A stretch of DNA of 64,000 nt. It comes from Ceratodon purpureus (lineage: Eukaryota > Streptophyta > Bryopsida > Pseudoditrichales > Ditrichaceae). The notes under the pieces were generated by a model. It was not told the origin of the DNA and did not search any database. It worked only from the letters and a program-made list of their open reading frames with translations. Below are positions 1 to 64,000 of the stretch, piece after piece. The first letter of the stretch is position 1. Each line of letters opens with the position of its first letter. Position numbers and translations under genes: made by a program. The DNA lies in the NCBI GenBank assembly GCA_014871385.1, contig CM026426.1, forward strand, positions 108,336,565-108,400,564. Direction: 5' to 3'.

Positions 1-732
1 CAGCCACGCACTAAAGAGGTACGTGGTCATCCAAGCCCGGGGCTGCATTGCCATGGTAGCCCCGGGCTCGCACCTTTCAATATAGTTTTGCCTGAATCTT
101 GTGCCCCGAAACACGTAAAATGATGGAATTGCTGACCCCCCTGCATTTATACAGACCAAAACGGACAGCCACTCCCTCTGGTCCGGCACAATGGAGTGGA
201 CATGGCGGGCACCTCTGCGAGCGATCACAACCCCTCCACCGTTGCGGCCTGCCTGAGCCCCAGACTCGTCGCAATTCCAAATGCGATCCGGGGTATATGA
301 ATGCAAGGTACATAAGCTCCCCAAGTTGTCATAAAAACTTTTTATGTTCTCTGCACATAAGCCTTTCGCTCGGGCAGTCTCTAGCGCCTGTGATACTCTC
401 AATGTCAACTCCGGGTGGCGGCGCTTCCACCATCGCATCCAGCCACCACCCGGGATGCCATTGCGAAATGGTGTTGGGCGGGACTTACAGATGTCATACA
501 CTTTCATCTTCAGGGCAGTAGGAGTAAGTCCTTGACCCATCTCACACATGCGTATGATGTAATTGACAATCTGCTGCTCCTCAGATGGACTCAAGACTGA
601 AGGTGGCCCACGTTTCCTGCTCGTCCTCACTCCATAACACCATTCACGAAAGGTAGAGTACGGTATGTGATGTAAAGTTGAGGCTTTTTTCATGCTCATA
701 CCTCCATCAACTGCTGCCACTGCGTCCCGCAT
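1..732 (-). CDS. pogo/Tigger-like DDE transposase, truncated by window edge
   Basis: An open frame of 244 codons runs from an ATG at 732 down to base 1 and continues outside the window. The first ~45 residues form a helix-turn-helix of the CENP-B N-terminal type (MRDAVAAVDGGMSMKKAST, then IPYSTFREW). A second CENP-B/Tc5-type helix-turn-helix follows, with GGGWMRWWKRRHPELTLR near 390-440. DRIWNCDESGAQAGRNG at about 240-290 carries the first catalytic Asp of the DDE_1 domain, and SAIPSFYVFRG continues the RNase-H fold. The remaining catalytic acidic residues lie beyond base 1. Proteins of this family bind element ends and cut and paste the transposon. The same frame continues upstream of the ATG through a TGA at 751-753 into a Gln-rich ORF, so the true start is uncertain. 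The family call is firm; activity cannot be judged. Confidence 0.85.
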   Translation of the reverse strand, partial: MRDAVAAVDGGMSMKKASTLHHIPYSTFREWCYGVRTSRKRGPPSVLSPSEEQQIVNYIIRMCEMGQGLTPTALKMKVYDICKSRPTPFRNGIPGGGWMRWWKRRHPELTLRVSQALETARAKGLCAENIKSFYDNLGSLCTLHSYTPDRIWNCDESGAQAGRNGGGVVIARRGARHVHSIVPDQREWLSVLVCINAGGSAIPSFYVFRGTRFRQNYIERCEPGATMAMQPRAWMTTYLFSAWL

Positions 733-750
733 TTGTGTGTCTGTCCATGC

Positions 751-1512
751 TCATTGTCTTCTCGTGCTGCGATTTCCCGTTTGTTGCTGACGAGGTCTGC
801 GTGGGCCTTGGTCTTGCAGGCTTGGCGGTGAGGCTACTGGATCCGGTTGGGAGCCAAGTGCCGTGATGTCCTCCACGGGGAGTTCCCGGCCTTCATCTTG
901 CGCTCCTCGGCGGATGCCCCTGGTTGCCACGCCGGCGCCCTCTCCATCACCGCATGCCCCAGGCAATTCTGTTGTGAACAGTCGCACTCCAGCCACTGTC
1001 CTTCTCCTCCCACGGGGGCGCCCACCTGCGCCTTGTTGCTGCTGCGCCCCGGCTGTGGCTTGCCGCTGCTGCGGCCCTTGCTCCTGCGCACCTTCCTGCT
1101 GCGCACCTTGTTGCTGCGCCCAGTGTTGCTGCAAACCTTGCAACTCTGCCCTTTGTTGCTGCGTGCCTTGATGTTGTGCCGCCCCTGCACCCCTCACCCT
1201 TCGCTGACTGCTCATGACTCTCTCCAGCTGGGAGTAATCAGCCTGCTGATTGCCGATGGGCTCTTCATTGGCACTTCCAACATCGTCACCAGAACTGCAG
1301 TCCATGCTCCCATGCTGATACTGTCCATGCTCACCATCATCTAAGTCATACTCGCCTCCCTCACTTTGGTCTCTCATTCGAACTGTAGGACTCAGCCTGT
1401 TTGCCATAATGTGCGAAAGAGGGCTGCACTTGTAACTTCTCACAATGCTCAATAAAACACTAATTGGCCAAGCATGGAACTCACTGTAAGTGTGGAGAAT
1501 GATATGTTGCAA
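751..1512 (-). other. Gln/Ala/Gly-rich open frame upstream of the pogo transposase
   Basis: This frame is in phase with the transposase and is separated from it by one TGA at 751-753. It is dominated by QQ, QG and QR runs over about 1030-1190 and has an acidic stretch (EGGEYDLDDGEHG) near its start. A likely ATG is at the MANRLSPTVRMRDQSEGG segment, near 1407. It may be the N-terminal low-complexity part of the transposase, cut off by a nonsense change, or simply low-complexity DNA. No domain was recognised. Confidence 0.35.
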
Positions 1513-2044
1513 AGCTGCTATGAGCCCGTGTTCTTATTGCCTCATTCCCAAGATCTAAGATCTGAAATTCTGTTACGAAGTGCACTAGAAGCCGCTACCC
1601 TGGAGGCTAATTGATGACAACATTCATGCTTAAAGCCGAGCTGCGAGCTAACCAAAACCAAGCATGCCGAAGTTGGAAAACCAGCCCATCATGGCACCTA
1701 ATTCTGCTGCTTAATTTATTGCTTTTTGGGCATGGTAGTCACTGCTTACCAATCTCGGGTGCAGCCATTCTAAACTGCTGAATACCAGGAAGCCACCATG
1801 CACAATCACAAGAAGTTGCCATGATTTTCACTGTTTGCCAAAACCAAATGTCGACAATTGGTCAATCAGACCGCGGCATTTGGAGAGTCTACAACTTGGG
1901 CATGGGGACCATATCGACAATGGGTTCCTCTACCTTTGTAATTTTTCTTGGATGGGGAAACAGGAGGGAGAGTGAATGCAAAAATTTCCAGAATTAAATA
2001 GCGAAAACTGAATTTACTACAAATTTTTGAAGCGAAAAGTGTAC
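1513..2044. other. Non-coding stretch
   Basis: No coding frame, RNA gene or repeat is recognisable here. It lies upstream of the pogo element and may hold its terminal region, but no terminal inverted repeat could be matched because the other end of the element is outside the window. Confidence 0.3.
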
Positions 2045-2293
2045 ATGACCTTAAAGTGATAAGTAGACTCTCCTTTTTATCCGGCAGACGAGTACTTTGT
2101 GGCGCTCACGCATGTAGCTAAAACCGTGCAATGAACATGCGTGAGCGCCACAAAGTACCAACCACCTCCCTACACATGTCCATATCGAGTCACTATTTAT
2201 GAAATTGTTGTGCACGCAATAAGGTCCATGCCATGGGCGGCTACAGGGGCGGTCTACCCTGCGCTTCTGGGGGGCCGCACGGTTTAAGGTCAT
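2045..2293. repeat. MITE-like segment with a strong internal hairpin
   Basis: The 249-bp segment is bounded by an 11-bp inverted repeat (ATGACCTTAAA at 2045-2055 and its complement at 2283-2293). Inside it, 2092-2115 and 2135-2158 are perfect 24-bp inverted arms around a 19-nt loop; the arm core is TTGTGGCGCTCACGCATG. The arms could form a long stem in RNA or a cruciform in DNA. No open frame covers it. It could be a small non-autonomous DNA transposon or a foldback small-RNA precursor; the sequence alone does not decide. Confidence 0.5.
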
Positions 2294-3180
2294 TCTACCT
2301 TAATTCTCTTTTCATTTGTAGTTGGACGGCATGCTGACACGGTTAGCCACGCGCAACCGTGAAGACGGTCTATCTGACTATAAAAGCAGATGGCTATCCA
2401 TTTTCCCTCACTCCTTTTTTTATACTTAGTTTGATGTACTTTGAATAAAAGGAACACATAGAAAGGTGCTTCTTATGCACTTCAGTAACAAATTTTAGAC
2501 AATCCAAACGTAAAAATGGAGGAAGCATGGAAAGGTGGAATAGAAGATTATTTGTCATCAAAGACAACGAATACATGAAGATGCACCACATTGATAAAAT
2601 TTGTTCTAGAAATTAATATGAGACCCATACATAATACTTTGCTTGTATTGGAAACACTTTGAAGTCACGAGAAGGATTTCTAAGGGCTGTGCGGGCAGCT
2701 TGATTTGGTGTTATTTTGGGCCTGGCACTTGTGCAGCAGCTCATTTCAAGTCGTGTGTAGCTCGTAGCTGTCTCTGTCGATTTTCAGAACTTGAGTGCCA
2801 GGACTATTCTCTAACTGCCACGGGGATCACTCTTTGCCCAGCGTGGCTAATAATACCAAGGGGAGGGGGGGGGGTGACGTGGCACACAGCCGCATGGGAT
2901 GGTAGAGTTGACTGATGAGTGCATCGTCCCTCCATGAGCCATATTTTTTGTAAAGTGAATGTACAAGTTGTATTTTTATTAAAAATTATATGCATTGCAA
3001 GTTGGCGCCAAAATTATCTGAACTTGACAGCATGGACATAAGGGCGGGAGTGAGAGTGTTGGCAGAATGCGTGGAGCGGCGGGAGATGGTAGTCTGGGTC
3101 CACTTAGTAGTATGTGAAGTCTAGAAAGTGCATGCGGTGATCTGTTCGCAAATAGGCTGCTTCAGCAAGGCACTTTGACA
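2294..3180. other. Non-coding stretch
   Basis: Only short chance ORFs are present. A G run lies near 2864-2873. No recognisable gene or repeat was seen before the transposase remnant that follows. Confidence 0.3.
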
Positions 3181-3875
3181 TGTCACAAAGACCACCATAG
3201 GATACATTCCTCAAATTCATATAGATGCAAGATACCTTCCTCTTGTCCAAAGAGGTACTTGATTAGGTGACCAGGCTAGTAGAGACAGCTTCCCAGACAT
3301 GAGAGTTAGAGGGGAAACTCGCATCTATTTTTGGATAGATGGAGCACTGTATCCCGAGGACCCTGCAACGAAGTGTGCACCAACATTTAGAAATTTAAAG
3401 CAATTCCTCCAGTTTGTATGTAACGGTAAAGAGGGGGTGTTGGGATACAGCCATCATTTGAGAGACATAGTATTGATGTGTCGTGATGTTGGTCAAGTGC
3501 ACACGACAGTGGCTTTGCAGAACTGCATTATTTTGTTGGATAAAAAATTGTCCTGACTGGAGCAGGAATCGATTTGTTTACAAGCGCATTGAGACGAGTT
3601 ATAGAGTAATGCTTGATTGATTGCATCTGCAAGAGCTTTGGATGCGCAAGAATGACAATAGTTACAGAATGAGGTCGGTAGATTAGTAAGCGTGTGCGCA
3701 TAGATGACGTTGACTTTGGCAGAGAACGTTGTCTATATTTGTCACGGACGTGCCATACCGGACTTCATCCACGCCTCACGAGTTTACCGTAAGACCTATA
3801 CCGATTCGGTAACACAGAAGCTTCTCAAGAGCTTTCTCAAAGAGCAATGGCTAAGCGTGCTTAGATGTTATTAGT

Positions 3876-4069
3876 TTCTAGAAGGTTCTACATGCTTCTA
3901 CTACTTTCTAGAACCTTCCACTATAGTTTCTAGAAGCTTCTACAAGCTTCCTTATAGAACCTTCTAGAAAGTAGTAGAAGCATGTAGAAGCTTCTAGAGG
4001 TAATAGAAGGACTTGCGGCAAGTCCTTCTACTACTTCTAGAAGCTTCCACTATAGTTTCCAGAAGCTTC
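3876..4069. promoter_or_regulatory. Array of heat-shock-element-like trimers in the LTR
   Basis: Alternating GAA/TTC modules at 5-bp spacing fit the heat-shock factor site. Perfect TTCnnGAAnnTTC or GAAnnTTCnnGAA trimers are at 3876-3888, 3906-3918, 3928-3940, 3957-3969, 4035-4047 and 4057-4069. Related GAAGCTTCT blocks continue to about 4240. The array is itself a diverged tandem repeat built on CTTCTAGAAGCTTCC. Plant LTRs with clustered heat-shock elements (ONSEN of Arabidopsis) are heat-activated. Whether this array is bound is inference. Confidence 0.55.
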
Positions 4070-4285
4070 TACAAGCTTCCTTATAGTTCTAGTAGTTTCC
4101 GTATGCTTCCACAAGCTTCCGGAAGGTTCCATACGGATCCAGTTGTTTCCGGATGCTTCCATAAGCTTCCACAAGGTTCCGCTTGACCTTCTTAGATTCC
4201 GGAAGCTCCTATAAGCTTCCGGAAGGTCCTATGGATACTTCTCAAGGTCTCTAGGACCTTTCTTCGGAAGTTTCCTCTAGCCTAG

Positions 4286-4293
4286 TATAAATA
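4286..4293 (+). promoter_or_regulatory. TATA box of the LTR promoter
   Basis: TATAAATA lies 17 bases downstream of the last GGAAG of the motif array. It is followed by a CT-rich leader (CTCACTCTCTTCAAC near 4316-4330), which suits an LTR transcription start about 30 bases downstream. Confidence 0.55.
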
Positions 4294-6970
4294 GAGAGTC
4301 GAGGGCCATTGCTCCTCACTCTCTTCAACACCAGTTGTACATACTCTTCCAGTTATCAACATCACTTCTAGTTTTCCCACTTCAAGTGTTATTCTGAGTC
4401 TTGTGTGAGGAATCCCCTCACTTCTAGTCTATTCTTGTCTCCCTTTGAGGTATCCCCTCAATTTAGTCCCTTGCTCTATCTTAGAGTTGCCGTCCGCAAC
4501 AGTATTGCTAGATTGACTGATGAGTGGGGGAGGTTGGTAGTCATCAAATAGGAATTGGAAGTGACTAGACTTAAATTGAGCAAACTTGAGGAGAAGTTGA
4601 AACGCATGGTGGAAACTTCGGCTGACTTGCGGCAATGTGTTCATAGAAGAAATATGAAGAATATCACCGACCTGAGGAGTGGTATCGGTTATTTCAAACG
4701 TAGGACAACACAATTGTGCCATCAGATTCTACTAGTGGTGCTACATCGCGTGCAGCAAATTAACAAGCAACTAGAGAAGTAGAAGAAGCTAGGGGTGGAG
4801 GGATCTTTGCAGCAAAAAAGTGCGGCTGTGATTGCAAGCATTCTCTTGGGGGGGGAGGCCAAAGCAGTGGCCGAACAATTGAAGATGAGTCAGGCAACCA
4901 TGGATGTCACACAATCCGTCTTTAAGAAAATTTAGAATGTGCTCACCAAGGAAGTCATGCTCAGCACTATTGACAGATTGTTTGTAACGCATAGAGGGTA
5001 CACCGGAATTTACAAGATAATGAAGAATAGGATTGGTCTAGTGGCTCTAGGATTACATGGTTATGTACATCCGTTGCCTTACAAGTTGGCAAGATTGAAG
5101 AAGTAGATGAACGAAAATTTATTGGAGATTATTATCACAAAGAGGGTCGACGTGAAGTACTGGAAGTGCGGCAAGGAAAGAGCTTTGTGCAACCATCAAA
5201 AGAGGTTATTCTTGACAGCAAGAACAACCTCTTTGCTAAATTGGAGGTTGTGCAGCGCTCTATGGTCTTATATTACGACATCACTATCTAAGGTAGTAAC
5301 CGATGGTTACAGGTGCATTCTGATAGGCTTCAACGAGATTTGGAGTATAATTACTGGTTTCTTCTATCATTGTATTTATCCATTTTTTGGGTAGATGCTT
5401 AGAGAGTGCAACAATGAATCTCTGATTTTTGTGCTGAAGCTAGATAAAGCGGAGATATTTCAGGGTGCAAAGTATGAACGCGTTCGCCTTACACTTATGT
5501 ACTGAGTGCTAGACCCCACAATTCAAAAAGATGACCAAAGTTATCTCTTGGTCCAATCAGAGCAAGAAATATGGCTTGTTGGATGCTTCCACGTGGGTAA
5601 GGAGTTATACGAAATTCTTGACTGGGTTTTTTAGCAAACCAAATATCCTGAGGTCATTAGAGCGTAGAGTGATGGCCAATTATTGGAGGTGCCTAGCCGA
5701 GGTAGCTTTTTAGTTGAGTGGCACTAGAGTGCGGATATGAAAACGATCAAACGCATGAATGGCCTTCAGCATGGCCCTTCTTTGAAGATGAATTGCATCT
5801 ATTGTGAGTAGGTTCACGAGCACATGGTGATGTGTGCATTAGCAGAGGTGCAGAGGCAAGCAAGGGGGCAGGGAAAGGGGGCTTAGCAAGGTGGACTATT
5901 TGCCCTAAGGATAGCAGCAGAACTGTGCAATGTCAACACGCGTCCTCGTTGGAAGTCGATCTTACTAATTCCATTGTCAGAGACTCACATATGCATGTTA
6001 TATGCTCCGGTGTGAATCACTGAAAAAATTCTTCATCTGCACATGCAATTAATATGGAATATGCAAGATGATCATAGAAAGACTGAAGCGATAGAGAGAA
6101 TGGAGAAATCATTGTCACCATTGGTGTAGAGAAGGGCAACCGTGTGCTCAAGTAGGACATCAAGCGCAGTGGTAAGACTAGAAATGTTGTGACAAATCCA
6201 AGTTTTAGTGGGGCTGTTGCAAGCAAACTCTTTGAAGAGAGCTCCTGGTCTAATCTAGATAGAGGGTGGAAAGATGTATGCATGTCCGAGTTCAATAACC
6301 TCGGAAGAGGTGCTGCAAGGGTGAAACGTTGGCAGGTGTGGGAAACAGTAGAGGATTTGTTATCGTATTTTAAGGGGTTGGTATTGTCGAAAGAACAACG
6401 ACATTGCTGTAGAGTCCGAATGGATGCACTTGAAAAGGCATTCATTGCCGCCTTTGGAGAAATCCAAGTCACTCATTACATTGTGAAACGCCTTACTTGA
6501 TGTTAGCTACGGCTGCTTCTTCAGTTGTTGTTCTGCTTTGCTCACGTGCTTGCGAAAAGAAATCCCTAATGAATTGAATGTAATGAAGTGCATTGAACAT
6601 GCTTGTGAAAATGCGCAACACGTGTTGGTCAAACATAGCCCCTAGTTTGTGGAGAAGTTTGGTAGTTTGTCAGTGTGGAGTTGCCAGGGGATGGAAAAGT
6701 CTCATCATGCTGCAAAGGCTGATACTCAATACCACTCTTAGCATGGGGGTACCAAAAAAAAGGTGAACATTGTTGTGCATCAATATCAGTTCTGGTACCG
6801 CAACATTTAGCATCGGTACGAAGAAAAGGTGGAAAAGAGTGCCAGTGAAGATCTGCGACCCACGCCAGACCCCATTGTTATATCTGCACCCGCTAGGCGT
6901 CGCGATGCGTGGTGGGCTTCCGTTGCGGCAGAAGTATGTGGAGCGTGGTGACATGGGCGTGAACGGTTGG

Positions 6971-8203
6971 GTTTGCAGTATGTTTCTCAGGACATTGATG
7001 AAGGATCGCCGGTGAGTGCAAGCTGCAGCAATGGGATCTTGACTCCTGTCGGCCATTGATATAGAATTTTCTGAAATGGAGCGTGTAACCACAAGGAATA
7101 GTTAGGAGTGCACTGAGAATCCAAACGGAATGTGTATAGATATCCACAATTTTGTCATTAGAAAAGTTTTCGAGTCTCCAAAGGGCCCTGTGGAAGATCA
7201 GGGGGGCAGCAAGTTTGTGGCGGGAAAGGACTTACAATGTACAAAAACCTTGCTGGCACGGTGGGTGCCACCTTTGCTTGGGACATTGTCGTTGCTCCCA
7301 GGTACTAGAACCACAGCCAATCAAGTTCGGCACATAATTCTGCGAGTACCAAGTGCTGTGTGCAGTAGCAATGGTACCGTGATTAAACAACTGTTCTCCA
7401 CTTGATGTGGTGAACATTATTTTAGAACTTGTTGTCTTGAGAGATGGAATAGATTAAGCGGAATAGATTGGCGGGAACATATAGTTGGATTACACGTCGG
7501 TGCTTCACCACTGATTCGGCCTTGTTAATTTATCGACAAAAATTCAGTGTTCATTGTTGCAGCCACAAGAGTATAGATAAGTAGCAAAACTACGTGCCAA
7601 CAACGTTGAATACAAATTTCCGCAAAGATTACAACAATGTGTGCAATGACATGCTTATATCAAATGCATCGCATGCTTGGGCTGCGGTCACAAACATCTT
7701 GCTACAATTTTTGAACATTGTTCTAAGTTCACAAAATCTACTACGAAACCAACAAGCTTAACAAACATAACAAGCTCACGAACAAACCTCCAAGCAATGT
7801 ATACAATATAGCAAACTTAGAGATGACCACCTGATACAACATTCTGTATGGTTCAGAACTGCCGCAAGAGCTCTTCAAATTAAGAAACGATACTCTATTT
7901 ACAAGAGGAAAACATTGAGTTAGTCTGCAACTTCAAGGCCCTGGAAAGTCTTTATCCATGAGTATCACCAAAATGAAATCATTATGTAAGTCTGAAATTC
8001 AAAGAGTTTAAGATTATGGTCCATGAACTCCGTGTATGTAGCTAAAAACGTTGAAGTCCTTAAAATTTTCCATTTTCGCAGTAACATGTACTACCCGCTT
8101 GTCTGCGTGGCTGCATAAAGCACAATGGCATTCTGTAATGGGCATGGTGTAGAAAGTCCGAGTGACTGCTGGCGTGCATCAGCAACCTTCGCCTGAGCAC
8201 AAG
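6971..8203. other. Non-coding stretch inside the copy B element
   Basis: This lies between the transposase remnant and the minus-strand coiled-coil genes. A weak resemblance to the transposase 3' flank of the other copy (ATTATTTTAGAACTTGTTG near 7408) is all that could be seen. No gene was recognised. Confidence 0.3.
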
Positions 8204-8662
8204 TCAAAAAATCAACTGCCGCGTGGTGTGCTTCACCCTGCGTTGCGCAGGTGGACTCGAGCTTCTGCACCTCCTCCCGAAAACCGCGCTTGCTACTCGC
8301 ATAGTATCAAGGTCAGTGGCGAAGGACTTCACCTCCGCAGCCTTGTTTGCGTAGTCTGCAGCTGTAGCGCCCTCACGAAGAAGTTGCTTTGCCTCCTTCG
8401 ATGCTGCAAGATAAGCTGCATGAAGTGCATCCGCGGCGTCGTCGTCCTCCTCACGCAACTTCTCCAAGGCGGAGTCGAGCTTCATCTGCGCCTCCTTCAG
8501 AAGCGCTTCTGTCTTAGCAACCTCCTTTGCTACCGCTAACTCCTCCTCCTTTGCGCCAGCAAGTGCATCTTGAGTCTGCGTGCTTTTGTTGCAAGTAACC
8601 GTTGCTTTGCAAACAAGAAGCACACATTGAGGTATGTAGGTCTTCATAAATTGATTGTGCAT
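8204..8662 (-). pseudogene. Fragment of an Ala-rich coiled-coil protein related to the neighbouring RING-like gene
   Basis: The frame encodes an Ala/Glu/Lys-rich coiled coil (from DALAGAKEEELAVAKEVAKT to about KSFATDLDTM). The segment KQLLREGATAADYANKAAEV resembles KRLFQLGTPADYKAQVEV inside the next gene upstream (8911-10830), so this looks like a partial duplicate or a fragment of a third copy of that family. It has no zinc-finger region and no convincing start; the listed first Met sits in non-coiled sequence. It lies on the same strand, downstream of the related gene. Confidence 0.4.
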
Positions 8663-8910
8663 GGTCAGTACGTAGATTCACCTCAGAAGAAAACTCTTGA
8701 TTGTCGGCAATCAGTAAGCCGCAAGGGAGCTCAGCATTTCAAAAGAGAGTACAAGTGTTTCCAAGCATCCGAGTCAGGGACACCAACGACCCCTGTTACC
8801 TATGGTGCACATCGACTCTAACCAACAAAATATCAAGACTGTAATTCCCGGCCTCCTAGCTACCCTGTTATACTTGTGTTTTCCTAAAATCTTCGTCGAA
8901 TTGTTACTTC

Positions 8911-10830
8911 CTAGCGGCAACTGCTACTTCTTCTGCTAGTCTTCACTGCTCCTTGTTTTCCTTGGTTGTTACGGATGTTGCCCTGTAACACCTTGCAGCT
9001 AGGGGGGTACATTGCTCCAACACGCTTGACAAGGTCCACTGTTTGCTCCATCCTACGATCCTGCTCAGGACTCAACTGCCCGCCCCACTGTGCAACCCAC
9101 GATGCGTCAAGATCTGTGTTGCAAAAGAGGCGACGGTGACACTTGGATTCAATCATCTCTGCAACACACGTGTTATGGAAAAGGCAACCACATGATCCAA
9201 GCACAGCAGCCCCAGACACAAATCCCTTTGAGCACAGCGAGCACCAATCCTTCAAGCTCACTCCTCCAACTTGTGGTACCGACTGTTGATGCACATACCG
9301 GAACAAAGACTTTGGACGCAACACCAAATTATCCATCCGTGCCTTCTTGAATGCCGCATCAGCTACAGCACGTGCCACCAGGAATTGCTTGAAAATCGCG
9401 GCAGCCATGGAGAGTGGCCCATTCTCTTCAGCAAGACGGTAGATGGTAAATCGAGCGGTCATCACGGCCTCCTGCAAATCAGCAAGATTTTCGGAGGTGG
9501 ACCGAACCACTTCCACCTGGGCCTTGTAATCGGCTGGGGTCCCCAATTGGAAGAGCCTTTTCTGCTCCAACAAGGTCGCGGGAGCCGCTGCTTCGGCATC
9601 TGCTAAATCCTTGATGGAGCACCTTCCCATAACTGCCTCAGCGTCATCCTTCTCCTTTTGAAGTGCACGAAGCCCGTCCGCTGCGGATATCTCAGTTGCT
9701 GCCGCAAGCTGCGTCGCCATTTCCGCTGCATCGACCACGGTTTCCAGTGTCGGTGGAGATGGAGATGCTCTGGACAAGCTTCGGATGATGCCGCATAGGC
9801 CCTCAACTTGTCGGCGGAGTGCGATGGGGCCAAGCTTGGGGGGGTCCTTCAATGCCGTGGCGATGCGTCTCCTCCGACAATGCAGTGCTTCAGCCACCCA
9901 GTTGACCTCCAATCTGTGCACAAATGTCGCAAAGGCACCCTTCAAAAACCGCATGGAGTAGTACTTGTTGTCGAAGCTGTGTCCATAGACTTTGTAGCAG
10001 CGTTTGCTGAATAACCGAGCCTGCTCCTTGTCGGTGCAGTTGATAGTCTCAAAACGGTTTGCTTGATTTCCAAACCTTCAGATCTTGGTGATGTCACTGT
10101 CTGAAATGTGCGGGTAAACAAATCCAACGTCGTCGACCATGGCACCTTTGTTGCACAAGCCAACCTGAAAAAAAAATAAAAAAATCTCATTGAAACAAGC
10201 TAGACCGCAAGATTTGGCAATTTAGAGTAAAATCAAATTCAAACAAAGTGGAGAATAAGCTAAAAGAAACTAGAAATAGTATGGGCCGCAAGCTTTAGAA
10301 AATGAAGAAAAATCAAATACAAACAAAATGGCTTGAGCAAGTTGAAAGAGTCTTGACACAAACTGGACCGCAAGCATGAACTTTCAATTGTCCAATTCAA
10401 ACTAAAACAAACTTATGTAGCAAGCTGAGAAATGGAATGGACCGCAAGCTTTAGCAAATGAAGAAAAAATGAATTTAAACATAGTGAGGAGGAAGCAAGC
10501 TCATGCGAATCAAAGAAAGTGATTGCCAACCTTCTCACTGAAGAATTCCGCATCGAACTTAGCTTCGCGGCCAACAATCGGTGGAGCTACCTTTACCATG
10601 GATGCTTGCAATGGTCTCGGGATTCCCGTGAGATCCAGTGGGACATCCCACTCATAGTTTCCCACGTCAAATGCTTGGGCGATGCTTTCCAAATCTGCTT
10701 CGGCATGTGACATTGGTGTCCCGGATCCTTCGCCTTTGTCACTGTAGTCGGAGTCGATCACCACATTGCGGCTGAATCTCCTGGTTGGTGTGGTAGCGGC
10801 CTTAGATTTCCGTTTCTTCTCTTGCACCAT
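8911..10830 (-). pseudogene. Coiled-coil/RING-like protein, element copy B, broken by a TGA
   Basis: Exon 1 (10830-10531) encodes a basic N-terminus and the block YEWDVPLDLTGIPRPLQ. A phase-0 intron (10530-10165, donor AAG|GT, acceptor TTTCAG) joins it to exon 2 (10164-8911). Exon 2 has an in-frame TGA at 10078-10080 exactly where the paralogue at 57430-59340 has Trp (DQIWPPGDG). After it come the shared blocks CYKVYGHSFDNKYYS, VNWVAEALHCRRRR and ALRRQVEGL, then a long Ala-rich coiled coil. A RING-like finger near 9090-9230 starts CSLC and continues CGCLFHNTC; its last metal pair is altered compared with the paralogue. It converges on the transposase remnant of the same element. The molecular role is unknown; a DNA- or protein-binding accessory role for the element is inference. 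Confidence 0.7.
10190..10505. repeat. Diverged tandem repeat in the intron of the RING-like gene
   Basis: Units of roughly 70-110 bp recur with the core GGACCGCAAGCTTTAG and AAATGAAGAAAAA, near 10210, 10290, 10370 and 10440. The array fills almost the whole intron. No coding potential is seen. Confidence 0.5.
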
Positions 10831-12030
10831 GGGGACACTCTCAAGCTATGAAGAAAACAACCGCAACATGTTAGCCACAGTGATTTCGCAAGAAGAAGGA
10901 GGTTAATAAAAAATCAAGAGCTTCTACAACAAATTGCAAATGGAATCAGAGTCAACCTTTGCAGTGGGCAGGAGCGAGGTGCGTGCTGTAGCAGATGCAC
11001 AGTTTTGCGTGGCGGAGGTGACGATTGTCGGGCGCATAGGAGAATTCTGCCACCGCATTGGCTTCTCATCTTCGAATATCTAGCATCTTTCGTCTCCCAT
11101 CATTGTGCAAAATCTAATGAGAAAGGGATTCCTTGGAGAAGCAGCCGTTCTAAAATTGATTGATGGCGAGTACATGCAATTGCTCAAGCATCCCGTTAAA
11201 TGCTACGATGTAAGACTCTTGGGTCAGCTCCATCAAGATGCTTGTTCCATGTTGTCTAATCTGAGTACGTGTAACTCATAACTTGGAAAAAAGGCTGCTG
11301 ACCATGACGACAGTAGATATTCGTCAACCTTCAGTCGACGAATGTTTGGAAATACAAAGAGGCTAACCGGCGCTGGATGAAAGGGAGTGGGCAGTGTTAC
11401 GTGGAAAATCATCCCTGCAAATCCGTTGTAACCATTCGTAACAGAAAATCAAACCATGTTTTCTTGATGGAGTTTCCATATTCAAAATTGATCTCTTATT
11501 TGCCAGCGGTAATTGGTAGGAATTAGACCCTCTGTCCGACCAAACTTTTTTTCCCAAATAATTTTCACAAGTTCTGTGCACACTTCTGCAGGAAGATTGA
11601 ATCCCTTTGATATTTCTTTTAGATTTTCAAGTTTCAATAATTATTGATGTTGTTTTGACCCTTGCCAAGCTTAAGTCCATTTTATTTATTTGGTTCTAAT
11701 TGGGGTTAGTTCTGTGCACTCTCATTAAGGAAGAATTAGTCCTTATTGATTAATCACTGAAACTTCATTTTTCATCCATATTGTTCTTCATCCATCCATG
11801 GAAGATTGGTTCACATTAATAATTCTTTCAGCCCTTGCCATGCTGCACGGTTTTTTTGGGGGATGCTCTCTAGATTCCTTGTTCCTCAATATCTTAAGAT
11901 ATATTGAGTCGCATTTGCATAACTAATTAGGATTTCAATATTCAAAAATCGAATCATCAACTTACACCATTCCAAAGAAAACAGTGGGCACCAAATTAAG
12001 CACGTCGGATTCCAAATAAACCATGCTTTA
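10831..12030. other. AT-rich non-coding stretch
   Basis: Upstream region of the RING-like gene followed by AT-rich intergenic DNA. Only short chance ORFs are present and no gene was recognised. Confidence 0.3.
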
Positions 12031-12039
12031 AGCGAGCTC

Positions 12040-12425
12040 TTGCATGAGCATCACTAATATGCATAAAGGGAATAAAGAAAGGTGAGGGGATTAAAACAAA
12101 ATTAATTAAAAAAAGGAACGACGAAGGTATTGAAGAAAGATGAAGGGAATTCAAAAAAATAAATAAACAAACAAATAAGAATGATGACATGGCTCAAAGA
12201 AAGATGAAGGGAATAAAATTAAAAAATAAATAAATATTGATGAAAAGGAATAAAGAAATATGAGTGGTATAAATAAATTAAAATTAATATAAGGGATGAT
12301 GAAGGGGATACGGAAAGATGAAGGGGATAAAGAAAGATGAAGGGGGTAAAGAGAAATAAAGATAGATGAAGGGGGGTGGGAGGTAGAAGAAGGGAATATA
12401 AAAAAAGGGAATAAAAAAAAGGGAT
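12040..12425. repeat. Purine-rich degenerate repeat (GATGAAGGGAATAAAGAAA)
   Basis: GATGAAGGG and AATAAAGAAAGATGA recur about every 20-40 bp across the block, and a smaller patch of the same motif is at 14150-14205. One strand is almost pure purine. It resembles the purine-rich block at 31.9-32.3 kb in style but not closely in sequence. Confidence 0.5.
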
Positions 12426-13457
12426 ATTAAATTACAAATTAAATAGGGAATTAGTAAACAATGAACTACATTTTATTTTTAAGGACATTGACTCGGAGGC
12501 GCATTCTAAATGTATAATCCTTCTGATTATTTGTTAAAGAAGATGGCGAGTCCAGTTAAAAGAGTCATCGGTGATTGTGACTCGAAGTTTGGAGTGATAT
12601 CCAAAGTTTCCAGTTGGTAATGATTAGGAGATTGATATATTATCCAGGAGGAAGAATTTAGATGTACGGTTAGAGTTCTTTGTAAAGACATTCAACACTT
12701 TTCATATTAGATCTAACATTTTTTGTATTAGAGTTATTTGTAAAGGCATCAAATATTTGTGATTGGATCTAAAGTAACTTTGAACTGCTTATTTGAGCAA
12801 TTCCAATTTTTATTGCATAGTATGGCAAAATGTTAAAACTTTTCGTCTTGCATGAATGTCATTGCAATATAATATTTGAGAACCCACTGTAATATAGGAA
12901 ACACCTTTTTTTTGCTAATAAATCTGTAACCTCTTATCCAATCACCATATTTGAATTTCCAATGCACTTCGAAAACTTGCATCCATCCACTTTTCATCCA
13001 TCCATTAAAGGATTAGTTCACTTTCAAGTTTCTTTTAAATTTCAATAATTATGGATTTTGTTGTGACCCACCCTGGCTTCATTTTGTTACTCTTTCGTAG
13101 ACCATGCCTCTGCCTCTTCCTTGTTCTAGATGACATGGAATTAGCAACATATTAAAAATAATTTAAAAGTTGCAAAGAATCAAAATAATACATTGCAACG
13201 CCCTATAAGCCATTCATCCATATGGCTTCAAGCACCATCACATTTCGGATGCAATTCCGCTAATTATTTGCAAGCAAACCTTGCAGCATTAAAATATATA
13301 TTTAGAACTGATTTCAATATTCAATCTATGATATATATGTATAGGTAGTATAAGAACATATTGGCAAATCTTTATGGTTTTCAAGTTGAGGGTGTTATAT
13401 ACTGCTGGAAATAGATTACAATATTTACCCTATGACGGTTGTCTTGGACCACCAAGG
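12426..13457. other. AT-rich non-coding stretch
   Basis: Nothing recognisable as a gene. The phrase CCATCCATCCA-type AT-rich text recurs here and at 11.78 and 13.79 kb, so the 11.5-14.1 kb region may contain diverged direct duplicates (compare AACCTCTTATCCAATCACCA at 12930 with 13733). Confidence 0.3.
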
Positions 13458-13650
13458 CCTATGACCGTAACATGCTGCGACTCCCAAACCATTACATGCT
13501 GCGACTCCCAAACCATTACATGCTGCGACTCCCAAACCATTACATGCTGTGAGCCCCATGACCGTAACATGCTGTAAGCCCCATGACGGTAACCTGCTGT
13601 GAGCCCTATGACCGTAACATGCTCAGAGCCCCATGACCGGAGCTTTCGGC
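13458..13650. repeat. Minisatellite, ~23-bp unit
   Basis: About eight units of the type CATGCTGCGACTCCCAAACC or CATGCTGTGAGCCCCATGACC run head to tail. They split into a first group (CGACTCCCAAACCATTA) and a second group (GAGCCCCATGACCGTAA). The short ORF across them is a by-product of the repeat. Confidence 0.7.
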
Positions 13651-16524
13651 CCCATGTCCGCTACTTCTGGACCAGTGACCAAGTCATTACTACCTATATC
13701 TACTATTTTGTGATCCTCTTCCCCAACCTGTAACCTCTTATGCAATCACCATATTTGAATTTCCAATGCACTTCAAAAAGTTGCATCCATCCACTTCCCA
13801 TCCATCCATATTTCATCCATCCATTTTCAACCATCTACAAAAGAATTGGGACAAGTTCATGTTTCTTTCAAATTTCAACAGATATAAACATTGTTATTGA
13901 GCTTCTCTTGCTTCATTGAAACTTTATTTTGCATTCATGTTGTATTTCATCCATCCACCAATAGCTTTAAATATATCGAGTCGCATTTGTATAACTAATT
14001 AGCATTTTGATATTTGAAAACCGAGTCATCAACTTACAATGATTCTAAGGTAAATCAGGCTTCAAGCTAAAACAAAGTGGACACCAGGCTTAAGCAACTA
14101 AGCCTGGATCGAATTCAAATTACACATCCAATTGAAGGTCTAGAAACATAGAACGATGAAGGGAATAAAGAACGATGAAGGGAATAAAGAAAGATGAGGG
14201 GATTTAAAAAAATAAAATTATGCAAGCAATAGAATTTTTAAAATCAAATTTTGTGGTTTTACATAATTTTTTATTGCAAACAATTGGTGATGGATTTTTT
14301 TATTCAAATATAAGAAACACTCATTTACACATCCTTCATATTAAAAAATATCTCATTAAAAAATAAAAATGAGCTGATCTAGGAAGACCTCAACATGAGG
14401 TGTTAGTATGACCAAATTTTGTGAAATAAGTATCTTTATATTTTAATCTGATCTTAATAAAGTAATTATATCGTCATGCTCAAGTGTATAAACTTAGTTA
14501 CGATATAGAGGGAAACAAAAATTCTAGTTATAATAAAGAATTAAAATATATCTATTGTTATAACAATTGGGCTTTGTTTAGTCCATATTAAATTCCTTCA
14601 AAGTACATATTGAACTTTTTGTAGACACTTGCAAAAAGAAAGATGTGCATATGGATGTTCCCTACATACATTCAAAATATAACCTTGAAAAATGCCAAGC
14701 CTTAATTTTTTGCAAAAAAAAGAGGTGCAAAATCATAAAAAGTGACTTAAAAAATCATCAAGAATGGATTATTATTTTCCTTAAACTAAAATTTGGTAGA
14801 CATTGAAAAGTTGTTCCTCATGTCCTTACTATAGTAGTGGATTGGATGTGGACACTAATATAGAGCCTTAGGGCCTAGATAGGCAGAATTTTTTGGTGCC
14901 ATGTTTTGAAATGATAAATTTATTATTTATTAGAATAGTTTTGCAGAAAATATAGTGAATAGTGAAAACATAGTGAACAATAACAGAGAATAGGGATTTC
15001 AAGAGTAGAAAAAATAAGAATTTAACATTGGTTTTAAAAGAAATATTTCAAACAATTTCAAAGTATTTCTATTTTCTTTGAATTAGTTCCCAAAAAAATT
15101 GATTTAAGACAATTCATGAAATTTCATATATCCCCCTGAAATCAAATTTTGAAGTTTAAGTTCCCCTCACCAAAAACAAAACACTATTCAAAAAAGTATT
15201 TAGAGAGCAATATCACGTAATTGCAATGGAGTCTATAAATAGAATCACCTTTCGAATCTCCATTCTTAATTTCATCATAAATTGCCACATGTATGGTAAA
15301 ACATTCACTCTAAATTTCTCATTATTCTTCATATGTTTACTTTAAATAAAATTTGATATGGACACTTTTAAAACCTCAACATCAATGAATAAAATCTATG
15401 AATTATCTTCTAATCAAATTCGGATAACAATCCATAAAAACTGTGTATACATGCATTTGTATGGAAAAAAAATTGTAGATGAAAGAAATCCAAAAACTAA
15501 ATAAATCCAAAATAGATATGAATTTTACAGCATATACTGTGGTTTAGGAGGAGAAAATGGTTTGTGAAAAAGAGGTGACGAAGGTGACCCAATCACTAAG
15601 TTGATCTGTCTGCAGGTTTTTATAAAACTTGGAACCTTGACTAAACATATCTCAAGATCCGTATGGTCAAAATTTACAGATCTTGCTACGTAGACTAATT
15701 GGATGGCTCTGAACAAGATCCTAAGGTTGGATCTTTTGAAATCAAGTTTTAAAAAAAAAATCATGAACCGATTTCAGAAAAATCAATTTTGCAAATTTAA
15801 ATTGAAAGACAACCTGGACCTCATTTAACGGTATAGTGATCCAACACTTCAAAACTTTAAATATCCAAAAAACTTCATTGTCAATTTCGGATTTTGATAT
15901 TGACTTTGAATAACCCTGTTCTTTAATTCACAAGGTTTACTTTTAGAAGTTTGAGCTTTTTCATCTCTTCGTGTTTTGTTCTTTTCATCTCTTTTTTTAT
16001 TGTGTTTTCCTCTTGGGTTTAATCTTTAATTGAATTTGATTTTAGATTATGTTTCCTTTGCCCACATTTTTAATGTTTTATTTTACCTTTCTTTTTCAAT
16101 TTCTGATTTTTGGTTTTTCGATTCTAATGTGTTCCTTGTTTCAGTGCATATTAAAGGCTCCAAAATGCCAAAGAGTCTGGGAAGGACCTTCAATCTTTCC
16201 AATTACATGCCTATCCATCTCGCTATTGCTCTAGAAGCCATCGACATGGCAACGCCAATGACAACCGGTTACATTGCTGCAGCACCATTCAATTCATGAG
16301 ACAAATTACTTGAATCGAAGCACCATTCAGTTCATGAGACAAGTTACTTAATTCAGATCCCATCAATCACTGCTATGTTGAAGCACCGAAACCTGTGTTG
16401 ATACTTGGATATCATTTCTCATTAAAGTGCTCTAGCACATTCTGTTACTGTTCAAAAATTGGCACATTATAACAAACGTAGACGCGCATTATAAGGCTAC
16501 TTCCATCTAAGGAATCCATATTTA
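13651..16524. other. AT-rich non-coding stretch
   Basis: Long AT-rich intergenic DNA with only short chance ORFs. No transposon domain, RNA gene or promoter could be supported. Confidence 0.3.
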
Positions 16525-17058
16525 TCAGTATGTAAACCTGAAGATCCACGACCTTAGCATCGTGGGCGGCCCGAAACTGCCTACCACATTTTGAAAACTA
16601 GGCTTTTCAAGTGAATGGCGTTGCGGCGGCGCCCTGGAAGTTTGAAACTGCCGTTTGGGTGGGCTCGGAGTATTCGCGAATGCAATCTGTCTCACATTGC
16701 TAGAAGAACGCATCGCTAAAGATCCTTTACGTCTCGCATATCCTTTTCTATCAGGTATACTCGCAACAACTGGCAGGATTCCGAGATTCATATACTGCAT
16801 CAACGTCATACTTGGGACTTCTACTGCGTAAGAAACTTGCTCTAGAATACTTGGAAGCGAGCCAGAGACATCGAAAGTGAGAGATCGTGAAGAGTGAAGA
16901 TGCGTGAAATCATATGAAGAGGAGTGTATGGAGAAGAGTTGCCACGGGTTTTTGCGAAGGCCTCGACAAGGGTGTTGTCCTTCAGATGTGAGGCAAAAAT
17001 TGTAAAGGAGCTTCTCATGTGGTCTGCAAAGTTTTATGGGGTTGCTAAGTGAGCTGGA
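16525..17058 (-). other. Open frame of 178 codons, possible exon of unknown gene
   Basis: The frame is open from a TGA at about 17059-17061 down to 16525, but the first ATG is only at 16809. The encoded text is rich in Ser, Pro and Arg (NTPSPPKRQFQTSRAPPQRH) and no domain was recognised. A possible donor (CTTCAG|GTTTAC) lies near 16540. One such open frame of this length is expected by chance in a window of this size, so the call is weak. Confidence 0.2.
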
Positions 17059-18810
17059 TCAATGGATCCTTAAAAAAGATATTAAGTGCGGTATATATTG
17101 TTGAGTACGTGTAAAGTTACATATGCCCCCTTGATTTGGAAATAATGAGTGTCGCTTTATTGTCTTTGTCCTCTTAGGCAGAGACTATGTGGAGACTTCC
17201 CCATCAACTCAATCCGAAAGTCCAATGACCTATCTACAACCCTTTTCACATTTTGAAACATGATAGGGTATATTTTGTATCCGTTTTCACACTTCGGGTT
17301 GTGGCTCCCATGGGTGGTGACGTAGTAGTTTTCATGCAGTTTGATGAACAGTATTCGTGTGTGGCGGCGACCCAGCTCGCGATGAGGCTGTTAGGGTTGC
17401 TATGTCCTGGTGGTGGAGGGGCTGGACATTTGGAGGAGCTCGCGATTTGGAGGAGCTCCAAATGAGTGAATGAGAACCTGGAGGATTGATTGTGGAGGTG
17501 GAGGTGGCGGTGGTGGTGGGCTTTCTGGCGTTTCAGTGGTGGTTGGTCATCGCGGAGATTAGGCCACTATGGGTTGTAAAGTTTCTTTACTGCATCTGCT
17601 TTGTGGGTGCCTTGAAGGAGTGCAATTCGAGTCCCCGGTGTTGCATTTTTGGCTTCGTTTCTTGCTGATGTTGATGATTGTTGGTTGCGGTTGTCGATGG
17701 AGGATGCGCTTGCAGGTTGAAGGCTGGTAGGTGCTTCGGAGTTGAAGAGTGAGTCTCGTTTGAGGAGGCCATAGCGTTGGAGGGAGATGTTATGCTACGA
17801 TTTCGGGAGGATGCGTGTTTCGCTATCTATGGTGTATGTCGCACTCTGCTTACGCTTTTGCTATCACTGTTCAGGTTTTTAACCTGGATTACAGGTTTTT
17901 ACAGTCGGATTCCTGCATTGCCGGTATTTTTGATTGCTCAATTGTCTGGATTGTCGCACGCGTCGTGCAAAGTTCGTAGAATTTGAAGCAGTTATGTTGT
18001 TTACTAGTCTTCTTGTGGTATCGTCGTCTGAGAGTACAGTATACTGCAATCTTGTATGAATTGCTTTAGTCCTGGAAAGTGGCTGTGTAATCAACACCTA
18101 TTGAATGTAGACCATCTCTAACAATTGTTGCACTAAAGGCATATGTACGTGAAAATATTTGCAGTGGCTCATTCTGGACCTGGCATAAAGACCTTGGAGC
18201 TCCGCAATTTCTTCCCCCGGTTTAGTAAATCGTGCTACTCTACTTCATCTCCTCAACTCGGTCTTCGATGGGGTGAGGCGTATTTCTGTCATCTGGAACG
18301 CTCTCATATCTCTCACATTATGGACTCTCATTAGCGCGAGAGTATGTATTGCAAATCCAGTTGGAGTACATTGGCATGGTATTTAGAATCTGTTTTTAAA
18401 GGAGAACTACCTTATTTAGGATCATTCCAATTACTGAACTGAAGTTGGTCACGCTGCACAGGAGGAGTTGTGCGAGTACTAACGGCAGGTACAAGCTACA
18501 CTCATGTCTACAGTCTTTCTCTCAATCATTGAATGCTCAAAGCAGGATTTATATATCATTCAGACTTTTTCAGGGCTCTGGGTGCGCTTAAGGTCACCTC
18601 GATACTGCATCTGCTTGTCCTGGTTCGGATTCAATGGGGATGTTGCACACATTAGAATGGAGGAGTTTTTTTTCTGATTATGCAAATTGGCAAATATGTG
18701 ATGTTGTGTCAGTTGATAGCCAAGTTAGGAACTCAGGAAGTGGCATTAAACACCCCTCCCTCATGCAATCACTGTTTTGATGCATAATTTCGACATATTC
18801 TGGAATGCAG
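17059..18810. other. Non-coding stretch upstream of the P450 exon
   Basis: The stretch has higher GC than its left flank and several short open frames on both strands, including Pro-rich ones on the minus strand near 17250-17770. None shows a known domain or a convincing splice pattern. No further cytochrome P450 exon was found here. Confidence 0.3.
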
Positions 18811-19006
18811 CTTCCTGCTATGCAAGATTGTTCCAAGGCAACAGAAAGTTGCTAAAGCTGTTCAAATTATCAGGGAGACGGTACAGAGGCTGGTCGCTCA
18901 ATGCAAAGAGATAGTAGAGGCCGAAAAGGAGACTCTGCAAGGAGAGGAGTACATGAATGTGTCTGATCCTAGTGTTGTGCGTTTCTTGCTGGCAAGCTAA
19001 GAAGAG
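18811..19006 (+). pseudogene. Single exon of a CYP97C-type cytochrome P450 (carotenoid epsilon-ring hydroxylase)
   Basis: The exon follows a canonical acceptor (GGAATGCAG) and ends at GAAGAG|GTATAG. It encodes [20 protein letters not shown], a helical stretch with CKEIVEAE, and [11 protein letters not shown], typical of the segment just before the I-helix of CYP97C (LUT1) proteins. In a working gene the end should read LLAS-R-EE; here the Arg position is TAA (18998-19000), so the exon is inactivated. No neighbouring CYP97C exon was seen on either side, so this is an isolated gene fragment, perhaps captured by a transposon. CYP97C enzymes hydroxylate the epsilon ring of alpha-carotene on the way to lutein in plastids; the fragment itself cannot do so. 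Confidence 0.75.
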
Positions 19007-19678
19007 GTATAGATTACTGCACTGATTTTGGCTCGGGGGATTCACTCAATGAAAACTGTAGAAACTAGGAGAGAACAAATATACGGTATGTTTTATTAGA
19101 TTGGCCTAAAAATTATAAGAATGTTATTTGAAATATAGGCTTCTAATAAATGGTGCAAATTAATTGTAAGTAATATAGGGTCCATGTTAATGATTACTAT
19201 TTGATTTTTTTTTTTTTAATGTACCATGCTATATATTAATTTACAGGATCCGATTCTGTAATCAGTGGCTGGGATTGAGTCGAGGGTCCTAGGTTTAGGT
19301 TTTCTAGGGTATTTAATTAGGGTCTAGGGTATTGTCTTCACCGTTGGATGGGGGGGGATTTTTCCATCGACGGTTCAGATTCCGAAGTGACTAAGGCGGG
19401 AGTTCTCTTGGTGGGTTCTCTCGGATTCTTCCATACAGCGCGTGGGAGGCCAGGAGATGTCGCGTGGTCACGCTGGACTGTGTCAGATCCGCTTCTTCCG
19501 GGGGCGCGAAGCTTGAGTTTGGCCTAGGTCGGATTATGCTGTCGAGGCGTAGGTTTCAGTACCGTTTGTAAGTTTGCGGTGTCCACCGAGTCTGGATTGC
19601 ATTGTGGTTCATTTTTGGGTTCTCTTGTTTTGCAATTAGGGTTTGTCGTTCATCTGTTGCGGCTTGATCAGTTTGGAG
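19007..19678. other. 5' flank of the large transposase-like gene
   Basis: This holds the probable promoter and leader of the 19679 gene. GC content rises at about 19300. GGGTCTAGGGTATT and AGGTTTTCTAGGG text near 19290-19340 resembles plant AAACCCTA-type promoter motifs in reverse. A possible intron acceptor (TTTTGCAATTAG) lies near 19628-19639. No clear TATA box was identified. Confidence 0.3.
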
Positions 19679-22600
19679 ATGACTTCGTGTAAGGTGAAAC
19701 TCTACAGCTTGGTGGACGAGGAGTCCAATCCGGAACTTATAAGTCCACTGGTTTGTCGTGAAAATGAGTCCTGTAGGGATTTGAGAGCAAAATTGGAGGC
19801 CGCGGGTTGCGTGGAGTGGCCTTTCGTCTTCTGGGATGCGGAGGAGAAATGCAGGATTAAGCGCACCTTCGAGGGGATGAACCTCGTGGGAGAGCGGGTT
19901 TATGTCATACCAGATTCTGACGTCGGTGACGAAGGACCGGCCAAGCGGAGACGAGTTGAAGCAGAGGGCGAAGCTGAGGTCTCGGTTCCAGTAGAAGCCG
20001 TGGAGTTCCCGAGCGATACAGACGTTTTTGGAGAACCCCCTCCTCCGACCCCTACGACCCCGTGTGTAGCAGTACCGGAAGCTTGTGAACCCTACAACCC
20101 AAGTAATTTGCTCTGTACTGTGGTCGGAGAGGAGGTGATGGAGAAGTATAAGGCGCAGGTTCTGAAACTGCAGAAAGAGTTAGGTCAGATTGATTTCGAG
20201 GATCACTTGTGGCATCTTAAATCCTATGACCTAAACAACGTTGGTGTGGTGAAGCTGCATTGTGAGGAATGCGGGAAAGATTTTGGAGGGACGACTGGTG
20301 ATCATTCGAAATCTGCCATCCACAACCTCTTCACCAACTTCAAAAAATCTCACTTGCAGAGTTCTTTGCACATCAGATCTTGGTGTCGAAGAAAGGGCGT
20401 GGAATATTGTAACCATCCGCAGTCTCAGGCACCGAAGGGGAGAGCCATCATCATCACGGCTACTGATCATAGGAGGTTTGTCGAAGAAGGACTGGCAATA
20501 TTGGAGGAAGTGAATAACGAGGTTGAGGGAGGGCAGGGTCCCTTCGTCGTGGTCGGCGATCAAGATATGACACAATTAAAGAGTTTCTGGTACAAGGTCA
20601 GATGCAAGGTCGATGGAGAAATGTTTCAACTCTGTCCTGCAAGGAAGAATCTGAAGGCGAATCTGCAAAATCATTTGCATGGCTTGAAACACAGCAAGGC
20701 TGTGCAAGATTTGAGCGTGGGAGAAAGAACCTCCTCAAATGCGATATACAGCGGAAGGAAAGGTAGGCCGTCCTCTTCGTCACGGTCTACTGTTGGAAAC
20801 CAAAATGACCTGCACGCTTGGTTTAAGACATCGGAAAAGAATTCAATCGGAAACTGCTCCTCTTCCGAAGGTGGTGAGTGTTCTGACCCTCTCAGTCTAC
20901 TTTGTTGGGGAATGAGAAGTCAGTCCGTGTCGTATGGGGGTTTTTCTCACGAGATACTCCCTCTTCTACATGATCCTAAACCGGGAAGAATGTGGGTACC
21001 CGAACCGGCTACCTCTGCTGAGTTTATGGGTCGAGGAGGGATTATCTCTGTGGATGGGTGTTTCCGTCACGCTAAGTGCAAACGTCTGAGTCTAAGTAAT
21101 GAACCATTTCTGAATTATACCTGCTCTGAATGCTCTGAGATTCCACGAGAGAATGACTTCCGGCTTAGAGTGGTGCGTGAGAATCATGCTTTGGTTAAGA
21201 GAGGGTTTAGAGATCGCTGCCCTGGCCGTAGGGTTGATTATTTGTCCATAAGAGAACTGGCTGGTCGTAGCAGAGTCCTCGCCAAGAAATTCAAAGAACA
21301 GAAAGCGTTGCATTGGCTTATGAAAGCTAAGGTGGCGCAACTAAAACTGTCATCGAAAGGTCTGAAGCTGACGGCTGTAGAGAGTTTCAACAGAAAGGAT
21401 GTTCTAAGTTTCTGTAACAACATACTGGCTGCTCACAGAACCAATGCGTTCGGGGGAAAGCCAGCACTGTGGGACTTCCTGAGGGATGTCGCCACTAACC
21501 TGAATCGTGCCAAAGGAGGATTTAGGTATTCAAAAAATACGAAGTCATTCTCACAAGCAATGAAAATATACGGTGGGCGTCGCATGTGCGATTTGTTTGC
21601 TCTGAATTTTGTTGGACCTTCTTATTCGAGTACTAAGAGAGAGAATAAAAAAGGAGTGCAGTTTATCGCAGGAGAACATGCTTCGATATTTAAGTGTGTC
21701 GCAGAGATCTACCGGGAATCGAAGGCTGCCTACGGAATTACAGGGGCAGTACCAGTTATTCTGGCGGAGGATGAGACTAAAGTAAAAAGTAGAATTTCGT
21801 GGGACTCTCGCACTGATGTCCTTGTCGGTTTTTGTGGTTCAAAACTTGATCACCGATGTGACTCTCATTTCAGACCCTCTGTGGGATCCGGAGACGCTGG
21901 TTACAGTAATGTTGTGGATGCCTTCAAATTAAACCGAATTGGTAGTTTTGCTAGGGTCATAATGGTTAATCCACTTCATGACAGGCTGCCTAGACTTGTG
22001 TTGGTCGTCAATGTTACTTGTAACTGTTTCAATAGTGCTTGGGTTCGGGAACAGTGGTCCGTAATTGACTCTTTGTGGCAGGAACACTGTGAGGAGACTG
22101 TCGGGCCCATTATCGGACACGCATCTGATGGAGATTCGAGACGAAGGCAACTAATGTTACAGGACTTCACAGAGGTATCTGGGGTCCGGTTTAATGTGAA
22201 TTGGTTGGGGTGGAAATTGTCCGCTTCAGTTTTAGATTCGGGACGTGTTGTTGGCTTACATGATCAGGATTATGTGCATAATGGTAAGAAACTAATTAAT
22301 CCATTAGATTCGGCTGTTAAGAGTTTACAGCTGGGTGCAGACATATGCTTGCTAGAGCACATTGGTCAAGTGTACAATAAATTTTCATACGACGATCATG
22401 GTTTACGGTTGGAAGACGTTCAAAGGACAGACCGCCAGAACTGGGCGAGTGCTCAGCGACTCTGTTCAGTGAAGGTAAGAGACAGTTTAAAAAGACTCCA
22501 AAGTGATCGGGACGCACATCAGGAACGAACCCTGGGTACAGAGATGTATTTGCAGATTGTGTCCGATTATATAGACATATTTCTGTCCTTGTCTCTCACA

Positions 22601-24148
22601 TTGCGAGAAAGAGTGGTGCTCGCAGCCAAAGTCTCCTTTTTTTTCCGCCTGTGGAAACTCTGGTTCAAGTTCGGAGATCACAGTGTTGGCGGTAACACTA
22701 AGACTTTATCACTACAGGAGTGTTTTGTTTCTAACCAATGTTATTTAGACATTCAGCTAAGTTGTCACTTTGTTGTGTTACTAATTAAATACTTCCGAGA
22801 ATTCCACTCGGGTTTAGCTGTCCCCTTGCATTTGACCGGCTCAGATTCGTGCGAAATTTTTTTTAGTAAGGTAGGTGGAATGCAGGGCATGGAGAGATCA
22901 TATGACTTCCACGAGCTCCTGGGGTGCGCAAACACAGTAAACCACCTAGCTGCTATCGAATACGGTGAAAATGGGTTAAGATTTGACCGAGTTCACAACA
23001 AGCAGAGGAATATCTGGGCGAAGCTTCATCCATTGGGAGAAGGCGAAAGCGCTGCAAACCTGAGTGACTACAGTGGGGTCGACAATGATGATGCGCTGGT
23101 CATGTGCTTGAAAGAAGGTCTCAAGTCTGCCCAGAGTATGCTTCGAGGACTAAACATGGCTCCTTCAACCGTTGCTCGGGACAAGAAGTGGTTTCTGGAG
23201 CCCTGGGTCGTGGAGGCTCTAGATACGAAGCACTGGAGCTATGTTCCACCCGTGACGCCCGTGCGGGGAGAGGATGGAGATGGCGAAGTTATGCGGGAGT
23301 CGTTGTCGACAGTAGCACTGCCTACAGATGATTTGGAAGAGTGCCCCGAGTCAGGATGTGGAGGAGAGTCGATGATAGAAGATGAATTGGACCCGGTTCA
23401 GGTTGCAGAAGATGAGTGCCGACACGCCATTCGCGAAATTCTTAGTACTGGGGAAGACTTGACAAGCACCGATGTATCACCTCCAATAGCAACTGCACGC
23501 ATATCACCAGTGGTTACATATTGCACCAAGGTGATATATAAATCCACGTTAGTATCCGAACTAAATGGTAATCCGTTCCTCTCCAAAGATCGACTAACTA
23601 GAATAAAAAACTCTGTTTATTTTAATAATGCCGAGGACTATTTATCAGCTTCTACTTCTAGTAGCACGTGTCTTGTTGGGTTGGGGACAGACTGTGGAGT
23701 TTATTTTGAAGAGGACGAAACACAATCCCCTTCGTCTACGTGCAGGGCTGCTCAAAAGCGCAGTAGGCAGAGCTCGCAAAGAAGAGGGTCACCCGTGGCT
23801 GTCACAACTGGTGCAGATAAGGGTTCCTGGTGGATTGGGAGAGTTCAGAAAATTAGGAGGTCTTACGGCACCAAATGGGGCCCTTCACGTAACCCCATTG
23901 ACCTCCTGAACCGTGCCACTACCACAGGTAAGAAGGTAAGTGGTTCACCAACAACCCAAGTTATGTTCAATTGGTTCTCAAAAGGAATGGGCCGTAACAA
24001 ATATAAATACGATGTCACCGACACTCAGTGGATAGATGTGGACTGTATCATTTCCAGTATTGCTCTTACCTTCGACAGTAGACACAATCTTTACTGTCTC
24101 GCAGAAGAAGACAAACAGGTGTTGGATGACTTTGTTTCAAAACAATGA
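19679..24148 (+). CDS. Large zinc-finger DDE-like transposase of an unassigned family, intact
   Basis: A single open frame of 1,489 codons begins at the first in-frame ATG, 19679. Residues 1-85 look like a small beta-rich (ubiquitin- or PB1-like) domain, followed by an acidic linker with PAKRRRVEA. Two zinc-finger-like segments follow: CEECGKDFGG with a HLQSSLH tail (~193-240) and CPARKNLKANLQNHLHGLKH (~320-345). Putative catalytic acids are ILAEDETKVKSR (~694), GHASDGDSRRRQLML (~812) and SDSCEIFFSKVGG (~1057); the last resembles the C-terminal acidic motif of hAT/P-type transposases. VIMVNPLHDRLPRLVLVVNV lies between them. A C-terminal module (~1384-1489) begins WWIGRVQKIRR and may be a BAH- or Tudor-like reader. 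Function as a transposase is inference from motif order. The intact length makes it the least decayed gene here; it may be recent or domesticated. Confidence 0.75.
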   Translation: MTSCKVKLYSLVDEESNPELISPLVCRENESCRDLRAKLEAAGCVEWPFVFWDAEEKCRIKRTFEGMNLVGERVYVIPDSDVGDEGPAKRRRVEAEGEAEVSVPVEAVEFPSDTDVFGEPPPPTPTTPCVAVPEACEPYNPSNLLCTVVGEEVMEKYKAQVLKLQKELGQIDFEDHLWHLKSYDLNNVGVVKLHCEECGKDFGGTTGDHSKSAIHNLFTNFKKSHLQSSLHIRSWCRRKGVEYCNHPQSQAPKGRAIIITATDHRRFVEEGLAILEEVNNEVEGGQGPFVVVGDQDMTQLKSFWYKVRCKVDGEMFQLCPARKNLKANLQNHLHGLKHSKAVQDLSVGERTSSNAIYSGRKGRPSSSSRSTVGNQNDLHAWFKTSEKNSIGNCSSSEGGECSDPLSLLCWGMRSQSVSYGGFSHEILPLLHDPKPGRMWVPEPATSAEFMGRGGIISVDGCFRHAKCKRLSLSNEPFLNYTCSECSEIPRENDFRLRVVRENHALVKRGFRDRCPGRRVDYLSIRELAGRSRVLAKKFKEQKALHWLMKAKVAQLKLSSKGLKLTAVESFNRKDVLSFCNNILAAHRTNAFGGKPALWDFLRDVATNLNRAKGGFRYSKNTKSFSQAMKIYGGRRMCDLFALNFVGPSYSSTKRENKKGVQFIAGEHASIFKCVAEIYRESKAAYGITGAVPVILAEDETKVKSRISWDSRTDVLVGFCGSKLDHRCDSHFRPSVGSGDAGYSNVVDAFKLNRIGSFARVIMVNPLHDRLPRLVLVVNVTCNCFNSAWVREQWSVIDSLWQEHCEETVGPIIGHASDGDSRRRQLMLQDFTEVSGVRFNVNWLGWKLSASVLDSGRVVGLHDQDYVHNGKKLINPLDSAVKSLQLGADICLLEHIGQVYNKFSYDDHGLRLEDVQRTDRQNWASAQRLCSVKVRDSLKRLQSDRDAHQERTLGTEMYLQIVSDYIDIFLSLSLTLRERVVLAAKVSFFFRLWKLWFKFGDHSVGGNTKTLSLQECFVSNQCYLDIQLSCHFVVLLIKYFREFHSGLAVPLHLTGSDSCEIFFSKVGGMQGMERSYDFHELLGCANTVNHLAAIEYGENGLRFDRVHNKQRNIWAKLHPLGEGESAANLSDYSGVDNDDALVMCLKEGLKSAQSMLRGLNMAPSTVARDKKWFLEPWVVEALDTKHWSYVPPVTPVRGEDGDGEVMRESLSTVALPTDDLEECPESGCGGESMIEDELDPVQVAEDECRHAIREILSTGEDLTSTDVSPPIATARISPVVTYCTKVIYKSTLVSELNGNPFLSKDRLTRIKNSVYFNNAEDYLSASTSSSTCLVGLGTDCGVYFEEDETQSPSSTCRAAQKRSRQSSQRRGSPVAVTTGADKGSWWIGRVQKIRRSYGTKWGPSRNPIDLLNRATTTGKKVSGSPTTQVMFNWFSKGMGRNKYKYDVTDTQWIDVDCIISSIALTFDSRHNLYCLAEEDKQVLDDFVSKQ

Positions 24149-25246
24149 CGTCGAATTCTGCCGAAGGATCTTCCTGGCCCCGAGTAAGCTTCCACATCTT
24201 CCCTTCAAGTGTAATACCATTCTCCAATGTTTTCTCTTTACACTGCATTGACAATTTCCTCTACTGTGCTCAATGTGGAGTTTGTTTTAATCCTAATGAA
24301 TTGGGCTGGTAACTCACGTGCCGAGAGTAAGTCACAGAGTATATGCGTAATGAATTCCCGTTCTAGTTTCCTGCAGTGCTCTGTACTCTGCTGCAGCGCA
24401 TGGCTGGGACCGAATTCTGTTTTTGCCTAAGTCATGAGTACGTTCTTATTAGTGCATGGTTTATTAATATTAGTGCATGGTTTATTAGTTCATGGCCCCC
24501 TGGATCGCACAATTAAAGGTTTTCTAAGTCATTTTGTTTTCGTGCATTTTTCCAGGTTCTACCTACTCGGTGGTAGGTCATGACCACGGATCACGCTGAT
24601 GAAAGGCCGTGGCAGCTTGCTTCGAAGGTCCCTGCATGAACCAGCTCGATCCAGCGTTAACTCTCCAGCGTTATCGTCCGAGGTATTCAGGCTTTGTAAT
24701 TATCGCTAATTTTTTATTTTTTTTAAATTTCTTTAATAATTTTATTTTCCACGTTTCTCCTTTTAAAATTGCACTGATCAATGTACGAGCAGCGTACAGC
24801 AAATATGATTGCAAAACCCGGTTATTTCCCTCACATCAGTCCCTTCTGATTTGTGATTTGAGTACTCTGTAAATGATCATGGAATGACCCACTTGATGTG
24901 CATGATTGTGTCCCAGGTTTTTGGATTCATCATGACCTTTTGGAGACGGGACGCGCTGCATATTCCCACGATCTGGGATTTGACACACGCCCTTCTAATC
25001 ATGATGTGAGTACCCTAATCCTAGCCTAAAATCTAGAGTCCTGAAACAGAAATCATTACCCTACCCCTACTGTCGGCGCATCATCCTCTCGGATCCTCCT
25101 GATTTCTTCACCTCCCCTTCGCTCATAAAACCTTGTCGCAAGTCGGCCCTCGGGTACCTCATTCTTCAGCACTCTGGCTCAGCTCGTAACCTCCGCGCAC
25201 CTCACCTTCTCTGCACTTCGTTTGTTCAGGGACTCAACGATCCGCG
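24149..25246. other. 3' flank of the large transposase-like gene
   Basis: No domain is seen. A 20-bp direct duplicate (ATTAGTGCATGGTTTATTA) is at about 24449-24490. From 25020 onward GC rises toward the next ORF, and TCATAAAACCTTG near 25122 could be TATA-like. Terminal inverted repeats for the large gene were looked for and not found by eye. Confidence 0.3.
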
Positions 25247-25255
25247 GTGGAGACA

Positions 25256-25639
25256 ATGGAGCCTGCCCTCATGAGCGCCGTCTTCTCGCCCATCTTCGTG
25301 CGGCTCAGGTTGGTCGATGCGTGGGAAGATTGGTGCTCCCCTTGTCCGCTTTGGGGAGACCTCGAAACGATCTGGACTTACTCCCGCATCTGCACTTCCT
25401 CGCGCGACTTTCTTCGTTCGACTCTGGAGTTCCAAGCACTACGCCTCGCAATGTGGGAGTACTTCCTCATCAAAGAACCCGGCTGGGTGTGCAAAGTCGA
25501 CTTCGTTCGCAGCCGCTGGACTCGGAACTTTGCAGCATTCGCTTCGGCCGAGGTGTCCGCCGAGGACCTCCGGGGCATGAAGATTGAGGAGTTGGCGACG
25601 CAGCGAGACCAGATCGAGGAGGCGAAGATGGTTCATTGA
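25256..25639 (+). CDS. Orphan 127-residue ORF, unknown function
   Basis: The frame starts at ATG 25256 (ACAATGGAG, a fair plant start context) and ends TGA at 25639. The protein is rich in Trp and aromatic residues (DAWEDWCSPCPLWGD, CTSSRDFLRS, RSRWTRNFAAF) and ends in a charged helix (EELATQRDQIEEAKM). It has higher GC and coding-like codon use compared with its flanks. No signal peptide, membrane segment or known domain was recognised. It may be a lone gene, a last exon or an element accessory protein of the large transposase gene upstream. Confidence 0.4.
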   Translation: MEPALMSAVFSPIFVRLRLVDAWEDWCSPCPLWGDLETIWTYSRICTSSRDFLRSTLEFQALRLAMWEYFLIKEPGWVCKVDFVRSRWTRNFAAFASAEVSAEDLRGMKIEELATQRDQIEEAKMVH

Positions 25640-27330
25640 TCGTGTTGTTCTCTTCCTCGGTTCGTGAGGTCAGTTCCTTCCTGTTATGGGTTTTTTTCTG
25701 ATCTCTTCGTTCGTTGTTTCATTTTCCGCATTGTTTTCTGTACATGACTTCGTTTCCTTGTTATCAGTCGGGTTTGTGGGTTGATGCTGTACTTGCTCTT
25801 CTGGAGACGAGGTTGGTAGTCTCCTCAATTGACTTTGTTTGTTTTCTTGTGTGACTGTAGGTGTGCAGATAGCGCCGGGGAGGTTCAGTCCGTTTTGATT
25901 TTTTCCGGAACAGCTTCAGGAGTGTAGCAGTAGTTTCTTCGCTGTCACACATGGACTTCGTTTGTTCCTCATTTTTGCGTTGTTGAAAACGATGCTTGAA
26001 TCAGTTAGGTTTTAGGAATTATTTTGGGGTACACAGTAGTTGCACAGAAACCTTGGTGTGCACAGTAGAAACAGACTCTTTCCACGCTGTGTTCATAAAC
26101 ACAACCTCTTGGAGGTGGCGCACTAGTTTTCGTTGTTGCTTCTCTTTCGTCACCCTTTCTGCACTTCTGTGTTGTCTACGCTTGTGCTACCTAGATCAGT
26201 TTCGGTCTTTCAGAGAGAATGTACAGATGCAATGTTGTTGTGAACGAGAGCTTGTTCTAGCATGTTTCCTTGTTGTTTTTGATGCATGCTTGAATGAACA
26301 GTGAATGCAGCTTGTTATGTCATGTTTACTTAGGCTGCTCTGAATGTATGCGTTTCAGTTGATGTTCAAGACTTGAATTGAGATTTCGTTGATTTCAGGA
26401 GAATGTAAGGAATTTTTAGAATCTGCATTAGGTTCCACCCTAAATCTGCCTAAAACAAATTTTTTAAACTAACTTACCATGCTATCAAATCCTGTTCAGA
26501 AAATTTATAATAAAATGAACAGTACATTCAATTGAGCAAAACAGGGGAATTATGTAATTGAACCTACTGTAATATTCATCCCCTAAAAAATAATACCCCT
26601 CCATAAAATACTTGTTGGTCGCAGCTGGTTGTAGATTTTAACACTAAGTGAATCCCCCGAGGATTTTGGTTTTATGAGGGAGTAAATATGGCTACAAGAT
26701 TGCAATTGAGCATCTCAATGTTGACATTAAGCAATTCCAATTCTGCAATACTAGGACATATTCTAATTTGCCGTATCATACAAAGATCTACCTAAATTTT
26801 TGGAGTAGGGAATGAAGGAACACTTAGTGACTAAAGCTTGTGATGTGGATGCTGGTATTAGTGTGCAACTTCGAGATGATATACTATTGATGCTTGTAGC
26901 AGGCCACGAGATGATAGGGTCTGTGTTAACATGAACTGTTAGCAAGGTGAATAGGGTTTAATTCTTCAGTTTAATCTCTTAGTCTGAAAGCACAACATAC
27001 TCTACTTCTTGGATTTTGTAACCCATGAAGACAGTGGCGATTGTATACTTTCTTGACAAATTGGTGGAATATGTGTAATTAAATGTTAGCTACTCAGATA
27101 GCGCTAAATAATCTATTTCCTCATTTGCCTGATTCAGTCCTGATTTCATTTAGTTGTCCTTCAATTCTTTTTGAGAACTCACCTCATAACTTACAGGACA
27201 CATGTGTTTTTACAGAGCCCATCTGCGGTGGCCAAGGTTTGATAGAGTTTTGGGAGGAAGGAAACCACAATTTGCAATCCACAGTCTCTCATCTACATTC
27301 TTTCATTCACAATTTATTATCTACATTTTT
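25640..27330. other. AT-rich non-coding stretch
   Basis: Downstream of the orphan ORF. T-rich text suggests introns or intergenic DNA. No exon, RNA gene or transposon motif could be supported. Confidence 0.3.
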
Positions 27331-27339
27331 ACATGACAC

Positions 27340-27595
27340 TCTTTTTACTCAAACAGTCTTATCCAAACAGTCTTACCCAATCATTCTTACCCAATCAGTC
27401 TTACCCATTCAGTCTTACCCAATCAGTTTTACCCAATCAGTCTTACCCAATTAGTCTTACCCAATCAGTCTTACCCATTCAGTCTTACCCAATCAGTCTT
27501 ATCCAAATAGTTTTACTCAAACAATTTTTATCCAAACAATTTTTACTCAAACAATTTTTGCTCAAACAATTTCACTCAAACTATTTTACTTAAAC
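27340..27595. repeat. Minisatellite, ~15-bp unit (CTTACCCAATCAGT)
   Basis: About a dozen units of CAGTCTTACCCAATCAGT type run to 27510, then degrade into ACTCAAACAATTTTT units up to 27595. The ORFs that read SVLPNQSYP repeats across it are a consequence of the repeat, not genes. Confidence 0.75.
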
Positions 27596-27780
27596 AATAT
27601 TGCTTACATGATTTCATTTACATAGTATTGCTTATATGATTTCATTTATATACTATTGTTCATATGATTTACATAGTATTGTTTATATGATTTCATTTAT
27701 ATAGTATTGTTCATATGATTTACATAGTATTGCTTATATGATTTCATTTACACAGTATTGTTTACATGGTTTTAACACGA
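27596..27780. repeat. AT-rich tandem repeat, ~45-60-bp unit
   Basis: Three to four units carry GTATTGCTTATATGATTTCA or the related GTATTGTTCATATGATTTA. They follow the preceding minisatellite directly. Confidence 0.6.
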
Positions 27781-29590
27781 TGGTTGTGTTTGAATGATTT
27801 TACTTCAATGGTTTTGTTTTCATCTTAATTTAAAGTTGATCAAGTTTCAATTGAAGATTATCAAACCAAATGTGTTTGCGTAAAACAAATTTAGTTTTAT
27901 TTGATGGAAATTATAAAAAATAAAATATCTAATTTTATTATCCAATTCTAATTAATTTAATTTAGAATAAAAACACACAATACTATTTTCAAAGATCGTT
28001 AGCATTTTTATTTTTTTTATATCAATCATTGCAACTATTTATATGCATTAAATTAAAAAGATAACCATTATTTTTTATTAATTTAAAAATTAAAACGCTT
28101 GCTACGTGTTTAAAAATAAAAAATAAAAAAATAAAAAATTAAAAATAAAAAAAAGAAGTAATCTAAAACAGTTAGATGGAAAATCAATTGATTAGGAAGA
28201 CAACTTTTTATTTATAAGCAATAATTTTATCATTCTATGTGAGATTATATAATAAATTTGACAACAAAAAATTATTTTGTAATGATACATTGAAACCAAA
28301 GTATTCCAAAGATTCAACTTTAGCTCAAAAGTCTATAGTAATTTATAGCTATGACCTTAGAAAAGATAAACTTTCAACATTCAAGTGTAATTTTTTTAAT
28401 TGCTCAACATCTCTACAAAATTTGGTGAATTTTTTTTTATTTTAAATAAACAATAATTATATTACAATGTAAGACATTAGGAATATCCAAAACAATTTTA
28501 CAAGATTATATATAAAAAAATGCAATACATTTTCAACAAAAATTTGAAATTGTTTTTATTTTTTATTAGTCAAATCATTGTTTATGACATTCAATAGAGG
28601 TGGAGTTGATTACATTTCATTTAAATGAATAATATCTAAATTTTTATTGTAATGTTATTTCCAACAAAGCTAGAATGTAGTCTTCAATGAAAAATTTTGT
28701 AACATCGAACTTTGTCCAATAAAACATGCTCTTCATATCATATGAAATCTATATATTATATTTTTAAAGAAAAAATTAGACCTCCTTTATAAACATATTT
28801 TAGCCGTCAATGAAAGCAAGTTGTTCACCATTCTATGCAACTAATCTTTATCATTAATAATAATAATTTAATAACAATGTTTTAACAAAATGTTATTATC
28901 ACCTAAAGGACCAAGTGTTTGTTCTACAAACAATTGAGATTCTACACAAGTTCCTACAATATCAATTTTCAATGTGATTTTTTTAAAACATTTGTGGACA
29001 TAAGAAATTACAAGAGCTTTTAGTGCATATAATTTGTTGATCCACTATAACTCCAAAAAAAAGAAGTTATGCTCCTTTAAGTCATTTTTCCTCAGCAACG
29101 GATGAACTCCAATTGTTTTGCGACATTCCTTTAGTACCTTTGAGATTTTGTATACAAGTCACTAATATGATTCCTTTTTAGGCTTCCAAAAAAATTATTT
29201 CAATAATGAAAATATCTCCCTTTAAAAATCTTCAAAAGTTTGCTACATTATTTTATTTTATTTTAAAATTTATATTTTTGTATACTAACATCGTAGGAAC
29301 TTGGCTAAAATTTCAGTTGTTTGTTGAATGGATACTTGGCTCTTTGTAGGTTTTTGAGGATAGAGCCTCACGGTTCCACCGTTCTTGTTTCAGGTGTGAT
29401 GTCCGCGCATTGTCCAACGGTGTAAGTTCTTTTTAATGCGGAGTGGATTACAAGCTGTAGACAGAGTTAGCGGGTTTATAATCACATCTCAATACGTCAA
29501 CATATGCAAGTCAAATGATGGTATTGCTTGCGAAGGTGAGGTGCGACAACATCCGGGGAGTCCAGACACCGTGAACTGTTATTCTACACA
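27781..29590. other. Very AT-rich non-coding stretch
   Basis: Contains long A/T runs, such as an AAAATAAAAAATAAAA tract at 28108-28155. No coding frame of note is present. GC recovers after about 29340. Confidence 0.35.
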
Positions 29591-29597
29591 TGAGCTT

Positions 29598-29775
29598 TGC
29601 ACTACTAGCAAACCTGTCGTTCCTCACTTACTATATCAAGCAATTTCGAAGTTGGCGAGTCACTGGAGTCACAAAAGACAAGAAAAAGTGCCCTTTTCCA
29701 CCTTCTCCGTCAGTGAAGGGCGACACTTTTTGAGTGAGGAACGACAGGTCTGCTTCTAGTGTTGCTAGCAATGGC
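29598..29775. repeat. Inverted repeat / foldback structure
   Basis: Perfect 17-bp arms ACCTGTCGTTCCTCACT (29612-29628) and its complement (29733-29749) enclose about 104 bp. Imperfect pairing extends outward through CTAGCA-type sequence. A nested pair (AAAAAGTGCCCTT against AAGGGCGACACTTTTT, about 29683-29729) continues the stem inward. The structure could be a MITE or a small-RNA precursor. A short ORF crosses it but shows no domain. Confidence 0.5.
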
Positions 29776-31110
29776 TCCCTTAGAATCCGCCTAACAGCGA
29801 CAAGGAGGAAAACAAGGTAGTTGTGGGCTGTCTCCTACGACGTGGTTTACATACATGCGTCCAAACATGGAAAGTTTACACAGGGTACCAGCAACTCACG
29901 TAGGCGATGACGATTCGTCTTCCTCAAGAAATAGCGAAACTGGATAGAGGAGTAATGACACGCCAGCAGACACAAGTAGAGGGTGCACAAACATTTAACT
30001 CGATGTCCAGTCTTCCATGAACAGGCTTCTGCCCTGAGCTAACTCCAGGAGCTGAGTCAAAGAAGCGAGGAATCTTAACTAGCAGCTGTGGGCAAAGGAC
30101 GCGTGTGAGCACCTTGCTGTCTACAATAAATCCTTCTATGGACTGGAAAATACGAGACGCAATACTTGAGAAACACGCAATGGGCAACTTACAGACCGCC
30201 GCTCTCTAAATCCTCTGCAATTTCCTATATACTCTTCGTTACAACTGGTTACAATACCCACGACGAAACAATCGGCGAGAGTTTATATCGATCTGACTTC
30301 AACCGTATCCCAACAACGTCAAATTTGATGCAATGTTCAGCGTACCCTTTGAATACTCTAACGAATACAAAGGAGACTAGTGACATTGCGGCATGCAAGT
30401 CGGGGGCCAATCTTGGCACACGACTGGTCTGATCGGCAATTTGGAAGCGCTAGATTTGCCCGTAAATGCTCGTAGCCTAGGTAATTCCTAAATATATTGC
30501 GGAATTTGAAATCGTTATGCATTTAGCTCGGAAAGTGCCTTCTCCAAGTGGCATTTTTGATTTTGAGGATGACTAAGATTGGCCAAAAAATTAGTGGGAG
30601 TAGTGGGCCGATCCCCCATTGCTCCAAGGCTTGTCAGCGATTTTAGTATGATGTTGACTACACCGCCATAGATGGTGCAATCTGTTCAATACACCGGCGA
30701 GGAGGATCTATGGATGTCTGAGTGGCTGGAGGATGCGCCGCAGCTGGAGTTAGCAGGACATCAACGTGGGGAGGCGTATTGGAATGAGCGCTCCAACATG
30801 GCCAACGTTCAACGCTGTGTCAGCACATACATCCTTTCTCCTCGTAATTTCAGGAAGGCGCATGTTTAAATGTAGATCCATGTTGAAGAAGACAATGTCT
30901 CGGCCTTGGAGGTGGCGATAGGGTTTCTCCGCAGTGTATAGAGGCGACCCTACTGATCAACCACTGTCCCAAGGTGCGTGATTTCCACCTAGGCAGGCTG
31001 CAGAACGAGCTTCCGAGGATGTCTTAACGATCGACAAGTATGTATAACCTACAGAGTTCTCTGAGGATCGATTTCTAGTCTCATGAGTTATATTGCATGC
31101 TCCAATGATA
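29776..31110. other. Non-coding stretch
   Basis: Short open frames on both strands were inspected and none shows a domain or splice pattern that supports a gene. It precedes the left inverted block of the Mutator-like element. Confidence 0.3.
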
Positions 31111-31129
31111 ATTGAAATAATTTGAAACT

Positions 31130-32500
31130 CCAGTTTCTCGAACTAGGAACCCTATACCCCGTTGACAGAAGCAAGGTTATCATAGTAAACGGACGGGGCA
31201 TAAAATTGTCGTCTTGTCACGTAACGGACGTGACAGACGATTTTTTACCTAACTATTGGACGCGCTTTTCGAACGAGCTCCCGCGCGCGAGTAAAATTAC
31301 TATCCTCAAAGTTTACTACTGTTTACCATGGGGTGGCGCCCGTTGTCGCGTTTGCTCGCGCCCGTGAGCACGCACGCACGCAAAAAATAAAAATAATAAT
31401 AATAATAATAATTTTTTATTTTATTTTTTATTTTTTTCGCACGCGCTGGAGAGCTTGCGCGAGACTATCACAGAGAAATTGTTCATTTCATTTTAGTGAT
31501 AGTTCCTCCTTTAGGCATGTGCATGTAGGCATGCACATAAGAAAAAATCAAGCACCAAAACGAAATGAACAACTTCTCGGTGGAGGTTGGGTGCGTGCGT
31601 GTTGGTGTGCATAGAAAAAACTAGCACAAAAAGGAAATGAAACCGAACTTCCAAAAATCATGTAGATATGTTCTTATATGATTTGAATCTTGATTTTTGT
31701 ACTATTATAGTTATTCTTGTTAAATATAGTTATAAATTTCGTTCATGATTGCATTCATTAATTAAATATGTAAATAACTTATATTTCATGTTATTCTTGA
31801 ATTGATTTACCATGTTTCATTCAATTGGCACATACAATAAGTTTACATAACAAATACAAGAAAGAAAATTCATCATAGAATGGGAATGATAAAATAATTT
31901 CATGATAGACTAAGAATGGAAGAAAAAGAAAACGAGAAGATAGAATGGAATAGTAATGAACTTAAAAAGAAGACGATGATAGAATAAAAGACAATACAAA
32001 AAATAAATTAAAATAAAAGATGGAATGGGTGACTAATGGAAGAATAAACAAATAATTAAATACATGATAGACTAAGAATGGAAGAAAAGGAAAACAAGAA
32101 GATAGAATGGAATAATAATGAAGTTAAAAGGGATGAGATGATAGAATAGAAGACAATTGGAAATTTAAATACATAAAAATTAAAGATGGAATGTGAGACA
32201 AATGGAAGGCTAATAAAATAAATAAATACATCATCCACTGGAAATAGAAGAAAAGGAAAAGGAGAAGATAGAATGGAAGAAGAATAGAAAAATCAACAAA
32301 TAAAGGGATAGAATGGGAGCAATATGAAAAAAAGTCATGGATAAAAAGCCATCAAGTGTGATGAACGACATATTCAACAATGAATTGACGTTTAAATAAA
32401 TTTTGATTTAATCAACGCAAAGACAGCGACGCTATCTTGTGAGCAGTGAGCGGTGAGCAGTGAGCGGTGAGCACTAAATTTTCAATTTTTTAGGTAAAAA
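31130..32500. repeat. Left inverted block, probable left end of a large Mutator-like element
   Basis: The block contains, from the outside in: GC-rich text with GCGCCCG/GCACGC clusters (31335-31390) and an A/T simple repeat (31382-31436); ACTAAAATGAAATGAACAA in inverse orientation near 31475-31496; a purine-rich tandem repeat; and a GTGAGCGGTGAGC array (32432-32474). The same modules occur at 48.4-49.6 kb in the opposite orientation. The best-matched part is 32432-32490 against 48444-48502, about 58 bp with a single mismatch. Long terminal inverted repeats are typical of Mutator-like elements, and a Mutator-type transposase lies just inside. Exact ends and the expected 9-bp target duplication could not be fixed. 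Confidence 0.55.
31890..32300. repeat. Purine-rich tandem repeat, ~165-bp unit
   Basis: About two and a half units carry CATGATAGACTAAGAATGGA, GAAGATAGAATGGAATA and GATGATAGAATA. It lies inside the left inverted block. Minus-strand ORFs across it are pyrimidine-rich artefacts. Confidence 0.6.
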
Positions 32501-32754
32501 TTTGAATTTTTTTTTGAATTTTTGAATTTTTTTGAAAGCAATCAACCAATGATGAGCAGTTTAGGACATTTCGTTGGAATACATGAATGCAAATAAAGTA
32601 GACCCTATAACCGTGGAATCCATCAAATGTGAATGGTTGGAGGGAATATCTAACTGTATAAGTCACATCAGAATGTATATCCAATTTTTATTTTAAAATT
32701 TTTTATCGCATTTTTGTGGTCGCGGATTCTTGAGTAGAATATTTCCAAGGTATG

Positions 32755-32796
32755 AGGGAATATTCACCTCTCGGATCCGAGAGGTGAATATTCCCT
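32755..32796. repeat. Perfect 42-bp palindrome with core CTCGGATCCGAG
   Basis: Bases 32755-32775 are the exact reverse complement of 32776-32796. The central 12-mer CTCGGATCCGAG (32770-32781) recurs in the long intron of the ParB/methyltransferase-like gene at 40.4-44.4 kb. The palindrome lies between the left inverted block and the transposase gene. Confidence 0.85.
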
Positions 32797-33000
32797 AACC
32801 ATGTAGGAATTTTTTTCTTGGTCTTCATTTTACCGCGAACACATTCGATAGGTGGACAATATATAAATAAATAGTGACCTTTATTTATGTTTTGCGGATT
32901 TCAAATCCATCACAAATCCAAAACAAATCAATTCCGCTATTTATATAATGTATTCTTGTGCTGTATTGGTCACTCAATTTCACAGTCTAACCATAAGAAA

Positions 33001-36000
33001 CTACTGAAGCGGTTCAACAACTTTGGCCATCTCCAGAACATGCATAACTTCGTTGAAGCTGAAGCTAGGGGCGTGCATAAAAGTATCAACCTTGTAATCC
33101 ATCTCACATAGATAATGGAAGATATAATAAACATGTTTACAATACTTCTACTGGCCTCTTTTGCCAAGGGTTTCAGAAGTCATTTTCATGAAGTCGGGGC
33201 AAGTACATCCAGGGAAGTCCGTGATGGTGATACAATATATCGTTTCACTTGGACTCTTCAAGGAGATGACGCAGCCAAATCCTGGATATGGAATCGATGT
33301 GACATATGTGATCCAGTAGTTGTTCATGAGACCCGCGCTGCTCCACTTGTTGCGGTGGTCGGAGGTAGGAGCGTCAGAACTTCTCCTGATGGCATATCCG
33401 TTTCGAGTCGTCGGGTGTGTATCCGGATCAACAGGAACTGGGAAATGACTCCTTGGAAGCGGCATATTAGCAGAAACCTGGAACTGACGACGAGGTGATA
33501 GTACTCCACGTTGTTGGAGTTGGAAGCCAGCCTCTTCAAGAGCCAAAATCTCTTTGATGGTCAAGTTCGTGCCCATTTTCACAGGCCAAGTCTGCGGGAT
33601 AGATGGCCAATCGATCACAAACGACTTCTTTGTGCCCTTCACACATCTATCAATGTCATCCGCGCAAAACCAAAAGTCAGTAGAAATATGGCGATCGGTT
33701 CTGAACTCCTTCTTCAGCCCTACATAGGTAGGAGCACGCGTACCATGTGTACCTCGGCGCACTCGAGTATCGCACTTCTCATTTGTATGAGCCTGCATTG
33801 CTTGGCATTTTCGGTTAGACTTACCGGACAGTCTGGCAATGTGCCACTTAGACGGGTCGCAATCTGTCTCCTGCACTGAACTAGTGTGTTCAACACCCGA
33901 GTCAGGTTGAGAAAGGGCCTCCTCAATGCGTGCTCTAGTGGATCTCGTGCCATCACGAGGAATGGAGTAATTCATTGTATCATACCAATGCGAGTCATGA
34001 CTCGAACCGGGCGGCAAATCTAACTTTCGTTTCGTAGATCCAAAGATCTCTGCATCTTCCAAGCCTCCTTTCTTCGTTAGTAAATCCTCGGCTCCCGGGT
34101 AGGAATTAACTGCCTCAGCAATCAACTTGGGGTCACCAGAGCGTTGAGCGTGGCGTAAATGAAGTTCTGCTCTGTCCGGACCTTTACCACCCTTTCCTCC
34201 CTTCAGCCAAGACCGATAACTTGTGATCTGCATGAATGCTCGGATCATATCATCCACTGTTGCCTCGTACAAACATGTCATTGTATTACCTGATTGTTGA
34301 AGCCATTTGTTGTGGACGGTTTCCGCAAGGTTGCAGGAAGGCATGTTGGCTCTCTCGTCAAGGGTAAGATCCTGGAAAAAAAAAAATAATAAAATCATGT
34401 CATTTTTAGGATTATGAATTAAAAGCAAGGTATACTAATACTGGATGGAAGGTTTAGAGACAATTAAACTTACAAGCTGCATCGAGCCTCCCATTGTCTG
34501 TACCGATAGTGCCAGAAAACCATCCAATCATTTAGATGACGCCTTCTTTCTTCAGTTGTAGCACCTGACGAAAGCCACCACCCGCGGATGACGTTGTACT
34601 GTGCTTCTGCTTCCTCTTGGGTCTTTGCGTCCTTCCATACTTTGCACAAAGCTTTGTGTTGGTCTTGAAAGCTTGGCAAGATGTTCCGAGAAGTTGCCCT
34701 CTGAAGGCACTTTGTCCAGTGGAAAAGACAAGTGCGCTCCCGTTCTTCCATAGGATCATTGGGATCTCCATTCCCATACACCTTACAAACAGCGTGCCAG
34801 TTGGCTCCAGCATTGTCAGCCATGAATCCTTTGAAATTTGTATTTTCAAGGCCGTTCTTGCGCATAACTTCATTGAGCTGGAGCCAAAAGAACTCCTGAG
34901 CAGTAGCATCTTTAGATTGCATGACACATAGGGCAATTGTCATAACTTTACAGTACTTACTGTCATATACGTGGCAAGCCATGGTGGTCCTGTCAGCAAC
35001 ACGCCAAACATGGTCGAACATAATCCAGCAATCTTGAAGATCACCTCGAGGCTGCATGGGCTTTATGAGATCCACTCCACTCCCTGGACGATCAGTTGAC
35101 ATCTTGAACAGAAATACCTTGCCTTTGTTCTGTCCAGGGAATTGATTTCGATGAATGAAGTCAAAGTTGGAGTAGTCCTTGAGCTCCAGGATGCTATCTG
35201 TGACTCCTCTTCTTTGACGAAAAAATCTCTTCGATCCAGAAACAAAATTTCGTATATTTGGTGAGGTGAGAGTCTCAAATTGGTCCATCACAGCATCCAT
35301 AGATGCTCCCCAAAGATGACTGCCTCCTGTAGTAGGACGGATCAGAGCATCGGCAAGGTACTGCTTGCTGGCCGCTAAAATGATAGCAGAATTCTTGGCT
35401 TTCGGTGTCTTCTGAACCTCCTTAGCAATGCAGTCAAACATTACGTCTATTGAATCCTGACATCTACCTTGAGATACAGGATGTCTGTGACGTCCTAAGT
35501 GAATGGCCGCACGGGTAACATGTTTATCTGTGGACGACACGTGGTAGATCCTAGCGTCGCACAGTGCTAGACAGATCGGAGGTGTCTGACATACTTTACA
35601 TGCTAACGTAGATTTCTCCGTGGGAGAGCCTCCCACAGAAAAGGGTACTAAGGCTACACCTGACCATTCCGTGTTGTTTACCATTCCATTATTCCTGGAG
35701 ATATAATCGCAACTAGGCTTGGGACATTCTAAATGTCCAGTACAGGATGACTTACGATATGTGAGGCCATACTCGTTCTTGATGTTTGTGGTCATTGTCT
35801 TGCACCAGGTGTGGCCATCATACTGCTTGCTCATCCCGTCCATGCCACCTCCAAATGAAGTTGGAACTCCTTCGGCTAAAGGGGGCAGCTCAAAAATCTT
35901 GTCTCCGTCATAAACTGGCGGTAAGTACTTCAATTGTTCGTGGTCAATTGTGTCAAAATCTATCTGCGACAGTTCTGATCGGGAGCCCCTTCTTGACGCT

Positions 36001-36620
36001 GTCATCCTGATGGCAAACATGATGCTTCTATTTTTTGGGGAAGTAGGGTGAATAGGTGGACGCCCTGTAGACAATGACGCGGACATACTAGAATGACTAC
36101 TCTGTCGAGATGGACGTCCTGACTCTTCGGATCCACGACTCAGGAATGGATTTGACCTAGTGTCTCCTAGCTTGATCTCACTGTGAGTGTCATCATCCGA
36201 GTCACTCAACAAGTGTACTGAGTTTTCACTGGGTTCAATTTTGACATATGCTAGACCAGGAACTTGAACTGTTGACGTGGAAGGAGGAGGGGTCAAGAGA
36301 ACTGTAGACTCAGACATCTGTGCATCTGATAACCCGTATACCTTGAAAGTCCCAGATCTAAGAGTCCAGACGTAACCATCGGGTGTACTATCCTTCACTT
36401 GAAATGCACACTCAAGAATCTCACCATTATCATCAAAGATCTCTTCTTCCACGTAAATAGTCCCGGCTCTAAATCCAAACCTGAGGCTAAGCAATCGCTC
36501 CTCCACAACTACCATATTGTCTGGACCTACAGACATCACAAATGGAACACCTCCATCATGAGACCGTAGAGAAGCCATTCTAAGTGTACTATAGAAGATG
36601 GAAGAAGTACAATCATGCAT
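33001..36620 (-). pseudogene. Mutator-like (MULE) transposase with SWIM zinc finger, broken at a conserved Trp
   Basis: Exon 1 (36620-34470) has a Ser-rich N-terminal half and then a MULE-type core: ACHVYDSKYCKVMTIALC (first catalytic Asp), GFMADNAGANW (second) and RTCLFHWTKCLQ. Exon 2 (about 34374-33001, after TTTCCAG) ends in a SWIM finger, CTCPDF followed by CKHVYYIF. The frame is cut by TAG at 33148-33150, just before KYCKHVYY, where relatives have Trp; it would otherwise end at 33001-33003. The donor at 34473 (CTT|GTAAGT) and the acceptor do not join in frame, so there is probably also a small indel or another splice choice. MULE transposases bind long terminal inverted repeats and cut and paste the element. 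The ATG at 36620 is in frame with a second (MASLRSHDGG) 14 codons later. Confidence 0.8.
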
Positions 36621-37327
36621 TGGAGGAGAGCTTGTGCAAGTGGAGTGTAAGAAGATGTGCTTGGTGTGTACCAGGTTGTAGAGATTATATAGTTGTTAGT
36701 GGTTAGTGTGGTGGGACAATTTAGATACTCTAAATTGAAATAGAGTGTACTGGCAAATTCAACATGACCTGTATAGCTTAATTTAAGTTAGAATGTATCT
36801 GACAAACTGAAATGCTTAGGCGGCTAAGACCGCCAACCACATCATGTTTAGCTAATACTATTATATCATTCAGCTATGAATTTGAACCGTCACAGATGTG
36901 CACCAATACATTTATAACAATTAGCCGTCAATGTGAGCGTGACCACGGCAACTTTAATTTAAATGGTTATTTCGTTTGGAGGCAGAGTTCATAACTTACT
37001 TTATATTAAGGAGAGATCTAGTACCAGACCAGTCAGAGGTGTTCACAAATTTTGACATAAGATCATGACACCATGTCATACTCTTTTCATAGATTTGGTG
37101 GCCATTCTGAAATGGTCTGCACCTAACAATTAAAATATATACTACTATTATATATAACAAAGATACTGACATTAACATTAGCAATCACAGCGCCATCACG
37201 CATGTATTATAGGTATGAAAGGTTATGAGACTAAGACTCCACTATAAAACTGGTACTAAGCACTTATCGATTTCAAAGCATACGTCTTAGTTGGAATTAT
37301 GTTTACGGGAGAGCGTTACTGAGACCT
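36621..37327. promoter_or_regulatory. Shared divergent promoter region of the MULE and ParB/methyltransferase-like genes
   Basis: Both start codons face away from this 707-bp gap. A TATA-like CTATATAA on the minus strand (36685-36692) lies 65 bp upstream of the transposase ATG. TATAAAA on the plus strand (37243-37249) lies 79 bp upstream of the other ATG. The rest is AT-rich, without other recognisable sites. The arrangement would allow joint control of both genes. Confidence 0.5.
37243..37249 (+). promoter_or_regulatory. TATA box of the ParB/methyltransferase-like gene
   Basis: CTATAAAAC lies 79 bp upstream of the predicted ATG at 37328, a suitable distance for a plant promoter with a leader of about 50 bases. 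Confidence 0.45.
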
Positions 37328-40300
37328 ATGAGGGAAGAGGAGGAGCCAAGCCCAAGAGTGCCGAGGGCTCCTAGATCATGTACGACTAGAGGTAGAGGAA
37401 GAAGGCGAGGTTCAGGTTTTAGAAAAGCGAAGCAGGTGGCGGCCCAGAAGAGACGGAAGGAGAAAGTTGCTCTTGATCGGATTGCAGAAGTGGATTATAG
37501 TTCGGATGATCCCAAGCACCTCAAAATCAAAGCATTGGCCACCATATGCCAGGTATACCAAATCATGTTGAGTGCTTTATGTAAATCACTAATTTAACCT
37601 AATTTGAAGTATTGCATGATTTTGTTTAATGGACTTAGGTAGAGTTTTGTTTCTTTAGTCTAATGGTCACGAACATTGAGAGCCAGGGCATAGTGCTTTT
37701 ACAAACTACTCACTATGCATTCACAGAATCTAAGAGAATGTTCATTACTGAATAGACGGACTTGGTGATATTATCATACTCTCAAGTACTCAGGGTTGAC
37801 TTTTCAGTCATACCGTGAAGGTTACATTGAACTCATTGAGGGATGAGAGATTTCAGATGAAGATTAAGTCTTTTCGGTCATACCGTTGACTCTGACGATG
37901 TGAGCACGGTCGTCCTGCAGGTCACATCACTAGGCAGCACCGGAAACGACCTACATTGCGAGGGAGGTGAACCAGCGAGGGCATGCTTCTCGGATTTAGT
38001 TGCGGCAGTGAGTAATCCGTCGCAGGTAGAGTTTTCTGACCCTAAATCCATCCCAAGTTCTCAGTTCGATCAAGGCAATGAACATGTTTCTATTCACACA
38101 TTTCAATGATATTCTTGTTAATCTTACCGGTAGAAACCCTAGGATAGCAGTTTTAATGGCCTAGGATCTTGGGTTCTGTTGCAGGTGATTGCATGCGGTG
38201 GAATTCATGGCAAGGGTCTTAGGGATTTTTACGAGCTGAGTGAAGAGAGCTCACTACTGCCAGTTGGGTTTTCATTGGAGTATGAGAAGGTCGACGGAAT
38301 CAAACAGCTGGTAAGTGCGGTTTTCTTATCGAATTGTTCTGGAATGGATTTGAGAGATTTCAGATCTTCTGAATAGAGATGTTATCAACTGCAGTCTCGG
38401 AACGTTAAGGTATCAACTTCTGTTTCCTTTCTTGCGCTAAATTGAGAGCACATTTTTCTAGCACGGAAAAGAAAGAGTGAAAAATGTACAGTTGCTGTGT
38501 TGATTACCACGGAGAGCTCAGTCATCTGACAGCCTGGAATATCTCTCTCGCCAACACCTCGGCAATTTTAACTCTATGGAGAGTTACGTATTTCAGTTTA
38601 CTGATTTTGGCGTGTTTCAGGCAGGGCTTCCGTTTTTCTTTTCGATAGACAACCAGAGGGTTTGTCGATACCTAAATTTGACGATTCTCAATTGTAACCA
38701 TTAGCAGGTTTCAGTTACACAGAGAAATGGTAGTATGTTTCTGCGGATAAATTCCTTTCATGAGGTTTGGTTTGAAGATAAGCTTGTCGGTTCTACTCAT
38801 CTGGTTGCCGCTTTTTCCACGACAATTCGATGGTTTCTTAAGAAATCTTTTTGCCGATGATTGAATCCTCCTAGAGGCTGGAGAGTATTAAAGTGCTGAT
38901 CACTGAATTTCTTCGATTTTTTTTACGTTTGAACAGATGAACCTAGAAACTTTCTCCATGATAGTTATCTTGGCTGGTGCATTTTCTCTCGAGACTTGCT
39001 AGATGCCATTGGCAATGAGCTGGTGAATCGAAAGCCGATGGATCTAGTCTACTGTTTTAAATCTGATCTTTGAGAGAACTATTCACACATTTCAGCGATA
39101 TTCTTGTCAGATGTAGCTGAATTCACGTATGACCAAAATTTGTTGATTCCAAAGACTCTAATTCTAATTTTCTATTAAGAATACTAACTGCATGGTTTCT
39201 TCCGCAGGTGAATGATACAGGCACATCACTGTATGAGGCAGCGGTAAGGTTTGAAATCGCCGAACAGGAGTTGACATTAGTGCCGCGAAGTTTGTCACCA
39301 AAGTCCTCTCGAATTCCGATCATGTCAGAGGTGAGTGTGATCCTGCTTATTCGAAATCTGCAGTTCAATTTCTGGTGCTCAAGTTTCTCGCCAAGCTGAA
39401 CTATGAATGTTGTGAATAAATTGGGTGGCCATATTCCTTACTTGTGGCAGGTTGTCGACAAATCTCATTACACTCAGAGTCTTGGTATTTCACTTAGTGA
39501 TTAGTTCTTAATTGTGGGGTGGTTATTGCATGCAGATGAGCCGTGAAGCACAAATTCAGATCGTCCAGAGTCCGTCAAGCACCATGGACCATGACGACCA
39601 GGGGATGGCTGCAGTCAAGGACCAGCTCCGCAGATTGGTGATGGGAGATTCACATGTCTGTCTAGAAAGCGCTCTACACATGCCAGGTATTGAGATTGAC
39701 GTACCTCTCTGCAGGATGATCCCAATGAAGGACGTCAGAGAGCCTTTGAAGACTGATATTCAGAAGCTGAAGGCCGAGTTCTCACGTGGATACAAGAGGG
39801 CGTCATCATGCTTCTACCTCTCTCTTAGGAGTTTTAGGATGGAGGAATCTAGTGTTTCTGAAGCTAACAGAGCATCGTGGTCTGAGCTATGGCGGAAGGA
39901 GGATGAAGAATTTGAGAGAAGATTGTCAGAAAATCCAGCCTTCCAGAAGTATTCTAACAAGTACTTCTACGTGTGGGATGGAAACCATCGCCACATTGGT
40001 TATCAACACCATCCGGAAGCATGATTCGTCGTTTCATGTTGCTGTTCGATCGGTTATTATCAATGTCACCCCTGCAAACTGCAATATGCTTTTGCATGCC
40101 ATGACCGATTGGAATAAGTACGTGATACATTTCATCATTTGCATGAGATGATTTGCTTTTTATTTATTTGATTTGGGCTCTAATTAAGTTCTGTGGCTTA
40201 TGTATATGACCTGCTATAGCACGTTTCAGGTAGCTAGTCCCAGTATGCTGGTGCTTTTATATTGCAGTCTACTTGTACATACTCAGCTCCAATATGAACC

Positions 40301-43300
40301 TGGAGTCACGTAGTTTAATTTTCCTTATGTCGTTAGAGCTTTAGTCGAGCTCTATGGCTCATTTGTGGGAACTGCTCTGCTGGCTACAAGCAGCTGCCTC
40401 GACCTGAGGCTCTTTTTATTTTACGAATGTCTGTATAAAAGTGATTAGGCCCAGCACCCCTGGTCCCCCTCTCGGATCCGAGGGGTGCCTTGGCTGGTGC
40501 TTTTGTGTCGCAATTTTACTTAACAGTGAGCTCCAGCATGAAGCTGGAGTCACGCCATTATATTAAGTTCTGTGATTTTAGCTCTGACATTTCATCAATT
40601 TGTTCAGTACTATGTCTAAGAACTTCCTTCTTGTCTTTGTATTTGTTTGATCTTAACTCACCAATTTCTGTGGGAAATTTTCAATTTTTTGTGATTCAGA
40701 AAGAATCAAGTAGACCACGTTGCCCAACATTGGACACATGAGGTGAAGCGTGTCCAACAACTAGGTTTGCTGGATTTTGACCAACTCAAGGGTCTTGTGA
40801 AAGAGGAGGATTTACAAGCCAGTATTTTTGAGAGGACACGGATGAAGAACAGAAAATGGTATCACCTTACGAATGATGCGTTTATCAACTTCTTATACGA
40901 GGTAAGAATTTACTACAATACAAATACTGTCAATTCAAAAATATTTCGAGTTCTAAACAATTCACAAATGTTTTTTGTTATTGAAGAGGGAGATTTCAGC
41001 GGCCCAGGAGGAGGCTATTCGGGGCTATAAAGACACACTCATAACAGGCACTGGAGAGGATAGGCCAGGTAGTCCGTCTGAACTGAAGGCAATCGCTGCT
41101 AAAGCAGTAGAAGCAAAGAAGAAATCGCTTTCCTCCTATTTGGATCGCTTTATCGCCATAGCCAACCTAGCCAATGGAGATGGTTTTTTAAAAGAAGTAC
41201 GTCATTTTCTTAGTCCCAAGTATCTTTATTTCAACGTTTGTTTGATTTGTTTAAGGTCTTCTTTGCTGCTCCCTCTCTTGACTAAAAGGAGGACGGTTGA
41301 AATTCGTTTTTTTTGGTTGAAAATTCTTTTTTTTTCAACTGCCGAGGACACCACAGTTCCATGTCTCGGATCCGAGGTGTGCCCCGGTGGTCCCATCTCA
41401 CATTGCTTTTTTGCTTATGTCTCAGTAGCAACTGTAAGAGATCGTATTTTCTTTTTACACAGTTCGTGTGTTTGAGGTGATGATCAGCTTGAGTGGGCTT
41501 TTATTGAGTGCATGCTGCCTGCTTGGGGCAGGCAGCGAGGGTGTTATTTAAATTTAAATTCATTTTATTTGAACCCATTCTGCGTTCTCGGATCTGAGAG
41601 GTGAATCTTTTGTAGGTTCCTTTTAATAAAAAAAATAAAATTCCTTTTTTTTTGAATGCCGAGGACACCCCTGGTCCATCCCTCGGATCCGAGGGGTGCC
41701 TGGGCAGAGGCTACACAGCAAGCTTTTTCAGCTTATGTCGCTCCAGCAATTGCTGGAGCTTGGGCTTTATTTCTTAAATCAATTCGGCACTTCAGTGTGG
41801 AGCCAAGCTCCTTGAGCTATGTCTGTGAGCATGGTGCATGCTCGTTTAAACAGTGCTTGCGAATAGTGTGAACATTGTGAGCGATGTGAATAGTGCTTGA
41901 GGTAGTGAGTAGCGTTCTCGGATCCGAGAGGTGAATCTCTCGGAGATTCCTCCTTTTGCTTGAGAATTCTTTTTTTTTAAATTCCGCGGACACCCCTGGT
42001 CCACCTCTCGGATCCGAGGGGTGCCCCGGTGGTCCCATGTCACATTGGTTTTTTTGAATCTGTCTCGTTAGCATCTGCCTAACGTTGGTTTAATACGAGT
42101 TATGGACTCTCTTTTGGCCGACAATTATTCTATGCTTAGTTGAAAGAAATTTCGTTTGAACAGTCGTTATTCCTGTCTGAGCAAAAGTCTGCTATGTGGT
42201 CCAATGTCTACGTTATTTACAAGTGGTATACATTCAGCTTCTTCTGTGAAAGTAAAATTTTCATCAAGATTCTCTCTTTTTCTCTTTATAGTGATCTGTG
42301 TCAACGTTCATCTGAATTCTCTACTGTACTGTCAGCCTGCAGCGTGGTGCATCTTCTCTATCTTTGGTCCATCGCAATGTAAACTATTTTCATGACGTCG
42401 GACTCCAGAGTTCCAACTTTGCAGTAACGGTTTACATTGAGTACTCATCAAAGAATAATATAGATGTATATTAGTGCTAGATAACCTTGAAGCCACTAGC
42501 TAGTTTGATACAGATTCAAAGATTAGTACAATTCCACTGTACCATGGCTCGAGCGACTGGCAGTAGTACAAAAACTGTCTGCTTACTGTTTCAAGATTTG
42601 CATGAAATCGTGCAAGACTGAGCAGTTCAGAGAGGCTCCAACTAGATTAGATCAATCGACGACAGCTAGCTAGCTACAAGCTTGAGCGACGCTGCTGCAA
42701 TCCTTGTTGTGTAACAAATGGAAACTGATTAGCTTGTCGAATCCACTCTGCCCCATAATATATAAATTATATAAATTTTTGCTGTTTCACAGCCTGAAAT
42801 GTATAACTTTATGTGAGTTGCAGTGCTAAGATAGGATCTGAAGATGAACTAAGTTTTACAATACGACTTAGTCATTTGGTCCACTGATACGCGGGTAGCT
42901 TGGTACTGGGAAAAAAATAAGCATCCTAGTTGAGGAGACTTTGGAGGAGTTCAGGATTTGGCGAGGGCCGATTTTGTTTGTCTGAAGGTCCCAGTCGTCC
43001 CGAGCCTTTTTGTTTCGGTTTTTTACTGTGGTTGTGCACCAGCAAATGCTGGAGCTTGTTTTTTTTTTTAGGTTGTTTCAGACTTCAAACTTGGTGTAAG
43101 CTACCGATGCGGCACCGGAGCCGCGGAGCCCATCTGCTGGGAGCTTGTTATGTGGTAAGGTCTCATGTGTAGGGGGCAGTTTTTCTTTACGATGGCATCC
43201 AAGTGGAATATTCACTCCTCGGATCCGAGAGCAGGATCTTGGAAAGATTCTTTTTTAGAGTCCAATTCAGAATTTTCAAGTGCCGAGGTTACCCCCGTTC

Positions 43301-46300
43301 CACCTCTCGGATCGGAGGGGTGCCTCGGCAAAGCTAGTGTAGGATGGTTTTTTTGGTTCTGTGGCTTGTGCTATTGCTGGAGGTTGTGTTTGTATTATAA
43401 TCTGTTTGGTTTATTGAAATGCGTTTGGTGTCTTTGGCTCGTGATTAAGGTGCATGTGCATGCTGCCTGCTCGAGGTAGGCAGTGAGAGTTCTGTTGTTT
43501 TGTATATAAGCACTCCTTACGGGACAGCCAGTGCTGGAGCTTCACGGCAATTTTTTTTGTTTTTGCGATTTGTCTTCCAGAATCTCCTACTCAGCTTCGA
43601 GCTGATGCATCATGCTTCCACGAGTGGTATGATGCAGGTGTCTTGATCGAGCTGTGGATTTCGACAATTCTTGTTTTTTGATCTGTGGATAAACACTTTA
43701 GATGTAAACGCTCCTCTGATGATACTCATGTTAGACTCGGGTGATACTTGTGCAAAGGTCAGCCAAAGTCATTCCGTTGTAATCCTGTCTGCTTGTTGTG
43801 AGGAGCCAGTGGCTTGAAGTAGTAAATATATTGTGAGCTAGCGTTGAGGAATTGAAAGGAGAGTGTTACTTGATGTGAAGTTGGCAGACTTGTGTGAATC
43901 CTTGCGATTGGTTTCACGTTAACATAGTGTTTCATTATGACTAGCAACTTCGCAATATGATTTGATCGACAAACCTGGTGAAAATCAACCTGGTGCTCTT
44001 TCGAGCAGCAGAGTCAGAATTCAATGAACTAAGTTAGCGTAGAATGTCGATGAAGCAGATGCTGGAACTCAAATTGTAACTTTTTTCTATGCTGAATTCT
44101 CTGAAGTTCCTGCAAGCCCAAGTTGGTATGGTTGTATCAATTGTTTTTTGAGCTGGCCGTAGTAGCCTGGTGCTGCATGCTGCCTCCGTCAGAGCTTGGT
44201 GGCATCCAGGAGGAATATTCAATCCTCGGATCCGAGAGCAGGATCTTGGGGAGATTCTCTTTTAGATTCCAATTCAGAATTTCCAAGTGCCGAGGTCACC
44301 CCCGGTCCACCTCTCGGATCCGAGGGGTGCCTCAGCTGAGCCTTTTTGTTTCTTTTTTTTTCCGTTGTTGTGCTTTAACAAATGCTGGAGCTCGTTTTTT
44401 CTTGAATGCTGTATCAGACTTCGAGCTCGGTGTGAGCTATATAGTAGCTTGGTGCTGCATGTTGCCTGCTCAATGCAAGCAGCGGATGTGTAATTTATTT
44501 AAGGCCATGTGTTTGGCCGAGCTTCACGTGAAGCAAGAGTTCCTACGTATGCTCTAAGCTTTTGGTTATTGTTAACTTCTTCAGTGTTATTTAGCATGAG
44601 AGATATGAATATCAATGAAAGTGTTTAGTTATAGGTATTGTTAAAGTATCCCTTCATGTTTAATTTAATGCATGTATCTATTTGTAAATGAATTTCTTTG
44701 AATAAATTGCGTAATTAACCAATCTAAATGAATCTGATATAAGTGTATTTGTAATCTTATTTGCAGATCATTCGCCACTTTGACATTTTTCAAAAAAATG
44801 CAGAAATGACCCTTGAGAAATTGCAGCTCATTGCCTCCGCTAGGGTGAGTGCCAAGCATAAGGAGAGGTGGTTGAGGTGGTGGAACATGAGCAAGGAGAG
44901 TTGGCAGGAGTACAACTTTCCTCCACAACTGGCTTCTGATTTAGCTCTCCGGCCTTGGGTGGATCAAGCTGCTTTCCGGGCTGGGGTAAGTATTCATTTC
45001 TTAAGCTCTTGCAATTCTTTATAATTTTGTTGCCTTTCACAGTTTATCATATGCCTTCTTCATAAATAAAGTCATGACTTGGTTTTGAGTTCTGCAATTG
45101 ATTGGTTTTTCAGTTGGAGGAGGAGGCAGTCATTCGTTATGACAAGATTGTAGAGGAGGACATGATAGTTTTGAGGACAGAGGATTTGCCTAATCCTGTA
45201 GATGATATTGGCTCATGGATTGAGTCTCATTCCTTGACCTTGTGGGGGAAAGCATTTAAGAGTTTTTTTCCTAAGGCTGGCACTTACACAAAGAAAGAGC
45301 CTTTTCTCAACCAGGCTGGTGCTGAGAATGCTATGAAGCGGGCTATCTTGAGGTATTTCTGGAGGGAGTTGGTTGTTAAGGGTGCCATTGACAAGAAGGA
45401 TATTCCTCATCGTTTTAAGAAGTGGGTGGATGTGTCTAGCAGTGAATGCATTTTTACAGAGTATCAGAGGAGGCATTTTGGAGCTCCTCATCTCCTTCAG
45501 TGTCCTTGGTACCTTGAGCTCAAGGAGAATGATAGTTGCCCCGGGGAGGAGAGAGGTCTTGAAGCAAGTTGTGAGAATTTAATAAAGCAGCTTGTGGATG
45601 AAGGCATGGTGGATTTGGAGGAGAATATCTCCCAGGTTGGTGATGATGCAGGCCTTTCTGAGAAACAGAAGAAGAAGGTGGCTGAGAGGAAGGCTAAGGA
45701 AGCGGCAAAGATGACGGAGAAGGAGGACAAGAAGAAAGAGAAGGAGCAGGAAGTCAAGCTGAAGAAGGAAGTGGCAGCAAGGAACAAAGAGTTGGCCAAG
45801 TTAGTTTTGAAGGAAGGGCCGGAGAAGTTGATGTCTCATGTTGGCATTTCTCCTTCAGGCAGTAGCATGCAGGCTGCCATAGTTCCTGTAGCTCCTCAGG
45901 TGCCTCTTTTTTCTACCCCCATGCCTTCTCAGACTATCTACACCATTCCATGCTCGCAGTTGGATGAGGTAGACACTAGTGTTGAGATCATCAATGATTG
46001 CCCTATGGGCATTTTGGATTTGTTTACTTCTTTATCGGAGGAGGATGAGCCTGAGATTTGGAGCAAGATCAAGCATTGGATCAAGGGGAATCTCGGTACC
46101 AAGGCTAGGAATTTCGGAGGTGAAGAGGCTGAGGCTGCTGTGGACCTCATCATATTTGATGTTCCAGAGGATTTGCGAGTTCCAGGTTTAGGGCAGGATG
46201 GTGAGATTCCTTACTGGAACAAGCACCCCAAGATTTCAGCAGGGAAGAAAATGGAGTCTCCATGGATTAAGGCCCATTTTAAGTTTGCTATGCAGTTTCT

Positions 46301-47431
46301 ACAGGATGATGGAGCTTTGATTGTATTTTACCCTGATTCAAAGTTCATTTCGAATGAGCTTATTTCCTGGGCAGAGTGGGCTAACTTCCAGGAGGAGTGC
46401 AAGTGGTTTGCAATCAATGGCCTTCCCTTGACTATTCCAGATCGTTATCCACGCCAGCACAAGACTTTTATGGTGAAGTGCTTCATCAAAATGGAGAATG
46501 TGGAGGAGGATGTCCCAAGGTCTAAGTTCCAGTTTCATGATAGGGCTGAGCTTGGTGCCCAAGGCATCAAGCTCTCCTCTGATGGACATTGCACTAATTT
46601 GATTACTGCAGATTCTCTCACAATCAATTCAGAGACTGGTGAGCCATTTAGAGGAGCACGGGAGAAGACTTCTAACCTCTTGCAAGCTCTAATTGATTTG
46701 TGCACGGTTGAGAATGACATTGTCATGGATCTCACAGCTTCTACAGGTATTAATTTGTTTTTTTTTTTTTTTTGTTTAAAAGTATTTTGTATTTCATTTT
46801 ATAATTTTTACTTATGTCTTGGAGCTCTAATTTCTGTGCAGGTGCTTCTATTCGAGCATCGAAGAGTCTCCGGCGTCATGTCATAGGCTTTGAGTGTGAC
46901 ACCACCTTGTACAATCAGGTGTTGTTTCCTCTTCTTCCAAGCACGGAGGAGGTTGAGTCTACTCCAATTCCTGTGCCTTCACCGAAGAAGAAACGTCTGG
47001 TTGAGTCAGATGATGAGCCTGAGAGGAAGACTGCCCCCAAGCGTTCATGTAAGTAAGTCTCTACATTCGTTTGACATTTGTTTATTTTTTTAAAAAGTTT
47101 TGATCAACCTTTATTAAACTGTGAAATTGTCATGTGCAGTCGGAAGAAAGCGTTGAAGAATGACATTGGTGGCTTTATTATCTCGCGCCATCTTAGCAAG
47201 ATAAGGAGTCCAGTTAGACCTTTAGAGCTTCCACATTATGCAGAGATGCAGGCTCAAGCTTATTTAGCTGCTCCTTCTCCATCTATTTCATCTGTCAGAG
47301 ATAGCATTTGTCGTGATGCTGAGATTTATTTTGACATAGCTGTAGAAGTTGCCAGAGTGGAATTATCTAGTGATAGCGATTCTTATCATGGTTGGATTGG
47401 TACTTGTAGCGATGACGAGATGTCTACTTGA
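37328..47431 (+). CDS. Eleven-exon gene: ParB-like domain joined to an N4/N6-type DNA methyltransferase-like domain
   Basis: Exons, all with GT-AG borders: 37328-37552, 37921-38025, 38185-38310, 39208-39330, 39536-40117, 40700-40901, 40987-41196, 44767-44985, 45114-46746, 46842-47052 and 47140-47431; phases match throughout except inside exon 5. The predicted protein is about 1,310 residues. Order: a basic, NLS-like N-terminus (RGRGRRRGSGFRKAK); short symmetric exons; a ParB-like domain (exon 5, FYVWDGNHRHIG); helical exons 6-8; a Lys/Glu coiled coil (about 45650-45800); a methyltransferase-like domain (exons 9-10); and an acidic, Ser-rich tail. Inside exon 5 the frame shifts by +1 after GNHRHI (about 39995-40020), which is a mutation, a sequence error or a missed splice. 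It is divergent from the MULE gene. The role is unknown: DNA modification or a recruited, inactive DNA-binding protein are both possible. Confidence 0.7.
39536..40117 (+). other. Exon 5: ParB/sulfiredoxin-fold-like domain
   Basis: The exon reads ...IEIDVPLCRMIPMKDVREPL, a typical ParB entry strand and loop, then a helical insert, then KYFYVWDGNHR at about 39959-39991. GNHR takes the place of the GxxR phosphate-binding motif of ParB-type domains. After a +1 frame change the continuing text VAVRSVIINVTP and LLHAMTDWNK closes the domain and leads to a phase-2 donor (AATAA|GTACGT). Bacterial ParB domains bind CTP and DNA or act as nucleases; which activity, if any, persists here is unknown. Confidence 0.6.
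40440..44490. repeat. Cluster of palindromic repeats with CTCGGATCCGAG cores
   Basis: Cores lie at 40471, 41365, 41587 (one mismatch), 41682, 41917, 42007, 43218, 43306 (one mismatch), 44225 and 44313. Two types alternate: type I is flanked by GAATATTCAC- or GAGAGGTGAATC-like arms; type II is flanked by GCCGAGGACACCCCTGGTCC and GGGGTGCC. Four I-II pairs have spacings of 88-95 bp. Other small palindromes accompany them (CTCCAGCAATTGCTGGAG near 41741, TGCCTGCTTGGGGCAGGCA near 41517). Most are in the 3.57-kb intron 41197-44766, and 40471 is in the preceding intron. ORFs crossing them are by-products. Confidence 0.8.
45114..47052 (+). other. Exons 9-10: beta-class N4/N6 DNA methyltransferase-like domain
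   Basis: The order of motifs matches beta-class amino-methyltransferases. The motif IV position is DLIIFDVPEDL (46143-46175; usual form DPPY or SPPW). It is followed by WIKAHFKFAMQFLQDDGALI (motif V and VI region), then TSNLLQALIDLC (motif X), VMDLTASTGAS (motif I, usual DPFxGxG, split by the intron 46747-46841) and HVIGFECD (motif II). Both signature motifs deviate (DVPE for DPPY, LTASTG for FAGSG), so the fold is likely but catalysis is doubtful. The intron inside motif I joins in frame (ACAG|GTGCT). Confidence 0.6.
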
Positions 47432-47980
47432 TCATTGCATATTTACTCTATATTGTTATGTTTTCCCTACTTATATATCATATGATAGCTTTGGCTTTGG
47501 ATTTTATATTTTGCCTTAACCTCACTTTACTCTACTTCTGTGTGAATTTCTCTACCAGTCATATATTTTAAATTGACTTTATACATGATTAAATTATAAA
47601 GATGGTACTAATATTTTTAGAAGTTGAACTTTCCTTGGTTACCGCTTGAAGGCATCACAATAAAATGTGGTTTTCTTAAAACCTTTCTCATGTAATTTTC
47701 CCTTCCCTATTATGCAAATACCCATAGTAATTACTTGGGGTACTTGGGCACCACTAGTAATTACTTGGGGTCTCCTACGAACACAAATCCCAAGTCGGTT
47801 TTAGGAGTAATTAACTATCAGTTAATTAATTCTTCACCTTTAAATCAGTCATCCAACACTTGGATGAATAATTATTCATCCCCAAAAACTAGAAGCCACG
47901 TTCATCTGCAATAGCCGTTGTGTATATCCGTTCTTCACCTAATTTTGTTTTACTTTTCTTTTATCTGTCTTTTTTCTCTC
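47432..47980. other. 3' flank of the ParB/methyltransferase-like gene
   Basis: AT-rich, with a short direct duplicate (AGTAATTACTTGGGGT at about 47727 and 47757). It probably contains the 3' UTR and polyadenylation region; no single signal stands out. Confidence 0.3.
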
Positions 47981-48245
47981 GTATATGTATTCATTCATTT
48001 TTTTTGTTTATCTTTTTTTGTTAATTCCTTTTTATGTTAAATTATCTTTTATTTTATTTATTTATTCGTTGTTTTCTTCTTTCGTTGTTTTATTTATTTT
48101 TCTTTCTTTTCTTCCTATTTTCCTTCATTTTTTAATTCATTTTTCTCTATATTCCTTTTCATTATTTATTTTTAATCTTTTTCTTTCTTTCATTTATTTA
48201 TTTTTTTTTCTTTTTTTTTCTTTTTTTTTTTAATTTTTTTTCCTC
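47981..48245. repeat. T-rich low-complexity tract
   Basis: The plus strand is nearly pure pyrimidine (TTTTTTCTTTT, TTCATTTATTTATTT). It mirrors the purine-rich repeat of the left inverted block in composition. ORFs here encode only Phe/Leu/Ser text and are not genes. Confidence 0.6.
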
Positions 48246-48299
48246 TTGGTCTTCATGGCGTGGAATTGATAGGATATATGAAAAAATAATCACAATTTA

Positions 48300-48925
48300 T
48301 ACGGGTATGAATTGGGTGTAAATTTCTACATATATCAATTTAGAAGCCATTCTTTTGGGAATGTACCCTAAAACACCTTCCACGGTCATAGGTCCCATAT
48401 ATGCCATGTCATACAAAATCATTTCAAAATATCAAATAAATAGTCAAAAAATTGAAAATTTAGTGCTCACCGCTCACTGCTCACCGCTCACCGCTCACAA
48501 GATAGCATTCGTGAACGCGAAGATAGAGGAAATGTACACTAAATGCTCTAGTTTAAACAAAATAAAACTAACTCCAAAATCTTCTACTGATCTAATTATC
48601 TATGCCTTTTACTACTATTTTTATTCCAATATCATATTACAAAAATGTTCTCATCACTCATCGATCTCCATCACATCGCGTACTGAGCAATTGAGCTCCT
48701 TGGTCTAGCAACAATTATTTGTGCATAAAATTGCAATGAACAACTTCTTGGTGGAAGTCCGGTGCGTGCTATTAAACAAGTGCGGACGAGCGCGTATACT
48801 CCGGAGCGAGCATACGAGTGAGTGCAAAGAAAGAAGTAGCACCGAAATGAAATGAACAACTTGTAGGAAGTTTGGCGCGAGCTATCGGGCGACCGCGGAC
48901 GAGCGCGAGCATACAGCCAAATGTG

Positions 48926-48960
<35 letters not shown>

Positions 48961-49640
48961 TTGCATGGTTTCTTTGTGCGCGTTTGCTGATATGCTTGCG
49001 CCCGTCTGCGCGTGCTCGAGTGCTTGCGCTCAATGGAGGAAGTAGCACCAAAATGAAATGAACAACAAACTTGGTGAAAGTCCGACGCGAGCTATCAAGG
49101 GAGCGCGGACGGGCACGAGCATCCGGGCGAGTGCAAAAAAATAAAAATAAAAATAAAATACAAAAAACAAAAAATAAAATTCTTTTTTAAAAAACTTTTT
49201 CCTGGTTTCTTTGTGTGCGTTTGCTGATATGCGAGCGCCCGTCTACGCGGGCCCGAGTGCTCGCGCTCAATGGAGGAAGTAGCACTAAAATGAAATGAAC
49301 AACAACTTGGTGGAAGTCCGGCGCGCGCTATCGGGCGAGTGTGGACGGGCGCGAGCATACGGGCGCAAGCATACGGGCGAGTGCAAAAAAAAGAAAAAAA
49401 AAAAAGAAAAAAAAAAAAAAAAAATTGTTTTTTTTTTGCACTCGCCTGTTTGCCCGCGCTTGAGTGGACACTCGCGAGCGCTCGTGCGCGCGAAAGTCAG
49501 CGCTAGGTGAATTCGTTTTACCCTTACCATGAGTCAACTGGTCAACGCCCTTATCGGACGGACATTTGGGTGTGCCTTGTCACCATGACGGACTAACAGA
49601 CTAATAGATGGTCGCTCTGTTATAACAACCATGGAGAGAT
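48300..49640. repeat. Right inverted block, probable right end of the Mutator-like element
   Basis: The reverse complement of 48444-48502 matches 32432-32490 with one mismatch (GCTATCTTGTGAGC, the GAGCGGTGAGC array and ACTAAATTTTCAATTTTTT). Further inward, GGACCTATGACCGTGGAA (reverse strand, ~48380-48397) matches GACCCTATAACCGTGGAA at ~32600-32617. Outward, ACTAAAATGAAATGAACAA and GGGCGCGAGCATACGGGCG text corresponds to the left block in inverse order. The module order is not perfectly colinear, because the purine tract lies on the other side of the GTGAGC array, so rearrangement or decay has occurred. Confidence 0.55.
48727..49440. repeat. Tandem repeat, ~225-bp GC-rich unit with A tracts
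   Basis: Three full units and one partial unit. Each contains AAATGAAATGAACAACAACT, GGTGGAAGTCCGGCGCG, GGACGGGCGCGAGCATACGG, then a poly-A tract (a run of about 33 A at 48926-48958), TTTCTTTGTGTGCGTTTGC and GAGTGCTTGCGCTCAATGGA. It forms the outer part of the right inverted block. ORFs across it are repeat artefacts. Confidence 0.75.
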
Positions 49641-50784
49641 GTGCCTTGATCTCCTTTTTTTTGCGTGGTATTCCTGATTACTTTGATTGTAGCCTAAGTT
49701 GTTACCTTGCTCTGCAATCCGTCCCTTCTTTCACCTCTGACTCATATCTCCTCATCTCCTTTTCACCTCTAGGAAGTGCTTCTCTAACTTTTTATTTTTT
49801 ATTTTTAAATAGAGCAGGTTAGGTCTAGAGTTAAATTGTCTTAGTCGTAGGACGCCACATTTTTTTTCTTTCGGAGTTCTGTGAATTCCTCTTCTTGTTG
49901 ATCGGGTACTTCTGTAAACGGTGCATCGTAATGACAATCTGAAGAGCGAAATTAGTGTGTGATATAATTAATGCTGTTAGTGTTTGCTATTCCGCCGTTG
50001 TTTCTAGTTGCTATGGTCATAATTTGTTGCAGTTGTCCAACTTAATTCGCATCTGTCTCCATTTCTGAGGCTCGCAGCATTCTTAATTGATCTCAACTGG
50101 AAGTTGGAAGTCTCGGACCTGGCCGGAAGACATTGTCTGCCTACAGACGATCCCATTTGATGCAAGAACCGAGATGCAAAGATCCTAGACCGTGAGGAAA
50201 TTCTGTATATTAGGAACGGCCTAACCTCAATCAAGTGACCATGCAATATTTGCATGGGCAAATTGCACAGCAAGAGGAAACAAAATCTGGTTAGGATTCA
50301 CCATAACGAGGTCGGAAGATATCCTTATCTGTGCGGGTGTACAAAGGTGAGTTACAGCATCACAAAGTTCTTTGTTTTTCATTTTAGATATATTGTGTCC
50401 AAGTCTTTTTCAATGCCTGGCAGGTGATCAGCGAGTTCTCTTTGTCTCTTACTATTGTAGATGATTCTATCTGCATGGGTGGAATGGGGTAGAAGACTCG
50501 TTAGATGACGAGTGGGATGTGGCTATCATTGCTGACTTCGGGGTAGGGGGACGGGGAAGACTGTAGTCGGCAGCTGAACAAATGGACGCGGGTCTGGATA
50601 CAGCTGGAATTGTTCACTTTGCACTGAACCACTACGACCATTTAACAGCAGCGAATGATGGGACCGACGCTGCCGATGAGCCACCGGCTTTCGAATGTGC
50701 CAACCGAGCGCAGAGTCCCGTCCCCGAGCATGCTGTTGTAGATCTACCAGGCGGAGGTCATCTCCAACCGGACCCCCCCGGAAC
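49641..50784. other. Non-coding stretch left of the CACTA fragment
   Basis: Short ORFs only. Some decayed CACTA N-terminal sequence may extend leftward (WNGVEDSLDDEWDV-like text at about 50480), but it could not be anchored. Confidence 0.3.
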
Positions 50785-51383
50785 CTATGCCGCCAATTAA
50801 CATTGACGGTGCAGATGGCCGCAAAGAGAATGATGACAAAATGGAGGAAGATCCACCTGCAGAGGTCATTGGCCAAGGCGAGGTAGACGACAATCTGAAC
50901 GTCGTCAATGACGAGCTCTAGTCAGACTTAACCCCAGAAGAAGCCCTCTTGGAAGATAGTGCATGCACTCTCCTCTTTGCTGGCGCCTCCTTGTCCTGCC
51001 TAGGCGCAACATTTAGTCTCCTCAACCTCTGCAGGACACATGGTACTTCCAATGCCTTCATCATCGACCTCTTCAATATATTAGCATGCAGCATTCTACC
51101 ACAAATCAACACAATGCTGCGATCAGAATATGTAGCATCGTAGAAGTTGAAGATGATGGGATTGGCGTACAATGCTATCCACTGTTGTCCAAACAATTGT
51201 ATGCTTTTTAGAGGAGAAGCCGACAAGGACTTGGAACAGTGCAGGATATGTGATGCACCACGGTACAAGAAATTCGGAGAGTCCAATGTGCCTATGAAAG
51301 TTCTACGCCATTTCCCTCTCATCCCTCGACTTCAAAGGATGTATCAAACACCAGTCCACGCCGCACTACAGACCTACCACTAG
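50785..51383 (+). pseudogene. CACTA (En/Spm) transposase fragment, Transposase_21 region
   Basis: One frame, with TAG stops at about 50919-50921 and 51140-51142, reads through motifs typical of CACTA TNP2-type transposases: LFAGASLSCLGATFSLLNLC, CRTHGTSNAFIIDL, YNAIHCCPNNCMLFRGEADK, CRICDAPRYKKFG and PMKVLRHFPLIPRLQRMYQT. The Cys pairs form the family's zinc-binding segment. The catalytic core that should follow is absent; the frame ends at 51383. This is a short, dead fragment of an element whose relatives cut and paste CACTA transposons. Confidence 0.85.
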
Positions 51384-51740
51384 ATAAGTCGGAGCACGCA
51401 TGAACTACAGAGAGAACATTAGAGAAAATTTTGGGTGGAGGAGTGTCCATTACTTTTGGCTTGGAAATGCAATTAAACTTTTCCGAAAATCAAAGAAATT
51501 GGCCAGTTTGAGTACTTGCAGCAAGTTGCCATCAAATCCATCGACCAATCAAAATGTGGAGCCATGGGGAAGTTGGCAATGTGTGGGAAAGTAGTGGGCC
51601 TTGTTGGCAGCATTTGGGTTGTCCCGCATGTACTGCGTTGGTAACAGTAATGAGAACCTGGGATAAAATAAAATATCAAACCAAATATATTATGTATTTA
51701 ACCTTGATACATCGTTTTTGGGAAAATGTACATCAAATTA
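51384..51740. other. Non-coding stretch
   Basis: Sits between the CACTA fragment and the tandem hairpin units. No gene or repeat was recognised. Confidence 0.3.
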
Positions 51741-51950
51741 AACTGGGATTAGTTTATGTTGGCACCGCGTGGCCATGCGGAGCCATGAGTGTACTATATA
51801 CAGTACATGTGGTGCCAACATGTGCGTGGGTGTTGCCACCAACATTAATCTGGGATCATTTATGTTGGCACCATGTGGTCATGTGGAGACATGAGTGTAT
51901 TATATATGGTACACATGGTGCCAACACGTGTGTGTGTGTTGCCACCAACA
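51741..51950. repeat. Two tandem ~106-bp units with internal inverted repeats
   Basis: Unit 1 begins near 51741 and unit 2 near 51846; TATGTTGGCACC occurs at 51755 and 51861. In each unit TGTTGGCACC pairs with GGTGCCAACA (51758-51767 with 51811-51820), so each can form a hairpin. Each ends with TGTTGCCACCAACA. TGTTGCCACC also occurs at about 61260 and 61293, beyond the far end of the convergent gene pair. This suggests subterminal repeats of the copy A element. Confidence 0.55.
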
Positions 51951-52151
51951 GAATGGCCGAGAGATGTGGACAGGTCGAGGTACTGTTGTGGACATGTAAA
52001 CATTTCCTGCCATTGGGGACAAAACCAATGAAAATGTTTCCCGACAAATCCCAGCCATGTCCAGACTTTGTTCTACAAATAGAACTCTTTCCTGCCCTAA
52101 ACAGGGTTCTTGCCAGGTGGCCACTTGATTGTCTCAGTTTTGTTGTTAGAG

Positions 52152-55100
52152 ATGGCGCTTCAGGATGTTGCCAACACGGGAAGGGGTAGTGGATACACGG
52201 CATCTGTAGCTCTTGATAACAAGTTCACACCTATTGTCAAGAAAGGGGTTCGACTTGATCAACAAGTCTCTAGATTAGAATTTCCAGTCTTGAGAGCATC
52301 TGGTGCCACCAACATGGATCTGTGGTTGGATGGAAATTTGTACCCAACAGATCCACTCACTAGGAAGCCACCGCAGTTTGGGACGTTGAAGAGTTGTTTG
52401 GAATTCCTTTGTCATGGCGAATCTGGCCTGTTAGGATATACAAAACGCCTTGTTAGCACCAACGATGCAATAGTGGGGTTGGAACAAGAGCTAGAAAAGG
52501 CAAGGACTGATTGTATCCGTGAAAAGGTTGGCTTGCAAAATTCCGTTGCCAATCTGAAGTCCGAACTTGATGCTGCAAATAGCAGATGGGCAATGCGTTC
52601 AGCTGACCTTCTTGCCGGTAGTACAGAGGAGATTAATATGTTGAAGAGCGAATCTGAATCTTTGAGGTCTCAATGTGTAGCACTGGAAGATCAGTTGGAG
52701 CGTAACGAGTACAATTATAGGAACAACTTACTACACCTCCGACAGCAGGGACAAGAAGCGGCTGATCAACATGCAGAAGAAATATCGTTGGCAATGTTGC
52801 AAGCAACCCATGGTTTGAGACAAGTACGTGAAGCGCACCAACAACAACTTGCGGATGGGCAACATGAACTGACAGAAGCGAGGAGGGCTTTGTCGAAGTT
52901 GAGGAAGAAAACTGAACGAATGATTAGTACTCCACTAGGAGCACAATTGAGAGCATCCAAGGGTTTATCTAAATTAGCCAAGACTGGTGGAGCTGCAAGA
53001 GCTCGTATAGCCAAAATTAGAAGCTTGTTGCAACCCAGGGTAGTTCAATCCATACATGATGGAAACAAGACATCAAAAGGTAGGAAGCGGTTGTGTGGCG
53101 ACAGGGACATACAAGAGGGGACAGGCCATGCTCTTGCTCAAATAATGTCACAAGGAGAAACAGTGGCATTGGTGTCAAATCCGCGAAATCGTTTTGCTGC
53201 GACCAGGATGACCAACTACTACCTTGAGAGAATTGGGAAGGAGCTGGGAACAGAAGCGGTTCTGGCAGCATGTGATATGACTGGAGTCTCTCAAAAAGGA
53301 TACGGTGAGATCTATAAGACAGTTAAAGGGAGAGTGCAGCTTGTTGACAAACGCTTGAAGGCAACATTTTTGCCAAATCCTCACAAGGTATGTGGTAACA
53401 CTTGTTGGGAACACTGATTTTGAAGCAGAGTACTAGTTAACTTTGATACTAGTCTTACTGTTGAGAACACTGTTGGGAACTAGAATTTGTGAGAAAAAAT
53501 CATCTGGTTTGCAATTTTTTGGTTCTAATCAAATAACATGCATGCATGTGATTGTTGTGTAACTTTTAAAATTGAACTCTGGGCAATGCATTGAACATGT
53601 CAGTTTGTTGCGAACAGAATTAAATTCAAAGTTGAAAGATCTTGTTGGTGACTATTACTCCATAGATAATACACTGGAGCTGGTAACACAAGTTCCAATG
53701 ACCAAAGGAAAGAAGAAGAAATCAGAGATTGAAAGAGTTGTCTTGACATCAAAAAATTCTTTGTTTGTTGACATCGAAGCTGTGCAACGGAGTATGGTGA
53801 AGTTGTACGGTTTTACCACCGCAGGTAACTACTTTGTTCAGAAGCAACCGTAGACAAGTATGGACAGTTAGCTATGTGTTCCCAACGGGTTTCTTATTGA
53901 TTGGCAATTCTACGCTTTGTCATGATTGCATCGTGCTCAAATGTGGTAGCTGTTGGGATGTGCAGAAGTTGGAAACACGCCTTTGGTCTTTGTGTTGAAG
54001 ATGGACGAAGCTGAGATTATGCATGGAAGGAAGTATGAAAGGGTTAGTTTGACAATTATGAATCGTGCCTTAGACACCAGCATTGAAAAAAGCGACGATA
54101 GGTATTTTTTGGTTTAGTCAGAAACAGAAATATGGCATGTTGCTTGCTTTGAGGTTGCCAAAGAATCACATGAGGTCGTCAAATGGGTGTTTGAACTTAC
54201 TGCGTTCCCAGCAGTGATCAAAGCTCAAGAATGGGGCCAGCTGCTTTCTGTTGAAGGTGTTGGCAACTTCAAAGTCGAGTGGCACTTATCTGCAGATATG
54301 AAGACAATCAAATGCTTGTATGGATTGAAGCATGGTGCCAACGCGAAACATTCTTGCATCTACTGTAACCAAGAGAGGACAAAACCTGTGGTGGGAACAG
54401 CGGCAGGTGCCACCCCTGAGGCAAAGAGAAGAAAACATAGGTGGCATGGAGGTCTATTTGCAAGTAATATCAGATCCAACCCGTCTCCTATTGTAGAAGA
54501 ATCGCGATGGAAACCTATACTGCCTATTCCACTTGAAAGAGTCCATATTTGTACATTGCATGCTTTGACAAGAATGATTGAGAAAATTCTTCACATGCAC
54601 TTCATGTTCATTTGGAACATGGAGAATGAAGTCCGTCAACATGCTGCTATAGAGAATATGGAAAAGACACTGTCTGCAGCTGGGCTTCATGGTGGGAACG
54701 TGCGCATAATGAAGGATGCAACACTCAGCGGTGCTTCCAACAGTGTCCCTATCAAACCTTCCCTCAGTGGCGTGATTGCAGCTAGGATGTTCCAACCGTC
54801 CACTTGGTCAGGGCAAGATCGAGTGTGGAAGGATGTTTTGCGCTCAGAAAACAACACCCTAGATCAGGGTAGGCAATATCTAGATAGGGTGGAAATGTGG
54901 GAAGCGTTGGAACAAGTGTTTCCATATCTGGTGGGCCTTACCTTGAATCAGGAGCAAATCAGCACTTTTAGGCCTAAAATTGAGAAATGGGGGCGCCTTT
55001 ACTTGAAGTGTTTTGGGGAAGACCACGTCACTCATTATATGGTATGATTCTGGATTTGAACCACCATTACTATTTGATCTCAATTGCTGCTAACAGTTCT

Positions 55101-55681
55101 AGTCATCACTACCGTGTTGTTTAGGATGTACTAATAATTCATGAAACTGGCTTTTTTTGTAGCATAACCTTGTGAGGCACGGTCCTTGGTATGTGGAAAC
55201 ATATGGGAGCCTTGCTGTTTGGAACAATCAAGGTATGGAAAAATCACATCATGCAGCTAAGGCTACTAATCAACACCACACTCAACACAACGGCACTAAG
55301 GACAGGACAAGTACTATTGTTCAGCAATATCAACATTGGTACCGGAATATACAGCACCGGTTTGCAAAGAAGGAACGACTGCAAAGAATCAACAACGTTA
55401 GGTCAGTGGAAAATGACGAGTTCATAGCAGCAGCATTGCAGAAAAAGAGGATGGCATATAACGCATCAGATGCGGTGGAGGGAGCAAGAAGGTGGAGGGA
55501 AGATAGAACACGGGTTGGCAGAGCTTGGGTTAGGGTGGACGTGACAGAAGATTCCGTCGATAACAATGTTGTTGGCAACGTGGAGTCCTCCGAAGCTCAA
55601 CAAAGCCACATAGAAAATAGCGATGATGATACTAAGTCTAAAGTTTACCTCAAGGTTGCAAACTGTTTACCATTGAAGTGA
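52152..55681 (+). pseudogene. DDE-like transposase, copy A of the two-gene element
   Basis: The best start is ATG 52152 (MALQDVANTG). The first exon (to 53387, donor AAG|GTATGT) has WLDGNLYPTDP and a long coiled coil (52480-52920). After a decayed middle with several stops (TAG/TGA between 53850 and 53960), LVFVLKMDEAEIMHGRKYER (about 53990) carries the first putative catalytic Asp. A TAG near 54116 stands where copy B has Gln. The frame then continues with WHLSADMKTIKCLYGLKH (second Asp) and CIYCNQERTK, a zinc-binding pair, to VTHYM at 55041. A clean intron (55042-55162, GT...TTGTAG) joins HNLVRHGPWYVET and NNQGMEKSHHAAKA (presumed catalytic Glu), ending TGA at 55681. The D/D/E roles are inferred by analogy with RNase-H-fold transposases. 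The family is unassigned. Confidence 0.75.
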
Positions 55682-57429
55682 AGGGCTCTTGAGGTTTCAC
55701 ATTGGAGTCCAAAGCTTAAACCTTGATCCCTTTGGATGTGCTTATATGGTTATACTTTTGGTGAATTTTGGCATTGAGATCTTTAAGAGAGTATTTTAGA
55801 ATTAGTACTGTTGGGAACTCCGGTAAGTTGAACTGTCACGAGGGACTCTTGGACTTAGTTGGTGGAAAGTGAGGCTACTAATTTCCCGTTAGGAACTTTT
55901 CATGACAAACAAGAGCAGGTTGGTTTTGTGGTTTTCAGTTTGTTATTTGGAATATGAAATTGCATTACAATATGCAAAAGTCTTGTTTCCAGATTTAATT
56001 CTTGTGCTGGCAGGTTTCCAACGCATATATGATATCCTGCTAATGTACTAATTCATGTACTAATTTCCCCATCAAGCAAATGCCAATGTCAAATATGAAT
56101 CCGAATTACCTATTATTCCGAAGATGCCTTTACTTGAAATATAGATCTGCTTAAGACTTGGAACAATGTTCACTGCACTTGAATAGTTCATTTTGCAAAA
56201 ATGAGTTCATGGTGCTTATCAACATCGTGCAGAATTGACTAGGAGTATCATGGGTCACAATGGTCATACAAATTCAGTCACAAAGGTCATACAAAGACAA
56301 TGGCTACAAGCATTTTTTTTACCACACCCAAAAATCATCATTTCAGGGTACCAGCATTCCATCAGAAGAAACCATTCCAATAGAAGAAACCATGGGGAGC
56401 ATCCTATCAAAAAAAACAGTCATGGGTAGCATAATCTCAGGCAAACTAAACTTTGGTAGCATTACAACAGTCCAAATCATATATAGGAGGCATTCTTTCA
56501 AACAAAATGTCATGGGTACTACTAATCCATCAAACCAAAATCATGGGTGGCATTCCACCATGCGTTTGCCCATGGGTGATTGGTATCAAGCATCAATCCA
56601 GACTTTGATTCTCGTTCTAAAGGTCATTTGTAGACTGAAGCAAAGACCTGATCGATAGTCTAAGCTGCGAGGCCATTACTAGCTGCTGCTACAGATGGAG
56701 GCTGCCTTCGATCCAGGAGTGAGAGACTAGCTAGCAGGTGAATTGCGCCGATTGCAAGATGATCTAAATGCCCACATTCCACTCTCTTTATACTTAGCGG
56801 CCCATTCAGAAATACGGGAAATACAGGAGCCTAGGTGTGCATGACGAGTCCGTGGGAGACTAGTTGTACCTCCCTGAAAATAAATTGCAGCGGTTTGGGA
56901 GTGGAAGGACATATCCCACGCAAAAATTCTGAGGAGACTACTCTGAGCCTAAAGATACGGGAACTGGAGACTCTGCGCGAAGACCTCATGCTCGGTCAGT
57001 TCCCATGGGGACATCCGTGACTATTCCACTTGGAATAGATAGTCTGCGGGGGAGTCCTACAGTGATAGGTTTGGCCACGATAACATCAACCTCCATCGGC
57101 TCCGACTGCCTCTCTACCTCCTCACCCATTGATTTGCCATGTTCCTCCTCCCCCTCGGCTACCTGCTCATTTGCTGTTGGAAACAGACCAGACCCATTCC
57201 AGACATTAGCAACAACCTATGGTAAGTGAGTTTCCAACAACAATAACGGTTATTATAGTTACAAGCCAAGAAAACAAAGAGCTCTACAACTAACTGGCTA
57301 CAAATAACTATGGTGGAAACTAAAAAGTGTGACAAGGAACGTACTGTGAAGAGATAAGTACGCCACAGCCTTAGCAACCGCTTCTATCTTTTTAAAAGAA
57401 ATTTGCGTTTTCTTGTTAGAAGGTTTTAG
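55682..57429. other. Spacer between the two convergent genes of copy A
   Basis: The first ~190 bases (to about 55870) recur at 60357-60570. Short imperfect repeats (GAAACCAT, CATGGGTAGCAT) are seen at 56360-56540. No further gene was recognised. Confidence 0.35.
55690..55865. repeat. Direct-repeat copy 1 of the transposase 3' flank (partner at 60357-60570)
   Basis: Shared text includes CACATTGGAGTC, ATACTTTTGGTGAATTTTGG, GGCATTGAGATCTTT and ATTTTAGAATTAGTACTGTT followed by GGGAACTCC. The partner has an extra ~60 bp insertion. The core CTGTTGGGAACTCCGGTAAG also occurs in reverse at about 61215-61234. Confidence 0.7.
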
Positions 57430-59340
57430 CTATAGTGTCTCAAAACAAGGATACTCTTCGGGCAGTTTTAGGGGGGGCAGAAAACAAGGAAAATCCGAAA
57501 TGTATTCTGTAGGACAAGATAAAGGAGTGGAGATTCTGTGTTGAGCCTTACCAAGCTCAGGTGAGGGCTCTGAGTTCAATGTCGCTCTAGCCTGAGACGA
57601 TTCACCCTCACCAGGCACAGGGGTGGGCTCTGAATCCAATTTCGCCATCTTTAGAGGCAGTTCACACTCGAATGAACCAGACCCTGGTCTCTTCCTCGAG
57701 AGAGGCATGTCAGCGTCTTTGTCAGATTCATATGCATACGGGTCCACAACTAGAGTAGAGGTGACGTTGGTAGTGGTGTCTTCGCCAACTTCTGGCTTTG
57801 GTGTATAGGACACGTTGGCAGAGGTGTCTTCGCAGGCTTCTGGCTTTGGTGCCGACACATCAAACCCCGATGCTGCCATCCACTGAGGGTAACCTTCTTG
57901 TTTGCATAGAGGACACACACGACCTCGTGCAAGAAGCTCTGCCCACAGACACCAAGGGTGGAACAAACAACCACAAGAAAAAGGGAAGACGGTGTTCGCA
58001 ACAAACTTGAGGTGGCACCGAGGACAAGGTTTGTCCAGGTGAAGAACAGGGTCCCCACCCGCCTCTCCTCTGTTGTTTCCATCAGGCGCCTTTGGCTTGA
58101 TGGAGGCTTGAGCAAGTTTTTCGGCTTTGCACTTCTCCTAGAGGTCTGCGATTTCCTCCTCCGCCTTCTTGTACTTCATTGCAGCCACATCCACATCTTT
58201 CTTTGCTGAAGTCTTGGCAAGGTCAGCAGCATCCCACTCCAAGATGTTTGCTTGAATCTCCCCCCCAACCTCGCGGATCTCACTATTATTCAGCATCTTC
58301 TCCTCTACATCCCCGGCCCGCTGTAGCTCCTTACTCTTCTTCCGCAAGAGCATTGCATGCTGTTGGAGGCGCTCATCCTCGGCCTCAAAGTGGCAAATCC
58401 TCTCATCCATCTGCAACAGGGATTGCTGCTTCGTCTCCAGCTCTTTCTCTACAGCTTGAAGCTCGGCCGTCTTACGCACCACCTCCTTGAGCAATTCTTG
58501 GAGCTTAGTGGTAGCACAGCCTTTCGTGTCGCCACCAGTACTTCCTTCTTGGTGCGGTTCCTTGACGTTGCCAACAGAAGCGGCCCCAACTCCATCACCC
58601 CAAGTATCGCATCCTCCATCCTTCAAGAACTGTGCCACCTCCTTGAGAATTCGCTCAACCTGGTAACGGAGAGCTGGGGGTCGCAGCTTCAAGGGATTTA
58701 GGGATGCATGTTGGAAACGTTCCTCCAGAATCAGAGCCACTGCCCCGGCCCAATTGACTAGGTGCCCCTCCTTGAAATGGTAAATGCAAGCTCGCAAGAA
58801 TGATTGACTGAAGGCCTTGTTGTCCGGAGCTTCCCCATACACCTCCATGTAGCATTGGTTGTACTTCTTCAAGGCTACTTCATCACAGCAGTCTCTGAAG
58901 TAGTGTCGATTTTTGTTGGCACCATCGCCAGGAGGCCATATCTGATCGTACCAAGAGCGAGGCACCATAGCTTCAGTGACCTTGTTGGGCATGGGTCCTT
59001 CATTGCTGAGCCCGAACGCCTCCACGAAAAAGGTTCATGAGTACCTGGCGTCGTCCCTCCCCAGCAGCAACGGAGCCTTAGTCTGGAGGCGCTCACGGAG
59101 CTTTTGCGGAATCCCATCCAGATTGAAGGGAGTCTCCCACTCATAGCTGGTGATCCCTTCCGGCCCTGGTTCCGTCTTGACCTTCGGCAGATCCGGCTTC
59201 CCCTTTGCGGAATTGCACCGCAGCTCCTCCTCTTGTGCCACGAATTTCTCTTTCCCCTTCGTGGAATCGCGCCGTAGCTACTCCTCTTGTGCCACAGCTT
59301 TCCCTTTCACCAAAGATTTGGATCGCCGCTGCACAAATAG
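57430..59340 (-). pseudogene. Coiled-coil/RING-like protein, element copy A, with three in-frame stops
   Basis: One frame runs from about 59340 to 57430, broken by TAG 59278-59280, TGA 59035-59037 and TAG 58138-58140. Blocks in order: a duplicated KGKxxVAQEE segment (59340-59190); TSYEWETPFNLDGIPQKLRE; VPRSWYDQIWPPGDGANKN; YMEVYGEAPDNKAFS; HLVNWAGAVAL; a long coiled coil (58560-58145); a C4HC3 RING-like finger, CPRC followed by CGCLFHPWC and CPLC (about 58025-57890); and an acidic Pro/Glu tail with SRKRPGSGS. The first four blocks match copy B (8911-10830) in order. The gene converges on its transposase partner. The first TAG lies in one half of an internal tandem duplication whose other half has GAG. 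Confidence 0.7.
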
Positions 59341-59960
59341 GTTTGACATTCTACTGCACGAATAGGTTTATCATCAAATTGCTATTCCCTCTTGATTCTA
59401 AAAAAATATTATTTCTAACTAAACTGGACGTTGCGTCCGATCAGTAAACTATTATCTCCAGTTAAACACAGAGCAAGAAAACAACATGCAGAAATCAATT
59501 CACGAGCCATGCACAAATAGGTTTGACATACTGCAACCACAACAGTACTGAAGGCAGGCGGTAGCAACAAAGGTAATAGATTTCTAAACATACCTAGCAG
59601 TTTCCTTGAAAGCGTAAGACTCGGCTGCTCCAATTCAAACTCTCCTCGGCCGCCCAAGACCTTTACATCACAACAACAACAACAACATTATCAGTCAAAC
59701 CTCAATCAAACGCAATGTGGCCCATATCAGATTTGTGAGTTCATTGGAAGGGTGTTTCCACCTAGAACTGGCTGGGTTATCATCAAATTGCCATTCCCTC
59801 TTGATCCTAAAAAAATATTTTCTAACTAAACTAGACATTGCGTCCCATCAGTAAACTATTATTTCTAGTTCAACACAGAGCAAGAAAACAACATGCCGAA
59901 ATCAATTCACGAGCCATGCACAAATAGGTTTGACATTCTGCAATCACAGCATTACTCAAA
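59341..59960. repeat. Tandem duplication of ~200 bp upstream of the RING-like gene
   Basis: Copy 1 at about 59366-59560 and copy 2 at about 59775-59950 share TTATCATCAAATTG, CCCTCTTGATCCTAAAAAAA, GATCAGTAAACTATTAT, CAAGAAAACAACATG and CATGCACAAATAGGTTTGAC; the offset is about 410 bp. A short CAA repeat is at 59672-59687. This is probably a duplicated promoter region. Confidence 0.75.
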
Positions 59961-60029
59961 GCACAGCAACAAGCTCGCGCACCTCACGGAATTCGCCCTT
60001 CGCAAACGTGGTTCCAAAATACTATGCTA

Positions 60030-60215
60030 AATAAAGCAACACACACGGCCACAACCCTCTGGTAGCAACACGCACGGCCACGTTACTCTGGTAGCAACAC
60101 TCACGGCCACAACCCTTAGGTAGCAACACACACGGCCCCAACTCAACTCTCTGGTAAAACCCTCAAGGCCACAACCCTATGGTTATATAATAATCACGGC
60201 CACAACCCCTGCTAA
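60030..60215. repeat. Minisatellite, ~36-bp unit
   Basis: Four to five units of the type GGTAGCAACACACACGGCCA followed by CAACCCTCT run head to tail, decaying on the right. Confidence 0.7.
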
Positions 60216-60356
60216 ACCCTTGACCTAATTCGTGGACGCCCAACCCCTAAAGCTGAAACTTTTTACTTTCTAGAACTTAAAATTTGCCAATAATAAGTAA
60301 AAGTGGAAAAGTAAAAGTAAAAGTTTATTTGCTAATCAAATTCCAGGTATGAGTGG

Positions 60357-60570
60357 AAATTGGCCTCTTGAGGATTTACATTGGAGTCTAAAGCTAATGC
60401 ACAATTACTAATTAACCAAGCAACATTTTACTTGGAATTAATCATTAATGAAGAAACATTATACTTTTGGTGAATTTTGGCATTGAGATCTTTTAGAAAG
60501 ATATTTTAGAATTAGTACTGTTGGGAACTCCAGTAAGTTGAATTGTCGAGGGACTCTTAGATATAGTGAA
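60357..60570. repeat. Direct-repeat copy 2 of the transposase 3' flank
   Basis: Matches 55690-55865, with an AT-rich insertion after GTCTAAAGCT. Its position beyond the RING-like gene suggests an internal duplication of element sequence or a nested related element. Confidence 0.65.
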
Positions 60571-60599
60571 ATGTCAAGGGACAAAACAATTTACTGAAG

Positions 60600-61075
60600 G
60601 CAGGCGGTGGCAACAAATTTCAATTTTTTTAATTTTTTAAATTTTTTCTGTATTTTTATCGACTCAGTTTGGATATAAGTACAATCGATGAAAGCCTGGG
60701 TGGCTTGGTGATCCGAGGCTCCGGGTTTGAACTGTCGTAGCAACCGCAGGATGCTAGTGCGGGGTTCGAATCCACCCTCGGACACCCACCCCATTCACGC
60801 TTTCTGATGCGCAGTTGATGGTGCAAATTTTTATTTTTTTTATTTTTTTATTTTTTCTATATTTTTACTGACTCAATTTTGATATAAGTATGTCGACAAA
60901 GTTTACATCTTCAGTCAAAGCCTTGGTGGCTTGGTGATCCGAGGCTTCGGGTTTGAACTGTCGTGGCAACCCCAGGGTGCTAGTGCCGGGTTCGAATCCA
61001 CCCTCCGACACCCACCCCACCACGCTTTCCGATGCGCTGTTGATGGTGCAATTTTCCTTTTTTTGACTCTTTTAC
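60600..61075. repeat. Tandem pair of tRNA-like, SINE-like units
   Basis: Two ~225-bp units each contain TGGTGGCTTGGTGATCCGAG (A-box-like, at 60701 and 60926) and a perfect B-box-like GGTTCGAATCC (60763-60773 and 60989-60999), followed by ACACCCACCCCA, GATGGTGCAA and a T-rich tail. The A-to-B spacing is 62-63 bp, longer than in most tRNAs, and the A box deviates from consensus. This fits a tRNA-derived SINE or a dimer of one rather than a working tRNA gene. No anticodon stem was confirmed. Confidence 0.5.
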
Positions 61076-61209
61076 TTTTTCTGTTTTCATACAGTAATTA
61101 GTCCTTTTTTGAAAGGAAATTAAAAAAATTGCCAAAGTGTGATTAAGAAGTTTCCAACCGTACTGATTCAAAAATTGGTAATTATGGAATTTAGTCATTT
61201 AGGAATCGC

Positions 61210-61305
61210 TAAACTTACCGGAGTTCCCAACAGTACTCTAAGTTTTGGAGTTTGCATTCATTGTTGCCACCACCTTCATATCAGTTTGTTTTTGTTGCCA
61301 CCGCC
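61210..61305. repeat. Inverted copy of the GGGAACTCC motif plus TGTTGCCACC repeats
   Basis: CTTACCGGAGTTCCCAACAG at about 61215-61234 is the reverse complement of the motif at 55806 and 60517. TGTTGCCACCACC and TGTTGCCACCGCC follow. This may mark the right end of the copy A element or of a smaller nested element starting near 60515. Confidence 0.45.
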
Positions 61306-61754
61306 TTGATTTCTAGCCATTTAATTATCAATAGTAGATCTAAATGTTTTCGTCAGTCAAATGAAAATTCTAAGTTCTTTAAATTCTTATACCGAATGGC
61401 TACGATTTGTATAAGGAATTATAAGGATAATGTCACAACTATGTCAACTTGCTTTTGCAAAGTCAAAATATCCTAATGAATAAGTCTTACTTTCTAATCA
61501 ACCTTCAAAAGAATTTTGTTTACATTCTAATCATTACAAAATTTTAATTAAACGATTTTAAAAATTGATTATCAAATATTAATGATAACTTGACTACATT
61601 TTTTATTACCATAGAAATACAATCTACATAGCTATGATATTGAAAGATCTACTAGTCAGTTTTAAGTTAACTAGTTGTTGCCAAAAATTAAAAAGATTGA
61701 AATGGTAAACAATTTAAAATAGAAATTCTTTTAAGTTATAGAAGTGCAAAATTA
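61306..61754. other. AT-rich non-coding stretch
   Basis: No gene or repeat was recognised. Confidence 0.3.
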
Positions 61755-62110
61755 TTAGAGATTTGCACTAAATGTTGCATTAATTTTGCACTAAATGTTG
61801 CATTTATTTATGCACTAAAGGTTGCATTAATTTGTGCACTAAAGGTTGCATAAATTTTCGCACTTAATTGAGCAATAATTTTTGCTTTAAATGGTGCAAA
61901 AAATCGTTTCATTGAGTTGAGCATTAATTTTTGCACAAAATATGCAATAATTTATGATTAAATTGTGCATTAATTTATGCACTAACTAGTGCATTAATTT
62001 ATACACTAGTTAGTGCATTAATTTATGTATCAAGTTGATTAGAAATGTATGCAAAAAAATTTGCAATAACTTATGTATCAATTCGTGCTTAGATTTACGC
62101 AAGAATTTTT
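61755..62110. repeat. AT-rich minisatellite, ~20-27-bp unit
   Basis: Units built on TGCACTAAATGTTGCATTAA recur with increasing divergence to about 62110. The core TGCACTAA and its partner TTGCATTAA alternate. Confidence 0.7.
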
Positions 62111-64000
62111 GCATTAATTAGTGTTTTGATTTTTTGCAATACTTGGTGTATTAGTTTAAGAAGTGAGGATTAAGAAGTGAAGCTAAATAAACACAACATG
62201 GCTTAAGAACCTGTGTCCGTGTCCTCTTGCATGGAGCCCTGTAAAATAAACAGGGAGTTGCAAATCAATCAATAAACATCAAAAGTGAGAGTGTTGACGA
62301 GATAACAGGATGATTTAGTCAAGCATTCTTACATCTCCATGCCTATCCCACAACAAGAACTGCCGGCTCTACAAAGACTTCAATGGTGACAGAGGTGTTA
62401 AGTGTAATATGATCGACAGCATTAGAGTGAGAGTTGTTATGTGTAATGTGATGAACACATCTACTAGTGATTCGGCGCAAATGAAGAAGCATTTTATCGC
62501 TCTCAAATAATCCACATCTGGAAAATGATGATACAAATGTCTATGGTCAAACGATTAAAATTTTAAAAAGCTTAAAAAGAAATGTAAAATTGGGATTGAG
62601 AAATTGAGACAAATGCGCAAGATAGAAAATTAACAAAATCAAAAAGACACTACTTCACGAAGATCCATTGCGACCCAAATGTTAGATTATTGAAGCATTA
62701 GAAATATAAAATTGGAACTGAGAAGTTGAGAGAAATGGACATAGATAGATTAAAAAAGCATCAAATGATATATGAAAATGAAAAGCATGAATTGCATCAA
62801 TGATATTCAAAGATGCCAAAAGCTACTTAAACAAGTAATCACTAGATCCTTTTAAAAAAAATTAAAATTAAATAAAAGTATGAAATGTAAAAAATAATAT
62901 TTAAAATTGTAAAAAAACAAAAAAACAATCATTGAATGAATGAAAAGAACAACGAAAAATACATAAAAAGATGAAGACAAGGAAATGAAATTTAAGAATG
63001 TCACACAAAAAGAAAAAGAACCAAAAGCATGTAGAGCGTTTTAAAAATTAATCATTAGATCATATTAAAAAATAATAAACTCAATTAAAAGAATGAAACG
63101 AAGCAATAGATATTTAGAAAAACCCAAAAAATAAATAAATTATTGAATGATCTCTACGAACAACGGAAATTCCATAAATACTGAAAACATAGTAAAACAA
63201 TATTTGTTTTTAAGAATGTCGCAAAGAAAGAAAAGAACGAAAAGCATCAAATGAAAATTAAAGTCTCATCCAAAAAATATCATCCAGTTGGCACAGTGAT
63301 GACAGTGCAATTGAGTGAAACGAGACAGCTTGAGGAGTTCAGCTCAAGACAATGGCGGCTTGAATGAGTGAAATCAAGCTGTTGGCATCAAGAGCAGCAG
63401 CTAATGAATTCCTCCCAACCCCTCTAGACTCTGCGACACCAAAGATCGCATTGCAAGTTTTGGGGTTTCAAACAACGTCTACAATCTCTGCCGCACCCAA
63501 CAAGCATCGTTGTGGCTGCATTGTCGTATGCATGAATAGGAGAGAGATTGGCTTGAGTATGTGATTGAATGGAGATCTGTCTATTATATTGGCAATTCTG
63601 TTTTCTGCAGTTTTGGTGGTGTAGTGAGTACTTTGTAATGATGCTTATACGATGTGTTTTGAGATGTCCAATTTCGTTTTAGGAATGCTAGAACTTGTCG
63701 TAAAGGGAGGATTTAACCACTAAACCCTAGCCTTCACAATCCCATCAAAACCCAACAAAATCCAACTAAACTAAGTTCTCCAAACCCTCATAGAATGCTG
63801 GAAATGTACAATGCAAGTGCAAAAAGCGGTCCAAACTGTATAAAATGGGTCAAAACAGCCCCAAAACATGGTACAGCAGCTCCTAACAACTCTCAAACCT
63901 CTCTGACTCTACCTGCTCTAGTGTAGAATGATCTCCCAAAACCCTAAACCTGCCTCTTAAACCCCCTGAAAACGGACAGAATCATCCAATCGGCTTCGAC
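62111..64000. other. AT-rich intergenic DNA to window end
   Basis: Purine-rich low-complexity DNA (62500-63260), then higher-complexity DNA. CTAAACCCTAGCC at 63721-63733 and AAAACCCTAAACC at about 63937 are plant promoter/leader-like motifs. A 66-residue ORF at 63364-63564 has no domain. No gene could be supported. Confidence 0.3.

Follow-up and report, generated by a model that had tools for sequence, protein, structure and literature searches.

We conclude that an element in the moss Ceratodon purpureus belongs to a multicopy family of two-gene DNA transposons; that one of its genes probably encodes a divergent Mutator-like transposase; and that the other, which combines a ParB-like exon with an amino-methyltransferase-like part, appears from sequence comparison to be kept by purifying selection. 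A further finding is that the element carries, in its non-coding DNA, an array of a 12 bp palindrome, CTCGGATCCGAG. These sites may well be bound by the second protein, either by itself or as part of a complex.

The window, by which we mean the whole 64 kb stretch analysed, lies at C6:108,336,565-108,400,564 in an assembly of 362.5 Mb and 151 contigs, of which C6 accounts for 110.5 Mb. The genome is described as 360 Mb, with U and V chromosomes each above 100 Mb (PMC8000587), and we infer that the window is on a sex chromosome. The borders of the element were set by its homology to a copy on chromosome C2, which stops at 32424 and 48513 and gives a length of 16,090 bp; an earlier sequence-only reading had placed them at 31130 and 49640 (~18.5 kb).

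32424-48513, no strand: whole element, homology limits against the C2 copy; corresponding ends, flanked by a perfect target duplication, in 10 of the 11 further copies fetched
32414-32423, no strand: left copy of the 10 bp target duplication, AACGCAAAGA, matching 48514-48523 at 9 of 10 bases
48514-48523, no strand: right copy of the target duplication, AACGCGAAGA, paired with 32414-32423
32424-32511 (core 32431-32511), plus strand: left terminal inverted repeat; by eye it holds short repeats of GTGAGC type
48426-48513 (core 48426-48506), minus strand: right terminal inverted repeat, complementary to the left core
31130-32413, no strand: left part of an older repeat block interrupted by the insertion, outside the element
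48524-49640, no strand: right part of the older repeat block, outside the element

Because the homology with the C2 copy ends where it does, the inverted match between the two cores (81 nt, 89% complementary) is the terminal inverted repeat; the earlier reading had seen it as a ~58 bp match between flanking blocks. The target duplication that it suggested seeking outside those blocks is present just outside the corrected ends. Perfect 10 bp duplications, read by eye from printed flanks, also surround the two-gene unit in 10 of 11 other copies (the C2 copy and ten more whose ends were fetched), the exception being copy C11, in whose fetched stretch no right end was found. The ends of the copies take the form 5'-CAGCGACGCTATCTTG...CAAGATAGCATTCCTG-3', the last bases differing in one copy and in the window. 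Both features agree with the description of Mutator-like elements (MULEs) as having target duplications of 8-11 bp and terminal inverted repeats of 14-500 bp, which some MULEs lack (PMC6446971).

The outer blocks, once proposed as long terminal inverted repeats, are instead an older repeat into which the element jumped. Their modules (for example 31440-31523 and 49258-49341, 73% identical) lie beyond the homology limits and occur in direct as well as inverted orientation, which rules out element ends at 31130 and 49640. These modules had no match elsewhere in the window or in loci L009-L038, a weak test in what is mostly intra-element sequence.

The two genes diverge from a common gap of ~0.7 kb between their first exons, as had been noticed from the sequence. 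The transposase gene is on the minus strand:

34474-36620, minus strand: transposase exon 1, with a Cys/His cluster (weak WRKY-like), a candidate second catalytic Asp (GFMADN) and CxxH
33001-34371, minus strand: transposase exon 2, with NLAETVHN and a SWIM-type CTC..CKH; intron borders read from sequence

MULE transposases are marked by a DDE triad with CxxH after the second D, a SWIM finger and a DNA-binding domain of WRKY/GCM type; NLAETVHN holds a candidate for the catalytic Glu. These motifs, the target duplication and weak structure hits point to a divergent Mutator-like transposase, in agreement with the earlier assignment, although Pfam gives it no match. The MULE profile PF10551 matched neither the window reading frame (E<=1) nor an open copy of 1206 aa (E<=10), and the family is absent among the at least 93 PF10551 matches listed for the genome (150 of 384 candidates scored). 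Many of those canonical MULE matches are on C6. Foldseek with a poor model of the transposase (pLDDT 45.8) returned no match at E<=0.001, and hhalign of the whole protein gave nothing (Neff 1). The window copy is degenerate: the frame is disrupted at the end of transposase exon 1 and in the ParB-like exon, and there is an in-frame stop at 33148-33150 in the SWIM exon. At these sites other copies stay open, and the median dN/dS of the transposase is 0.09 (Nei-Gojobori, 433 of 435 pairs, those with dS<=0.02 being left out).

At least 62 transposase copies, window included, were scored at 88-100% identity (from 2,702 candidates), 59 of them on contigs other than C6. The closest pairs are 99.6% identical, and therefore some copies moved or were copied recently. 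A scored methyltransferase exon lies within 20 kb on the divergent strand in 41 of the 62, compared with a mean of 0.2 under random placement; this count is a floor, 74 of 4,193 methyltransferase candidates having been scored. Co-occurrence of the two genes, which the sequence-only reading had proposed to look for, is seen in the family, and for the corrected element we saw neither a dispersed repeat found widely without either gene nor genes that never occur together. In the other direction, no scored transposase lies within 20 kb of 33 of the 74 methyltransferase copies that were scored; these are perhaps partial elements, or have partners outside the scored matches.

Wherever flanks were available, in 29 of 29 other copies, exon 1 of the second gene was found on the opposite strand upstream of the transposase, at 46-96% identity. 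A copy without a scored partner, L081, carries a diverged second gene (67% DNA identity, 64% protein identity in the methyltransferase exon). We considered a transposase subfamily devoid of the methyltransferase and rejected it, since a diverged second gene is present (exon 1 at 46%, methyltransferase exon at 64%). Four loci, L023, L032, L033 and L036, form a subfamily in which the transposase half shares ~92% DNA identity with the window but the second-gene half is strongly diverged. Its homology to the window breaks at 36805, upstream of the transposase, and its exon 1 has ~46-47% protein identity. Because the transposase half is so similar and exon 1 so different, these sequences suggest that the second-gene half may have been exchanged between elements; faster divergence is the alternative.

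The methyltransferase exon has a median dN/dS of 0.19 (range 0.08-0.30; Nei-Gojobori, 78 pairs from 13 copies), a value from non-independent pairs to which gene conversion between copies may contribute. Of the 12 copies besides that of the window, 10 carry neither a stop nor a frame gap in this exon, and the ParB-like exon is open in 7 of 7 other copies. Against the C2 copy, the exons compared show 84-96% identity. The five intron stretches compared with that copy behave differently: two do not align, two align in palindrome-rich patches alone, and the 87 bp last intron is 92% identical. As judged from these comparisons, the second gene is kept by purifying selection, the dN/dS speaking for retention and not for function. 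The proposal of a Mutator-like element with a ParB/methyltransferase-like gene is supported, but to call that gene cargo understates it. Its exons are as follows:

37328-37552, plus strand: exon 1, upstream of the transposase in all other copies with flanks
39536-40117, plus strand: ParB-like exon; relatives contain WDGNHRHxAW here, and the window copy has a disrupted frame
40700-40901, plus strand: exon with GT-AG borders, 89.6% identical to the C2 copy
40987-41196, plus strand: exon with an approximate 5' border, 84.8% identical to the C2 copy
44767-44985, plus strand: exon with GT-AG borders, 94% identical to the C2 copy
45114-46746, plus strand: main amino-methyltransferase-like exon, with motif IV DVPE, motif X and motif I DLTASTG
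46842-47052, plus strand: exon in which motif I continues (GASIRASKSLRRHVIGFE)
47140-47431, plus strand: last exon and stop

Joined at their splice borders, these exons would encode a ParB-like part, a charged helical linker and a fold of the beta-class amino-methyltransferase type. The features of the N6/N4 fold are present; Pfam PF01555 scored 17.5, 16.2 and 19.8 bits, below its cut-off of 26.7. Searched with a pattern for motif IV, 20 of 26 relatives read D[VI]PE, and the PPY-type catalytic motif, (D/N/S)PP(Y/F/W), occurs in none of the 26. Among the six that missed the pattern, P0036 has DVPE and P0038 has DMPE, both outside it, and four have no such motif. The motif X/I region is recognisable, with DLTAGTG in three relatives. 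The ParB-like part may belong with ParB, on the evidence of the motif DGNHR-x-x-A, the one ParB feature that fits. A ParB profile matched none of six proteins scanned (HMMER filters on), and the part had no match in Pfam, NCBIfam, PHROG or PDB profiles; PDB profile searches with A2 and A3 returned coiled-coil, low-complexity or chance-level matches alone.

A viral origin was set aside: a single short peptide pattern, which makes for a weak test, brought up no relative among viral contigs. A search for bacterial relatives, again with one peptide pattern, gave two matches, L079 and L080, which are intron-bearing contigs in a cyanobacterial MAG. Because introns are present we read them as eukaryotic contamination, not as bacterial relatives. 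Both contigs hold the second gene with introns, and the MAG in question (Synechococcales, AVDCRST_MAG81) therefore appears to contain plant, probably moss, DNA.

The palindrome has the core GGATCC and is placed as follows:

32755-32796, no strand: 42 bp perfect palindrome centred on CTCGGATCCGAG, inside the left end
40471-44324, no strand: ten more CTCGGATCCGAG sites, of which 8 are exact and 2 differ at one base

The intronic sites, at 40471, 41365, 41587, 41682, 41917, 42007, 43218, 43306, 44225 and 44313, are all in introns of the second gene, and with the left-end site they make up the 11 occurrences (<=1 mismatch) in the 64 kb window, all within the element, where shuffles expect 0.05. 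No exact site was present in the 47.9 kb of the window that the element does not cover, in 14.8 kb flanking the C2 copy or in 26.3 kb at other MULE loci. A chance palindrome is ruled out by these shuffles and non-element controls. Among palindromes of 10 and 12 bp it ranks first in all four elements seen at length (exact counts: window 9, C2 copy 8, L081 10, L079 3), and 12 of 12 left ends, window included, have a site 339-343 bp inward of the left inverted-repeat core (11 exact, one with a one-base variant). Exact sites are missing from all 11 methyltransferase-exon stretches taken from other copies, and among relatives the stretches L076 (2.5 kb around one ParB-like exon) and L080 (a contig starting inside the gene) are also without a site. 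The L081 sites sit in a 126 bp tandem array (9.7 copies) placed between the ParB-like exon and the methyltransferase exon. L079 has a methyltransferase exon with 47% identity to that of the window; its palindrome arms differ and the core is the same. A binding site under selection would be expected to show this pattern, a fixed core with units that turn over around it.

We give about an even chance to a model drawn by analogy with VANC of the Arabidopsis VANDAL elements. The second protein, alone or in a complex, would bind the CTCGGATCCGAG palindromes; so bound, it would gather on copies of its own family; and it would keep these copies expressible or mobile, as a sequence-specific anti-silencing or licensing factor. 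VANDALs are likewise MULE-type elements with a transposase and a second protein (PMC5735166; PMC13317346), and VANC binds short motifs in tandem repeats in the introns of its own genes and induces loss of DNA methylation (PMC5735166). The moss palindrome shares the pattern of a motif arrayed in the non-coding DNA of its element and rare elsewhere, rarity being judged on 89 kb. To our knowledge VANC is unrelated to methyltransferases. VANDALs also differ in being non-TIR MULEs with vanA, vanB and vanC, whereas the moss element has terminal inverted repeats; and the VANC21 motif, YAGTATTAY, is non-palindromic (PMC5735166; PMC13317346). Because motif IV is DVPE or DIPE and not DPPY, the second protein is, in our view, more likely to act as a binder, possibly with SAM as its ligand, than as a DNA methylase. 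Several points count against an anti-silencing role: VANC target motifs change fast while the CTCGGATCCGAG core is constant (PMC5735166; PMC13317346); a putative DNA-binding cluster makes the transposase another candidate binder of the palindrome; ParB is assigned on a motif; 33 of 74 methyltransferase copies lack a scored transposase nearby; and the L076 and L080 stretches are without a site.

It is also possible, although on balance we doubt it, that the protein is a bacterial-type self-recognition module, a ParB-like/amino-methyltransferase fusion that loads on an invariant palindromic, parS-like array in the introns and covers, marks or tethers every copy of its family. Bacterial and phage fusions place a ParB domain before an N6/N4 methyltransferase with a canonical DPPY. 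The order is that of the moss gene, but those proteins are bacterial and keep DPPY, and we know of no link between them and a transposase. If this were true, a eukaryotic DNA transposon would have evolved, independently of VANC, a selfish epigenetic system that is addressed by sequence.

Dam methylation times or protects some bacterial transposons, and the moss protein could similarly methylate the adenine of GATC or the cytosine N4 of GGATCC within its own palindromes, the mark protecting the element or timing transposition. The fold, the recognisable motif X/I region with its three DLTAGTG relatives, the GGATCC core and the existence of DNA methyltransferases encoded by retrotransposons (PMC5890265) all favor this idea, but the D[VI]PE of most relatives and the missing PPY-type motif make active self-methylation unlikely. 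Those carriers, which include retrotransposons with cytosine DNMTs or Dam-like adenine methylases and marine-virus DNA transposons with a DNMT, resemble the moss element in their methyltransferase-type protein; they differ in being mostly retroelements with enzymes of DNMT or Dam type, and the available part of that source does not mention a cognate site array (PMC5890265).

We are similarly unconvinced that the second protein aids synapsis, end pairing or integration, with the palindromes as internal enhancer sites. The maize MuDR gene mudrB, apparently needed for integration (PMC6446971), would be the precedent; the two-gene layout, the co-occurrence and the constant left-end site fit such an accessory, but most sites are in mid-element introns and vary in number and spacing, unlike end-pairing sites. 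There is a slight chance that the palindromes serve the transposase or a host factor, form RNA hairpins or are self-repressor sites, and that the second protein acts elsewhere. The Cys/His cluster of the transposase, with its weak WRKY-like matches, makes another binder available; against this, the core at L079 is exact beside a second gene of 47% identity and different arms, an observation that does not discriminate, as the L079 transposase is unseen. Passive capture of a host gene fragment, as in Pack-MULEs, is very improbable: host gene pieces are frequent in MULEs (PMC6446971), but this element has a transposase, exon 1 is present in 29 of 29 other copies, dN/dS is 0.19 and the multi-exon gene is open in most copies tested.

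In the literature searched, which left out most subscription papers and Repbase, we found no report of a MULE-type transposase combined with an amino-methyltransferase-like gene and a palindrome array. MuDR and HarbingerS elements with SET genes are also Mutator-type DNA transposons carrying an epigenetic enzyme, but theirs is a histone methyltransferase, in oomycetes, and the available part of the source does not mention a site array; fungal DNA transposons with a TET/JBP dioxygenase likewise carry a DNA-modification enzyme, but one that oxidises 5mC, in fungi and with other transposase lineages (PMC12730594). The N4CMT of bdelloid rotifers differs in being a host gene that helps to silence transposons, a catalytic protein fused to a chromodomain (PMC8885841). 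If the anti-silencing model is true, a Mutator-type element would have a second way to address its own DNA, with a bacterial-type methyltransferase fold in place of VANC. The palindrome offers a ready test of binding and anti-silencing in a moss, and the family prompts one to ask what role an amino-methyltransferase fold that is conserved yet lacks its catalytic motif plays in a plant.

Elsewhere in the window, 19643-24148 (plus strand) holds an open frame of 1,501 aa, by its size perhaps a retroelement polyprotein, and the lowest G+C steps of the 2 kb profile are at 14001-16000 (28.5%) and 28001-30000 (30.6%).
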